NCBI GenBank assembly: GCA_943330235.2
Contig: CALQGY020000018.1
Location: forward strand, 1-43,234
Direction of reading: 5' to 3'
Length of the DNA: 43,234 nucleotides
Source: Candidatus Kuenenia stuttgartensis
GTDB taxonomy: Bacteria; Gemmatimonadota; Gemmatimonadetes; Gemmatimonadales; Gemmatimonadaceae
Within the stretch, counting starts at the first letter, position 1. Each line of letters begins with the position of its first letter. Positions 1 to 43,234 of this stretch are shown piece by piece. The notes under the pieces are model-generated. The model made no database searches and was not told the DNA's origin. It saw only the letters and a program-made list of their open reading frames with translations. Both the position numbers and the translations under genes were made by a program.

Positions 1-1
1 A

Positions 2-74
2 TTGCCCCTCCAGGTTTCGAACCTGGAACCTTCTGATCCAGAGTCAGACGCTCTGCCAGTTGAGCTAAGGGGCA
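2..74 (-). tRNA. tRNA-Gln (anticodon CTG)
   Basis: Read on the minus strand the segment folds as a complete cloverleaf. The 7-bp acceptor stem pairs TGCCCCT with AGGGGCA, the T arm contains GGTTCGAAACC, and the anticodon loop CTCTGGA gives anticodon CTG, which reads glutamine codon CAG. The discriminator base is A and the next base is T, so CCA is not encoded and must be added enzymatically. It lies downstream of, and on the same strand as, the glutaminyl-tRNA synthetase gene in this window. Confidence 0.96.
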
Positions 75-113
75 TCACATCAAATACCAGCCCGCGTACC
101 CGATGAGCAGTCC

Positions 114-119
114 AATATA
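114..119 (-). promoter_or_regulatory. Candidate -10 box for tRNA-Gln
   Basis: Minus-strand TATATT sits about 40 bases upstream of the tRNA 5' end. It is embedded in CCTATATTGG, the same ten bases found directly before the RNase Z start codon elsewhere in this window. No convincing -35 box is visible. A second candidate, TATTTG, lies closer, with its end 6 bases before the tRNA. Calling it a promoter is an inference from motif and position. Confidence 0.4.
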
Positions 120-156
120 GGCCGCTATCGCGCAGACGGTAGTGGCAGCCCCGCCG

Positions 157-732
157 TCACGAATCGCCGTGCACCGCCGCCATCAGTCCAGCCACGTCCA
201 CACGGAGCGGCGCGGACGCCCCGGAAGGATGCCAGACCAGCACCCCGGTCACGATCTCCGGCCGGTCCGCGTCAGCCTGCCACCGCTCCACCAACCGCGC
301 GTCCAGGTCCACGATCCAACACTCAATGCCGCTGCGCTGATACAGGCGCCGCTTGATCACGCGATCCGCTCGCGTACTCCCGGGCGACAGAACCTCGACC
401 GCCAGGAAAGGCAGCGGCAACGTGCGCGCGTCGACCGCACGCAACTCGTCGGCACCCAACGGCCGAATCACGTAGACATCAGGCTGCACCAAATGACCGG
501 GCGGGATCACCACATCGCTGGGCGCCGCCAACGCTTCACCGATGCCGGCATGGCGCGCGTACGCGTCAAGCGCCGCCAGAAGCTCTCGCACCGCGCGCTG
601 ATGAATCGGCCGAGGCGACGGACTCACCAACAACTCCCCATCCACCGCCTCATAGCGGTGCTGCGGATCGTCGGGCAATGCCCACACGTCGTCCACCGTC
701 CAGTACCGCGCGCTCGTAACAGGCATGCCCAT
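157..732 (-). CDS. Uma2 family (DUF820) PD-(D/E)XK-type endonuclease
   Basis: A protein of about 191 residues of the Uma2/DUF820 family, a restriction-endonuclease-like fold abundant in cyanobacteria and scattered in other phyla; its cellular role is not established. Visible family motifs in order are RYEAVDGELLVSPSP near the N-terminus, PDVYVI in the middle, then LAVEVLSPGSTRADR and KRRLYQRSGIECWIVD, which carry the expected acidic and lysine active-site residues. I chose the ATG at 732 because the homologous part begins just after it; the frame stays open to 867. An ATG two codons later (726) is equally possible. It lies between glnS and tRNA-Gln on the same strand. Confident for family, not for function. 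Confidence 0.85.
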   Translation of the reverse strand: MGMPVTSARYWTVDDVWALPDDPQHRYEAVDGELLVSPSPRPIHQRAVRELLAALDAYARHAGIGEALAAPSDVVIPPGHLVQPDVYVIRPLGADELRAVDARTLPLPFLAVEVLSPGSTRADRVIKRRLYQRSGIECWIVDLDARLVERWQADADRPEIVTGVLVWHPSGASAPLRVDVAGLMAAVHGDS

Positions 733-877
733 AGTCTGCTCGGCCTCGGCAAATTTTCGCAAGTCGCCCCCATCCTCCACAGTGCAACGGGGGTGACGAT
801 TGCTCGTCACCCCCGCATCGCACCGCGCATCATCGTATTGCCGCGAAGCGCATACCGCTTGGCGCACAACGACCGCG

Positions 878-2593
878 TTACCCCTTCTTCAGCTCCTTCG
901 CCCAGCTGTCGCGCAGCCCCACAATGCGGTTGAACACCAACCGCTCCGGCGTGCTCGACTCCGGCTCGCTCATGAAGTAACCCGTGCGCTCAAACTGATA
1001 CCGCGTGCCCACCGGATCGCTCCCCACGCTGGGCTCGACCTTGGCGTTGGACACCACCACCAGCGAGTGCGGATTGAGCGCCGAGAGAAAATCCTGCCCC
1101 TCGGGCACATCGTCCGGATCCGGCTGCGCGAAGAGACGGTCGTACAGCCGCACCTCGCAATCCAGCGCCTGACCCGCCGACACCCAGTGAATCGTGCCCT
1201 GCACCTTCCGACCATCGGGCGACTGCCCGCTGCGCGTCTCCGGATCGTACGTGCAGCGCAACTCAATCACCTCGCCCGCGTCGTTCTTCACGATCTCGGT
1301 GCAGGTGATGAAATAGCCGAAGCGCAAACGCACCTCACGCCCCACCGACATGCGGTAGAACTTCTTCGGCGGATCTTCCATGAAATCGTCACGGTCAATC
1401 CAGAGCTCGCGCGAGAACGGCACCGTCCGCGTACCCGTCTTGGGCACGTCATGCGGATAGTTCTGCGCCTCCATCCACTCCACCTGCCCTTCCGGGTAGT
1501 TGGTGATCACCACCTTGAGCGGATTGAGCACACACAGCACGCGCGGCACTTCCATGTTCAGATCGTCGCGCACCGCATGCTCAAACGTCGCGATCTCCAC
1601 GCGCGCATCCTTGCGCGCCACACCGATGACCTCAGCGAAGGCGCGAATCGCTTCCGCCCGCACGCCGCGCCGACGCAGCCCCGCAATGGTGGGCATGCGC
1701 GGATCATCCCAGCCGCTGACGTGCCCTTCGTTCACCAACCGCAGCAGCTTCCGCTTGCTGAGAATGGTGTAGTCCAACTCCAGACGCGCAAACTCCATCT
1801 GCCGCGGCGGATTCTCAAAGCCCGCTTCCGCCACCAGCCAGTCATAGATCTCGCGGCTATCCTTGAACTCCAGCGTGCACAACGAGCGCGTGATGCCTTC
1901 GATGGCATCGCTCAAGCCGTGCGCAAAATCGTACAACGGGTAGATGCACCAATCGTTTCCGCGGCGATAATGATGCGCATGGCGGATACGAATGAGCAGC
2001 GGATCGCGCATGATCATATTCACATGCGCCATGTCGATCTTCGCGCGCAGCACGTGCGAACCGTCCGGAAATTCGCCTGCACGCATGCGACGCAGCAGAT
2101 CGAGATTCTCATCCACCGTGCGCGCGCGATACGGGCTGTTCGTGCCCGCGCTGGTGACCGTGCCGCGCCCCTCGCGGATCTGCTCCTCGTTCTGCGAGTC
2201 CACGTACGCCTTACCGCGCTGCACCAGCAACTCGGCAATGTCATACAGCTGCTCGAAATAGTCCGAGGCGTAGTACAGCGCATCCCACTGGAAGCCCAGC
2301 CACTGCACGTCGCGCTGAATCGCCTCCACGTACTTCACATCTTCCGTGGCGGGATTGGTATCGTCAAAGCGCAGATTGCAGGTGCCGCCGAACTCGCGGG
2401 CGATGCCGAAGTTCAGACAGATGGACTTCGCGTGTCCCATGTGCAGGAAGCCGTTGGGCTCCGGCGGAAAACGCGTCGCGGGCGCACGACCGAAACGGCC
2501 GGTGGCGATGTCGTCAGCCACAAGCTCGCGAATGAAATCACGCCGCGACTCAGGCGCAGGCGTACTGGACTCAGAGGGAATGATATCGGTCAC
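878..2593 (-). CDS. glnS: Glutaminyl-tRNA synthetase
   Basis: Charges tRNA-Gln with glutamine in the cytoplasm. Class I signatures are clear: the HIGH-type motif HMGH within PPEPNGFLHMGHAKS near the N-terminus and the KMSKS-type motif ILSKRKL in the middle, as in GlnRS rather than GluRS. The C-terminal anticodon-binding beta-barrels are present (SAGQALDCEVRLYDRLF, ending FNRIVGLRDSWAKE). Length, about 571 residues, is normal. The start is uncertain. A TTG at 2620 is in frame but overlaps a TAGCTT -10-like box, so I prefer the GTG at 2593; neither has a good Shine-Dalgarno. Many bacteria lack GlnRS and make Gln-tRNA by transamidation, so the gene and its nearby cognate tRNA-Gln are notable. 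Confidence 0.95.
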   Translation of the reverse strand: MTDIIPSESSTPAPESRRDFIRELVADDIATGRFGRAPATRFPPEPNGFLHMGHAKSICLNFGIAREFGGTCNLRFDDTNPATEDVKYVEAIQRDVQWLGFQWDALYYASDYFEQLYDIAELLVQRGKAYVDSQNEEQIREGRGTVTSAGTNSPYRARTVDENLDLLRRMRAGEFPDGSHVLRAKIDMAHVNMIMRDPLLIRIRHAHHYRRGNDWCIYPLYDFAHGLSDAIEGITRSLCTLEFKDSREIYDWLVAEAGFENPPRQMEFARLELDYTILSKRKLLRLVNEGHVSGWDDPRMPTIAGLRRRGVRAEAIRAFAEVIGVARKDARVEIATFEHAVRDDLNMEVPRVLCVLNPLKVVITNYPEGQVEWMEAQNYPHDVPKTGTRTVPFSRELWIDRDDFMEDPPKKFYRMSVGREVRLRFGYFITCTEIVKNDAGEVIELRCTYDPETRSGQSPDGRKVQGTIHWVSAGQALDCEVRLYDRLFAQPDPDDVPEGQDFLSALNPHSLVVVSNAKVEPSVGSDPVGTRYQFERTGYFMSEPESSTPERLVFNRIVGLRDSWAKELKKG

Positions 2594-2619
2594 GGCGGGG
2601 TACGAGAGAAGGTGTGTCA

Positions 2620-2625
2620 AAGCTA
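2620..2625 (-). promoter_or_regulatory. Candidate -10 box of glnS
   Basis: Minus-strand TAGCTT within GGGTTAGCTTTGACAC. The same TA(G/A)CTT hexamer precedes the photolyase, mgtE and glgB genes of this window. With transcription starting 6-7 bases later, the preferred GTG start would have a leader of about 20 bases. No -35 box is clear. Motif recurrence is observed; promoter function is inferred. Confidence 0.4.
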
Positions 2626-2646
2626 ACCCGCTACCATTCTTCTTCC

Positions 2647-3978
2647 ATGTCCCGCCTTCTCCCCTCGTTCCGCCGCCTTCGCGCGCTCGCCCCGCTCTCG
2701 GGCGTGGTGCTGCTCGGCAGTTGCCGCGCGGCGAGCTTGGCGTACGGGCCGGATCTCGCGTCGGCGCGCACCAACGCCGAGTCCGTGGCGTCGGCCATGG
2801 AACAGCGGTTCACGAATGTGCTGCGGCAGCCCAAGTTCCTGAATGCCCGCATGCGGATGGCGCGCTATGCGCTGGCGCCCTCGGCGCTGGTGGGCGACAC
2901 GGCCCTCTGGACGGACATGCGCAGCACCGTGTCCGGCGCCGAACGCACGGCCGAACGCACGGCCGAACGCACGCTGGAAGTGGCCGGGGCTATGACCAAT
3001 GGCCGCTACGTCTTCACGCCCCGTGCACGGACGCCGCTCCCCACGCGCACGGGCGATTCCCGGCACCTCATAGCCCTGCGCCAGCTCAATACCGCCGATG
3101 ACTGGCAATGGACCACCGGCGTGGATCACGCCATCGGCCCCATGCCGCCCAGTCGCGCCGACGACATCATGCGTGCGCTGTTCTTGTCCGCGGAGCGTCC
3201 GTCGGGCGTCATTCGCGCCGACTACCGGGCCGCGCTCCCGCGCACCGCGGCCGCCTTCGGCCGGCTGGTGGCGGTGGACTCCATCGTGACCACGGCGCAG
3301 GCAGACGGGTCCACGCTGGTGGCGCTGCATCTGCTGATCAGCGATCAGCACCTCACACCCACGATGCCGGCGCTTGCCAAGTTCGTGCGGCAGTACATCG
3401 CGCCCGCCCGGTACCACATACGCCTCAGCGACCGCGCTGGCGGCGACTGGTTTGATGCACTGGCCAGCCATTCCCGCCTGGTCCTGCGGTTCCGGTCGCG
3501 CGGTGGCGAGTTGCAGCCGCTGGTCGGCGCCGCCCGTCGTATGCCGGACTCCCTCACCGTCACCGTAGACGGATCGGCGAAGTTCGGGCTCTTCACCGTG
3601 GGCGCGTCGCGTTTGGTGGGCGACTTCGTGCACGTCACCACACCGCTCGAGCGCTCGTGGAGCATGCGCTTTACGCACGAGCCGGCGTGGGATTTACCGC
3701 TGTTGGCCGAGCAGCTGCTGCATGCCCCGTTGGCGCGTCCGTTTGAGGGGGGCGGCGTGCAGGTGCGTCTGGGTTTCGTGCGCGGGCCGGAGGGGCAGAC
3801 CATGCTCAGTCGCACCATCGTGCTCGCCACCCGCGAGAGCGCCATCATGCGCTTCTTGGGCAATCTGGGCTTCACCGCGATGAGCGACTACGCGGGCACG
3901 GTCGAGGACGAGGAGAACCGCTTCCTGGCGGAAGGGTTCGGGGCGCTGCGGCGCGAACTGGCCGAACTGCGTCCGTAG
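2647..3978 (+). CDS. Predicted lipoprotein of unknown function
   Basis: A 443-residue protein that I do not recognise. The N-terminus is a lipoprotein signal: basic residues, a hydrophobic stretch, then a lipobox-like LLGSC at about residues 21-25, so it is probably anchored to a membrane and exported. The rest has alternating polar/hydrophobic beta-type segments (for example GRLVAVDSIVTTAQADGST and SLTVTVDGSAKFGLFTVGA) and an acidic C-terminus. It contains an exact three-copy AERT repeat near residues 98-109. The ATG at 2647 immediately precedes the signal sequence; a TACCAT box 9 bases before it may be its -10. Divergent from glnS with only about 50 bp between start codons. Confidence 0.8.
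   Translation: MSRLLPSFRRLRALAPLSGVVLLGSCRAASLAYGPDLASARTNAESVASAMEQRFTNVLRQPKFLNARMRMARYALAPSALVGDTALWTDMRSTVSGAERTAERTAERTLEVAGAMTNGRYVFTPRARTPLPTRTGDSRHLIALRQLNTADDWQWTTGVDHAIGPMPPSRADDIMRALFLSAERPSGVIRADYRAALPRTAAAFGRLVAVDSIVTTAQADGSTLVALHLLISDQHLTPTMPALAKFVRQYIAPARYHIRLSDRAGGDWFDALASHSRLVLRFRSRGGELQPLVGAARRMPDSLTVTVDGSAKFGLFTVGASRLVGDFVHVTTPLERSWSMRFTHEPAWDLPLLAEQLLHAPLARPFEGGGVQVRLGFVRGPEGQTMLSRTIVLATRESAIMRFLGNLGFTAMSDYAGTVEDEENRFLAEGFGALRRELAELRP
2938..2973 (+). repeat. 12-bp tandem repeat, 3 exact copies, in lipoprotein gene
   Basis: The unit GCCGAACGCACG occurs three times head to tail and in frame, giving AERT-AERT-AERT. All three copies are identical, which points to recent duplication rather than selected protein sequence. 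Confidence 0.95.
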
Positions 3979-4000
3979 CGCCCACGACGATCCCGGACAT

Positions 4001-4035
4001 AAGAAAACCCCCGGCGGGCAGATGCCCTCGGGGGT
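4001..4035 (-). terminator. Intrinsic terminator (best on minus strand)
   Basis: An inverted repeat with outer arms ACCCCCG / CGGGGGT and inner arms GGGCA / TGCCC. On the minus strand it is followed by TTTTCTTAT, a good U-tract, so it should stop transcripts coming from the tRNA-Ala side. On the plus strand it lies just after the lipoprotein gene, where the following CTTCA is a weaker tract. Confidence 0.7.
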
Positions 4036-4181
4036 CTTCACTTAAGTGCCACGCGCGCTGTCATTGGAACTCTCCGTCCTACCGATCAGCGGCGGGCCTA
4101 ACCCTTCTACAGCATAATACGCGCCAAGTTCCCGGGGGTCACAAAAAGATCTCGACCATCACACAACCCGGTACCGACTTA

Positions 4182-4254
4182 TGGAGCTGAGGGGGCTCGA
4201 ACCCCTGACCTCTGCAATGCGAATGCAGCGCTCTCCCAGCTGAGCTACAGCCCC
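4182..4254 (-). tRNA. tRNA-Ala (anticodon CGC)
   Basis: The minus strand gives GGGGCTG / CAGCTCC acceptor arms with one G-T pair, a T arm with GGGTTCGAGCCCC, and anticodon stem CTGCA/TGCAG around loop TTCGCAT. The anticodon is CGC, which reads alanine codon GCG, very common in this GC-rich window. Discriminator A; CCA is not encoded. Confidence 0.96.
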
Positions 4255-4285
4255 GTGTGCGCCCGTACGCCCAGTGATTCGGACG

Positions 4286-4313
4286 AAAAAACCCCGCAGC
4301 CGTTGGCGCGGGG
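4286..4313 (-). terminator. Hairpin with T6 tract upstream of tRNA-Ala
   Basis: Minus-strand arms CCCCGC / GCGGGG are separated by 10 bases and followed by TTTTTT. It is a textbook intrinsic terminator in shape but lies between a candidate promoter and tRNA-Ala on that strand. It either ends a very short RNA, attenuates tRNA-Ala, or the tRNA has its own closer promoter. Confidence 0.55.
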
Positions 4314-4332
4314 CCCCTCGGAACACTCAGGC

Positions 4333-4360
4333 AAGGTAGCCAGCGACCGGCCGAAGTCAA
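4333..4360 (-). promoter_or_regulatory. Candidate sigma-70 promoter reading towards tRNA-Ala
   Basis: Minus-strand TTGACT, a 16-base spacer, then TACCTT. The predicted transcription start near 4326 is only about 13 bases before the terminator-shaped hairpin that precedes tRNA-Ala. Confidence 0.45.
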
Positions 4361-4416
4361 GGAGAGGACGCGACGACAGGAGCACAAAAAATCGCCATGC
4401 GCCAAGCCCACATACT

Positions 4417-4452
4417 GTGGCATGCACACAACAGTGCGGCATGCATACCGCA
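4417..4452. promoter_or_regulatory. Candidate operator: paired TGYGGCATGCAYAC repeats
   Basis: Two 14-base direct repeats, TGTGGCATGCACAC and TGCGGCATGCATAC, start 19 bases apart, so they lie on nearly the same DNA face. The second is also the left part of the inverted repeat TGCGG-N8-CCGCA. They sit in the gap between tRNA-Ala and the photolyase gene, about 75 bp upstream of its putative -10. The remainder of the 4255-4592 gap holds the promoter and hairpin listed separately, and no gene that I can support. Confidence 0.35.
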
Positions 4453-4526
4453 GAATTTGTCTCACTTCGCTCACCCATCAACGGGCGGCGTTTGCGGTCC
4501 GGGCGACTCCCGTTGGGCGGATGGGA

Positions 4527-4532
4527 TAGCTT
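4527..4532 (+). promoter_or_regulatory. Candidate -10 box of photolyase operon
   Basis: TAGCTT in the context GGGATAGCTTGAG, matching the boxes before glnS, mgtE and glgB. A leader of roughly 55-60 bases would follow to the GTG start. No -35 box is recognisable. Confidence 0.35.
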
Positions 4533-4592
4533 GAGCGGCGGTTTCCCGCGCCGCCCGCCGGCGTTTTCCTCTCCGTCCCTGCCTCGCCCCCT

Positions 4593-6074
4593 GTGCCGCA
4601 CCCGCTCGATTCCGATTTCGTCCGCGACCAGCTCGTTGCCCGGACGCTTGACTGCAACGGGAAGCGCTACCGCCCCGAAGGCGATTATGTGCTGTACTGG
4701 ATGCAGTCCACGCACCGCCTCGAGGAGAACTGGGCGTTGCGCGCCGCCATTCGGACGGCCGATCGCGTCAACCTGCCGCTGATCATCCATCAGGGGCTCG
4801 ACCCGACGTATCCGCACGCCTCGGCCCGGCACCACACGTTCATCCTGCAGGGGGCTCGCGACACGGCGCAGCACGCCGAGTCGTTGGGGCTGCACTACCA
4901 GTTTGTGCTGCGACGCCGCCGCGATGACGACCGGCGCGTCGTGGACCGCATCGCGGCGCGCGCGTACGTGGTGTTCACCGACCTCTTCCCCACCGCCGGC
5001 GTGCTCGCGCGCACGATGCGATTGGCCGAGCGTGCCGAGTGCCGGGTGTTGGCCGTGGAGAGCGTGTGCACCGTGCCCAGCGGCACGTTCACGAAGGCCG
5101 AGTACGCGGCCCGCACGATCCGCCCGAAAATCGCGAAGTTGCTGGCGCATGCCATCGAGCCCGTGATGGAGCAGACGCCACGCGTGCCCGTGTCGGAGGC
5201 GCTGCGCGCGTCGCTGCGCGAGACGCTGCGTGAGACGCTGCGTGAGACGCTGGGCGAGACGGTGCAGTGCACGACGGGCGTCAGGCCGCTGGATCTCGCT
5301 CGGATGAGCGACGACGAGATCGCCCGTGAGATCGCGGCGTGTGAGATCGACCACACGGTGCCTGCGGTGGCGATGCGTGGCGGTCGTGTGGCGGCGGAGG
5401 CGCGGTGGTCGCAGTTCACGATCGACGCGTTGCCGGCGTACGCCGATCGGCGCAACGAGGCCAGCGACCCCGAAGGGACCAGCGGACTCGCGCCGTATCT
5501 GCATTACGGACAGATCGCGTCGGCGCGCCTGGTGCGCGAGGCGCAGGCCAGCGGCGCGCCGGCCGAATCGCTGGAGGCGTTTGTGCAGCAGGCGACGACG
5601 TGGCGCGAGCTCGCGTTCAACTGGTGCGTGCGCACGCCGCAGTTCGATGCGCTCACGTCGATGCCCGACTGGATTCAGCGCACCATGGCGGCGCATGTGC
5701 AGGACGCGCGCCCCGTGCTGTATGACCTCCCGACGCTTGAGCGGGCGGGCACGCACGATGCGCTGTGGAACGCGTCGCAACGTCAGCTCGTACGCACGGG
5801 GATCATCCACAACTATCCGCGCATGTTGTGGGGCAAGACGATGCTGCTGTGGACGCGCGATTACGAGCAGGCGCGGTCGTGGCTCTTTCACCTCAACGAC
5901 AAGTACGCGCTGGATGGACGCGACCCGAACAGCGTGGGCGGCATCTTGTGGTGCTTGGGGCTGTGGGACCGCCCGTGGGGGAACAAGCCCATCTGGGGTG
6001 GCATCCGCCCCATGGTCACGTCGCGCGCGAAACTCAAGTTCAACGTCACGCGATACATTTCGCAGCATCTATGA
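4593..6074 (+). CDS. Class II deoxyribodipyrimidine (CPD) photolyase
   Basis: Light-driven repair of UV-induced pyrimidine dimers using FAD. At 493 residues it is the usual length. The N-terminal antenna half has the class II signature YVLYWMQSTHRLEENWAL; the C-terminal FAD half has HNYPRMLWGK and DKYALDGRDPNSVGGILW, matching the class II (not class I or cryptochrome) pattern. Between the halves, residues 208-223 are a four-copy LRET repeat that lengthens the linker. The start is a GTG without an obvious Shine-Dalgarno; no better upstream start is visible. Its stop overlaps the ATG of the next gene (ATGA), implying translational coupling. Class II enzymes are patchily distributed in bacteria. 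Confidence 0.92.
   Translation: MPHPLDSDFVRDQLVARTLDCNGKRYRPEGDYVLYWMQSTHRLEENWALRAAIRTADRVNLPLIIHQGLDPTYPHASARHHTFILQGARDTAQHAESLGLHYQFVLRRRRDDDRRVVDRIAARAYVVFTDLFPTAGVLARTMRLAERAECRVLAVESVCTVPSGTFTKAEYAARTIRPKIAKLLAHAIEPVMEQTPRVPVSEALRASLRETLRETLRETLGETVQCTTGVRPLDLARMSDDEIAREIAACEIDHTVPAVAMRGGRVAAEARWSQFTIDALPAYADRRNEASDPEGTSGLAPYLHYGQIASARLVREAQASGAPAESLEAFVQQATTWRELAFNWCVRTPQFDALTSMPDWIQRTMAAHVQDARPVLYDLPTLERAGTHDALWNASQRQLVRTGIIHNYPRMLWGKTMLLWTRDYEQARSWLFHLNDKYALDGRDPNSVGGILWCLGLWDRPWGNKPIWGGIRPMVTSRAKLKFNVTRYISQHL
5214..5261 (+). repeat. 12-bp tandem repeat, 4 copies, in photolyase linker
   Basis: Unit CTGCGYGAGACG repeated four times; the last copy is slightly diverged (CTGGGCGAGACG). 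It is in frame and encodes LRET-LRET-LRET-LGET. Confidence 0.95.
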
Positions 6075-7060
6075 CCACACCTGCGCTCGACCCTCGCATC
6101 CTGCCCTCTGTTGAGGCTGTGCGCCTCGCGGCGGCGCGCGTGCGTGACGTGCTCGCCCCCAGCCGCCTGCTGCGCGATGCGACGCTGTCGGACGCGCTGG
6201 GTACCGACGTGTTCTTCAAGTGCGAGCTGGAGAACCCCACCGGGTCGTTCAAGGTGCGCGGCGGCTACAACGTGCTGGCCTGCATGACGCCCGACGCGCG
6301 TGCGCGCGGGGTGGTGACCTCCAGCGCTGGGAATCACGGACTCGGCGTGGCGTATGGCGCGCACGCGTTCGGCGCGCCGGCCATCGTGTATGTCCCCTCT
6401 GACGCACCGCAGGTGAAGAAGGACGGCATCCGCGCCCTGGGCGCGACGGTCAACGACGACGCGCCGAACTACGACGCCGCGATGGTCGTGGCGAAGGCGT
6501 ACGCCGCGCAGCATGGCCTTCGCTATGTCCATCCGTGCCTAGGCGTCGACTTATTGGCCGGTCAGGGCACCGTCGCGCTGGAGGTGCTGGCTCAACTTCC
6601 CGCGGTGGGGACGGTGGTGGTCTGCACCGGCGGCGGTGGACTCCTGGGCGGCATGGGCGCCGTGTTGCGCACCCTCGCACCGACGGTGCGCGTGGTGGGC
6701 GTGCAGAGTGTCGAGACGGCCGCGATGACGCGGAGTGTCGCGGCCGGTCGTGTGGTGGACGTTCCCCCCACGCCGACATTGGCCGACGGCTTGGCGGGCC
6801 AGATTGACGAGGATGGCCTCCACGTCGGCCAAACCTGTGCCGACGAGATGGTGCTGGTGAGCGAAGAGGCGTTGGGCGAAACCATCGCGTGGCTGTCACG
6901 CGCGCACGGCTTCATCGTGGAAGGCGCCGGCGCGGTCACCATCGCGGCCCTGCGGCATGGGCTGATCACAGCGGCCCCAGGGCCCGTGGTCGCGCTGCTC
7001 AGCGGATGCAATATCGACCGCGTGCGTCACGATGCGCTCCTGGCGCGCTACCCGGCCTAG
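6071..7060 (+). CDS. PLP-dependent threonine/serine dehydratase
   Basis: A 329-residue fold-type II PLP enzyme that should deaminate threonine and/or serine to the 2-oxo acid and ammonia; a serine racemase activity cannot be excluded. NPTGSFKVRGG carries the Schiff-base lysine (Lys61), SAGNHGLGVA is the substrate loop, CTGGGGLLGG is the phosphate-binding glycine loop, and LLSGCN is the C-terminal cofactor contact. The ACT regulatory domain of biosynthetic IlvA is absent, so it resembles the short catabolic type. Its ATG overlaps the photolyase stop by four bases. No functional reason for this pairing is evident. Confidence 0.88.
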   Translation: MTTPALDPRILPSVEAVRLAAARVRDVLAPSRLLRDATLSDALGTDVFFKCELENPTGSFKVRGGYNVLACMTPDARARGVVTSSAGNHGLGVAYGAHAFGAPAIVYVPSDAPQVKKDGIRALGATVNDDAPNYDAAMVVAKAYAAQHGLRYVHPCLGVDLLAGQGTVALEVLAQLPAVGTVVVCTGGGGLLGGMGAVLRTLAPTVRVVGVQSVETAAMTRSVAAGRVVDVPPTPTLADGLAGQIDEDGLHVGQTCADEMVLVSEEALGETIAWLSRAHGFIVEGAGAVTIAALRHGLITAAPGPVVALLSGCNIDRVRHDALLARYPA

Positions 7061-7070
7061 CGACTAGTCG

Positions 7071-7154
7071 TATCGCCGCGAGCGTAACGCCGTGGGCGTA
7101 ACGCCGTGGGCGTAACGCCGTGGGCGTAACGCCGTGGGCGTAACGCCGCGAGCG
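7071..7154 (+). repeat. 14-bp intergenic tandem repeat, 6 copies
   Basis: Four perfect units of TAACGCCGTGGGCG flanked on both sides by a variant unit (TATCGCCGCGAGCG and TAACGCCGCGAGCG). It starts about 10 bases after the dehydratase stop codon. Confidence 0.95.
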
Positions 7155-7171
7155 TAGCCCCCCCGCACGAG

Positions 7172-7200
7172 AAACGGCCACTCACCGTGAGTGGCCGTTT
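7172..7200. terminator. Bidirectional hairpin terminator
   Basis: A perfect 14-bp inverted repeat, AAACGGCCACTCAC / GTGAGTGGCCGTTT, with a single central base. It lies between the convergent dehydratase and KGG-protein genes, and its A/T ends give a short T-tract on either strand. Confidence 0.75.
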
Positions 7201-7230
7201 GGCGTTCAGGAACGTGCCCTGCGTGAAGTG

Positions 7231-7617
7231 CTAATGCGCCGAAGCGGAGCTGTCAGCGTGTCCGTCGGCCCGGACGATGTCCGAACGAATCCGATCGGCC
7301 GGCCGGCTCTCAGGCCGCCGACTATCCATGCCATCACGGGAAATTGACATAGGCACTTCGCGCTCCGAGGAGCCGTTTTGACGCGCCAAGCGCGCGGCGG
7401 CACTGCGGGACTCTCCTCCTTCACGTCCAATTGCGGCCATGTGCGCGCGATCCCGCGAGACGGTCACGCCGCCCTTGCGACCAGCATCACGCGCTTCGCC
7501 CGACGACCATTCGTGGGCCGTACCCTTTTCATGGGCAGCCCGTCCTCCACGGCTCGCAATTTCCTTCTGACGAGCGGGATCCATTGACGCGAATCCGCGT
7601 CGGCTTTTTCCGGTCAT
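7231..7617 (-). CDS. KGG-repeat (con-10/YciG-like) general stress protein
   Basis: A small hydrophilic protein of about 128 residues. Residues 8-50 match the KGG motif found in stress-induced bacterial proteins: GFASMDPARQKEIASRGG, then AAHEKGTAHEWSSGEA, then RDAGRKGG, with a third weaker copy (AAIGREGGESR). The rest is polar and probably disordered. The ATG at 7617 directly precedes the conserved part; the frame remains open upstream to 7749 but that stretch has no family similarity. It is convergent with the dehydratase gene and divergent from RNase Z. A role in stress tolerance is known for relatives but the biochemistry is not. Confidence 0.85.
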   Translation of the reverse strand: MTGKSRRGFASMDPARQKEIASRGGRAAHEKGTAHEWSSGEARDAGRKGGVTVSRDRAHMAAIGREGGESRSAAARLARQNGSSEREVPMSISRDGMDSRRPESRPADRIRSDIVRADGHADSSASAH

Positions 7618-7819
7618 ACGCCCCCCGGCTTTCCGGATGTCAAAATCAAGCGTGCTCGGACCAGCGGAATCGGCAAGCACCGTTTCATCACCGGAACAAC
7701 ACGTCACGTGCAGATACTCATCTGCAAACTTCGGACCACAGGCGACCACCGCGTCGTCGCGGTCGTCCGCCTGCCGGAGATCTGTGCAATTGCTGGGCCG
7801 CCGCGGCGAGCGACACGCC

Positions 7820-7825
7820 TATATT
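7820..7825 (+). promoter_or_regulatory. Candidate -10 box of rnz, implying a leaderless mRNA
   Basis: TATATT is followed by exactly six bases (GGTGCG) and then the ATG. With standard -10 to +1 spacing transcription would start at or next to the A of ATG, leaving no room for a ribosome binding site. No good -35 is visible. Confidence 0.5.
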
Positions 7826-7831
7826 GGTGCG

Positions 7832-8776
7832 ATGCCGCTCCTCGTCCGATTTCTCGGTACCGCCGCCTCCCGCCCCACGGTCGAGCGCGGGGTCAGTTCA
7901 CTCGCTGTCATTCGCGAAGGCGAGACCATTCTCGTCGATTGTGGCGAGGGAACTCAGCGCCAGATGATGCGTTACGGGATCTCGTTTGCGTTCGAAGATC
8001 TGCTCATTACGCACACCCATTCGGACCACATCCTGGGGCTGACGGGGCTGATTCGCACGCTTCAGCTCCAGGGGCGAACCGAGCCACTCAACCTGTGGTG
8101 TCCACGCGGCGCTTCCAAACTGTTGCGTGCGTGCATCAGCCTTGGTGGCGAGCGTGCAACATTCCCGGTCACAGTGACCGAGCTCGAGCCGGGCGCAACG
8201 CTGCAGCGACGGGACTATCGGATCGAAACGTTCCAGGTGGATCATCGCCAGACGACCTGCTTGGGGTACGCGCTGGTTGAGGAACATCGGCTGGGGCGCT
8301 TCAACCCGGACTTGGCGCGGGCCATGGGGATCCCAGAGGGACCGCTCTGGGGGCAGATCCACAAGGGACAGCCGATTACGCTCGAGAGCGGTCGCGTGGT
8401 CGAGCCCGCCGAACTGGTGGGGGCGGCCCGTCGCGGCCGGCGCATTGTCATCACGGGGGACACCCGCCCCTGCGCCGGCACACGTGAGGCGGCCCAGGAC
8501 GCCGACTTGCTCATCCACGAAGCCACGTTCGCCGACGAGGAAGCCGCGCGCGCGCTGGAGACGGGACACAGCACGGCGCGTGAAGCGGCCGAGCTCGCCC
8601 GGAGCGCTGGGGCGCGTCGGCTGGTGCTCACACATATCTCCGCGCGCTACTCCAACGATGCCAAGGAGCTGGAGCGCGAGGCGCGGAGTGTGTTCGCGAA
8701 GTCGTCGGTCGCGCGCGACGGGACGGAGATCGAGCTCAAGCTGACCGAAGAGGAAGCGGGCACGTCGCACGCATAG
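7832..8776 (+). CDS. rnz: Ribonuclease Z
   Basis: Zinc-dependent endonuclease that trims the 3' end of tRNA precursors. At 314 residues it has normal short-form length. The metallo-beta-lactamase signature is HTHSDH (residues 61-66); further metal ligands lie in FQVDHRQT, ITGDTRP and LTHISARYS. The flexible exosite region and the late GHSTAREAAE helix motif are also typical. This activity suits a genome whose tRNAs here lack an encoded CCA end. The start is fixed by MPLLVRFLGT, the usual N-terminus; upstream codons in frame are not conserved. Its stop codon lies within the first degenerate copy of a 14-bp repeat. Confidence 0.95.
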   Translation: MPLLVRFLGTAASRPTVERGVSSLAVIREGETILVDCGEGTQRQMMRYGISFAFEDLLITHTHSDHILGLTGLIRTLQLQGRTEPLNLWCPRGASKLLRACISLGGERATFPVTVTELEPGATLQRRDYRIETFQVDHRQTTCLGYALVEEHRLGRFNPDLARAMGIPEGPLWGQIHKGQPITLESGRVVEPAELVGAARRGRRIVITGDTRPCAGTREAAQDADLLIHEATFADEEAARALETGHSTAREAAELARSAGARRLVLTHISARYSNDAKELEREARSVFAKSSVARDGTEIELKLTEEEAGTSHA

Positions 8777-8832
8777 GGCGCGACGCATAGCGGGCGACGC
8801 ATAGCGCGCGAGGCGTAGCGGGCGACGCGTAC
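8766..8832 (+). repeat. 14-bp tandem repeat over the rnz stop codon
   Basis: Units GCGACGCATAGCGG, GCGACGCATAGCGC, GCGAGGCGTAGCGG and a partial GCGACGCGTAC follow a degenerate first copy that contains the rnz stop (GCATAG). The end of the gene with its stop therefore appears to have been copied downstream. It fills most of the 77-bp gap to the convergent MFS gene. Confidence 0.85.
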
Positions 8833-8853
8833 TTCACGGACCGTCCGTCCGCG

Positions 8854-10131
8854 TCAGTGCGCCCGCTCGGTTTTTATCTGCCGTAAGGCCCGCAGCGCGG
8901 GAACGCGCCACGCCACGCTGGCGACCACCACGAGCGTCGCGCAGCCGCCCACCACCACGCTGGCCACGGCCCCCCACCAACGCGCCGTCAGACCGGATTC
9001 GAACGAGCCGATCTCGTTGGACGACCCGATGAAAATCTGGTTCACCGCCGACACGCGACCCAGCAACGCCTCCGGGGTGCGTCCCTGCAGCATCACGCTG
9101 CGGATGACCACGCTGACCATATCGAACGCGCCGGCGAAGGCCAGCAGCGCGACCGACACCGGCAGGCTGGTACTCAGGCCGAACGCGATCGTGCAGACGC
9201 CGAAGCCGGCCACGGCCATGAGCAAGTTCGGTCCGGTGCGTGCGAAGGGCGGCCAGCGCGTCAGCGCAATGCTCGACACCACCGCACCGGCAGCCGGCGC
9301 GGCGCGCAGCAGCCCCAACGCCCCCGGACCGGCGTGCAGGATCTCGGCGGCGAACACGGGCAATAGCGCCGTCGCACCGCCAAACAGCACGGAGAACAGG
9401 TCGAGCGTCAGCGCGCTCAACAGGATCGGTTCGGCGAAGACGAAGCGCAGGCCGCCCGTGATGGATTGCAGAATGGGCTCTTCGCTGACCGCGCGTACCG
9501 GCGACCGGTGACGCACCGCGAGCAGCACGAAGGCCGAGACGGTCATGAAGAGCACATCGACCGCATACCCCATCTGCGTACCACCGATGGCGTACAGCGC
9601 GCCGCCAAGCGCCGGGCCCAGCACGGCGGCCATTTGCCAGCAGCCGCTACGCCACGTGATGGAATTGCTGAACAAATGCCGCGGCACGAGCTCGGCGCTT
9701 AATGCCTGCCGAGCGGGCTGGAGGAACGCGCGGGCCAATCCGCTGACGACGATGACCGCGTAGATGGCATGCACCCGATCGGACGCAACCAAGCGCCTTC
9801 CCAGCGGAGACGGATGCGACAGGACCCACAGCGCCACGGAGCAGACCACCAGCACCACCAACGCCATCAGCGCGATGCGTCGACGATCGTGCGCGTCCGC
9901 GACATGACCCGCCACCAGCGACAGGCTGATCGCGGGGATGGCCTCGGCCAACCCCACCAACCCCAGCGCGAGCGGGTCACGCGTGAGGTCGTAGATCTGC
10001 CACCCGACGACCGTCCCTTGGATCTGGATGGCCAGCGTGAGGATGAACAGCGCGATGATGTACTTGCGGAAATTCGGCACCCGCATGGCCGCGAAGGCAT
10101 CGGGGACCGCAGATAACGTCGGATCGGTCAT
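8854..10131 (-). CDS. MFS transporter (EntS-like, MFS_3 family)
   Basis: A 425-residue inner-membrane protein with about 12 hydrophobic segments, related to EntS-type and macrolide-type exporters. Visible landmarks are RVPNFRKYIIALF at the first helix, the loop motif GHVADAHDRRRIAL after helix 2, and LQPARQALSAELVP at the start of helix 5, all usual in this family. Substrate unknown. Its ATG lies within the first copy of a 14-bp repeat, so its translation start region is built of repeats. It is the last gene of a four-gene minus-strand run with a lipoprotein, a class V aminotransferase and a dehydrogenase. Confidence 0.88.
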   Translation of the reverse strand: MTDPTLSAVPDAFAAMRVPNFRKYIIALFILTLAIQIQGTVVGWQIYDLTRDPLALGLVGLAEAIPAISLSLVAGHVADAHDRRRIALMALVVLVVCSVALWVLSHPSPLGRRLVASDRVHAIYAVIVVSGLARAFLQPARQALSAELVPRHLFSNSITWRSGCWQMAAVLGPALGGALYAIGGTQMGYAVDVLFMTVSAFVLLAVRHRSPVRAVSEEPILQSITGGLRFVFAEPILLSALTLDLFSVLFGGATALLPVFAAEILHAGPGALGLLRAAPAAGAVVSSIALTRWPPFARTGPNLLMAVAGFGVCTIAFGLSTSLPVSVALLAFAGAFDMVSVVIRSVMLQGRTPEALLGRVSAVNQIFIGSSNEIGSFESGLTARWWGAVASVVVGGCATLVVVASVAWRVPALRALRQIKTERAH

Positions 10132-10171
10132 GTCGTGTGCATCATGTCGTGTGCATCATGTCGTATGCATC
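10130..10171. repeat. 14-bp tandem repeat, 3 copies, over the MFS start codon
   Basis: Plus-strand units ATGTCGTGTGCATC, ATGTCGTGTGCATC and ATGTCGTATGCATC. On the coding (minus) strand each unit supplies an ATG and a TGA, creating tiny MHTT-stop reading frames that overlap head to tail and end at the ATG of the MFS gene. Confidence 0.95.
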
Positions 10172-10242
10172 ACGTGCGGCGATCGAGTACTTCCGTCACG
10201 CGCGCCTGATGCTGCGACGACGCCACGGTGCGTGAGGGGCGA

Positions 10243-11493
10243 TCAGTCATGACGGGGCGCGTGTGACCAACGTACGGGAAGGACCGTCGCGTGCGACTCA
10301 TGTCCGCGACCACTGGATCGTGCGGCGGTCTGCACCCCACCCTCGTGCGATTTGGACGCATCGAAGGCGCGCGCAAGCGCATCATGCAGCGCTTGCGACA
10401 GGCGCGGCGCATCGAGTGGCACCAGCTGATACGCCGGCGCCGGCACCGTCGCGATGGGCCACTCCGTGGTGATCGGTGTCCCCGTACCCGACGCGCCACC
10501 GGACGGCACGAGCGCCAGCGCGAGCGACTCGTTCTCGGCGGTGGGGCGGGCGATCACGTCATAGCCCGTGCGCGACCAGCGCACGAGACTCGAATCGGCC
10601 GACCAGGTTGGCAGCGTGGCCTGCACGCCATTCCACCACGCGGGGGCCTGCGCAGCGATTGGCGGCAGATTGAGGGCTAAGGCCTCGCCGTCCACGCCCG
10701 TGCCGGGCACCATAAACGACACGGCCGGCGACCGCGTCACGTCGGTAAGGCCGAAGCTCAACGTATCAAAGTGAAAACTGTCGAGCGTTTCGCGCGCTTG
10801 CGCCGCACGCTCACCACCCGCGTGCCGGATGGAATCGGTGAGCTGCTGAAACGACGCACGACCCGCGGCGACTAACCGAGCGGCCTCGGTGGCGCCGAAC
10901 AGCGTCTCGAGCGTCCCGCGCGCACCGGTGCGCACATCCACCACGTAGCGATGTCCCGCATGGCGATGTGGCTCATGGTCGGCCACGTCGATGTCGAGCA
11001 GGTGGTTGAAGGTCACCCACGGTCCGTGGACGTCGAGGATTTCAATTTCCTCCGACACGACGGTGGCTGGATCGGGCGGGATATCCTCACTCTCGGGATC
11101 GATCGCCATCTCGCGCGGGTGTCGGCGATGCCACGCGTCGGCCTCCTTCATCACGCGCCCATCATCGAACAGTGAGACGGAATCCCGCTGCGTGATGTCG
11201 CGCGAGAAAACTCGCGCGGCCGTAAAGGCCGCGTCTTCGTAGTCCACGCCTTCTTCCGCGATGAACACTTCGTAGAAATGCCCGTCCACCTGCGTGAGCA
11301 GGATGGGCGCGCTACGCACGCGCATGCCCTCATCGCCGCTGCGGACCCAGTACGTGGAGTCACCGGCGGCGAACAGGAATTCCGCCGCCGGCGGCCCGTG
11401 TGCGGCGGGCTTGGCGCGCTCGCACGCCGCGACCGCGCCGAGCACGCCGAGCACGCCGACGGTGGCGAGGAACGTCCGCGCGCGACCGCGCAT
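10243..11493 (-). CDS. Predicted lipoprotein of unknown function
   Basis: A 416-residue protein that I do not recognise. The ATG at 11493 begins a lipoprotein signal, MRGRARTFLATVGVLGVLG followed by AVAAC (lipobox), so it is exported and lipidated. The signal itself contains a 9-bp tandem repeat (GVLGVLGA). Mature sequence is rich in Asp, Glu and His with no motif I can assign; a cluster DIDVADHEPHRHAGHR could bind metal but this is speculation. The frame is open upstream to 11613, but that part lacks a signal and overlaps the neighbouring gene. It lies 41 bp after the class V aminotransferase gene, probably in one operon. Confidence 0.75.
   Translation of the reverse strand: MRGRARTFLATVGVLGVLGAVAACERAKPAAHGPPAAEFLFAAGDSTYWVRSGDEGMRVRSAPILLTQVDGHFYEVFIAEEGVDYEDAAFTAARVFSRDITQRDSVSLFDDGRVMKEADAWHRRHPREMAIDPESEDIPPDPATVVSEEIEILDVHGPWVTFNHLLDIDVADHEPHRHAGHRYVVDVRTGARGTLETLFGATEAARLVAAGRASFQQLTDSIRHAGGERAAQARETLDSFHFDTLSFGLTDVTRSPAVSFMVPGTGVDGEALALNLPPIAAQAPAWWNGVQATLPTWSADSSLVRWSRTGYDVIARPTAENESLALALVPSGGASGTGTPITTEWPIATVPAPAYQLVPLDAPRLSQALHDALARAFDASKSHEGGVQTAARSSGRGHESHATVLPVRWSHAPRHD
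11437..11460 (-). repeat. 9-bp tandem repeat in lipoprotein signal peptide
   Basis: Plus-strand GCCGAGCAC occurs twice followed by a partial third copy. It encodes the GVLGVLG portion of the signal peptide, so copy number would change the length of the hydrophobic core by three residues at a time. Confidence 0.8.
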
Positions 11494-11534
11494 GGGCGTA
11501 GAGATGCGCGTCCCGTACAACCAGAACAACGGTG

Positions 11535-12797
11535 TCAGAGCGCCCCCGCCATCAGATCCCGGACTCCGCTCACCAACCGATCGACTTCCTCCTCGGTGGT
11601 GTAGCAAGCGCACCCCGCGCGCACGAGCCCTTCCTCGGCCAGCCCGAGCCGACGGGCCACCGTGGTCGCGTAGAAATCACCGTGCGACACATACACACCG
11701 CGTGGCGCCAGCGCCCGCGACACCGACTCTGATGCATGACCGCGCACATGAAACGACAGCGTGGCGGTACGCGCGGTGCCGGGAGGCGGTCCATACAGCG
11801 TGACCCCATCGATGGCCGCGAGGCCCGTCCACAACTGCTGCAACAGCGCATCGCCGCGCGCGTGCAATCCCTGCATGACCGCGCCCAGGCGCTGGCGTCG
11901 ATCGCCCGCGTGCGGGGCCAGCGACGCGAGAAACTCCACCGCCGCTGCGGCGCCGACAATGCCTTCGTGGTTTTGCGTGCCCGTTTCGAGCACTTCCGGC
12001 ACGTAATCGGGTGCCGGCTCCAGTCGCGGCACGTCGAGCGCCGCCGTGGCATCGTGACGGCCGTAGCACACACCGATATGCGGGCCGTAGAACTTGTAGG
12101 CGCTGCACAGCAGGAAGTCCGCGCCGATATCGCGCACGTTCACGAGCGCGTGCGGCGCATAGTGCACGGCGTCAATCACCGTGATGGCGCCGGCGGCCTT
12201 CGCCAACGCCACCATGGCCTTCACGTCACTGATGGTGCCGAGAATGTTGGAGGCCGCGCCGATCGCGACCACCTTCGTGCGCGGTGACAGCAAGCGCTCC
12301 AGCGCACCGGCTTCATGGCGATAGGTGGTCAGGTCGAGCGGAATCCAGCGCAGCACGGCGCCGCGCTCTTTGGCGAGCGCTTGCCACGGCGCGATGTTCG
12401 CGTGGTGATCCAGCTCGGTGACGATGATTTCGTCGCCGGGCTGCAGCGTCCGTCCAATGGCGCGCGCCAGATGAAACAGAATCGTGGTCATGTTCGCGCC
12501 GAAGGAAATCTCTCCGGCACTGGCGCCGAGGAAGTCGGCCATGACCTCGCGGGCGTTCAGCAGCAGCGCGTCGGTTTCCGCGCTGGTGGGGTATGCCCAA
12601 TGCGTATTCGCGTTGTGATGGAGCAGGTAGTCGCTCATCGACTCCGCGACGCTGCGCGGCACTTGCGTCCCCCCCGGGCCGTCGAAGAACGCGACCGGGT
12701 ACTGCGATTCGCGACGTGTGAGCGCCGGGAACTGCGCGCGGATCACATCCGACGTGGCGATCGGCTGCTCGTTCATCGTCTCGAGGTCAGCGCTCAT
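11535..12797 (-). CDS. Cysteine desulfurase-like class V aminotransferase (VC1184/SufS-like subfamily)
   Basis: A 420-residue fold-type I PLP enzyme. CSAYKFYGPHIG carries the cofactor lysine (Lys235); ELDHHANIAPW and VIDAVHYAPH supply the ring-stacking His and the Asp that pairs with pyridine nitrogen; ETGTQNHEGI is typical of the family. It resembles the SufS-like subfamily represented by VC1184 whose physiological role is unclear. The C-terminal AGCACYTTEEEVD segment has two cysteines near where desulfurases carry their catalytic Cys, but I cannot show equivalence. The ATG overlaps the dehydrogenase stop (ATGA), so the two are coupled. Confidence 0.88.
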   Translation of the reverse strand: MSADLETMNEQPIATSDVIRAQFPALTRRESQYPVAFFDGPGGTQVPRSVAESMSDYLLHHNANTHWAYPTSAETDALLLNAREVMADFLGASAGEISFGANMTTILFHLARAIGRTLQPGDEIIVTELDHHANIAPWQALAKERGAVLRWIPLDLTTYRHEAGALERLLSPRTKVVAIGAASNILGTISDVKAMVALAKAAGAITVIDAVHYAPHALVNVRDIGADFLLCSAYKFYGPHIGVCYGRHDATAALDVPRLEPAPDYVPEVLETGTQNHEGIVGAAAAVEFLASLAPHAGDRRQRLGAVMQGLHARGDALLQQLWTGLAAIDGVTLYGPPPGTARTATLSFHVRGHASESVSRALAPRGVYVSHGDFYATTVARRLGLAEEGLVRAGCACYTTEEEVDRLVSGVRDLMAGAL

Positions 12798-13723
12798 TCG
12801 TGCCCGCCGTCGCGCGACGCGTCCTCACGGGGGCCACCGATGATGGCCCCGCCCAAGCGCTCGACCACGCGCACCGCTTCGACGTGGTCCGCGAGCTCGC
12901 CCAGTTCATCGTGCGCGATGCGGAACAGTTCGGCGGTGAGTTGCAGCAACGGCGACGGCACGCGCTGCTCGCGCGCGAGGTCAGCGGCAATGCCGACGTC
13001 TTTGTCGAGGAGCGCCAACCGGAACGTCCGCGGAAACGCGCGCGTGACAACGCGTTCGGGAAAGAGATTCATGCTACTGTTGGAGCGACCACTGGAGGCG
13101 TTAATGACGTCGAGGGCGACCTCGGCGCGCACGCCCGCTTTCTCGAGCGCCACGAGCCCTTCGGCGGTGCCCCAGATGTGCATCGCGAGCAGCGCATTGT
13201 TGACGGCCTTGAGCGAGTCGCCGGTCCCCACGTCACCACAGTGCACGATGCGCTTGCCGAAGCACTCGAGCACGGGGCGGACGCGTTCCAGCACCGCCGC
13301 GTCGCCACCGATCATCACCGTGAGCGCGCCCTGTTCAGCGCCGACAACGCCGCCCGAGACCGGCGCGTCGAGGAACCCGATGCCGTGTTCGGCCAAACGC
13401 GCCGCGATGCGGCGCGACGTGGCGGCATCCCCCGATGTGCAGTCTACCAGGACCGCGCCGCGCGGCATCGTCGCGAGCAGCCCCTCGGGGCCGTCCAGCA
13501 GCGACTCGACGTCGCGCGACACGGGCAGGCAGGTGATGACGATATCGCGATCGATGGCGGCTGCGGCCGGCGAGTCGGCGATGCGGGCGGGTGTGGTACC
13601 GACGAAGTCATCGGCACGCGCGCGCGTGCGGTTCCAGATGACGAGATCGTGCGCGGGAATGGCCAGATGGCGCGCCATGGGCGAGCCAATGGCACCCAGG
13701 CCGATAAACGCAACGCGGGGCAT
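12794..13723 (-). CDS. NAD(P)-dependent beta-hydroxyacid dehydrogenase (3-hydroxyisobutyrate dehydrogenase family)
   Basis: A 309-residue oxidoreductase of the MmsB/GarR/GLYR family, acting on a small beta-hydroxyacid or reducing a semialdehyde. The N-terminal FIGLGAIGSPMARHL is the dinucleotide-binding GxGxxG motif; DCTSGD and DAPVSGGVVGAEQGALTVMIGG are substrate-binding signatures; GDSLKAVNN contains the catalytic lysine. Substrate cannot be chosen from sequence. First gene of the minus-strand operon with the class V aminotransferase, a lipoprotein and an MFS transporter, and divergent from the lipoprotein at 13822. Confidence 0.9.
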   Translation of the reverse strand: MPRVAFIGLGAIGSPMARHLAIPAHDLVIWNRTRARADDFVGTTPARIADSPAAAAIDRDIVITCLPVSRDVESLLDGPEGLLATMPRGAVLVDCTSGDAATSRRIAARLAEHGIGFLDAPVSGGVVGAEQGALTVMIGGDAAVLERVRPVLECFGKRIVHCGDVGTGDSLKAVNNALLAMHIWGTAEGLVALEKAGVRAEVALDVINASSGRSNSSMNLFPERVVTRAFPRTFRLALLDKDVGIAADLAREQRVPSPLLQLTAELFRIAHDELGELADHVEAVRVVERLGGAIIGGPREDASRDGGHE

Positions 13724-13762
13724 GCGAGAGTGGCGAAAGGGGCGAATACCGCGGGAGAAAGC

Positions 13763-13790
13763 TTGACAGGCTTCCGGTTCGCCCTAAAGA
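13763..13790 (+). promoter_or_regulatory. Sigma-70 type promoter
   Basis: Perfect -35 TTGACA, a 16-base spacer, then TAAAGA. It lies 31 bases before the start of the following lipoprotein gene, which also has a strong Shine-Dalgarno AGGAGG at 13812-13817. Confidence 0.65.
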
Positions 13791-13821
13791 TGGACGGATA
13801 TCCCGTGCCGCAGGAGGCCAG

Positions 13822-14394
13822 ATGCGCAGAAAGTCCACTCGCCGCGCCATGTCGTGGTGTGTGCGCGCCCCGTTGGTGGCGGTCTTGTGCGCCGGGTGCG
13901 GCGCCGGACCCATTGGCGGCCCTGATCCGGCGCCGGCCACGTTTTTCAAGGCGTCCATGGTGGACGGCTCCGCCATCCCCTATGCGTTCCGCTTCGCGCC
14001 GGCCGATCTCGCCCTGACGTATCTCACTGAGGCGCGGCTGGTCCCGCTGGATGTGGGGCGCACGACGGACAGCCGCATTTTCGAGAATCGGGGCGGGAGC
14101 GGCTCGAGCAGCGGGAATGGTCGGGACACGACGGTTAGCACGGGCCGTATGGCGGATATCCGCACCTTCGCCACGGCGGCGACGGGCGGCGCTTCGCAGA
14201 CGGACTCGAACGTGGTCGATGTGGTACGCGTGGGGGATACGCTGTTCATCACGCGTCCGCACCCCGATCCGACGCGCAACGTGACGGACACGGCGCTCTA
14301 CGACAACGGCTATCTGGTACGCCCGTTGGGCTACTGGCGGAGCGTGATCGAACGGCCCACGGGGCGCCGCTTGATCTACACCACCGTCCGGTGA
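13822..14394 (+). CDS. Small predicted lipoprotein
   Basis: A 190-residue protein with a basic N-terminus, a hydrophobic core and CAGC at a plausible lipidation site (around residue 26), although the -3 residue is atypical. The mature part has a Gly/Ser/Arg-rich middle (SGSSSGNGRDTT) and beta-type segments; I do not recognise a family. ATG with AGGAGG five bases upstream fixes the start. The stop overlaps the GTG start of the next small gene (GTGA), suggesting coupled translation. Confidence 0.75.
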   Translation: MRRKSTRRAMSWCVRAPLVAVLCAGCGAGPIGGPDPAPATFFKASMVDGSAIPYAFRFAPADLALTYLTEARLVPLDVGRTTDSRIFENRGGSGSSSGNGRDTTVSTGRMADIRTFATAATGGASQTDSNVVDVVRVGDTLFITRPHPDPTRNVTDTALYDNGYLVRPLGYWRSVIERPTGRRLIYTTVR

Positions 14395-14651
14395 CCGCCG
14401 TCCGTCGGGTGCTGCAGCTGCGGCTCACGGGATTGGTGGCCGTGCACGCGGCGCGTGCGGCCCATACGGCGCTCGGGTCGGTCGCGGGGGTGATCAGTGC
14501 GACCGTGAGTCTGGCGGGAGCGGAAGTGGACTTCGAGGGGCCGTTTGAGGCGGAACCCTTCGCGGCCGCCGTTCGGGTGGCGCTCGCGCCGCTGGGGATG
14601 GGTTTGACGTCGGTGACCGTGGTTCAGGATCGGGCCCTGCCACAGCTCTGA
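14391..14651 (+). CDS. HMA-like ferredoxin-fold protein lacking CxxC
   Basis: An 86-residue protein. The pattern of segments (VLQLRLTGLVAVHAAR, helix HTALGSVAGV, strand ISATVSLAGAEVDFEG, helix FAAAVRVALAPLGM, strand LTSVTVV) matches the beta-alpha-beta-beta-alpha-beta order of heavy-metal-associated domains such as CopZ. The metal-binding CxxC is missing: the equivalent loop reads AVHAAR. It therefore may not bind copper, or may use other ligands. The GTG start is coupled to the preceding lipoprotein. Family assignment is by pattern only. Confidence 0.6.
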   Translation: MTAVRRVLQLRLTGLVAVHAARAAHTALGSVAGVISATVSLAGAEVDFEGPFEAEPFAAAVRVALAPLGMGLTSVTVVQDRALPQL

Positions 14652-14694
14652 CGGGGGTTTCCCGCCGCCGCTTCTCGGAGCCTTGACGCTCGGC

Positions 14695-14824
14695 TAACTT
14701 GCCCCCGCCACCCTCCACCTCGCGTATGCCCGAGGCCGAAGGCGGAACCCGTCGAGCTACAACACAATCAAGGAACGCCGCGTGGCGGTAGGCTCGTCCG
14801 AGCTTGCCGCGGGAGGGGGGCCGG
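14695..14824 (+). promoter_or_regulatory. Candidate promoter and untranslated leader of mgtE
   Basis: TAACTT at 14695-14700 resembles the TA(G/A)CTT boxes before other genes here. A leader of about 118 bases would follow, with possible short stems such as GCTCG-TC-CGAGC near 14792 and GC-rich arms around it. Magnesium-responsive leaders are common on mgtE genes, but I could not recognise M-box landmarks, so no riboswitch is claimed. Confidence 0.3.
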
Positions 14825-16240
14825 ATGACGCCACGTCAGAACGAGAAGAACCGGCCGCTCGCGGCGCTCCTGGTGCCCGACCTGCTCGAGCTGCTCGAGG
14901 AGGCCCCGGAGAGCATTGGGCCGCAGACGGAGGAGATGCACCCGGCTGACCTCGCGGACATTGCCGAGGCGTTGCCTGACGAGTTGGTGCGCGCGTTCCT
15001 CAGCGCGCTGCCCAAGGAACGTGCGGCCGAGGTGCTGGAGTACCTCGACGAAGAGCTCCGCACGCAGGTGCTCGAGGAGCTGAGCGCGAGCGAGGCCGCG
15101 TCGATCGTGGCCGAGATGGACCCCGACGAGCGCGCCGACGCCCTCGACGAGTTGGACGACGAGACGGCCGACGATATTCTGTCGGAGCTGGAACCGGCGG
15201 ATAAGGCCGAGACCGAGCGCCTGCTGCAGTACGATCCCTATACGGCCGGCGGTCTGATGACCACCGAGTTTGTATCGGTGGACGAGACGCTGACGGTGGA
15301 AGAGGCGTTGCGCGCCGTGCGTGCGATGGCGCGGGTGGGTCGTCGCGAAGCGATGTACACCATCTACACCGTGGACGACACCGGGCGCCTGCGCGGCGTG
15401 CTCTCGTTGCGCGAACTGCTGGCGGCCCCTGAGGGGGCGCGCATCAGCGAGCTCGCCTGGAGCGAGGTGGTGAGTGTGCCGCCCGAGATGCTGCAGGAAG
15501 AAGTGTCGCAGATCACGTCGAACTACGACCTGGTCGCGCTGCCCGTGGTGGATCTCGACAAGCGTCTCTTGGGCGTGGTGACGGTGGACGACGTCATCGA
15601 CGTCATCCAGGACGAGCAGACCGAGGACGCGCAGAAGTTCGGCGGTATGGAGGCGCTGGAAGATCCGTACATGCAGATCGGCCTGTGGCAGAACGTGCGC
15701 AAACGCGGCGGCTGGCTGGCCATTCTGGCCGTGAGCGAAATGCTGACGGCATCGGCCATGGCGCACTACCAGGGCGACATCGACAAGGCGACGATGCTGG
15801 CACAGTTCATTCCGCTCATCATGAGTTCGGGTGGGAACTCCGGGTCGCAGGCCACGTCGCTGATCATCCGCGCGATGGCGCTGGGCGAAGTGCGCGTGCG
15901 CGATTGGTGGCGCGTGATTTTACGCGAGATTCCCGCCGGGCTGATTCTCGGCCTCGTGCTTGGCCTCTTGGCCGTCGGGCGCATCGTGATGTGGCACCAG
16001 CTCGGGCTGTACGACTACGGCCCGCATTGGGCGCGCGTGGCGCTCGCGGTGGGGACGGCGCTGATCGGCATTGTCACGGTGGGATCGGTGACGGGCTCCA
16101 TGCTCCCCTTCCTGCTCAAGCGGCTGGGCTTTGACCCCGCGAGCGCGTCCGCCCCGCTGGTGGCGACGTTGGTGGACGTGTCGGCGATCAGCATTTACTT
16201 CAGCGTCGCGTACTTGGTCTTGAGCGGTACGCTGTTGTGA
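14825..16240 (+). CDS. mgtE: Magnesium transporter MgtE
   Basis: Inner-membrane Mg2+ channel. Domains in order are an acidic helical MgtE N-domain (about residues 10-125; repeated AEVLEYLDEEL and SIVAEMDPDERADAL helices), a tandem CBS pair (about 130-250, beginning TAGGLMTTEF), a connecting helix, and five membrane helices. The pore signature SSGGNSGSQATSLIIRAMAL is present. Length 471 residues is normal. The ATG at 14825 has a strong purine-rich Shine-Dalgarno (GGGAGGGGGG) just upstream. In relatives the N-domain and CBS pair close the pore when cytoplasmic Mg2+ is high. Confidence 0.95.
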   Translation: MTPRQNEKNRPLAALLVPDLLELLEEAPESIGPQTEEMHPADLADIAEALPDELVRAFLSALPKERAAEVLEYLDEELRTQVLEELSASEAASIVAEMDPDERADALDELDDETADDILSELEPADKAETERLLQYDPYTAGGLMTTEFVSVDETLTVEEALRAVRAMARVGRREAMYTIYTVDDTGRLRGVLSLRELLAAPEGARISELAWSEVVSVPPEMLQEEVSQITSNYDLVALPVVDLDKRLLGVVTVDDVIDVIQDEQTEDAQKFGGMEALEDPYMQIGLWQNVRKRGGWLAILAVSEMLTASAMAHYQGDIDKATMLAQFIPLIMSSGGNSGSQATSLIIRAMALGEVRVRDWWRVILREIPAGLILGLVLGLLAVGRIVMWHQLGLYDYGPHWARVALAVGTALIGIVTVGSVTGSMLPFLLKRLGFDPASASAPLVATLVDVSAISIYFSVAYLVLSGTLL

Positions 16241-16258
16241 TTGACGCGTGATGGAGTC

Positions 16259-17230
16259 GTGACGGCCGTGCACGCGCGCCGCGCGATGGTCCGTGCGACC
16301 TTGTTGGTCGCGTTGAGCGCGTGCTGTTTCGGATCCATTTCGCCGCTGACGGTGATCGCGCTCAAATCGGGGGCGGCATTGCAGGGCGTGCAGGCGTGGC
16401 GCTACCTCACGACGGCGGTGTTGCTGGTCGCGTACGCCGCGTGGCGTCCGTCGTCGGCACGCCCGGCGCTGGCGGGGCTTCGTCCCACCGCTCCGTGGTA
16501 TTCGCCCCGTGTGCTGCTGATCGCTGGCGGTGGGCAGGCTGCGGTGGCCACGCTAGCGCTGTTGGCGTTGCGCTGGATCCCGGCGGCCACGTCGGCGTTT
16601 CTGTTTTACACCTATCCGGCTTGGGTCACCATTCTCACGGCCGTGCGTGGGACGGAGCGTCTGGACGTGGTGCGCGTGGCCGCGCTCGTGCTGTCGTTGG
16701 GGGGGATTGCCGCTATGGTGGGGGCGCCCGATGCGGCGTCGCTCAATCCCATTGGCGTCATCACGGTGTTGAGTGCGGCCGTGGTGTACGCCGGCTACAT
16801 CCCCGTCCTCAGCGCGCTGCAGCGCGATCGCGCGCCGTTGGACGTGGCGCGCGCCATCGCGGTGGGCGGCGGCGCGCTGTTTGTGGTCTGGGCGCTGGCC
16901 ACGGGGACGTTGTTCGCGCATTTCACCGTGACGGCGGTCGGGGCGAGTATGCTCCAAGGGGTGCTGTCGGCCGGTGCCTTTATCGGGTTCCTGAGTGGGC
17001 TGGCCCACTTGGGCGCCGTCCGGACCGCCATCACCTCCACCATCGAGCCGTTCTGGACCACCCTGCTGGGATTGGTGCTGCTGGGTCAGCCCATCGGGAG
17101 CGGGACGCTCGTGGGCGGCGCCGCCATCATGGGCGCCGTGTTACTGCTGCAGCGCCCGCACGTGCCGTCTGACGCCTCCCGTTCGTCCACATCGCACGAG
17201 GGGGACCATCCAGGTCGCCCCAACTCCTGA
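16259..17230 (+). CDS. EamA/DMT family membrane transporter
   Basis: About 323 residues with ten predicted membrane helices arranged as two EamA repeats. The first begins [20 protein letters not shown]; the second contains a helix ending with the conserved Pro-Phe-like EPFWTTLLG motif typical of the family. Such proteins export metabolites or amino acids; the substrate is unknown. The start is uncertain: GTG at 16259, GTG at 16268 or ATG at 16286 are all possible. It follows mgtE by 18 bp and precedes the sugar-nucleotide epimerase by 8 bp, so it may share a transcript with either. Confidence 0.85.
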
Positions 17231-17238
17231 GGATCCGC

Positions 17239-18255
17239 ATGGCGAAAATTCTGGTGACCGGCGCCGCCGGCTTCATTGGCTACCACACGAGCGAGCGTCT
17301 GCTCGCCCGCGGCGATGAAGTGGTCGGGCTGGACAATGTGAACGATTATTACGATCCGACGCTCAAGGAGGCGCGCCTCGCGCGTCTGGCGCCCAACGCG
17401 GGCTTCCGCCTTGAGCGCATGGAGCTAGGCAACCGCGAGGGCGTGGAGCGGCTGTTCCGCGAAGAGCGGTTCGATCGCGTGATCCACCTGGCCGCGCAGG
17501 CTGGTGTGCGCTACTCGCTCACGCATCCGCACGCGTACATCGACAGTAACCTCGTCGGGTTCCTGCACATTCTCGAAGGCTGCCGACATCACGGCGTGCA
17601 GCATCTCACGTATGCGTCCTCGTCGAGTGTGTATGGCGCGAATACGGCCATGCCGTTCTCCGTGCACCAGAATGTGGACCATCCGGTGTCGCTGTACGCC
17701 GCCACGAAGAAGGCCAACGAGCTGATGGCGCACACGTACAGCCACCTGTACGGACTGCCCACCACGGGGCTGCGCTTCTTCACCGTGTACGGCCCGTGGG
17801 GGCGCCCGGACATGGCGCTCTTTCTCTTCACGAAGGCCATTCTGGAAGGGAAGCCCATCGATGTGTTCAACTTCGGCAAGATGCGCCGCGACTTCACGTT
17901 TATCGACGACATTGTCGAAGGCGTGATCCGCACCAGCGATCACACGGCGCAGGCCAATCCGGAGTGGAATTCCGACAAGCCGGATCCAGCCACCAGCAAA
18001 GCGCCGTATCGCATTTACAACATCGGCAACAACAATCCGGTGGAGTTAATGCATCTCATCACCACGCTGGAAGCATCGCTGGGGCGCACGGCGGAGAAGA
18101 TCATGCTGCCGCTGCAGCCGGGCGATGTACCGGCCACCTACGCCGACGTGGAGGCGCTGGTCGCCGACGTCGGATTCGCGCCGCAGACGCCGATTGAAAC
18201 GGGCGTGGCGCGCTTCGTGGCGTGGTATCGAGACTTCTACAACATCGGGGATTGA
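17239..18255 (+). CDS. UDP-glucuronate 4-epimerase (NAD-dependent SDR)
   Basis: Converts UDP-glucuronate to UDP-galacturonate in the cytoplasm for polysaccharide synthesis. It has GAAGFIG for NAD binding (residues 8-14), SSSSVYG with the catalytic Ser (127-133) and YAATK (Tyr153, Lys157). The insertions [12 protein letters not shown] and [12 protein letters not shown] are characteristic of the capsule-type UDP-GlcA epimerases (Cap1J/LpsL group) rather than GalE. 338 residues, full length. The ATG has GAGGA upstream. The next gene, UDP-glucose dehydrogenase, starts 4 bases after its stop and makes its substrate, which supports the assignment. Confidence 0.92.
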
Positions 18256-18259
18256 GCAC

Positions 18260-19564
18260 GTGAAGATTGCGATGATCGGCACGGGTTATGTCGGGCTGGT
18301 GTCCGGCGCCTGTTTTGCAGAGTTCGGACCGAACGTGGTGTGCGTGGATCTGGACGCGTCGAAAGTGGAGCGGCTGCGGCGCGGCGAGATCCCGATTTAC
18401 GAGCCGGGGTTGGAAGACCTCGTGGCCAAAGGGATCAAGTCGGGACGCTTGTCGTTCACGACGGAGCTGGCCGCAGCGGTGGCGGAGGCCGACGCGGTGT
18501 TTATCGCGGTGGGCACGCCGTCGCGTCGCGGTGACGGGCACGCCGATCTGCGCTACGTCGAGGCGGCCGCGATTGAGATCGCGAAGGCGCTGACGGGTTA
18601 CACGGTGGTGGTGACCAAGAGCACGGTGCCGGTGGGCACGGGGCGTCGGGTGGAGCAGATCATTCGCGAGACCAATCCGACGGCGGAATTCGACGTGGCG
18701 TCCAACCCGGAGTTTTTGCGCGAGGGGTCGGCGATCAGCGACTTCATGCGCCCGGACCGCGTGGTGATTGGCGCCGAATCCGACCGCGCCCGCGCCGTCA
18801 TGCAGGCGCTCTACCGGCCGCTGTACCTGATGGAGACGCCGGTGGTGCTCACCAACCTCGAAACGTCGGAGCTGACCAAGTACGCGGCGAACGCGTTTCT
18901 AGCAACGAAGATCACGTTCATCAACGAGATCGCCGACCTCTGCGAGAAAGTGGGCGCGGACGTGCAGGATGTCGCGCGCGGCATGGGGCTGGACGGGCGT
19001 ATCGGGAAGAAGTTCTTGCATGCGGGGCCCGGCTACGGCGGGTCGTGCTTTCCCAAAGACACGATCGCGCTGGTCCGCACGGCGCAGGAATACGGGTCGC
19101 CGGCACGCTTGGTGGAGACCGTGGTGCAGGTGAACGATACGCGCAAAGGCGCGATGGCCTCGCGCGTCATTCAGGCGTGCGGCGGCAGTGTGCGCGGCAA
19201 GACCATCGGCGTGCTGGGAGTGGCGTTCAAGCCCAACACGGACGACATGCGCGAAGCGCCGAGCCTCGCGATTGTGCCGGCCCTGCAGGATGCGGGGGCG
19301 ACCGTGCGGGCGTATGATCCGGCCGCGATGCACGAAGCCCAGTCGCTGCTGCCGGGCGTGCAATGGTGCGAGCAGGCGTACGATGCGGCATCCGGAGCGG
19401 ACGCCTTGGTGCTGATCACGGAATGGAACGAGTTCCGTGCGCTGGACCTCGATCAGCTGGCGGCGGTGATGAAATCGAAGATCCTCGTGGATCTGCGGAA
19501 CGTGTATCGGCCCGAGGAGGTGCGTGCGGCCGGGTTCAGCTACGCGAGCATCGGGCGCCTGTAA
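18260..19564 (+). CDS. UDP-glucose 6-dehydrogenase
   Basis: Oxidises UDP-glucose twice to UDP-glucuronate with two NAD+. 434 residues. The N-terminal Rossmann motif is IGTGYVGLVSGACFAEFG, substrate-site segments are STVPVGTG and SNPEFLREGSA, the catalytic cysteine is Cys263 in GPGYGGSCFPKD, and the C-terminal UDP-binding domain contains GVAFKPNTDDMREAPS. The start is a GTG four bases after the epimerase stop. Together with the epimerase it supplies UDP-GlcA and UDP-GalA. A terminator follows, separating it transcriptionally from the asparagine-synthase gene. Confidence 0.96.
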   Translation: MKIAMIGTGYVGLVSGACFAEFGPNVVCVDLDASKVERLRRGEIPIYEPGLEDLVAKGIKSGRLSFTTELAAAVAEADAVFIAVGTPSRRGDGHADLRYVEAAAIEIAKALTGYTVVVTKSTVPVGTGRRVEQIIRETNPTAEFDVASNPEFLREGSAISDFMRPDRVVIGAESDRARAVMQALYRPLYLMETPVVLTNLETSELTKYAANAFLATKITFINEIADLCEKVGADVQDVARGMGLDGRIGKKFLHAGPGYGGSCFPKDTIALVRTAQEYGSPARLVETVVQVNDTRKGAMASRVIQACGGSVRGKTIGVLGVAFKPNTDDMREAPSLAIVPALQDAGATVRAYDPAAMHEAQSLLPGVQWCEQAYDAASGADALVLITEWNEFRALDLDQLAAVMKSKILVDLRNVYRPEEVRAAGFSYASIGRL

Positions 19565-19586
19565 GGCGCCCGCAGGAGACTGGAAC

Positions 19587-19620
19587 ACGCCCGGCGGAGC
19601 ACCGTCGGGCGTATTTCGTT
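19587..19620 (+). terminator. Intrinsic terminator after UDP-glucose dehydrogenase
   Basis: Arms ACGCCCG / CGGGCGT with a 12-base loop, followed by ATTTCGTT, a short imperfect T-tract, starting about 22 bases after the stop codon. Confidence 0.65.
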
Positions 19621-19633
19621 GGTGTCACGCCGC

Positions 19634-19649
19634 TGGCACGGGCCCTGCA
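19634..19649 (+). promoter_or_regulatory. Sigma-54 type (-24/-12) promoter of the polysaccharide operon
   Basis: TGGCAC-GGGCC-CTGCA against the RpoN consensus TGGCAC-N5-TTGCW: the GG and GC doublets are exactly ten bases apart and only the first T of TTGC differs. It lies just downstream of the terminator and faces the operon. Transcription would start near 19660, leaving a leader of about 230 bases before asnB. A bacterial enhancer-binding protein would be required; none is encoded in the window. Confidence 0.6.
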
Positions 19650-19714
19650 TTATTGAAGGGAGGGGGCCAGCACTGTCCAATGGCAGGCGCCGTCGCTCCG
19701 CGCAGCACGACAAT

Positions 19715-19745
19715 CCGCAACCTATTACAAAACAAAAGGTTGCGG
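19715..19745 (+). promoter_or_regulatory. Leader hairpin upstream of asnB-like gene
   Basis: Perfect 8-bp inverted repeat CCGCAACC / GGTTGCGG around an A-rich 15-base loop (TATTACAAAACAAAA), followed by GGTTTATG. It lies inside the predicted leader of the sigma-54 transcript. The loop is single-strand-like and unlike the surrounding GC-rich DNA. It could be a regulatory stem, an RNA-binding protein site or a weak terminator. The rest of the 19565-19890 gap shows no supportable gene. Confidence 0.45.
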
Positions 19746-19890
19746 GGTTTATGACAACGAATCACCACGCTCGACCTGACCGACGCTGGTCACAACGTAC
19801 GGCATCTCCTACCCCTCACCCGGCAGGAGCTGCCGTTGCGTGCAGCACAGATGATCGCCTCGGCAACGTCCTCCACGCGGACAACAGCGC

Positions 19891-21813
19891 ATGTGCGGAA
19901 TCGCAGGTTTCTGGTCGACCCGGATTGATGAAGCAACGGCGGAGCAGACCCTTCGGGGGATGACCGACGCGCTCGTGCATCGAGGCCCCGATGATTCGGG
20001 CGCCTGGCACGACCACGCGTGTGGCATCGCGCTGGGGCATCGTCGCCTCTCGATTGTCGACCTGAGCCCCCTCGGCCACCAGCCGATGGCGTCGGCGAGC
20101 CAGCGATACGAAATCGCCTTCAACGGCGAGATCTACAACTACCGAGCCCTTCGCGATGCGCTGGTGCAGGGCGGCGCGACGTTTCGCGGCCACTCGGACA
20201 CCGAAGTGCTGCTGGCGCTGATTGAGCGGCACGGGCTGGCCGAGTCGCTGACGAAGTGCAATGGCATGTTCGCGATCGCCCTCTGGGATCGCGAGACGCG
20301 CACGTTGGCGCTCGCGCGCGATCGGTTCGGCGAGAAGCCGCTGTATGTCTCGCGCTCAGGATCGGGAATCGCGTTTGCGTCGGAGCTGAAGGCGCTGCGG
20401 GTGCACCCAGAATTCGCGGGGCAGATTGATCGCGGGGCGTTAGCGCTATTCCTGCGCCATGGCTACGTGCCCGCGCCGTACGCCATCTTCACCGGCGTTG
20501 AGAAGGTGGAGCCGGGGCAGATCCTGACGTTCTCCGCGCCCTCATGGGATGCACGTCGCGCGGAGCGCTACTGGAGCGCGCGGGACGCGGCCTCCTTCGG
20601 TCTCGCGAATCCATTCGCCGACGATCCGGCCACCAATATCGACGCCCTCGATGCCCTGATGCGTTCAGTAGTGCGCGATCAGATGGTCGCCGATGTGCCC
20701 ATTGGCGCGTTTCTGTCGGGCGGCATCGATTCGTCGCTGGTGGTTGGCATGATGCAGGCGGAGAGCACACGTCCCGTCCGCACGTTTTCCATCGGTTTCC
20801 GCGAGTCGGGCTTTGACGAAGCGCCGCACGCCGAAGCGGTGGCGCGTCACATCGGCACCGATCACACCACGATGTACGTGACGGCGCAGGATGCGCTCGA
20901 CATCATCCCGTCGCTGCCGGCCATTTACAACGAGCCGTTTGCGGACTCGTCGCAGATTCCCACCACCCTGCTGGCGGCACTCGCGCGCCGACACGTGACG
21001 GTATCGCTCTCGGGTGACGGCGGCGATGAGTTATTCGGTGGCTACGAGCGGTATCCGATGGCAGAGCGTACGTGGGGCAAGCTGTCGCGCGTCCCACGGC
21101 CCGTGCGGAGTCTCGCGCATCGTGTGGTCACGTCGGTATCGCCGGAGCACTGGAATCTGGCGCTCAAGCCCACGGGGCTGCACCGTCGCGGCGTCACGGG
21201 TGACCGGTTGCACAAACTGGCCGAGTTGTTCGATGCGCCCTCGTCGATGGAGTTCTATCGCGATCTCGTGTCAACGTGGCGTCGGCCAACGCGCGTGGTG
21301 CGCGGGAGTCGTGAGCCACAGACGGCGCTGATGACACCGTTTGCCGGTGGGCGTGGTGGATTTCTGGCGGAGATGATGCTGCACGATCAGGTCAGCTACC
21401 TGCCCGATGATATTCTGGTGAAGGTCGATCGCGCGGCGATGGCGGCGAGTCTTGAGTCGCGTGCGCCGTTGCTGGATCATCGCCTCGCGGAATTCTCGTG
21501 GCGGTTGCCGGCGCACGACTGGCGTCGGAACGGCGAAGGCAAGTGGATCGTGCGGCAGGTGCTGGATCGCTACGTGCCGCGCGCGCTGGTGGATCGGCCC
21601 AAGCAGGGGTTTGGCGTTCCGATTTCGGAGTGGTTGCGTGGACCGTTGCGCGATTGGGCGGACGATTTGCTGGCACCGTCGGCGCTCGCACGCGACGAGC
21701 TCTTTGATGTGGCGCCGATCGCGACCGCGTGGAGCGAGCACCGCAGCGGCACGCGGAACTGGGCGCCGTCGCTCTGGTCCGTGCTGATGTTCCAGGCGTG
21801 GCGTATTACGTGA
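19891..21813 (+). CDS. Asparagine synthase-type glutamine amidotransferase
   Basis: A 640-residue class II glutamine amidotransferase plus ATP-pyrophosphatase. Cys2 after the initiator Met is the glutaminase nucleophile (MCGIAGFW), which fixes the start; HRGPDDSG, RLSIVDLS and FNGEIYNY are glutaminase-site motifs. The synthetase half has the P-loop FLSGGIDSSLV, LSGDGGDELFGGYERY, and the late YLPDDILVKVDRAAMAASLESRAPLLDHR signature read in two parts. Such enzymes are frequent in polysaccharide loci, where members such as the WbpS type amidate uronic acids. Its position first in this operon, beside UDP-GlcA/GalA genes, makes sugar amidation more likely than free asparagine synthesis, but that is inference. 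Confidence 0.93.
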   Translation: MCGIAGFWSTRIDEATAEQTLRGMTDALVHRGPDDSGAWHDHACGIALGHRRLSIVDLSPLGHQPMASASQRYEIAFNGEIYNYRALRDALVQGGATFRGHSDTEVLLALIERHGLAESLTKCNGMFAIALWDRETRTLALARDRFGEKPLYVSRSGSGIAFASELKALRVHPEFAGQIDRGALALFLRHGYVPAPYAIFTGVEKVEPGQILTFSAPSWDARRAERYWSARDAASFGLANPFADDPATNIDALDALMRSVVRDQMVADVPIGAFLSGGIDSSLVVGMMQAESTRPVRTFSIGFRESGFDEAPHAEAVARHIGTDHTTMYVTAQDALDIIPSLPAIYNEPFADSSQIPTTLLAALARRHVTVSLSGDGGDELFGGYERYPMAERTWGKLSRVPRPVRSLAHRVVTSVSPEHWNLALKPTGLHRRGVTGDRLHKLAELFDAPSSMEFYRDLVSTWRRPTRVVRGSREPQTALMTPFAGGRGGFLAEMMLHDQVSYLPDDILVKVDRAAMAASLESRAPLLDHRLAEFSWRLPAHDWRRNGEGKWIVRQVLDRYVPRALVDRPKQGFGVPISEWLRGPLRDWADDLLAPSALARDELFDVAPIATAWSEHRSGTRNWAPSLWSVLMFQAWRIT

Positions 21814-21863
21814 GTCACAACGTGAGCCGCGACGCGCATAACACGCAACGCCTTGGCGTGAAC

Positions 21864-23309
21864 ATGACGGGGCCGCTTCCTGCGGCGCCGACGTCGGCGT
21901 TCGCGCGTGGGCTGCAGTCGTTGTGGGGCGCGGCGTTCGTGGTGGGTGGATTCACCGCGGCGGCGAAGCTGGCGGCGTTGCTCAAGGACAGCCTCGTTGC
22001 CGCCCGCTTTGGTAATGGGGCGGAGCTTGACGCGTTCTTACTGGCGTTGGTGGTGCCGAGTTTTCTGATCAGTGTGGCGGCCGGCACGCTTCCCGCCGCG
22101 CTGACGCCTACGTATATCGCGGTGCGCGAGCAGGAGGGCGATACCGCGGCCCGCGTCCTCGCGCGCGCCGTCTTTGCCACCACGTTTCGATGGCTCTCCG
22201 TGCTGGCCGTGCTCGCGGGGATCATGTCGCTGGCGTACGGATGGTTGCCGGGAACGCATCTGGCTGCGACGACACGCACCATGTTGCCGCTGCTGGCGCT
22301 CTGGCTGGCGCCGTACACGCTGGTGCAGGGCGTCTGTGCCGCGTGGTCCGGCTTGCTGGCGGCGGAACGTGGCTATGCGATCAGTGCCATTGCGCCTATC
22401 GCGCAGCCGTTGGGGATGGCGTTGGCAATCGTGACCAGTAGCGCGTTGGGCGGCGCATCACTGGGCGCCGGTGTGCTGGTAATCGGATTACTGGGCGGTA
22501 CGCTTGTGCAAGGCGCGCTGTATGCCTGGGCGCTCCGATCTCGCGGCCTGCCGCTCATGGCGTGGACCGTGCCATCGCAACTCACCACCGCCACGCGCGA
22601 GGCGCTTGGGCGCGTACGCGCGCAGTATCTACCGGCCGTGGCGGGCGCCGTGCTCATGAGCGCGACCTCCGTCATCGATCAGACCATGGCCGCGTGGCTG
22701 CCATCGGGTAGCGTGTCGGCGCTGGGATTCGGCACGAAGTTGAGCGCGGTCATGATGAGCGTTGGGGCCATGGCCTTAAGCACGACGCTCTTGCCGCATT
22801 TGTCCGAGTTAGTGGCCCGTCGCCAATGGAAGGCGCTACGCGTGCTGGAGCGTCGCGTCGCGTTGGTCATTCTGGTCACCACGGTGCCGGTGACCATCGC
22901 GTGCATCGTGGCCGCAGAACCGATTGTCCGGCTGCTGTTCCAGCGCGGCGCGTTTACCAGCGCCGAAACGGTGACGGTGGCGAAGGTGCAATCCTCGTAT
23001 CTGCTGCAACTGCCCGTGCATCTCTTGGGCATTTTGTACGTGCGTCTGATCTCGGCGTTACAGGCCAACCGCCTACTGACGATAGGCTCGGCGGTGAATC
23101 TCGTGGTGAACATCGCACTGAATGTGCTGTTCATGCGCTGGTTCGGCGTAGCGGGCATCGCGCTCTCCACGGCTGGCGTGTACGCGGTGTCCTGCGTGTT
23201 TCTGGCCATCGCGTCGCACCGCCGACTAGCCGCGGCGGAACGCGAGTGGCCCACACCGGTGCCGGATGCACCACCCGCCGGGGAGGCACCGTGCGCATCT
23301 GCGGCGTGA
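21864..23309 (+). CDS. MurJ/MviN-family lipid-linked oligosaccharide flippase
   Basis: About 481 residues with roughly 13-14 membrane helices of the MOP superfamily, MurJ branch. The family pattern is seen in KLAALLKDSLVAARFGNGAELDAFLLALVVPSFLI (read as adjoining motifs of the first two helices) and in EPIVRLLFQRGAFT, a MurJ hallmark. It occupies the place where Wzx is expected in a Wzy-type locus, so it probably flips the undecaprenyl-linked repeat unit; a cell-wall lipid II role is the alternative. The start is uncertain: GTG at 21810 overlaps the previous stop (GTGA), and an ATG lies at 21864. Confidence 0.85.
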   Translation: MTGPLPAAPTSAFARGLQSLWGAAFVVGGFTAAAKLAALLKDSLVAARFGNGAELDAFLLALVVPSFLISVAAGTLPAALTPTYIAVREQEGDTAARVLARAVFATTFRWLSVLAVLAGIMSLAYGWLPGTHLAATTRTMLPLLALWLAPYTLVQGVCAAWSGLLAAERGYAISAIAPIAQPLGMALAIVTSSALGGASLGAGVLVIGLLGGTLVQGALYAWALRSRGLPLMAWTVPSQLTTATREALGRVRAQYLPAVAGAVLMSATSVIDQTMAAWLPSGSVSALGFGTKLSAVMMSVGAMALSTTLLPHLSELVARRQWKALRVLERRVALVILVTTVPVTIACIVAAEPIVRLLFQRGAFTSAETVTVAKVQSSYLLQLPVHLLGILYVRLISALQANRLLTIGSAVNLVVNIALNVLFMRWFGVAGIALSTAGVYAVSCVFLAIASHRRLAAAEREWPTPVPDAPPAGEAPCASAA

Positions 23310-24424
23310 TTGCCTCATTGGGCGCGGGCGGCGCTGAGCGCGTCATGGTGGAGCTGTGCGCGGCATGGCACGCGCGTGGTGACGCCGTCTCGCTGCTGAC
23401 GCTGGATGATGGTCGTAGCGACTTCTATGCGGCGCCGGCTGGTGTGCGTCGCGTGGCGCTTGACCTAGCCTCGGCAAGTGCGTCTGCAGCGGCGGCGTTG
23501 CGCGCGAATATCCGTCGCGTGCGAACGCTACGGCGCGCTCTGCGTACGGAGCGTCCGGATGTGATCGTGAGCTTCACCGATCGCACCAACGTGCTGGTGC
23601 TGATGGCCGCGCGCGGACTGGGCATTCCCGTGGTGGTCTCCGAGCGTATTGACCCGCGACGTCATGCGATCGGGCGGGCGTGGCACCTGCTCCGTCGCCT
23701 GCTCTATCCGTCTGCCGCCGCGCTGGTCGTGCAAACGGAAGCCGTGCGCGCGTGGGCCGAGGCCGTGCTGCCGGCTCATCGTGTGGCGGTAATTCCGAAT
23801 CCGCTGCGTCGCGCCTCCGTGGCGCTGAGCCCAGCGGGCACCCGTCCGAGCCAGATCACGGGCATGGGACGGCTGGTGGCGCAGAAGGGATTTGACGTCG
23901 CGATCGACGCGTTCGGCTTCATCGCGACGGCCTTCCCCGACTGGCAGCTGCGCATTTTCGGTGAGGGCCCCGACCGCGCATTGCTGCAGGCGCGCATTGA
24001 TGCCGGCGGGTTGGGCGGGCGCATCACGCTTTCGGGGCGTACCTCGACGGTGGACGCCGAGCTTGCCGCGTCATCTGTGTTTTTGCTGCCGTCGCGATAC
24101 GAGGGCTTTCCGAACGCGCTGCTCGAGGCGATGGCGCATGGGTGTGCGTGCGTTGCGACGACGTGCGACTCCGGACCAGCTGATCTTATCACCGACGGCG
24201 TGAGCGGTCGTTTGGTGCCCGTTGACGACGCCGCTGCGCTCGCCGCGGCGCTCACGTCGTTGCTACGCGATGCATCCGCCCGCTCGCGGATGGGGGCCGA
24301 AGCCATCGCCACGACGGAACGGTTTGCGCCGGCGACCGTGCTGCAGGCATGGGATCGCGTGTTCGCCTCGGTGGTCACCTCGGTGGTCACGTCGGTCGGC
24401 AGTCCTGCGCGGAGGGCCGCATGA
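23291..24424 (+). CDS. GT4 family glycosyltransferase
   Basis: A 377-residue GT-B enzyme that should transfer a sugar onto the lipid-linked repeat unit at the cytoplasmic membrane face. The N-domain begins VRICGVIASLGAGGAERVM with the acceptor-side GGAE motif; the C-domain has GMGRLVAQKGFD and a full EX7E motif (Glu271, Glu279 in EGFPNALLEAM). The start is a GTG with GGGGAGG upstream, overlapping the flippase gene by 19 bp. The C-terminus carries a duplicated SVVT encoded by a 12-bp repeat, beyond the conserved domain. Confidence 0.92.
   Translation: MRICGVIASLGAGGAERVMVELCAAWHARGDAVSLLTLDDGRSDFYAAPAGVRRVALDLASASASAAAALRANIRRVRTLRRALRTERPDVIVSFTDRTNVLVLMAARGLGIPVVVSERIDPRRHAIGRAWHLLRRLLYPSAAALVVQTEAVRAWAEAVLPAHRVAVIPNPLRRASVALSPAGTRPSQITGMGRLVAQKGFDVAIDAFGFIATAFPDWQLRIFGEGPDRALLQARIDAGGLGGRITLSGRTSTVDAELAASSVFLLPSRYEGFPNALLEAMAHGCACVATTCDSGPADLITDGVSGRLVPVDDAAALAAALTSLLRDASARSRMGAEAIATTERFAPATVLQAWDRVFASVVTSVVTSVGSPARRAA
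24368..24391 (+). repeat. 12-bp tandem repeat at the 3' end of the GT gene
   Basis: TCGGTGGTCACC then TCGGTGGTCACG and a partial third TCGGTCGG; encodes the duplicated SVVT near the C-terminus. Confidence 0.85.
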
Positions 24425-25773
24425 CGAGCGCCGTGATGCCCGATACGCTCGCTGTCACTGGTGAGGCCACCGGTGAGGCCACCGGTGAGGCCACGCGCGA
24501 TGACGGCTGGTCGATGGCCGCGCTGATGCGTACGGCCGCCATCGTGCTGGCGGTGCTCGTGCTGTTTTCCGGCGCGGGGGCGTGGGGGTGGAATGTCGGA
24601 CGGCTCCCAGTGCCGCCGCTCGCCACCATGGTGGTGGTCTTTGCCTGCGCCGCGGTGGCGGTGCTGCTGGATATCTCTCGGCTCGGCAGTGGGGTGATGT
24701 GGGGATGGGCCATCGCCAACGCCGTCGTGGCCATGACCGGGTTTCTCTGGTCCTCGGGGAGCGAGGACGCACTGCAGGAAGTGCGCACCCGCGTGCTCTC
24801 GTCGATGCAGCTCGTGGCGTATGTGGTGGTGCTGGCCGACCCGCGCGTACGCCGTGCGGCGCGTGTGGCGATCATCGTGTCGACGTTCGGGGCCATCGGC
24901 TTGAATTTGTGGGAGCTCACGCATCCCATGACGTTCAGTATCAGCCTCGGACGTTCGGCAGGATTTTACGTGAATCCGAACATTGCCGGTGCCGCACTGA
25001 TCGCGGGGATGCTGCTGGCGTTGCCGGCCGTCCCGGCGAAATTGCGCGAGCTGTACATGCTGGCCGTGGGCGTGGGCGTGTTCACCACCCTATCACGCGG
25101 CGCGATCCTCTGCTGGGCCATTGTCACCGTGTCGCTGCTGCTGTCGCGCGCCATCCGTGGCAAGCGCTTAATCGTGCTGACCGCCGCGGGCCTCGCGTTA
25201 GCGCTCTCGGTGGCCGGCGCGCTGCTGGCCAGCGGTCAACTTGGATATATCGGGGGCGGTGCCGAGCGCTTTGTGCGCCAACGCCTCTCCATTGGCAATT
25301 CGGAAGGGCTCAACGCTGATGTGAGTGCATCATCACGTTCGCATTTAGCGATGCATGCATTGGAAATGTTCGGTGAGCGGCCCTTTGCCGGTCACGGGAC
25401 GGGCGCGACCGTGATCTGGAACGAGCCCGAATCGACGCACAACATTTACGCCCGTCAGCTGGCCGAGTACGGTCTGTTTGGCGCATGGCTGGCGCCGCTG
25501 CTGCTGGTCCTGGGATTGCGCGCGGTGATGTCATCGGAGCATCAGGACGGCGACGCCGGCGATGAACCGATTCGCCGCGCCGTGGGCTTTGCCTTCATGC
25601 TGTTCGTGGCGCTCTGGGGGCTGTTCAGCCACAACGTCCTTGACGACCCCTTTGTTCTGATTGGCCTGGCGCTCATCGCGGCGGTGCCCTCGCGTGGCAT
25701 CGCCCGTGCGCCAGACAACGCGTTGCGCGCCGTGGCGCCGACCGTGTCTTCCCTTTCTCTTCCCTGCTCATGA
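24421..25773 (+). CDS. Wzy/WaaL-like O-antigen polymerase or ligase family protein
   Basis: A 450-residue polytopic membrane protein with about 10-12 hydrophobic helices. The large periplasmic loop motif near the C-terminal third (GHGTGATVIWNEPESTHNIYARQLAEYGLFG) is characteristic of the O-antigen ligase/polymerase Pfam family, including its conserved HN pair. Beside a Wzz-type protein and a flippase it is most likely the repeat-unit polymerase. The ATG overlaps the previous stop (ATGA). Residues 14-25 are a three-copy GEAT repeat in the cytoplasmic N-terminal tail. Confidence 0.85.
   Translation: MTSAVMPDTLAVTGEATGEATGEATRDDGWSMAALMRTAAIVLAVLVLFSGAGAWGWNVGRLPVPPLATMVVVFACAAVAVLLDISRLGSGVMWGWAIANAVVAMTGFLWSSGSEDALQEVRTRVLSSMQLVAYVVVLADPRVRRAARVAIIVSTFGAIGLNLWELTHPMTFSISLGRSAGFYVNPNIAGAALIAGMLLALPAVPAKLRELYMLAVGVGVFTTLSRGAILCWAIVTVSLLLSRAIRGKRLIVLTAAGLALALSVAGALLASGQLGYIGGGAERFVRQRLSIGNSEGLNADVSASSRSHLAMHALEMFGERPFAGHGTGATVIWNEPESTHNIYARQLAEYGLFGAWLAPLLLVLGLRAVMSSEHQDGDAGDEPIRRAVGFAFMLFVALWGLFSHNVLDDPFVLIGLALIAAVPSRGIARAPDNALRAVAPTVSSLSLPCS
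24460..24494 (+). repeat. 12-bp tandem repeat at the 5' end of the polymerase gene
   Basis: GGTGAGGCCACC in three copies (the third ends one base early), in frame, encoding GEAT-GEAT-GEAT in the hydrophilic N-terminal tail. Confidence 0.92.
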
Positions 25774-26825
25774 CTGCTTCCGCTCCCCACACCACTCTGG
25801 GACCGCTCGATCTGGTGCGCCTCATTCTGGCGCGCCGTCGACTGCTTATCGTCGCACCGGCCGCGGTCGCCGCTGCCGTGGTGATGGGCGGACTCTTTGC
25901 CGACCGCACATGGACGGCGGAGGGCGCGATGGTGCCGCAGGCGGCCGGCGGCAACGTCTCGCGGCTGGCGGGGCTGGCGGCGCAATTCGGCGTGGCCGTC
26001 CCCACCGGCGGTGGCGGTCAGAGCCCGGACTTCTACGCAGACGTGCTCCGGAGCGACGGGATGCTGCGCCGTCTGCTGGCAGCGAAGTACACCGACGCGG
26101 GCGGTCACCCGATCGATCTGATCAACAATCTCGTACCGTCCAGCGAGACGCCCGAGCGCCACGCCGAGTTCGCGCTGCGGGAATTGCGCAATCGCATCAG
26201 CACCTCGGTGGGTCTCAAGACCGGTATCGTGACGGTGCGCGTGCAGGTCACGGAGCCCGAGTTGGCGCGCGCCATCATTGAGCGCGCGATGGCCGAGCTG
26301 AACGCACTCAATGTGCTGGCGCAGCAGAACGTGGCCGCGCAGGAGCGCACGTTTACCGATGACCGGCTCGTGATTGCGCGTACGGAGTTGCGGCAGGCCG
26401 AAGATCGTCTCGAGGCCTTTCTGCGTGGCAACCGCACCATCTCCGGCGCACCGCAGCTGGTGTTGCAAGAGGAGCGCTTGCGGCGCGACGTCAGCCTGCG
26501 ACAGCAGGTGGTGGTGGGGCTCGCGCAGTCGTTAGAACAGTCGCGCATCGAAGAAGCGCGCAATGTGCCCGTGCTGTCCGTGGTGGAGGCGCCCGTGCGC
26601 CCGGCGCTGCCCGATAGTCGGAAGCTGGTCCTTAAGGGGCTGTTTGCAGCCATCGCGACCGGGACAGCGCTGATCGCGCTGCTCCTCGCGCTCGAATGGC
26701 GCCGACGGTTCAGCAGCAGCAGCCCGGAAGTGGCGGCCGAAGTGGAGCGGTTGGCCCGTGAGGCGGCGCAGGATTTCAAGCGCCCGTGGCGACTGCTGTC
26801 ACGGCGAAACCCACCCACGCCGTAG
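25770..26825 (+). CDS. Wzz-type chain-length determinant (polysaccharide co-polymerase)
   Basis: A 351-residue inner-membrane protein that should set chain length together with the polymerase. Topology is the family hallmark: a membrane helix near residues 24-44, a long periplasmic region with helical, coiled-coil-like character (about 170-270, rich in Glu, Arg, Gln), a Pro-rich PVRPALPDSRK motif before the second helix, and that helix at about 290-315. No cytoplasmic tyrosine kinase is attached, and no separate kinase or Wza-type outer-membrane exporter occurs in the window. The ATG overlaps the polymerase stop by four bases. Confidence 0.88.
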   Translation: MTASAPHTTLGPLDLVRLILARRRLLIVAPAAVAAAVVMGGLFADRTWTAEGAMVPQAAGGNVSRLAGLAAQFGVAVPTGGGGQSPDFYADVLRSDGMLRRLLAAKYTDAGGHPIDLINNLVPSSETPERHAEFALRELRNRISTSVGLKTGIVTVRVQVTEPELARAIIERAMAELNALNVLAQQNVAAQERTFTDDRLVIARTELRQAEDRLEAFLRGNRTISGAPQLVLQEERLRRDVSLRQQVVVGLAQSLEQSRIEEARNVPVLSVVEAPVRPALPDSRKLVLKGLFAAIATGTALIALLLALEWRRRFSSSSPEVAAEVERLAREAAQDFKRPWRLLSRRNPPTP

Positions 26826-26834
26826 TCACGTACC

Positions 26835-28040
26835 ATGACGCGCTCCCGCACGCGCCGCACGTCGCGCTGTGATCTGCTGCTGTTCCTCCCCTCGTTGCGG
26901 GGTGGAGGCGCGGAGCGCGCGTTGCTGGGCGTCGCGAACGCGTTGCATGTGCGGGGCGTGCGCGTGGTGCTGGTGCTCGCGCGTGCTGAGGGCCCGTATC
27001 TGGCCGAGGTCGCACCGGGGATGCCCGTGATTGATCTGCGGTCGGATCGCGTGAGCCGCTGCGTGCTCTCGCTGACGCGCGAGATTGTGCGCTGGCGTCC
27101 GCGCAGTGTGCTCAGTGCCATGCGTCATGCCAACGCGCTGCTGGTGGTCACCACTACGTTGGCACGACTGTTTGGTGTTCGACCCCGACTGGTGGTGAGT
27201 GAGCGCGGACACATGGCGGCGTTTCTCGCCACGGACCACTCGCCGCGGGCGGCGCGCGCCACTCGGCTGGGCGGGATGCTCTATCAGCGTGCCGATGCGA
27301 TCATCGCCGTGTCGGATGATCTCGCACAGCACGTACGCGACGAGCTCGGTGCGCGCTGTCCCAGCGTCGTGGCCATTCCCAATCCGACGATTACCGAGGA
27401 GCTGCTGCGCCAAGCCGCCGAGCCACCGCCGCATGCGTGGTACGGCCATCCGGACATCCCAGTGGTTGTCGCGGCCGGTCGCCTCTCGTCCGAGAAGGGC
27501 TTTGATGTGTTGCTGGAGGCGTTCGCGCACGTCGTGCGGCAGCGCGCGGCGCGACTGATCATTCTGGGCGCGGGGCCGCTGCTGGAGCCGCTGCGCGCGC
27601 AGGCGGCGCGCCTGCAGATTACAGCGCACGTGCACTTCCCCGGCTTCGTTCCGGAGCTGGGCGCGTGGTTGTCGCATGCGCAACTCTTCGTGCTCGCGTC
27701 GCGCGCGGAAGGGCTGCCCAATGTGCTCATTCAGGCCATGGCCTGCGGTGTTCCGGTGGTGAGTACCGACTGTCCCACGGGGCCGGCGGAGATTCTGGAG
27801 CACGGGCGATGGGGACCGTTGGTGCCGGTGGATGATATCGACGCGTTAGCGTCGGCCATGCGAACGGTGCTTGATACAGGCGCCCCCGCATTGCCGTCGC
27901 ACGTGCTCGCGCGCTTCCATCCCGCGCCGGTCGCGGCGCAGTATGCCGCGGTCCTCGGCATTCCCCTCGACGCCGACGTGTCATCGGCGTGTGTGAGCGA
28001 GCGCCGCGCGCCCGTCACGAGCACGGACGCGGTGGGCTGA
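26835..28040 (+). CDS. GT4 family glycosyltransferase with EX7Q
   Basis: A 401-residue GT-B enzyme. The N-domain starts CDLLLFLPSLRGGGAERALL; the C-domain has VAAGRLSSEKGFDVLLEAF and EGLPNVLIQAM. The latter is the EX7E site, but the second acidic residue is glutamine (Glu292, Gln300; codon CAG), a change that may weaken or alter donor handling. The rest of the fold appears intact. The ATG is 9 bases after the wzz-like stop, without a clear Shine-Dalgarno, and the next gene follows after one base. Confidence 0.9.
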   Translation: MTRSRTRRTSRCDLLLFLPSLRGGGAERALLGVANALHVRGVRVVLVLARAEGPYLAEVAPGMPVIDLRSDRVSRCVLSLTREIVRWRPRSVLSAMRHANALLVVTTTLARLFGVRPRLVVSERGHMAAFLATDHSPRAARATRLGGMLYQRADAIIAVSDDLAQHVRDELGARCPSVVAIPNPTITEELLRQAAEPPPHAWYGHPDIPVVVAAGRLSSEKGFDVLLEAFAHVVRQRAARLIILGAGPLLEPLRAQAARLQITAHVHFPGFVPELGAWLSHAQLFVLASRAEGLPNVLIQAMACGVPVVSTDCPTGPAEILEHGRWGPLVPVDDIDALASAMRTVLDTGAPALPSHVLARFHPAPVAAQYAAVLGIPLDADVSSACVSERRAPVTSTDAVG

Positions 28041-28041
28041 C

Positions 28042-31000
28042 ATGGCGCATGTCCTCATTGTCGGCGGTCTGGCGTCATCGCTGATTCGGTTTCGCGGACC
28101 GCTGATTGATGCGCTGCTGGACGCTGGTCATCAGGTCACCTGCGCGGCCGGCGAGCCGGAAGCGGCGACGGAGGCGGAACTACAGCGTCGCGGCGTCGCG
28201 TTTTATCCGCTGGCACTCGAGCGTGCGGGGACCAGCGTCCTCGCGGATCTGCACGCCGTGCGCGATATCATCGGCCTGCTCCGCCGGGTACGCCCCGATG
28301 TGATTTTCGGCTACACGGTCAAACCCGCGCTCTACAGCTGTCTGGCTTCGCGTATCACCGGCATCGGGCGTCCCTATGCGATGCTCACCGGGCTCGGGTA
28401 CGCGCTCACGCCGCAGGATGGTGCGCGCCGGCCGGGTGCGGCGATTGCGCGCGCGCTCGCGCGCATGGTGCTGCCGCGGGCGGCGCGCGTGTTCTTCCAC
28501 AACACCGACGACCAGCAGTTCTGCGAATCGCACGGGCTCATTCGGTCCACGCAGGGTCTCGTGGTGGATGGGTCGGGGGTGGATCTGGCATCGTTTCCGG
28601 AGGCGCCACTCCCCGACGGACCGATCACGTTCCTGTGCGTGGCACGTCTACTGCGCGACAAAGGCATCGAGGAGTTCGTAGAGGCCGCACGCGTGGTGCA
28701 CCGTCGCCATCCGAATACGCGCTTCCGTGTCGCCGGTGGGCGCGACGCCAACCCACGGTCGGTGACCGCCGAGCAGATCGCGGCGTGGGAGCGCGACAGT
28801 CCGGTTGAGTTCATCGGGCACATTGCGTCGCCGTGGCAGGAGTTTGCGGCCAGCCATGTCTTTGTGCTTCCGGCTACGGCGCGCGAAGGGCTGCCGCGCA
28901 CGTTGTTGGAGGCGATGGCGGTAGGACGCCCCGTGATCACGAGCGACCTGCCCGGCTGTCGCGATGCCATTCGTGACAACAACGGCCTGCTGGTCGCACC
29001 GCGGGACGTGGCTCAGCTGGCCGATGCCATGTCGCGGTTTGTTGAGACGCCGTCCATGATCGCGGCAATGGGTGCGCGCGGCCGAACACTGGCCGTCACG
29101 CGCTTCGATGCCCGACGGGTGGCGGCGGTGATGCTCGATGGCATGGACCTCTCGCGCACCGCGAACGCGAACGCGAACGCGCACGCGAACGCGCACGCGC
29201 ACGCGAACGCGGTGCGTCCGCGCATCCTTCACATCATCACCGGCTTGGGGACGGGCGGCGCCGAAGCGAGCCTCCTACGCCTGCTGCAGACGACGCGCGA
29301 CGTCGCCGACCATGCCGTCGTCTCGTTGACCACCACCGGGACACGCGGCAGCGCGATCAGCGCGCTCGGTGTGCCAGTGCACGCACTCGGTCTTGCTCGT
29401 GGCGCGATTGCCCCATCGGCCATCGGGCAGCTGCGTCGCATCACCCGCGACATCAAGCCGACGTGTGTGCAGGGGTGGATGTATCACGGCAATCTGGCGG
29501 CATCCGTCCTCGCGCTGTCCGGGGCCCCCACGGGCGCGGTCGTGTGGAACGTCCGTCACGCGCTGGATGCGTGGCAGCAGGAGTCGCGCACCTTACGCAC
29601 GCTGATTCGCGTGTCGGCGCTGTTCGCCCGTCAGCCGCGCGCCATCGTGTACAACAGTGAACGCGCCGCCCGCCAGCATGAAGCGCTGGGGTTTCCGTCA
29701 TCGGCGACGCGGGTGATTCCGAACGGCGTGGATACCGCGCGTTTTCATCCCGACCGCGACGACGGCGCACGACTGCGCGCGACGTTGGGGATTCCCGCGG
29801 ACGATTTTGTCGTTGGGATGATTGCCCGCGTAGACCCGCTGAAAGATCACGACACCTTCTTGGCCGCGGTCCAGTTACACGCGGCGATGGGCGACGCGGA
29901 GGTCGACGCGATGGGCGACGCGGATCATCCGACCACGTGGTACCTCCTTGCCGGCACCGACACAGCGGCGGGCACGGCCGAGAATCCGGGCGCGCTGGAT
30001 GCGCGCATCGCGGTGCTCGCCCGGACGGATCACGCGGCTGCCACGCCATCGCTCGCCAGCCGCGTGATCCGTCTGGGCGAACGGCGTGATATCCCGGCGG
30101 TGATGAACGCCTGCGATGTCGTGACCATGTCGTCGCGAAGCGAGGGCAGCCCGAACGCAGTCGCTGAAGCGATGGCGTGCGGCGTGCCGTGCGTCGTGAC
30201 CGATGTCGGCGATGCGGCGGCGCTGGTTGGTGAGAGTGGCCTGGTCGTGCCCGTGGGCGACGCCGCAGCGATCGCGCGCGCGTGGAGCACGTTGCGCGCC
30301 GATCACGCATCACGCCACCATCGCGGGGCGGCCGCGCTCGACCGCATTCGCGCGCGCTACACCGCACAGGTCGAAGCGGAGAGCTATACGGACGTGTGGC
30401 GTGGCGCACCGGTGGAGCACGACGCACGGGCCCGTATGTCTTTACGTGCGCCTTCACGTGCGTCTTCACCTGCGTCTTCACCTACGCCGCGCGTCTTGAT
30501 GGTCAGCACCGTCAGCGTCACCCTACGGGCGTTTCTGCTGCCGTTCGCGGAGCACTTCCGGGCACGGGGCTGGCAGGTGGACGGCATGGCGTCCGGGGCC
30601 GCGACGGATTCGGCACTCGGGTCCCACTTCGACCAGCTCATTGACGTGACCTGGACGCGCAATCCGCTCCACCCGCGGAACCTCGCGGCGGCGCGACAAA
30701 TCCGGGCGCTCGTCCGCGCGACGCATTACGATCTGATTCATGTGCATACACCGGTTGCTGCGTTCGTCACACGATTCGCCCTGCGTGGTGATCGCGCACG
30801 CGGCCCGAAGATTGTGTATACCGCGCACAGTTTCCACGCCGACCGCAGTGCGTCTCGCTGGAAGAATTGGGTGTTCCGCTCGCTCGAGCGTCTTGCGGCG
30901 CAGTGGACCGATCATCTGGTCGTGCTCAATCGCGCCGATCGTGATCTCGCCCGCCAGGACCGGCTGGTGCCGGACGCGCGACTGCACTGGCATCCGGGCA

Positions 31001-31707
31001 TCGGCGTGGATGTCGATCAGTACCGCCCCGCGACGGCCCTCGAGCGCGCGCACACGCGCGCGACACTCGGGATTCCCGACGGCACCGCGCTCATCACGGT
31101 CGTCGCGGAGTTCACGCTCAACAAGCGCCAGCGCGACGTGATCGACGCCATGCAGCTGCGGCAGCGGCACGGCCTCGCGCTCCCCATCGTGCTCTTCATC
31201 GGTGACGGCGCGACACGCGAGGCCCTCGAGGCTCGGGTCCACGCGTTGGATTTGTCGGCCCATATTCGCTTTCTCGGATTCCGTCCGGATGTCCCTCAGC
31301 TGGTCGGAGCAAGTGACGCGCTGATGCTCACCTCCGCCCGTGAGGGACTCCCGCGCTGCATTCTCGAAGCGCAGGCGATGGAGACGCCGGTGATCGGGAG
31401 TGATGCCAAGGGGACTGCCGACTTGCTGGCGGACGATCGCGGACTGCTCTATCCGGTCGGCGATGTCGCCGCACTGGCGGCGGCCATCGATACCGTGATC
31501 GCGCACCCCGAGGCCGCGCGCGCCCGCGCGCAGCACGCGGGCGCTTGGGTGCGCGCGAACTGTGGACTCCCGCACCTTATTGCCCTGCACGAGACGCTCT
31601 ACCACGACGTCCTCGGGGACCTCGCCGCGCGCGACGGCCTTCGCTCGTCCGGCATGCCGGCCGATACTGTTCAGCAGGGGTCCCGTCCACGCCTTTATTC
31701 GTCATGA
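28042..31707 (+). CDS. Three-domain glycosyltransferase: GT4-GT4-GT4 tandem fusion
   Basis: A single 1221-residue frame with three complete GT-B glycosyltransferases. Domain 1 (about 1-372) resembles PglA/CapM-type enzymes (RFRGPLIDALLDAGHQV, GYTVKPALYS; EX7E Glu282/Glu290). Domain 2 (about 391-790) begins RPRILHIITGLGTGGAEASL, with Glu701/Glu709. Domain 3 (about 816-1200) begins PRVLMVSTVSVTLRAFLLPF and resembles EpsD-type enzymes (YTAHSFHADRS; Glu1101/Glu1109). The linkers are low-complexity products of tandem repeats: (AN/AH)n at 374-390 and an R/A/S/P stretch at about 801-815. An ATG at 30436 could be the old start of domain 3. All three active sites look intact, so it may add three successive sugars. 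Confidence 0.9.
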   Translation: MAHVLIVGGLASSLIRFRGPLIDALLDAGHQVTCAAGEPEAATEAELQRRGVAFYPLALERAGTSVLADLHAVRDIIGLLRRVRPDVIFGYTVKPALYSCLASRITGIGRPYAMLTGLGYALTPQDGARRPGAAIARALARMVLPRAARVFFHNTDDQQFCESHGLIRSTQGLVVDGSGVDLASFPEAPLPDGPITFLCVARLLRDKGIEEFVEAARVVHRRHPNTRFRVAGGRDANPRSVTAEQIAAWERDSPVEFIGHIASPWQEFAASHVFVLPATAREGLPRTLLEAMAVGRPVITSDLPGCRDAIRDNNGLLVAPRDVAQLADAMSRFVETPSMIAAMGARGRTLAVTRFDARRVAAVMLDGMDLSRTANANANAHANAHAHANAVRPRILHIITGLGTGGAEASLLRLLQTTRDVADHAVVSLTTTGTRGSAISALGVPVHALGLARGAIAPSAIGQLRRITRDIKPTCVQGWMYHGNLAASVLALSGAPTGAVVWNVRHALDAWQQESRTLRTLIRVSALFARQPRAIVYNSERAARQHEALGFPSSATRVIPNGVDTARFHPDRDDGARLRATLGIPADDFVVGMIARVDPLKDHDTFLAAVQLHAAMGDAEVDAMGDADHPTTWYLLAGTDTAAGTAENPGALDARIAVLARTDHAAATPSLASRVIRLGERRDIPAVMNACDVVTMSSRSEGSPNAVAEAMACGVPCVVTDVGDAAALVGESGLVVPVGDAAAIARAWSTLRADHASRHHRGAAALDRIRARYTAQVEAESYTDVWRGAPVEHDARARMSLRAPSRASSPASSPTPRVLMVSTVSVTLRAFLLPFAEHFRARGWQVDGMASGAATDSALGSHFDQLIDVTWTRNPLHPRNLAAARQIRALVRATHYDLIHVHTPVAAFVTRFALRGDRARGPKIVYTAHSFHADRSASRWKNWVFRSLERLAAQWTDHLVVLNRADRDLARQDRLVPDARLHWHPGIGVDVDQYRPATALERAHTRATLGIPDGTALITVVAEFTLNKRQRDVIDAMQLRQRHGLALPIVLFIGDGATREALEARVHALDLSAHIRFLGFRPDVPQLVGASDALMLTSAREGLPRCILEAQAMETPVIGSDAKGTADLLADDRGLLYPVGDVAALAAAIDTVIAHPEAARARAQHAGAWVRANCGLPHLIALHETLYHDVLGDLAARDGLRSSGMPADTVQQGSRPRLYSS
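29161..29211 (+). repeat. 6-bp tandem repeat forming linker 1 of the triple glycosyltransferase
   Basis: GCGAAC and GCGCAC hexamers, about 8.5 units, encode alternating Ala with Asn or His (17 residues). The frame is kept and no stop arises in it. Confidence 0.95.
29884..29924 (+). repeat. 24-bp period duplication inside GT domain 2
   Basis: GCGATGGGCGACGCGGA occurs at 29884 and again 24 bases later, encoding AMGDAE then AMGDAD in a surface-loop-like segment (about residues 615-628). Confidence 0.8.
30442..30486 (+). repeat. 12-bp tandem repeat forming linker 2 of the triple glycosyltransferase
   Basis: Units CGTGCGCCTTCA, CGTGCGTCTTCA and CCTGCGTCTTCA plus a partial copy encode RAPS-RASS-PASS-PT between domains 2 and 3. 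Confidence 0.92.
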
Positions 31708-32321
31708 CCGCATCGCTCGCTCTTAAGCGCCTGTTCGACGTGACGGTCAGCGCCATCGCGCTGGTGTGTTTCGCGCCGGTGCTCCTCGTGGTCGGCGTCT
31801 TGGTGCGCGCGCGCCTAGGGACGCCGGTTTTGTTCCGTCAGCAGCGCCCAGGGCTCGGCGGCCAACCGTTCATGCTGGTGAAATTCCGCACCATGCGCGA
31901 CGCCACCGATGCGCACGGCCGACCGCTGGACGATGCCGAGCGATTGACGCCGTTCGGGCGACGCTTGCGGGCGACCAGCCTGGACGAGCTACCGGAACTC
32001 TGGAACGTGCTGCGCGGTGACATGTCGCTGGTGGGCCCGAGGCCCTTGCTGATGGAATACCTGCCGCGCTACTCGGCGGAGCAGCGGCGACGGCATGACG
32101 TTCGCCCGGGGATCACCGGTTGGGCGCAGGTCAACGGCCGCAATGCGTCGTCATGGGATGAGCGGTTTGCACACGATGTGTGGTACGTGACACACCGCTC
32201 GTTCGCGCTGGATCTGCGCATTCTGTTTCGGACCGTCCGTCAGGTATTCGTGGCCGAGGGGATTGAACAGCCGGGACACGTCACCATGCCGCGATTCACC
32301 GGCCGCCCGGAGGGTCGATGA
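31704..32321 (+). CDS. PglC-like phosphoglycosyl transferase (initiating sugar transferase)
   Basis: A 205-residue monotopic membrane enzyme that moves sugar-1-phosphate from a UDP-sugar to undecaprenyl phosphate, the first membrane step. It has the re-entrant hydrophobic N-terminal helix (residues 9-34), KFRTM (60-64), the catalytic Asp-Glu dyad (Asp94-Glu95 in SLDELPELWNVLRGDMSLVG, read across two motifs), GPRPL and RPGITGWAQVNGRN. The short single-domain form and the PglD- and PglE-like genes immediately downstream point to PglC. The ATG overlaps the preceding stop (ATGA). Confidence 0.93.
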   Translation: MTASLALKRLFDVTVSAIALVCFAPVLLVVGVLVRARLGTPVLFRQQRPGLGGQPFMLVKFRTMRDATDAHGRPLDDAERLTPFGRRLRATSLDELPELWNVLRGDMSLVGPRPLLMEYLPRYSAEQRRRHDVRPGITGWAQVNGRNASSWDERFAHDVWYVTHRSFALDLRILFRTVRQVFVAEGIEQPGHVTMPRFTGRPEGR

Positions 32322-32974
32322 GCACGCCCCCGATCCCCATCGTGGTCTACGGCACCGGTGGTCATGGACGTGAAACGATGCTGCTCATCGACGCCATGAT
32401 CGCGTCGGGCGCGCCCTTTGAGGTGCTGGGGTACCTCACCGATGACGTCGCGCTGCACGGCACGCAGGTGGGCACCGTGCCCGTGCTGGGCGACGCCTCC
32501 GTGCTGGCCGCGCGCGCCGGCGAGATCGACGTGGCTATGGGGATTGGCAACCCGCGTACGCGTCGGGCGATTGTCGAGCGACTTCGCGGTCAGGCGCGCG
32601 CCTTTCCCGTGCTCGTCCACCCGTCGGTGCCACGTTTTGATCGCGTCACCGTGGGCGAGGGCACCCAGCTGCACGCGGGCACGATTCTCACCACGGATAT
32701 CGTGCTTGGAGCGTTCGTGATTCTCAATCGTCATGTGGATGTGAGTCACGATTGCCGCGTCTCCGACTGGGCCACGCTGGCACCGGCCGTGACGCTGACG
32801 GGAGGAGTGTCCGTGGGCGAGGGGGCCGATCTCGGCGCGCGAGCGACGTGTATCCCACGAGTGCGCGTGGGCGATTGGAGTGTGATTGGTGCCGGCGCCG
32901 TAGTTACGCGCGATATTCCCGATGGTGTCACCGCGGTTGGCGTTCCCGCTCGTTCACTTGGTAAGGTTTCCTGA
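32318..32974 (+). CDS. PglD/NeuD-type sugar O/N-acetyltransferase
   Basis: A 218-residue enzyme with an N-terminal Rossmann-like UDP-sugar-binding part (VVYGTGGHGRETMLLI) and a C-terminal left-handed beta-helix of hexapeptide repeats (for example VTVGEGTQLHAGTILTTD, VSVGEGADLGARA, VRVGDWSVIGAGAVVTRDIPDG). The catalytic His is expected in NRHVDVSHDC. In PglD the enzyme N-acetylates the C4 amine of a UDP-4-amino sugar, fitting its place between the phosphoglycosyl transferase and the aminotransferase. The ATG overlaps the previous stop by four bases. Confidence 0.92.
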   Translation: MSTPPIPIVVYGTGGHGRETMLLIDAMIASGAPFEVLGYLTDDVALHGTQVGTVPVLGDASVLAARAGEIDVAMGIGNPRTRRAIVERLRGQARAFPVLVHPSVPRFDRVTVGEGTQLHAGTILTTDIVLGAFVILNRHVDVSHDCRVSDWATLAPAVTLTGGVSVGEGADLGARATCIPRVRVGDWSVIGAGAVVTRDIPDGVTAVGVPARSLGKVS

Positions 32975-32975
32975 G

Positions 32976-34166
32976 ATGACTGCTCGCATCTTCCTGTCTC
33001 CGCCGCATCTGGGCGATGATGAACTGGCGCTGGTCACCGAGGCCTTCCGCACCAACTGGATTGCCCCTGTCGGACCGCACGTTGATGCCTTCGAACGCGA
33101 GATCGCGGCGTACGTCGACACGCCGCACGCGGTGGCGCTGAGTTCGGGGACCGCGGCGCTGCACATGGCGCTGGTGGCCTTGGGCATCGGCGAGGGGGAT
33201 GCGGTGTGGGTGAGCACGCTCACCTTTGCGGCCAGCGCCTTTCCCATTCGCTACGTCGGTGCCACGCCGGTGTTCGTGGATAGCGCGCGCGATACGTGGA
33301 ACATGGACCCGGCGTTACTGGCTGAAGCGCTTGATGACGCGGCCATGCGTGAGACGCTGCCGCGCGCTGTGGTCGTCGTGCATCTGTACGGACAGTGCGC
33401 CGACATGGATCCGATTGTCGAGGCCTGTGCGCGCCACGGGGTGCTGCTCATTGAGGACGCCGCTGAAGCGCTTGGCGCGAAATACAAGGGACGCGCGGCC
33501 GGCACGTTCGGTGACGTTGGCTTCTATTCGTTCAACGGCAACAAGATCATCACCACGTCCGGCGGCGGTATGCTCGTCACGCGGCACGACGACGTCGCGA
33601 CGCGCGTGCGCTACCTCGCCACGCAGGCCCGAGAGCCTGTGTCGCACTACGAGCACGCGCACATCGGCTACAACTATCGGCTCAGCAACGTGCTCGCCGG
33701 GATCGGTCGCGGACAATTGCGCGTGCTGGAGCAGCGCGTCGCATCGCGGCGTGCGGTGTTCGCGCGCTACGTGGACGGATTGCGTGATCTGCCAGGCCTG
33801 TCGTTCATGCCGGAAGCGACCTTCGATTCCGACGAGAGCCGCGCCAACCGTTGGCTCACGGTGATCACGCTTGACCGCCACGACTTCGGCAGCGATCCGG
33901 AAACGGTGCGGCTGGCGCTCGAGGCCCTGAACATCGAGTCACGGCCGGTCTGGAAACCCATGCATCAGCAGCCGGTCTTCCGGCGCGGCGATTCGATTGG
34001 TGGCAGCATCGCGGACGATCTCTTCGCGCACGGCCTCTGCTTACCCAGCGGATCGTCGCTCACGACCGCCGATCAGGACCGGGTCATTGCCGCCGTTCGG
34101 GCCGCGTGCCGACCGCCACTCACCGCGTCGCATCGTACCGAACAGGGCGAGCTCTCGGCCGTCTAA
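32976..34166 (+). CDS. DegT/DnrJ/EryC1/StrS aminotransferase (PglE-like)
   Basis: A 396-residue PLP enzyme that should aminate a UDP-4-keto-6-deoxy sugar using glutamate. The cofactor lysine is Lys190 in [15 protein letters not shown]; other signatures are [21 protein letters not shown] and [27 protein letters not shown] is typical of the PglE/PseC-like branch. It begins one base after the acetyltransferase stop. The 4,6-dehydratase that makes its substrate (PglF-type) is not in the window. It is the last gene of the operon; a 15-bp repeat follows. Confidence 0.93.
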
Positions 34167-34184
34167 GGCACGGCGGCCGCGCGC

Positions 34185-34313
34185 CTCGCTGCTGCGCCCC
34201 TCGCTGCTGCGCCCCTCGCTGCTGCGCCCCTCGCTGCTGCGCCCCTCGCTGCTGCGCCCCTCGCTGCTGCGCCCCTCGCTGCTGCGCCCCTCGCTGCTGC
34301 GCGCGTCGCTGCT
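34185..34313. repeat. 15-bp tandem repeat, about 8.5 copies, between convergent genes
   Basis: Seven identical CTCGCTGCTGCGCCC units, an eighth ending GCGCGC, and a partial ninth. It occupies the gap between the aminotransferase stop and the stop of the convergent gene, whose last codons it touches. Because 15 is a multiple of three it is open in several frames on both strands, so loss of either stop codon would append a repetitive tail. Confidence 0.97.
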
Positions 34314-35175
34314 ACCAGTACAGCCCGACGGAACGCACACCATCGGCGCGCATGACCAGCGCGGGGCCGGGCAACCGGACTTCGTGCAGGACGTGCTTGA
34401 CGCGACGCCAGACGGGATTGGATCCCGGCAAACGCTCGGCGTCGAGGTCGAGGCCCAGCACGTAGTCGCTGGTGGCGCCATGCCCGTAGGCCCGACGCCC
34501 GAGGGAGACGCGCACCGGCGCCGGCCAAGCCTTGGCGAGCGACGTCGGCATCATGTCATGCACGCTGGCCGACAGCCACACGGTCTGATTGGCGTAGTTC
34601 GTCAGCGCACCACGCATCCCCTGCGCGCCGGTGAACGCCGCCGGGGCGACCGAGAACGTAGGGGTCAGATGCCGGAGCGCCGGGACGTACGCCTGCGCGA
34701 CCGCATAGCCAGCACCCATCGCGTCCACGGCGAGGTCTACGCGGCTGAAGCCGTTGTACCAGCCGTCGGAGACTTCTTTCGCCAAGCCAAGGGCCAACGC
34801 CGCGCCCGCGCCGCGGAGTGCGCCAAGGCGCCGCGAGGTGGACGACAGACAGCCCATGCCGCCGAGATTGCGCGCCATGTGGTATGAGCCCAGTCCGTGC
34901 AGATGCGAGCTGGGGTCGGCGAGTACGGCAGCGCGATTGGGCTCCTGCGCCATGTGCCAGGCGCCTTCATGCCGCATCGAGTCGTATTCAATCCCGGTGG
35001 CGATGGCCGCCGCAGCGGCCTGCAGCCCGACGCGGGACACCGTAATGGACGCGGCGCAGTCGGTCCGCTGGGCCAGCAGGGACGACGGCGCGCCGAGGAG
35101 CGAGGCCACGATGACGATGGCGGTCACGACGCTGCGCGGCGTTACTGCCTGCCGATTCCGCTGGATCGCCCGCAT
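34312..35175 (-). CDS. Exported DUF2279-like envelope protein
   Basis: A 287-residue protein with an N-terminal signal (hydrophobic residues about 16-35, AQR cleavage region). The middle segment, [16 protein letters not shown] followed by [19 protein letters not shown], follows the pattern of DUF2279/YfiM-type envelope proteins, which have KE, D and an acidic later helix at those positions; the preceding [15 protein letters not shown] also fits. The function of that family is unknown. The ATG has GTGGAG upstream. It lies convergent to the polysaccharide operon and has its own sigma-54 type promoter, so it may take part in the same process, but that is inference. Confidence 0.7.
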
Positions 35176-35235
35176 GTCGTCTCCACTGAGGTCGCGTCTG
35201 CGAGATACTCCTCGCCCCGTTACTCGGGAGGAACC

Positions 35236-35250
35236 GCAATGGTTGTGCCA
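35236..35250 (-). promoter_or_regulatory. Sigma-54 type (-24/-12) promoter, perfect core
   Basis: Minus-strand TGGCAC-AACCA-TTGC matches the RpoN core exactly. Transcription would start near 35224, about 50 bases before the ATG of the DUF2279-like gene. A small inverted repeat GTCAC-CAGT-GTGAC at 35268-35281 lies just upstream. The rest of the 303-bp gap (35176-35478) shows no gene that I can support. Confidence 0.7.
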
Positions 35251-35478
35251 GCCACGTGTCGGAAGTGGTCACCAGTGTGACGGCGCGTGCGGCCCCCTGG
35301 GCCGAACAGCGCGATGCCTAGAGAATGACAGCGGCAGGAGCCGGCAGCGTGACGAATGTGCCGCTGGCGTGACGCTCGCCGAACGCCTCGCGAGCCCCGC
35401 CCGCGGCCATCCGGGCGACAGGCCAACGGATAGCGGCTCCGACCGCGCACCGATGCTACAACGTGTGGCGCACGCGCC

Positions 35479-36204
35479 TCACTTCGGTGTCGTTTTCAGA
35501 GTCCCGCGCGCAACCACCGCAAAGCCCACCAGAAACACGAGCGCGAAGCCGAACCACTGCATGGCGTACGACTGGTGGGGGCCTTCGCTCAGCGACGGGG
35601 GCGGGACTCGCGCCGGGCGCACGACATCACGCGTGACGGTATCCCCGAGCGCCAGCAGCACGACGGGGAGCAGCGGGCGCCCCACCATGGCCTGCAGGGT
35701 GTCGCGATCCAGCAAGCGTAGCGCCCGTGCCGACGTGGGCGAGCGCACCGCCCCCTGTTGCGGGGGCGGATAGGCCGTGACCAGCGCGTCAATGGTGAGC
35801 GTGTCGCCCTCACGAGCTTTGTCGAAGTCCACGGTTCGGCCATCGGCGGCGGCGAGGAAGCCTCGCAGCAGCAGCACAGCGGTATCCCCCCATCCCGGAT
35901 CGATCGGGCGCAACGGCGTCAGCAGATAGACACCAGGCGCGCCCGACTGCGAGCGCGACGACTGCACCATCTCGTGCTCATAGTCGGCGACCGCGTGCAT
36001 CGTCACGCGATGCCAGTGGGTGGCACTGGTATCGCTCTGGCGAAGCGCCGACATGCTCAGCGCAGGAAGCGTCCCACGCGCGAGCACCAGCGCATTCTTG
36101 GCGCGACGCTGTGACAGCCGCTCGAGTTGCCAGAACCCCAAGCGCACGCACAGCGCCACCGCACACGCGGCCAACAGCCCAAACAAGAACAGACGCTTTT
36201 TCAT
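35479..36204 (-). CDS. SURF1 family cytochrome oxidase assembly protein
   Basis: A 241-residue inner-membrane protein assisting heme-copper oxidase assembly. The family pattern is complete: N-terminal helix followed by RLGFWQLERLSQR, VYLLTPLRPIDPGWGDTAVLLLRGF in the periplasmic domain (read as two adjoining motifs), and the C-terminal SEGPHQSYAMQWFGFA leading into the second helix. Length is normal. Its ATG overlaps the stop of the branching-enzyme gene (ATGA), an unexpected partner; no other oxidase gene is in the window. Confidence 0.92.
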   Translation of the reverse strand: MKKRLFLFGLLAACAVALCVRLGFWQLERLSQRRAKNALVLARGTLPALSMSALRQSDTSATHWHRVTMHAVADYEHEMVQSSRSQSGAPGVYLLTPLRPIDPGWGDTAVLLLRGFLAAADGRTVDFDKAREGDTLTIDALVTAYPPPQQGAVRSPTSARALRLLDRDTLQAMVGRPLLPVVLLALGDTVTRDVVRPARVPPPSLSEGPHQSYAMQWFGFALVFLVGFAVVARGTLKTTPK

Positions 36205-38876
36205 GCGATCAGATCGGTAGCAGAACGCGTGGGCAACAACGCCTCCGCAGTGGATGGCTTGCCCTTCTTCGGCCTCGCCTTCGTCTTCGCCTTCGGCTTC
36301 GTCTTCGGCTTCGTCTTCGTCTTCGGCTTCGGCTTCGTCTTCGCCTTCATCTTCGCCTTCTCCTCAGCCTTGGCTCTCGCCTTCGCTTTCGCCTTAGCCT
36401 TCGCCTTGGCTTTCGCCTTACTCACACTATCCTGCGCCACCGGCACCAACGCCGCCTCAGCGCCCTCCCCAAGCACCGTCTCCGCTCGCGTCGCCACACC
36501 CACCGGACGTCGCGGCCGCGCCGGAAGCAGTGGCCCGCGCGATGCAGAAACCGGCGCCTCCGCAGAACCCGACGGCGACGGCAACCGCGGCGGTCGCTTC
36601 GCGCGCACGCCGTCCGCCAACGCCATCGGATGCTCGCTCATGCGCACACCCTCCTCGGGCAGCAACACCAGCATCGCCAACGGCGGCAACGTGATCGTGA
36701 GCGACTGCGGAAATCCGTGATACGCCTCCGCGCCGGTCTCCACGGCAGCATCGGTGACATAGCCGCTGCCGCCGAATTCGGGCGCATCGCTGTTCAGGGC
36801 CAACCGGTAACGTCCCGCCATCGGCGCCCCAATGCGATAATCGTCGCGGGGCACCGGCGTCAGGTTCATCACGATGATCGCGTGCGACGAGCCGTCAAAC
36901 CGCGCGTACGAGAGGACCGACTGCTCCTTGTCCGCCACGTCGATCCACGCGAATCCTGATGGATCGTGATCATGACGCCAGAAGCACGAGGACGCCCCGT
37001 AGAGCGCACCCGCGGCGGCGACGAACGACTCCAGGCCGCGGCGGCTCGGATCGTCGAGCAGCTCCCACTCGAGGCTCACGTCGTGATTCCACTCGCGCCA
37101 TGACCCCAGTTCAACGCCCATGAAGAACAGCGATTTACCAGGGCGCGTGATGGAGTACCCAATGAGCGTGCGCAGATTCGCGAGGCGCTGCCACTCATCG
37201 CCCGGCATCTTGCGCAACAACGATCCCTTGAGGTGCACGACTTCATCGTGCGACAACGGATTCACAAATCGCTCGCTGTACTCATACATCATCGCGAACG
37301 TCAGCTTGTCGTGCGCACCCTTCCGGAAGAACGGGTCGACCTTGTAGTAGTCGAGGGTGTCGTGCATCCACCCCATGTTCCACTTGAAGGTGAAGCCCAA
37401 TCCGCCATCGGCAATGGGGTGCGTGACCTTAGGCCACGTAGTGCTTTCCTCAGCAATGGTCACCACACCCTGGTGCAGTGCATGCACGGTGTGATTCAGC
37501 TGTTTGAGGAACGCGACCGCTTCGAGATTCTCGCGCCCGCCGTGACGGTTGCGAAGCCACTGCCCCGCCTCGCGGCCGTAGTCGAGATACAGCATCGATG
37601 CGACGGCATCGACGCGTAGGCCGTCGAGGTGAAACTCCTCGATCCAGAACAGCGCGTTCGCGAGCAGGAAATTGCGCACTTCATGACGCGCACAGTTGAA
37701 GATGTGCGTGCCCCACTCGGGATGATCACCAAGACGCGGATCTTCATGCTCGTAGCACGCCGTGCCGTCGAAGCGACGCAGCGCCCAGTCATCCTTGGGG
37801 AAATGCGCCGGCACCCAATCCAGCAGCACACCGACACCGGCCTGGTGCAGCGTGTCGACGAAAAACCGGAAATCATCCGGTGACCCGTGGCGCGACGTCG
37901 GCGCGAAATAGCCGCCCACCTGATAGCCCCACGACCCGCCGTACGGATGCTCCAGAATGGGCAGCAACTCCACGTGCGTGAAGCCCAGTCGATTGACATG
38001 GGCCGCCAGCAACGGCGCCAGTTCGCGATACGACAACTCGAGGCCGTCCGCCCCGCGACGCCATGAGGCCAGATGCACCTCGTACACGAGCATCGGTTCG
38101 GCGACCGGATCACTGTCCGCACGACGCGCCATCCAGTCGGCGTCGTTCCACGCGTAGGTACCGCGGCGCTCCACGATGGACGCATGCCCCGTGGACTGCT
38201 CCATCTTGAAAGCCAGCGGATCGGTCTTGACGCGAATGGCACCACCAGGCGCGCAGATCTCGAACTTATACAGCGCGCCGGTAGTCACGCCGGGGACAAA
38301 GATCTCAAAGACGCCGCTACTACCGAGGGCGCGCATGGGATGGGCATGACCATCCCATGCGTTGAACGGGCCCACCACCGACACCCGCAGCGCATTGGGC
38401 GCCCACACAGCGAAGGAAGTGCCCTCCACACCATCGATGACGCGCGGCTGTGCCCCCAGCTTCTCCCACAGCCGGAGATGTCGGCCCTCGCCGTAGAGAT
38501 GCAGATCGACATCGCCGAGCGTGGGCAGGAACCGATACGGATCGTCGAACGTGCGTTCGGTGCCGTCGCTGAACGCCGCGACCAACCGATACGCGAGCGG
38601 TAGCGTCTCGCCGGCGACAAACCGCACGAAGAGCGCATCCTGCACGCAGTCCATGGGGAGCCGTTCACCATTGAGTTCCATCCAGAGCTGCGTCGCCTTG
38701 GGCACGCGCGCGCGGATGACTACGCCGCTCACGCCATCAAGCGCCGCCGGATGCGCGCCGAGGACGTCATGCGGCGTGCGGAGCTCCCCGTGCAGCAGTG
38801 CCGAGATCGCGTCGCGCGGCACAAGCGCCACCGACGGACGAGCCTCCCCCGACCACGCGTTCTCCGAATCAGTCAT
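36201..38876 (-). CDS. glgB: 1,4-alpha-glucan branching enzyme with Lys/Ala/Pro-rich tail
   Basis: Introduces alpha-1,6 branches into glycogen. 891 residues against about 730 usual. Order: N-terminal beta module (about 25-125), CBM48 (about 130-225), GH13 barrel, C-terminal beta domain ending near 738. The nucleophile is Asp423 in GLRVDAVASM, the acid/base Glu476 in TIAEEST, and NPLSHDEVVH holds the third acidic residue. From about 740 a disordered tail begins; residues 820-870 are almost purely Lys with Ala, Pro, Thr and Arg, encoded by hexamer repeats. The tail is in frame before a normal end that couples to SURF1. The ATG has no leader: TAGCTT lies six bases upstream. Confidence 0.95.
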   Translation of the reverse strand: MTDSENAWSGEARPSVALVPRDAISALLHGELRTPHDVLGAHPAALDGVSGVVIRARVPKATQLWMELNGERLPMDCVQDALFVRFVAGETLPLAYRLVAAFSDGTERTFDDPYRFLPTLGDVDLHLYGEGRHLRLWEKLGAQPRVIDGVEGTSFAVWAPNALRVSVVGPFNAWDGHAHPMRALGSSGVFEIFVPGVTTGALYKFEICAPGGAIRVKTDPLAFKMEQSTGHASIVERRGTYAWNDADWMARRADSDPVAEPMLVYEVHLASWRRGADGLELSYRELAPLLAAHVNRLGFTHVELLPILEHPYGGSWGYQVGGYFAPTSRHGSPDDFRFFVDTLHQAGVGVLLDWVPAHFPKDDWALRRFDGTACYEHEDPRLGDHPEWGTHIFNCARHEVRNFLLANALFWIEEFHLDGLRVDAVASMLYLDYGREAGQWLRNRHGGRENLEAVAFLKQLNHTVHALHQGVVTIAEESTTWPKVTHPIADGGLGFTFKWNMGWMHDTLDYYKVDPFFRKGAHDKLTFAMMYEYSERFVNPLSHDEVVHLKGSLLRKMPGDEWQRLANLRTLIGYSITRPGKSLFFMGVELGSWREWNHDVSLEWELLDDPSRRGLESFVAAAGALYGASSCFWRHDHDPSGFAWIDVADKEQSVLSYARFDGSSHAIIVMNLTPVPRDDYRIGAPMAGRYRLALNSDAPEFGGSGYVTDAAVETGAEAYHGFPQSLTITLPPLAMLVLLPEEGVRMSEHPMALADGVRAKRPPRLPSPSGSAEAPVSASRGPLLPARPRRPVGVATRAETVLGEGAEAALVPVAQDSVSKAKAKAKAKAKAKARAKAEEKAKMKAKTKPKPKTKTKPKTKPKAKTKARPKKGKPSTAEALLPTRSATDLIA
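36259..36420 (-). repeat. 6/12-bp degenerate repeat encoding the GlgB tail
   Basis: Plus strand is a run of CTTCGNC-type hexamers (CTTCGG, CTTCGT, CTTCGC, CTTGGC); on the coding strand it gives alternating Lys codons with Ala, Thr or Pro. Purine/pyrimidine asymmetry is strong, with nearly all Lys codons AAG. Confidence 0.9.
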
Positions 38877-38882
38877 GGTGGA

Positions 38883-38888
38883 AAGCTA
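38883..38888 (-). promoter_or_regulatory. Candidate -10 box of glgB, implying a leaderless mRNA
   Basis: Minus-strand TAGCTT, then six bases (TCCACC), then ATG. A weak TTCGCA lies 16 bases upstream as a possible -35. The arrangement is the same as before RNase Z. Confidence 0.5.
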
Positions 38889-38956
38889 GCGCCCCTCGGG
38901 CGAATGCGAATTCCGAGACAGACGCCGACGCGAAGACGCACGAGATGGCGGCCGGC

Positions 38957-39772
38957 TCAGAACAACGTCGGCTGATCGCCAATGGTGTTCGGGTCCACCG
39001 TCTCGATGCCCAGACGCGACTGCAGCATGCGGACCGAGGCGGGACTGTGACCGGCGAAGTGATTGTTCACGAACCCGTACACGGTGCGGACCTGCGCCTG
39101 CAGCAGCGGCACCATCGCAGCCCACGCATCGAGCTCAGCGGAGCGGTCGACCTGCAGGTGCGAGTAATCGACGATGGACCGATCGGGGCCCATCCAGCGC
39201 AGATAGGCGAAATCCGCCGTCGGGCGCTCGCACAGTTTGAGCAGCCAGCCGCGTGGGATCCAGCGGCCGTCGCTGAGTGCGAGCGCAACGCCGTGCTCGC
39301 GCAGGAGCGTCATTGTTTCGGGCACCATCCAGCTGCGCTGACGGAATTCGATGGCAAACCGCACGTCCGTAGGCAGTTGCGGGAGGAACGCCGCCAGCGC
39401 CGAGCGCTCGGCCGGTGAGAAGTCCGGTCCGCACTGGATCAGAATGGGCCCCAGTCGCGGCCCTAGCTCGCGGACGCGTTCGACGAAGAGCTGCAGCACA
39501 CTGTCGGCGTCGACAAACCGCCGTTCGTGCGTGATCTCCTGCGGCAGCTTGAGCGCGAAGGTAAACGACTCGGGTGTGCGTGAGGCCCAGCCGCGCACGG
39601 TGCTGACCGGCGGAATCGCGTAGAAGGTAGAATCGACCTCGACGGTATCGAACGCACGCGCAAAGGTGCGCAGAAAGTCGGGCGCGCGCGTGCCGGGCGG
39701 ATAGAACGGTCCAACCCACGACGCGTAATTCCACCCCTGCGTTCCCAGCCGAAGTGCACCCAATGCCGTCAT
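38957..39772 (-). CDS. DUF72 (YecE family) protein
   Basis: A 271-residue TIM-barrel-like protein of the widespread DUF72 family, function unknown. Typical features are LGTQGWNYASWVGPFYPPGT at the start, VEVDSTFYAIPP, FALKLPQEITH, FAIEFRQRSW, and YLRWMGP with a late GFVNNHFAGHSP. The ATG at 39772 immediately precedes the conserved part and lies 7 bases after the upstream gene's stop; an open frame continues to 39961 inside that gene but is not conserved. Confidence 0.9.
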   Translation of the reverse strand: MTALGALRLGTQGWNYASWVGPFYPPGTRAPDFLRTFARAFDTVEVDSTFYAIPPVSTVRGWASRTPESFTFALKLPQEITHERRFVDADSVLQLFVERVRELGPRLGPILIQCGPDFSPAERSALAAFLPQLPTDVRFAIEFRQRSWMVPETMTLLREHGVALALSDGRWIPRGWLLKLCERPTADFAYLRWMGPDRSIVDYSHLQVDRSAELDAWAAMVPLLQAQVRTVYGFVNNHFAGHSPASVRMLQSRLGIETVDPNTIGDQPTLF

Positions 39773-39779
39773 CGGTCGA

Positions 39780-41354
39780 TTAGCGATAGGTCTCAAAGAA
39801 TCCGCGGCCGCGCCCCGCCAGCGGCCGGCCGCGTACGCGCCCGGAAATAACCGCCTCACCCGCCATCTGCACAAACCACGGCCGCCGCAACGCACGTACC
39901 GCATCCGCGCTCCCCTCGCCGCGCTGGGCACGCGCGGCCCGTGTATCGCTGGCCACCGCATCGTCGATGGTCAGCGACAGCCGCAACGTGTCACCGTCGC
40001 GCACATCGATCAACTCGGCGTGGGCCGGGACCCGGAGCGGCCCGTCAGCCGTCTGCACCGTGCGCGAGTCGTCGTAGCGAATGACGCGCGGACGGAACAG
40101 CGCGAGGAATCCGCTGCTGTCGGTCACGTATACGAACAGCGGCGCATTGCCCGCCGTCGAGTCCTCGGGGGCCACCCGTCCGTAGAGCACGGTGTAGTCG
40201 CCCGCGCGTGTCGCGCCCCACTCCCAGGTGACACCGCGCCAGCCGCCCCAGTTGTGATCGTGGTACGCCTGCGCGTTGTCATAGCGCGTACACTGCGCGG
40301 CCATGCACAGCGTGCCGGTCGCGGACGCACGCAATCCGGGCACGGCATAGCCCGACGCGAAATCGCCGCTGACGATCGTCGCACCGGGGAAATCCACGCG
40401 CGGAGACGGTGTCACAACAAGATCAACCACCAGGGGAATGCCCGTGCCCTCCTCGCGCACGGTGGCCCGCACCGCATAGCGACCATCGTCCTGCACACGC
40501 ACGGAACCATCACCCACTGTGAGATCGGCGTCCGCGGTGGAGAAGCGCACGCGATGGCGCGGCACGGTGGCGGCGAACCGGCGCGGCGCGCGTCCACGCT
40601 CGTGCAGTGTGACAAGCAACTGCCCACCCCACCGATCGGTGGTGACATCACCGCCCACGATGAACGAGATGAACGCCCAATGTGACGCGTCCGGCGAGAG
40701 CACGTTGAAGTAGTGCCACTCGCCCCAGTTCTCGCGCGCGCCCATGCCGTGCGGCGGCAGGTGGAAATGATCGATGTCATGCCGCAGCTCGGCCGCGGTC
40801 GGCGTCGTCCATCGGCGATCGCCGTCGTCATCGCCCCACGCTCCCTGCAACACCGCCGGTTGCGCACCGAGTGCCTTCGTCGCCGATGGGATCTCGCCGC
40901 TGGCCCGGACCGCGTGCTCGCGGTGATCAGCGGTGGTGAGGTACAACAGTTTCCCCTCCAACTGCGGCGCCACCACACCGATGACGTCGGCCGCGCGCGG
41001 CGCCGCCAGCACCTGCCGGTACACGAACCGGGCATTGGGCACGGAGAAAAACAGCCCGCCCAATCCACCGGTGGTGAGCACCTCAATATCGATGCCCTCC
41101 GGCAAGATCGTCACGTCGCCACCACCGACCAGTCGCTCCTGACTGGCCTGTCGCACCATCGCCTCACCGACCGCCAGCAGCACGATCATCACGCCAACGC
41201 CCACACCGAATCCGGCGCACAACAGCAAGGTGCGCCACGGCCGCCACGTCGCGTTACGCCAGGCCAGCAGGCGAGAGAGCGCGAGCCGCGAGGCCGTCAG
41301 GTGCGCCGTCGGTACGCCTGCGCCGTCCGGCGATAGGCCTTCAGTGGGCCGCAT
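39780..41354 (-). CDS. Permease N-terminus fused to AttH/CrtC-like domain
   Basis: A 524-residue protein. Residues 25-65 are a MacB/FtsX-type permease start (LLAWRNATWRPWRTLLLCAG, one helix), followed by about 100 residues of periplasmic-type domain. The usual C-terminal three helices are absent. Instead, residues about 200-510 form a lipocalin-like AttH/CrtC domain: ENWGEWHYFNVLSP, a VDFPGATIV strand, then the hallmark YHDHNWGGW. In Agrobacterium-type att loci an ATPase, permeases and a separate secreted AttH lie together; here the last permease and AttH appear fused. The ATG overlaps the ABC ATPase gene by 14 bp. The ligand is unknown; a carotenoid or other lipid is possible from the family. 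Confidence 0.75.
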   Translation of the reverse strand: MRPTEGLSPDGAGVPTAHLTASRLALSRLLAWRNATWRPWRTLLLCAGFGVGVGVMIVLLAVGEAMVRQASQERLVGGGDVTILPEGIDIEVLTTGGLGGLFFSVPNARFVYRQVLAAPRAADVIGVVAPQLEGKLLYLTTADHREHAVRASGEIPSATKALGAQPAVLQGAWGDDDGDRRWTTPTAAELRHDIDHFHLPPHGMGARENWGEWHYFNVLSPDASHWAFISFIVGGDVTTDRWGGQLLVTLHERGRAPRRFAATVPRHRVRFSTADADLTVGDGSVRVQDDGRYAVRATVREEGTGIPLVVDLVVTPSPRVDFPGATIVSGDFASGYAVPGLRASATGTLCMAAQCTRYDNAQAYHDHNWGGWRGVTWEWGATRAGDYTVLYGRVAPEDSTAGNAPLFVYVTDSSGFLALFRPRVIRYDDSRTVQTADGPLRVPAHAELIDVRDGDTLRLSLTIDDAVASDTRAARAQRGEGSADAVRALRRPWFVQMAGEAVISGRVRGRPLAGRGRGFFETYR

Positions 41355-42051
41355 CGCTCACCACGCGCCCATCGCGCAAACGAATAACTCGCTGCGCCGC
41401 GGCCGCCACCAGTGGATCATGCGTCACGAACACCAGCGTGGTGCCATCGCCATGCAGGCGCGCGAACAAGGCCATCAGCGTCGCGCCGGTATCCGCATCG
41501 AGTTCGCCGGTGGGTTCGTCGGCCAGCAGCAGCGCCGGATCGTTCGCGAGCGCGCGTGCAATGGCAACACGCTGCTGCTCGCCGCCGGACAGCTGCGTCG
41601 GACGATGACCGAAGCGCGTATCGAGCCCCACGTAGCCGAGCAGATCACGCGCCCGCGCACGGCGGATCCGCGTGTCCACGCCCGCCTCGGCCATGGGCAA
41701 CTCAACATTTTCGGCCGCTGTCAGCGTGGGCATCAGATAGAACCGCTGAAAGACGAACCCGATGCGCCGCAGGCGGAAGTCCGTCGCCTGCCGATCACTC
41801 ATCGTCGACGTGTCGCGTCCCTCAATGAGCACACGCCCCGACGACGGGACATCCACCGCGCCCAGCAGATGCAGCAGCGTGCTCTTACCGCACCCGGACG
41901 GTCCCGTAATGGCCACATGTTCACCGCGCCGGACATCGAGCGAGATGCCGCGGACGGCGGTCACCGTGGCGTCGCCCATAGGGTACGCGCGCACGACGTT
42001 CTCGCAGTGAATGATGGACGACGACGCGGACGGAGCGGAGGGAGATGTCAT
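41341..42051 (-). CDS. ABC transporter ATP-binding protein (LolD/MacB type)
   Basis: A 236-residue ATPase. Walker A GPSGCGKST, Q-loop FVFQRFYLMPTLTAAENVELP, signature LSGGEQQRVAIARAL, Walker B LLLADEPTGELD, and switch His in VFVTHD are all intact. The QRFYLMPTLTAxENV pattern and its genetic link to FtsX-type permeases place it in the LolD/MacB/FtsE group, which powers extraction or mechanotransmission rather than classical import. The ATG at 42051 follows the permease stop by 17 bases. Confidence 0.93.
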   Translation of the reverse strand: MTSPSAPSASSSIIHCENVVRAYPMGDATVTAVRGISLDVRRGEHVAITGPSGCGKSTLLHLLGAVDVPSSGRVLIEGRDTSTMSDRQATDFRLRRIGFVFQRFYLMPTLTAAENVELPMAEAGVDTRIRRARARDLLGYVGLDTRFGHRPTQLSGGEQQRVAIARALANDPALLLADEPTGELDADTGATLMALFARLHGDGTTLVFVTHDPLVAAAAQRVIRLRDGRVVSDAAH

Positions 42052-42068
42052 GAGGGCAACACGCGGGT

Positions 42069-43234
42069 TCAACCGATCGCTTCGTCGCGCAAGGCGCGCG
42101 CGACGGGAATAGACGCAGCACGCCACGCCGGCAGCAGGCCGGCCAGCGTCCCGGAGATGAGTAACAGCACCAGCGCACGCCATGCCGCCCCGGGACTCCA
42201 CACGAAGAAGTCAAAGGCCGCCGGCAATCCGGGGAAGTCGCGCAAGATGGTATTGAGCCACTTCGCCGTGACCACACCCAGCAGCAGACCGCCAGCGACA
42301 CCCGCGCCGGACAGCATCGCGCCTTCCAGCATCACCTGCAGCAGCACACTACGTGTCTGCGTACCGATGGCGCGCAGCACGGCGATCTCGCCACGCCGCT
42401 CATTCACCGAGAGTGTGACGAGCGTGCTCACCAACAGGAATCCGATGCCGAGGCTGATCGCACCGAGAACGAACGCCAGCTGCCGGAAGTACGACAGGCG
42501 TTCTTCGACCTGACGAATCGCGGTCTCCGTGGAGATGGCCGTGATGCGTGGTTGCGTGCGTTCAATCCACGCCCGCGCCGATTCAACGGACGCTGAATCG
42601 TTGCGACGCACGCCGGCCATGGCGAGCGAGAGCTTGCTTTCGTAGGCGTCGCCGAGCACCGCGCGCAGCGCGGGCAACGGCACGGCCAGCACCGGCGTTT
42701 CGGTAGGTACGTAGAAAAAGCGAGCTTCGCCGCGCAGCACGACGCGGCGGCTGCGCGCAGCGGTGCGCAATTGCGCATCGAGCCCGCTGGCGACGGTGAT
42801 CGTGTCCCCCACTCTGGCGCCGAGGCGCTGCAGCAACAGGGCGCTGGCGACACCATCAACCACGACATCGGGTCCCCAGGCACCCAATGGCATGGCGAGA
42901 TCGCGTCCCTGCTGAATCTGGTAGTCCCCTTGCACCGTGGGCTCGAGTCCCAGCACGAAGGTGGACGGGATGCGTGCCGCAGGGAGTGCAAGCGTGGCCG
43001 CGAGTACGGGACTCACTTCCGTGATCTCCGGCGAGGCGCGTAACGCGGCGACGATGGCGTTCGCATCGTCGATGGTGGCCTCGCTGTCGAACGGCAGCGT
43101 GCCCTTGGGCGCGATGCGCAGTTGATAGCCACGCGTGAGGAGCAGCGACCGGAAGCTTTCGCGCATGCCCGTGGCCAGCATGACCATGTCCAGCAGCAGC
43201 GCCGCCGCGACGGCAATGCCGAGTATGGCGAGCA
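42069..43234 (-). CDS. FtsX/MacB-type ABC permease (5' end beyond window)
   Basis: A frame open to the window edge, so the N-terminus is missing; at least 388 residues are seen. It begins in a hydrophobic helix (LAILGIAVAAALLLDMVMLATG), followed by a periplasmic MacB-like domain of about 220 residues, then three C-terminal helices in the FtsX arrangement (FVLGAISLGIGFLLVSTLVTLSVNERRGEIAVLRAIGT, read as helix plus the EIAVLRAIG coupling motif). It forms the membrane part for the downstream ATPase, with the AttH-fusion protein as a likely third component. Confidence 0.9.
   Translation of the reverse strand, partial: LAILGIAVAAALLLDMVMLATGMRESFRSLLLTRGYQLRIAPKGTLPFDSEATIDDANAIVAALRASPEITEVSPVLAATLALPAARIPSTFVLGLEPTVQGDYQIQQGRDLAMPLGAWGPDVVVDGVASALLLQRLGARVGDTITVASGLDAQLRTAARSRRVVLRGEARFFYVPTETPVLAVPLPALRAVLGDAYESKLSLAMAGVRRNDSASVESARAWIERTQPRITAISTETAIRQVEERLSYFRQLAFVLGAISLGIGFLLVSTLVTLSVNERRGEIAVLRAIGTQTRSVLLQVMLEGAMLSGAGVAGGLLLGVVTAKWLNTILRDFPGLPAAFDFFVWSPGAAWRALVLLLISGTLAGLLPAWRAASIPVARALRDEAIG

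Follow-up and report, generated by a model that had tools for sequence, protein, structure and literature searches.

Three GT4 glycosyltransferase units in one open reading frame of a Wzx/Wzy-type polysaccharide operon, probably joined in two fusion steps

Chains that carry several glycosyltransferase (GT) modules are already known. In K. pneumoniae, the WbdA proteins of O5 and O3 hold several GT modules, one per linkage type and three in O5, and in WbbB of O12 a single polypeptide combines three GT modules (PMC11231755). The WsaE chain of Geobacillus stearothermophilus is trifunctional and includes two GT domains (PMC2943079). Here we describe a polypeptide with three GT4 units, termed D1, D2 and D3 from the N- to the C-terminus, encoded in a window of 43,234 nucleotides, which is the whole stretch of DNA that we analysed. 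The protein resembles WbdA in having several GT modules in one chain, but WbdA polymerises mannose in an ABC-transporter pathway whereas the operon here is of the Wzx/Wzy type and the units come from different GT4 groups. The modules of WbbB are GT99, GT102 and GT103, two of which polymerise while one terminates, unlike the three GT4 units here, and the third domain of WsaE is a methyltransferase in a system with ABC export, again unlike a three-unit GT4 chain. PglA of C. concisus (8dqd), an enzyme type defined by GalNAc transfer to Und-PP-diNAcBac, is a single unit, and the likeness of D1 and D3 to it is a resemblance of sequence only. Two congeners, G004 (1447 aa) and G001 (1485 aa), encode GT2+GT4+GT4 proteins, which also have three GT modules in one chain but are of other types and at another locus; no polysaccharide family was found in the 5 neighbouring ORFs scanned. 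Searching the open-licence literature by title and abstract start, we found no published report of a three-GT4 fusion among the matches listed. The D1-D2-D3 combination looks new, although the protein is not a new type of enzyme.

The ORF (28042-31707; all features given here lie on the + strand) encodes 1221 aa and is open from ATG to TGA, frame 0 being free of stops from 27994 to 31705. Four Pfam families (Glycos_transf_1, Glyco_trans_1_4, Glyco_transf_4 and Glyco_trans_4_4) each match three stretches along the chain, and when the thirds are searched one at a time, each gives an N-terminal and a C-terminal GT4 domain of its own that exceed the gathering scores. EX7E motifs occur in all three units, at E282/E290 in D1, E701/E709 in D2 and E1101/E1109 in D3, exactly the residues named in the initial annotation. 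Its observation of three complete GT4 units in one frame is therefore confirmed by domains and motifs alike. Activity of all three as sugar transferases is predicted from these motifs, and their sugars are likewise a matter of prediction.

D1 (residues 1-372; 28042-29157) is PglA-like by sequence comparison, PglA being its nearest solved sequence (115 bits), and its C-terminal end falls at about the same place as the end of standalone homologues. D2 (29212-30435) is a GGAE-type GT4 and begins at a GTG (residue 391), approximately where homologous proteins start. D3 (30487-31704) is PglA/BshA-like and also has PglA as nearest solved sequence, at about 70 bits. The EX7E glutamates of D1 are invariant in 25/25 rows of alignment A3 (the window and 24 of 44 D1-like candidates) and those of D2 in 24/24 rows of alignment A4 (the window, L051 and 22 of 93 D2-like candidates). 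These alignments replaced a whole-chain alignment, A2, which was dropped because its D1-type rows were only 15-22% identical to the query, which points to their having been aligned with the wrong units. The R-x4-K motif, which we take to be the GT4 donor-site pair, is R202/K207 in D1 and R596/K601 in D2; in D3 the position reads E1023/K1028, with Glu in place of the usual Arg, a point against its predicted activity, although all three remaining members of the nearest clade of D3 share the substitution. A structure model of D2-D3 contains two confident GT-B units (mean pLDDT 87.6), and Foldseek agrees with the model on the GT-B fold of both, while the fold of D1 is assigned from its sequence alone. 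The linker between the modelled units (model residues 400-422) has pLDDT <50, and the pTM of 0.57 lends no support to a fixed arrangement of the units.

The draft genome is of Gemmatimonadaceae type, and the ORF sits in a tight polysaccharide operon in which an initiating transferase (PF02397), MurJ, Wzy_C and GT4 genes occur together, marking it as Wzx/Wzy-dependent. The genes are, in order, an NAD-dependent sugar epimerase/dehydratase (17239-18255), a UDP-glucose/GDP-mannose dehydrogenase (18125-19564, the real start probably further in), an asparagine-synthase-type amidotransferase (19891-21813), a MurJ/MVF-type flippase in the Wzx role (21729-23309, the real start again probably further in), GT4_a, a separate PglH-like GT4 gene (23246-24424, start approximate), and a Wzy_C/O-antigen-ligase-type polymerase (24349-25773, starting at 24349 or 24421). 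The next product (25770-26825) is weakly BexC/CtrB/KpsE-like, at 31.8 bits and far under the family cut-off, and is probably a chain-length/export co-polymerase. GT4_b (26835-28040), another separate GT4 gene, lies directly 5' of the three-unit ORF, so both of the further GT4 genes that the initial annotation placed in the operon are present. On the 3' side, the stop of the three-unit ORF overlaps (ATGA) the ATG of a PglC/WcaJ-type initiating sugar-phosphate transferase identified by its Pfam domain (31704-32321), that ATG being chosen as the last start preceding the domain; a NeuD/PglD-type sugar acetyltransferase (32318-32974) and a DegT-family, LegC/PseC-like aminotransferase (32976-34166) follow. 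Stop/start overlaps occur at several other junctions of the operon. Base composition gave no signal of a recent transfer of GT4_b and D1, their GC being 0.69 and 0.68 against 0.62-0.69 for the measured operon genes.

This setting bears on the possibility that the protein is a WbdA-type processive polymerase, making a whole chain instead of assembling a repeat unit. The three GT modules in the single chain of K. pneumoniae O5 WbdA offer a precedent (PMC11231755). Nevertheless, genes of Wzx and Wzy type are present in the operon, a Pfam scan of 19 ORFs in the region found no ABC exporter, and the units differ in type, PglA being the nearest solved relative of two. We regard such a polymerase as highly improbable.

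The units are only 19-25% identical to one another and are placed in different supported clades, which argues for fusion and not triplication, as had been proposed from the three GT4 types; triplication of one gene is also at odds with each unit having closer relatives elsewhere. A tree of 69 units unites those of D1 and D3 type in a starred clade of 21 rows. In it the D3 of the window is placed as sister to that of the congeners G029 and G014, and the window's D2 as sister to the D2 of G029, G014 and G019, each placement having starred support. In G029 (813 aa) and G014 (863 aa), one of which is a single-contig genome, D2-D3 is one orthologous protein, 51-55% identical per unit, without D1 and without the 6- and 12-base repeats described below. 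It lies in a corresponding operon with matching neighbours (AsnB, Wzx, GT4_a, Wzy, another GT, the counterpart of 25770-26825, D2-D3, PglC, PglD and DegT). G019 was set aside as evidence of a separate D2 because the ORFs that follow it are, judged by eye, of transposase type, and its end may thus be secondary. The D1-D2 join occurs in 1/30 genus, 1/179 family and 1/395 phylum genomes, overlapping sets that each count the window's own genome, and no other protein among the matches listed covers both D1 and D2. Because D2-D3 is already joined in two congeners and D2 and D3 branch alike, fusion was probably stepwise, with an older D2-D3 protein in the genus to which D1 was added later, a direction of evolution that we infer. 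The initial proposal that three neighbours fused must be modified accordingly: D1 joined here only. The case in which relatives always have the domains separate fails for D2-D3 and may still fit D1-D2.

Linker 1 (29160-29211) is an in-frame tandem hexamer, CGCGAA x8.7, encoding Ala-Asn/His, and linker 2 (30436-30486) holds a 12-mer x3.7 tandem repeat at 30438-30481; the low pLDDT noted above falls in linker 2. Another in-frame repeat, a 12-mer x3 within D2 (29889-29924), is an insertion relative to four genus homologues. D1 ends and D2 starts about where standalone homologues do, so little besides the repeat stands between them. This raises the question of whether only the D2-D3 fusion is real, with the D1-D2 join created by a mistake in assembling the repeat or in calling its consensus, and D1 a separate upstream gene. 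The join lies in a low-complexity hexamer repeat and is known from a single assembly of 223 contigs, and the stop/start overlaps elsewhere in the operon also speak for this reading. However, 6-base copy-number errors preserve the frame, and beyond the join the other two frames first meet stops at 29327 and 29658, 115 and 446 bases into D2, so that a simple indel would leave no normal gene end; GC3 is high throughout both joins. Such an error is, in our view, unlikely.

The fusion might instead be partial at the protein level, one full chain being accompanied by shorter products from internal starts. An in-frame GTG at 29212 (residue 391) and an ATG at 30436 (residue 799) are found about where standalone units would begin, but no purine-rich Shine-Dalgarno-like stretch was seen by eye close 5' of either, and we consider internal initiation decidedly unlikely. 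A clear Shine-Dalgarno sequence is absent at several other operon starts too.

Our preferred reading, which we consider probable, is that the three-unit GT4 enzyme is real and belongs to a Wzx/Wzy-type operon, having been built in two fusion steps and acting through tethered units. The older D2-D3 fusion would have arisen in the genus, and later, in this lineage, the PglA-like gene of D1 would have joined end-to-start through the in-frame hexamer repeat. If the join is real, the two-unit protein of the congeners and the three-unit protein form a natural series on the joining of GTs, which could be used to probe whether joining affects how fast, how faithfully and in what order Wzx/Wzy systems assemble repeat units. 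Tandem repeats that stay in frame where two genes meet would be a possible route to fusion, and three GT4 units become available for the study of glycan synthesis.

In the proposed mechanism, PglC, judging from its family, would load the first sugar phosphate onto undecaprenyl phosphate, and each of the three GT4 units would extend the lipid-linked chain by a sugar. The first to act would most likely be D3, followed by D2; D1, GT4_b and GT4_a would then finish the repeat unit before flipping and polymerisation. The units are probably tethered enzymes on flexible linkers, an arrangement that may bring some benefit. A more elaborate version, in which one chain is coupled in translation to PglC and perhaps docked on it, adds sugars in C- to N-terminal order and owes its fusion to repeat growth at gene junctions, seems rather doubtful to us. 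The initial annotation had suggested that addition may follow the order of fusion, from the N- to the C-terminus, which the comparison of operons does not support. In our comparison, a GT4 ORF lies directly 5' of 11/31 PglC-like ORFs and is absent in range for the other 20/31, counts from a biased sample, as the compared loci were fetched by similarity to the three-unit protein. Each of the 11, which come from 9 different contigs, belongs to the D1 or D3 type, and on this basis D3 first, then D2, is favoured. D1-like genes adjoin PglC in 6/39 loci, other phyla included, which would argue that D1 and not D3 comes first, so the order overall is an expectation from neighbouring genes that leaves room for D1. 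Elsewhere in the genome lies a PglF-type frame (PF02719, 780 aa).

The ORF at 28042-31707 (+) is uninterrupted from ATG to TGA over 1221 residues, frame 0 is free of stops across 27994-31705, and GC3 is high on either side of both joins (join 1 between the N-terminal and middle units, D1 and D2; join 2 between D2 and the C-terminal unit, D3). Pfam matches both halves of the GT4 fold three times along the chain, and the EX7E positions are present in each unit (E282/E290, E701/E709 and E1101/E1109). A GT4 C-domain profile built in part from D1, D2 and D3 themselves gave three full-length matches (186, 184 and 151 bits). The initial annotation's reading of three complete GT4 units in one frame is thus upheld, as it is by the separate HMM scan of each third that it proposed, in which every third exceeded the Pfam gathering scores. 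The weakest point of this reading is join 1, which is known from one assembly, a draft genome of 4.02 Mb (223 contigs, 91.6% complete), probably a MAG, in which the window forms contig 18.

The nearest solved sequence is PglA for D1 and D3 and Alr3699/HepE for D2. A model of D2-D3 contains two confident GT-B units joined by a linker with pLDDT under 50 (pTM 0.57), and Foldseek matched it best to enzymes of one unit, HepE, PglA and BshA among them, which would fit independent enzymes on a tether; the sole long alignment was to the Cps3D multienzyme (rmsd 17.8). E1023 in D3 occupies a site where D1 and D2 carry Arg. Glu at this site is common to G029 and G014, two congeners, and to the cyanobacterial locus L088, so that it looks like a clade trait rather than decay; the more distant L078 has Arg.

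That the units differ in type and arose by fusion rather than triplication, as first suggested, agrees with their pairwise identity of 19-25% and their separate placing in a single tree built from 69 GT4 units. In this tree the window's D3 is sister to that of G029 and G014, and its D2 to that of the congeners G029, G014 and G019, both with starred support. D1 falls within a clade of 15 rows drawn from other phyla, none more than 44% identical to it, and D1- and D3-types are united in a wider clade of 21 rows, also starred. The fusion was probably stepwise, not a joining of three neighbours together, since two congeners already encode D2-D3 as one protein without D1, in a gene order matching that of the window: 813 aa in G029, whose genome is a single contig, and 863 aa in G014. 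The suggested search of relatives for separate ORFs succeeded for D2 in G007, where it is its own gene with a 4-base overlap with a different GT4, followed by PglC. D2 of G019 says little on fusion, because transposase-type ORFs follow it; transposase- and IS21-helper-type ORFs, named by eye from sequence, lie 3' of it at L041 2332-6214.

D1 ends at about the end of its standalone homologues and D2 starts at about the start of its own, a hexamer repeat separating them; 12-mer repeats lie at join 2 and in a D2 loop, and the regions of G029 and G014 yielded no 12-base array. Tandem-array density per 10 kb is 3.24 in the window versus 1.00 in each of those two regions; among eight other regions measured, L046 is denser (6.03) and L049 about equal (3.01). 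It is plausible that repeat growth caused the unit fusion. Elsewhere in the window, a 15-mer is repeated nine times (34179-34313, 97% match) directly 3' of the DegT aminotransferase gene, a CTTCGC hexamer 25.5 times (36267-36419, 76% match) within a GlgB-type branching-enzyme ORF (36201-38876, -), and 14-base arrays, a unit not a multiple of three, lie near ORF ends (7069-7156, 8769-8828 and 10128-10172). A 339 aa ORF at 34754-35773 has no match in Pfam or NCBIfam.

In overlapping genome sets, own genome included, the three-unit protein was matched in 5/30 genomes of the genus (E 1e-40 or better; up to 23 candidates scored per genome), 6/179 of the family (1e-60; best three) and 13/395 of the phylum (1e-55; best two), and among the matches listed only the window's own covered D1 together with D2. 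Matches spanning several units were checked as ORFs. The 97 loci L039-L130 and L137-L141, which include some duplicates, have 258 ORFs carrying a GT4 C-domain, and the two-unit proteins in this set were solely D2-D3 of G029 and G014 (L051 repeats G014; L053, in which one match is split, is not counted). Three frames held two matches among 143 PF00534 matches in 8 of 29 congeners (G029, 822 aa, which is D2-D3, and 958 aa; G004, 1455 aa). By Pfam and profile, GT2 and two GT4 domains are combined in G004 (L148 2575-6918, 1447 aa) and G001 (L149 2583-7040, 1485 aa), and the window's own genome encodes a 729 aa protein with two GT4-like stretches; multi-GT proteins therefore recur within the genus. 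Other fusions were seen in G028 (L152 3942-6899, 985 aa, asparagine-synthase-type amidotransferase joined to a GT4 domain) and Uliginosibacterium (L100 12908-15094, 728 aa, WecA-type initiating transferase, PF00953, joined to a D2-like GT4), the latter resembled in size and layout by an L108 protein.

In K. pneumoniae, WbdA (O5) and WbbB (O12) each have three GT modules (PMC11231755), a likeness to the window protein. The latter is unusual in that its three units are all full GT4 enzymes, differ in type and belong to a Wzx/Wzy operon. Besides the three-unit ORF and two separate GT4 genes (GT4_a and GT4_b), whose separateness had been correctly noted, the operon encodes a PglC/WcaJ-type initiating transferase, a NeuD/PglD-type acetyltransferase, a DegT aminotransferase, an epimerase, a UDP-sugar dehydrogenase, an amidotransferase, a MurJ-type flippase, a Wzy-type polymerase and a weakly KpsE-like protein. 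ATGA overlaps occur at three junctions, including three-unit ORF/PglC, and a fourth is possible 5' of Wzy.

The proposal that the order of fusion may set the order of sugar addition was not supported. We typed the GT4 ORF just 5' of each of 31 PglC-like ORFs: 20 had none in range, and the other 11, on 9 distinct contigs, comprised six D1-type and five D3-type, including weak matches at L042 and L054 (one contig; D1 at 84 bits) and L067 (D3 at 72 bits); none of these 11 was of D2 or GT4_a/b type. In Campylobacter, the sugar after that of PglC is added by PglA. Gene placement and this role of PglA together argue for D3 adding first and D2 next. D1 might instead act first, with D3 acting elsewhere, as PglC lies within 300 bases of D1-like genes in 6 of the 39 loci whose D1-like ORF scores above 150 bits. 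Among adjoining separate genes, D2 followed by D1 is usual (16 pairs on 15 contigs; 2 reversed), opposite to the order in the window. A PglF-type frame elsewhere in the same genome makes a diNAcBac-like first sugar possible.
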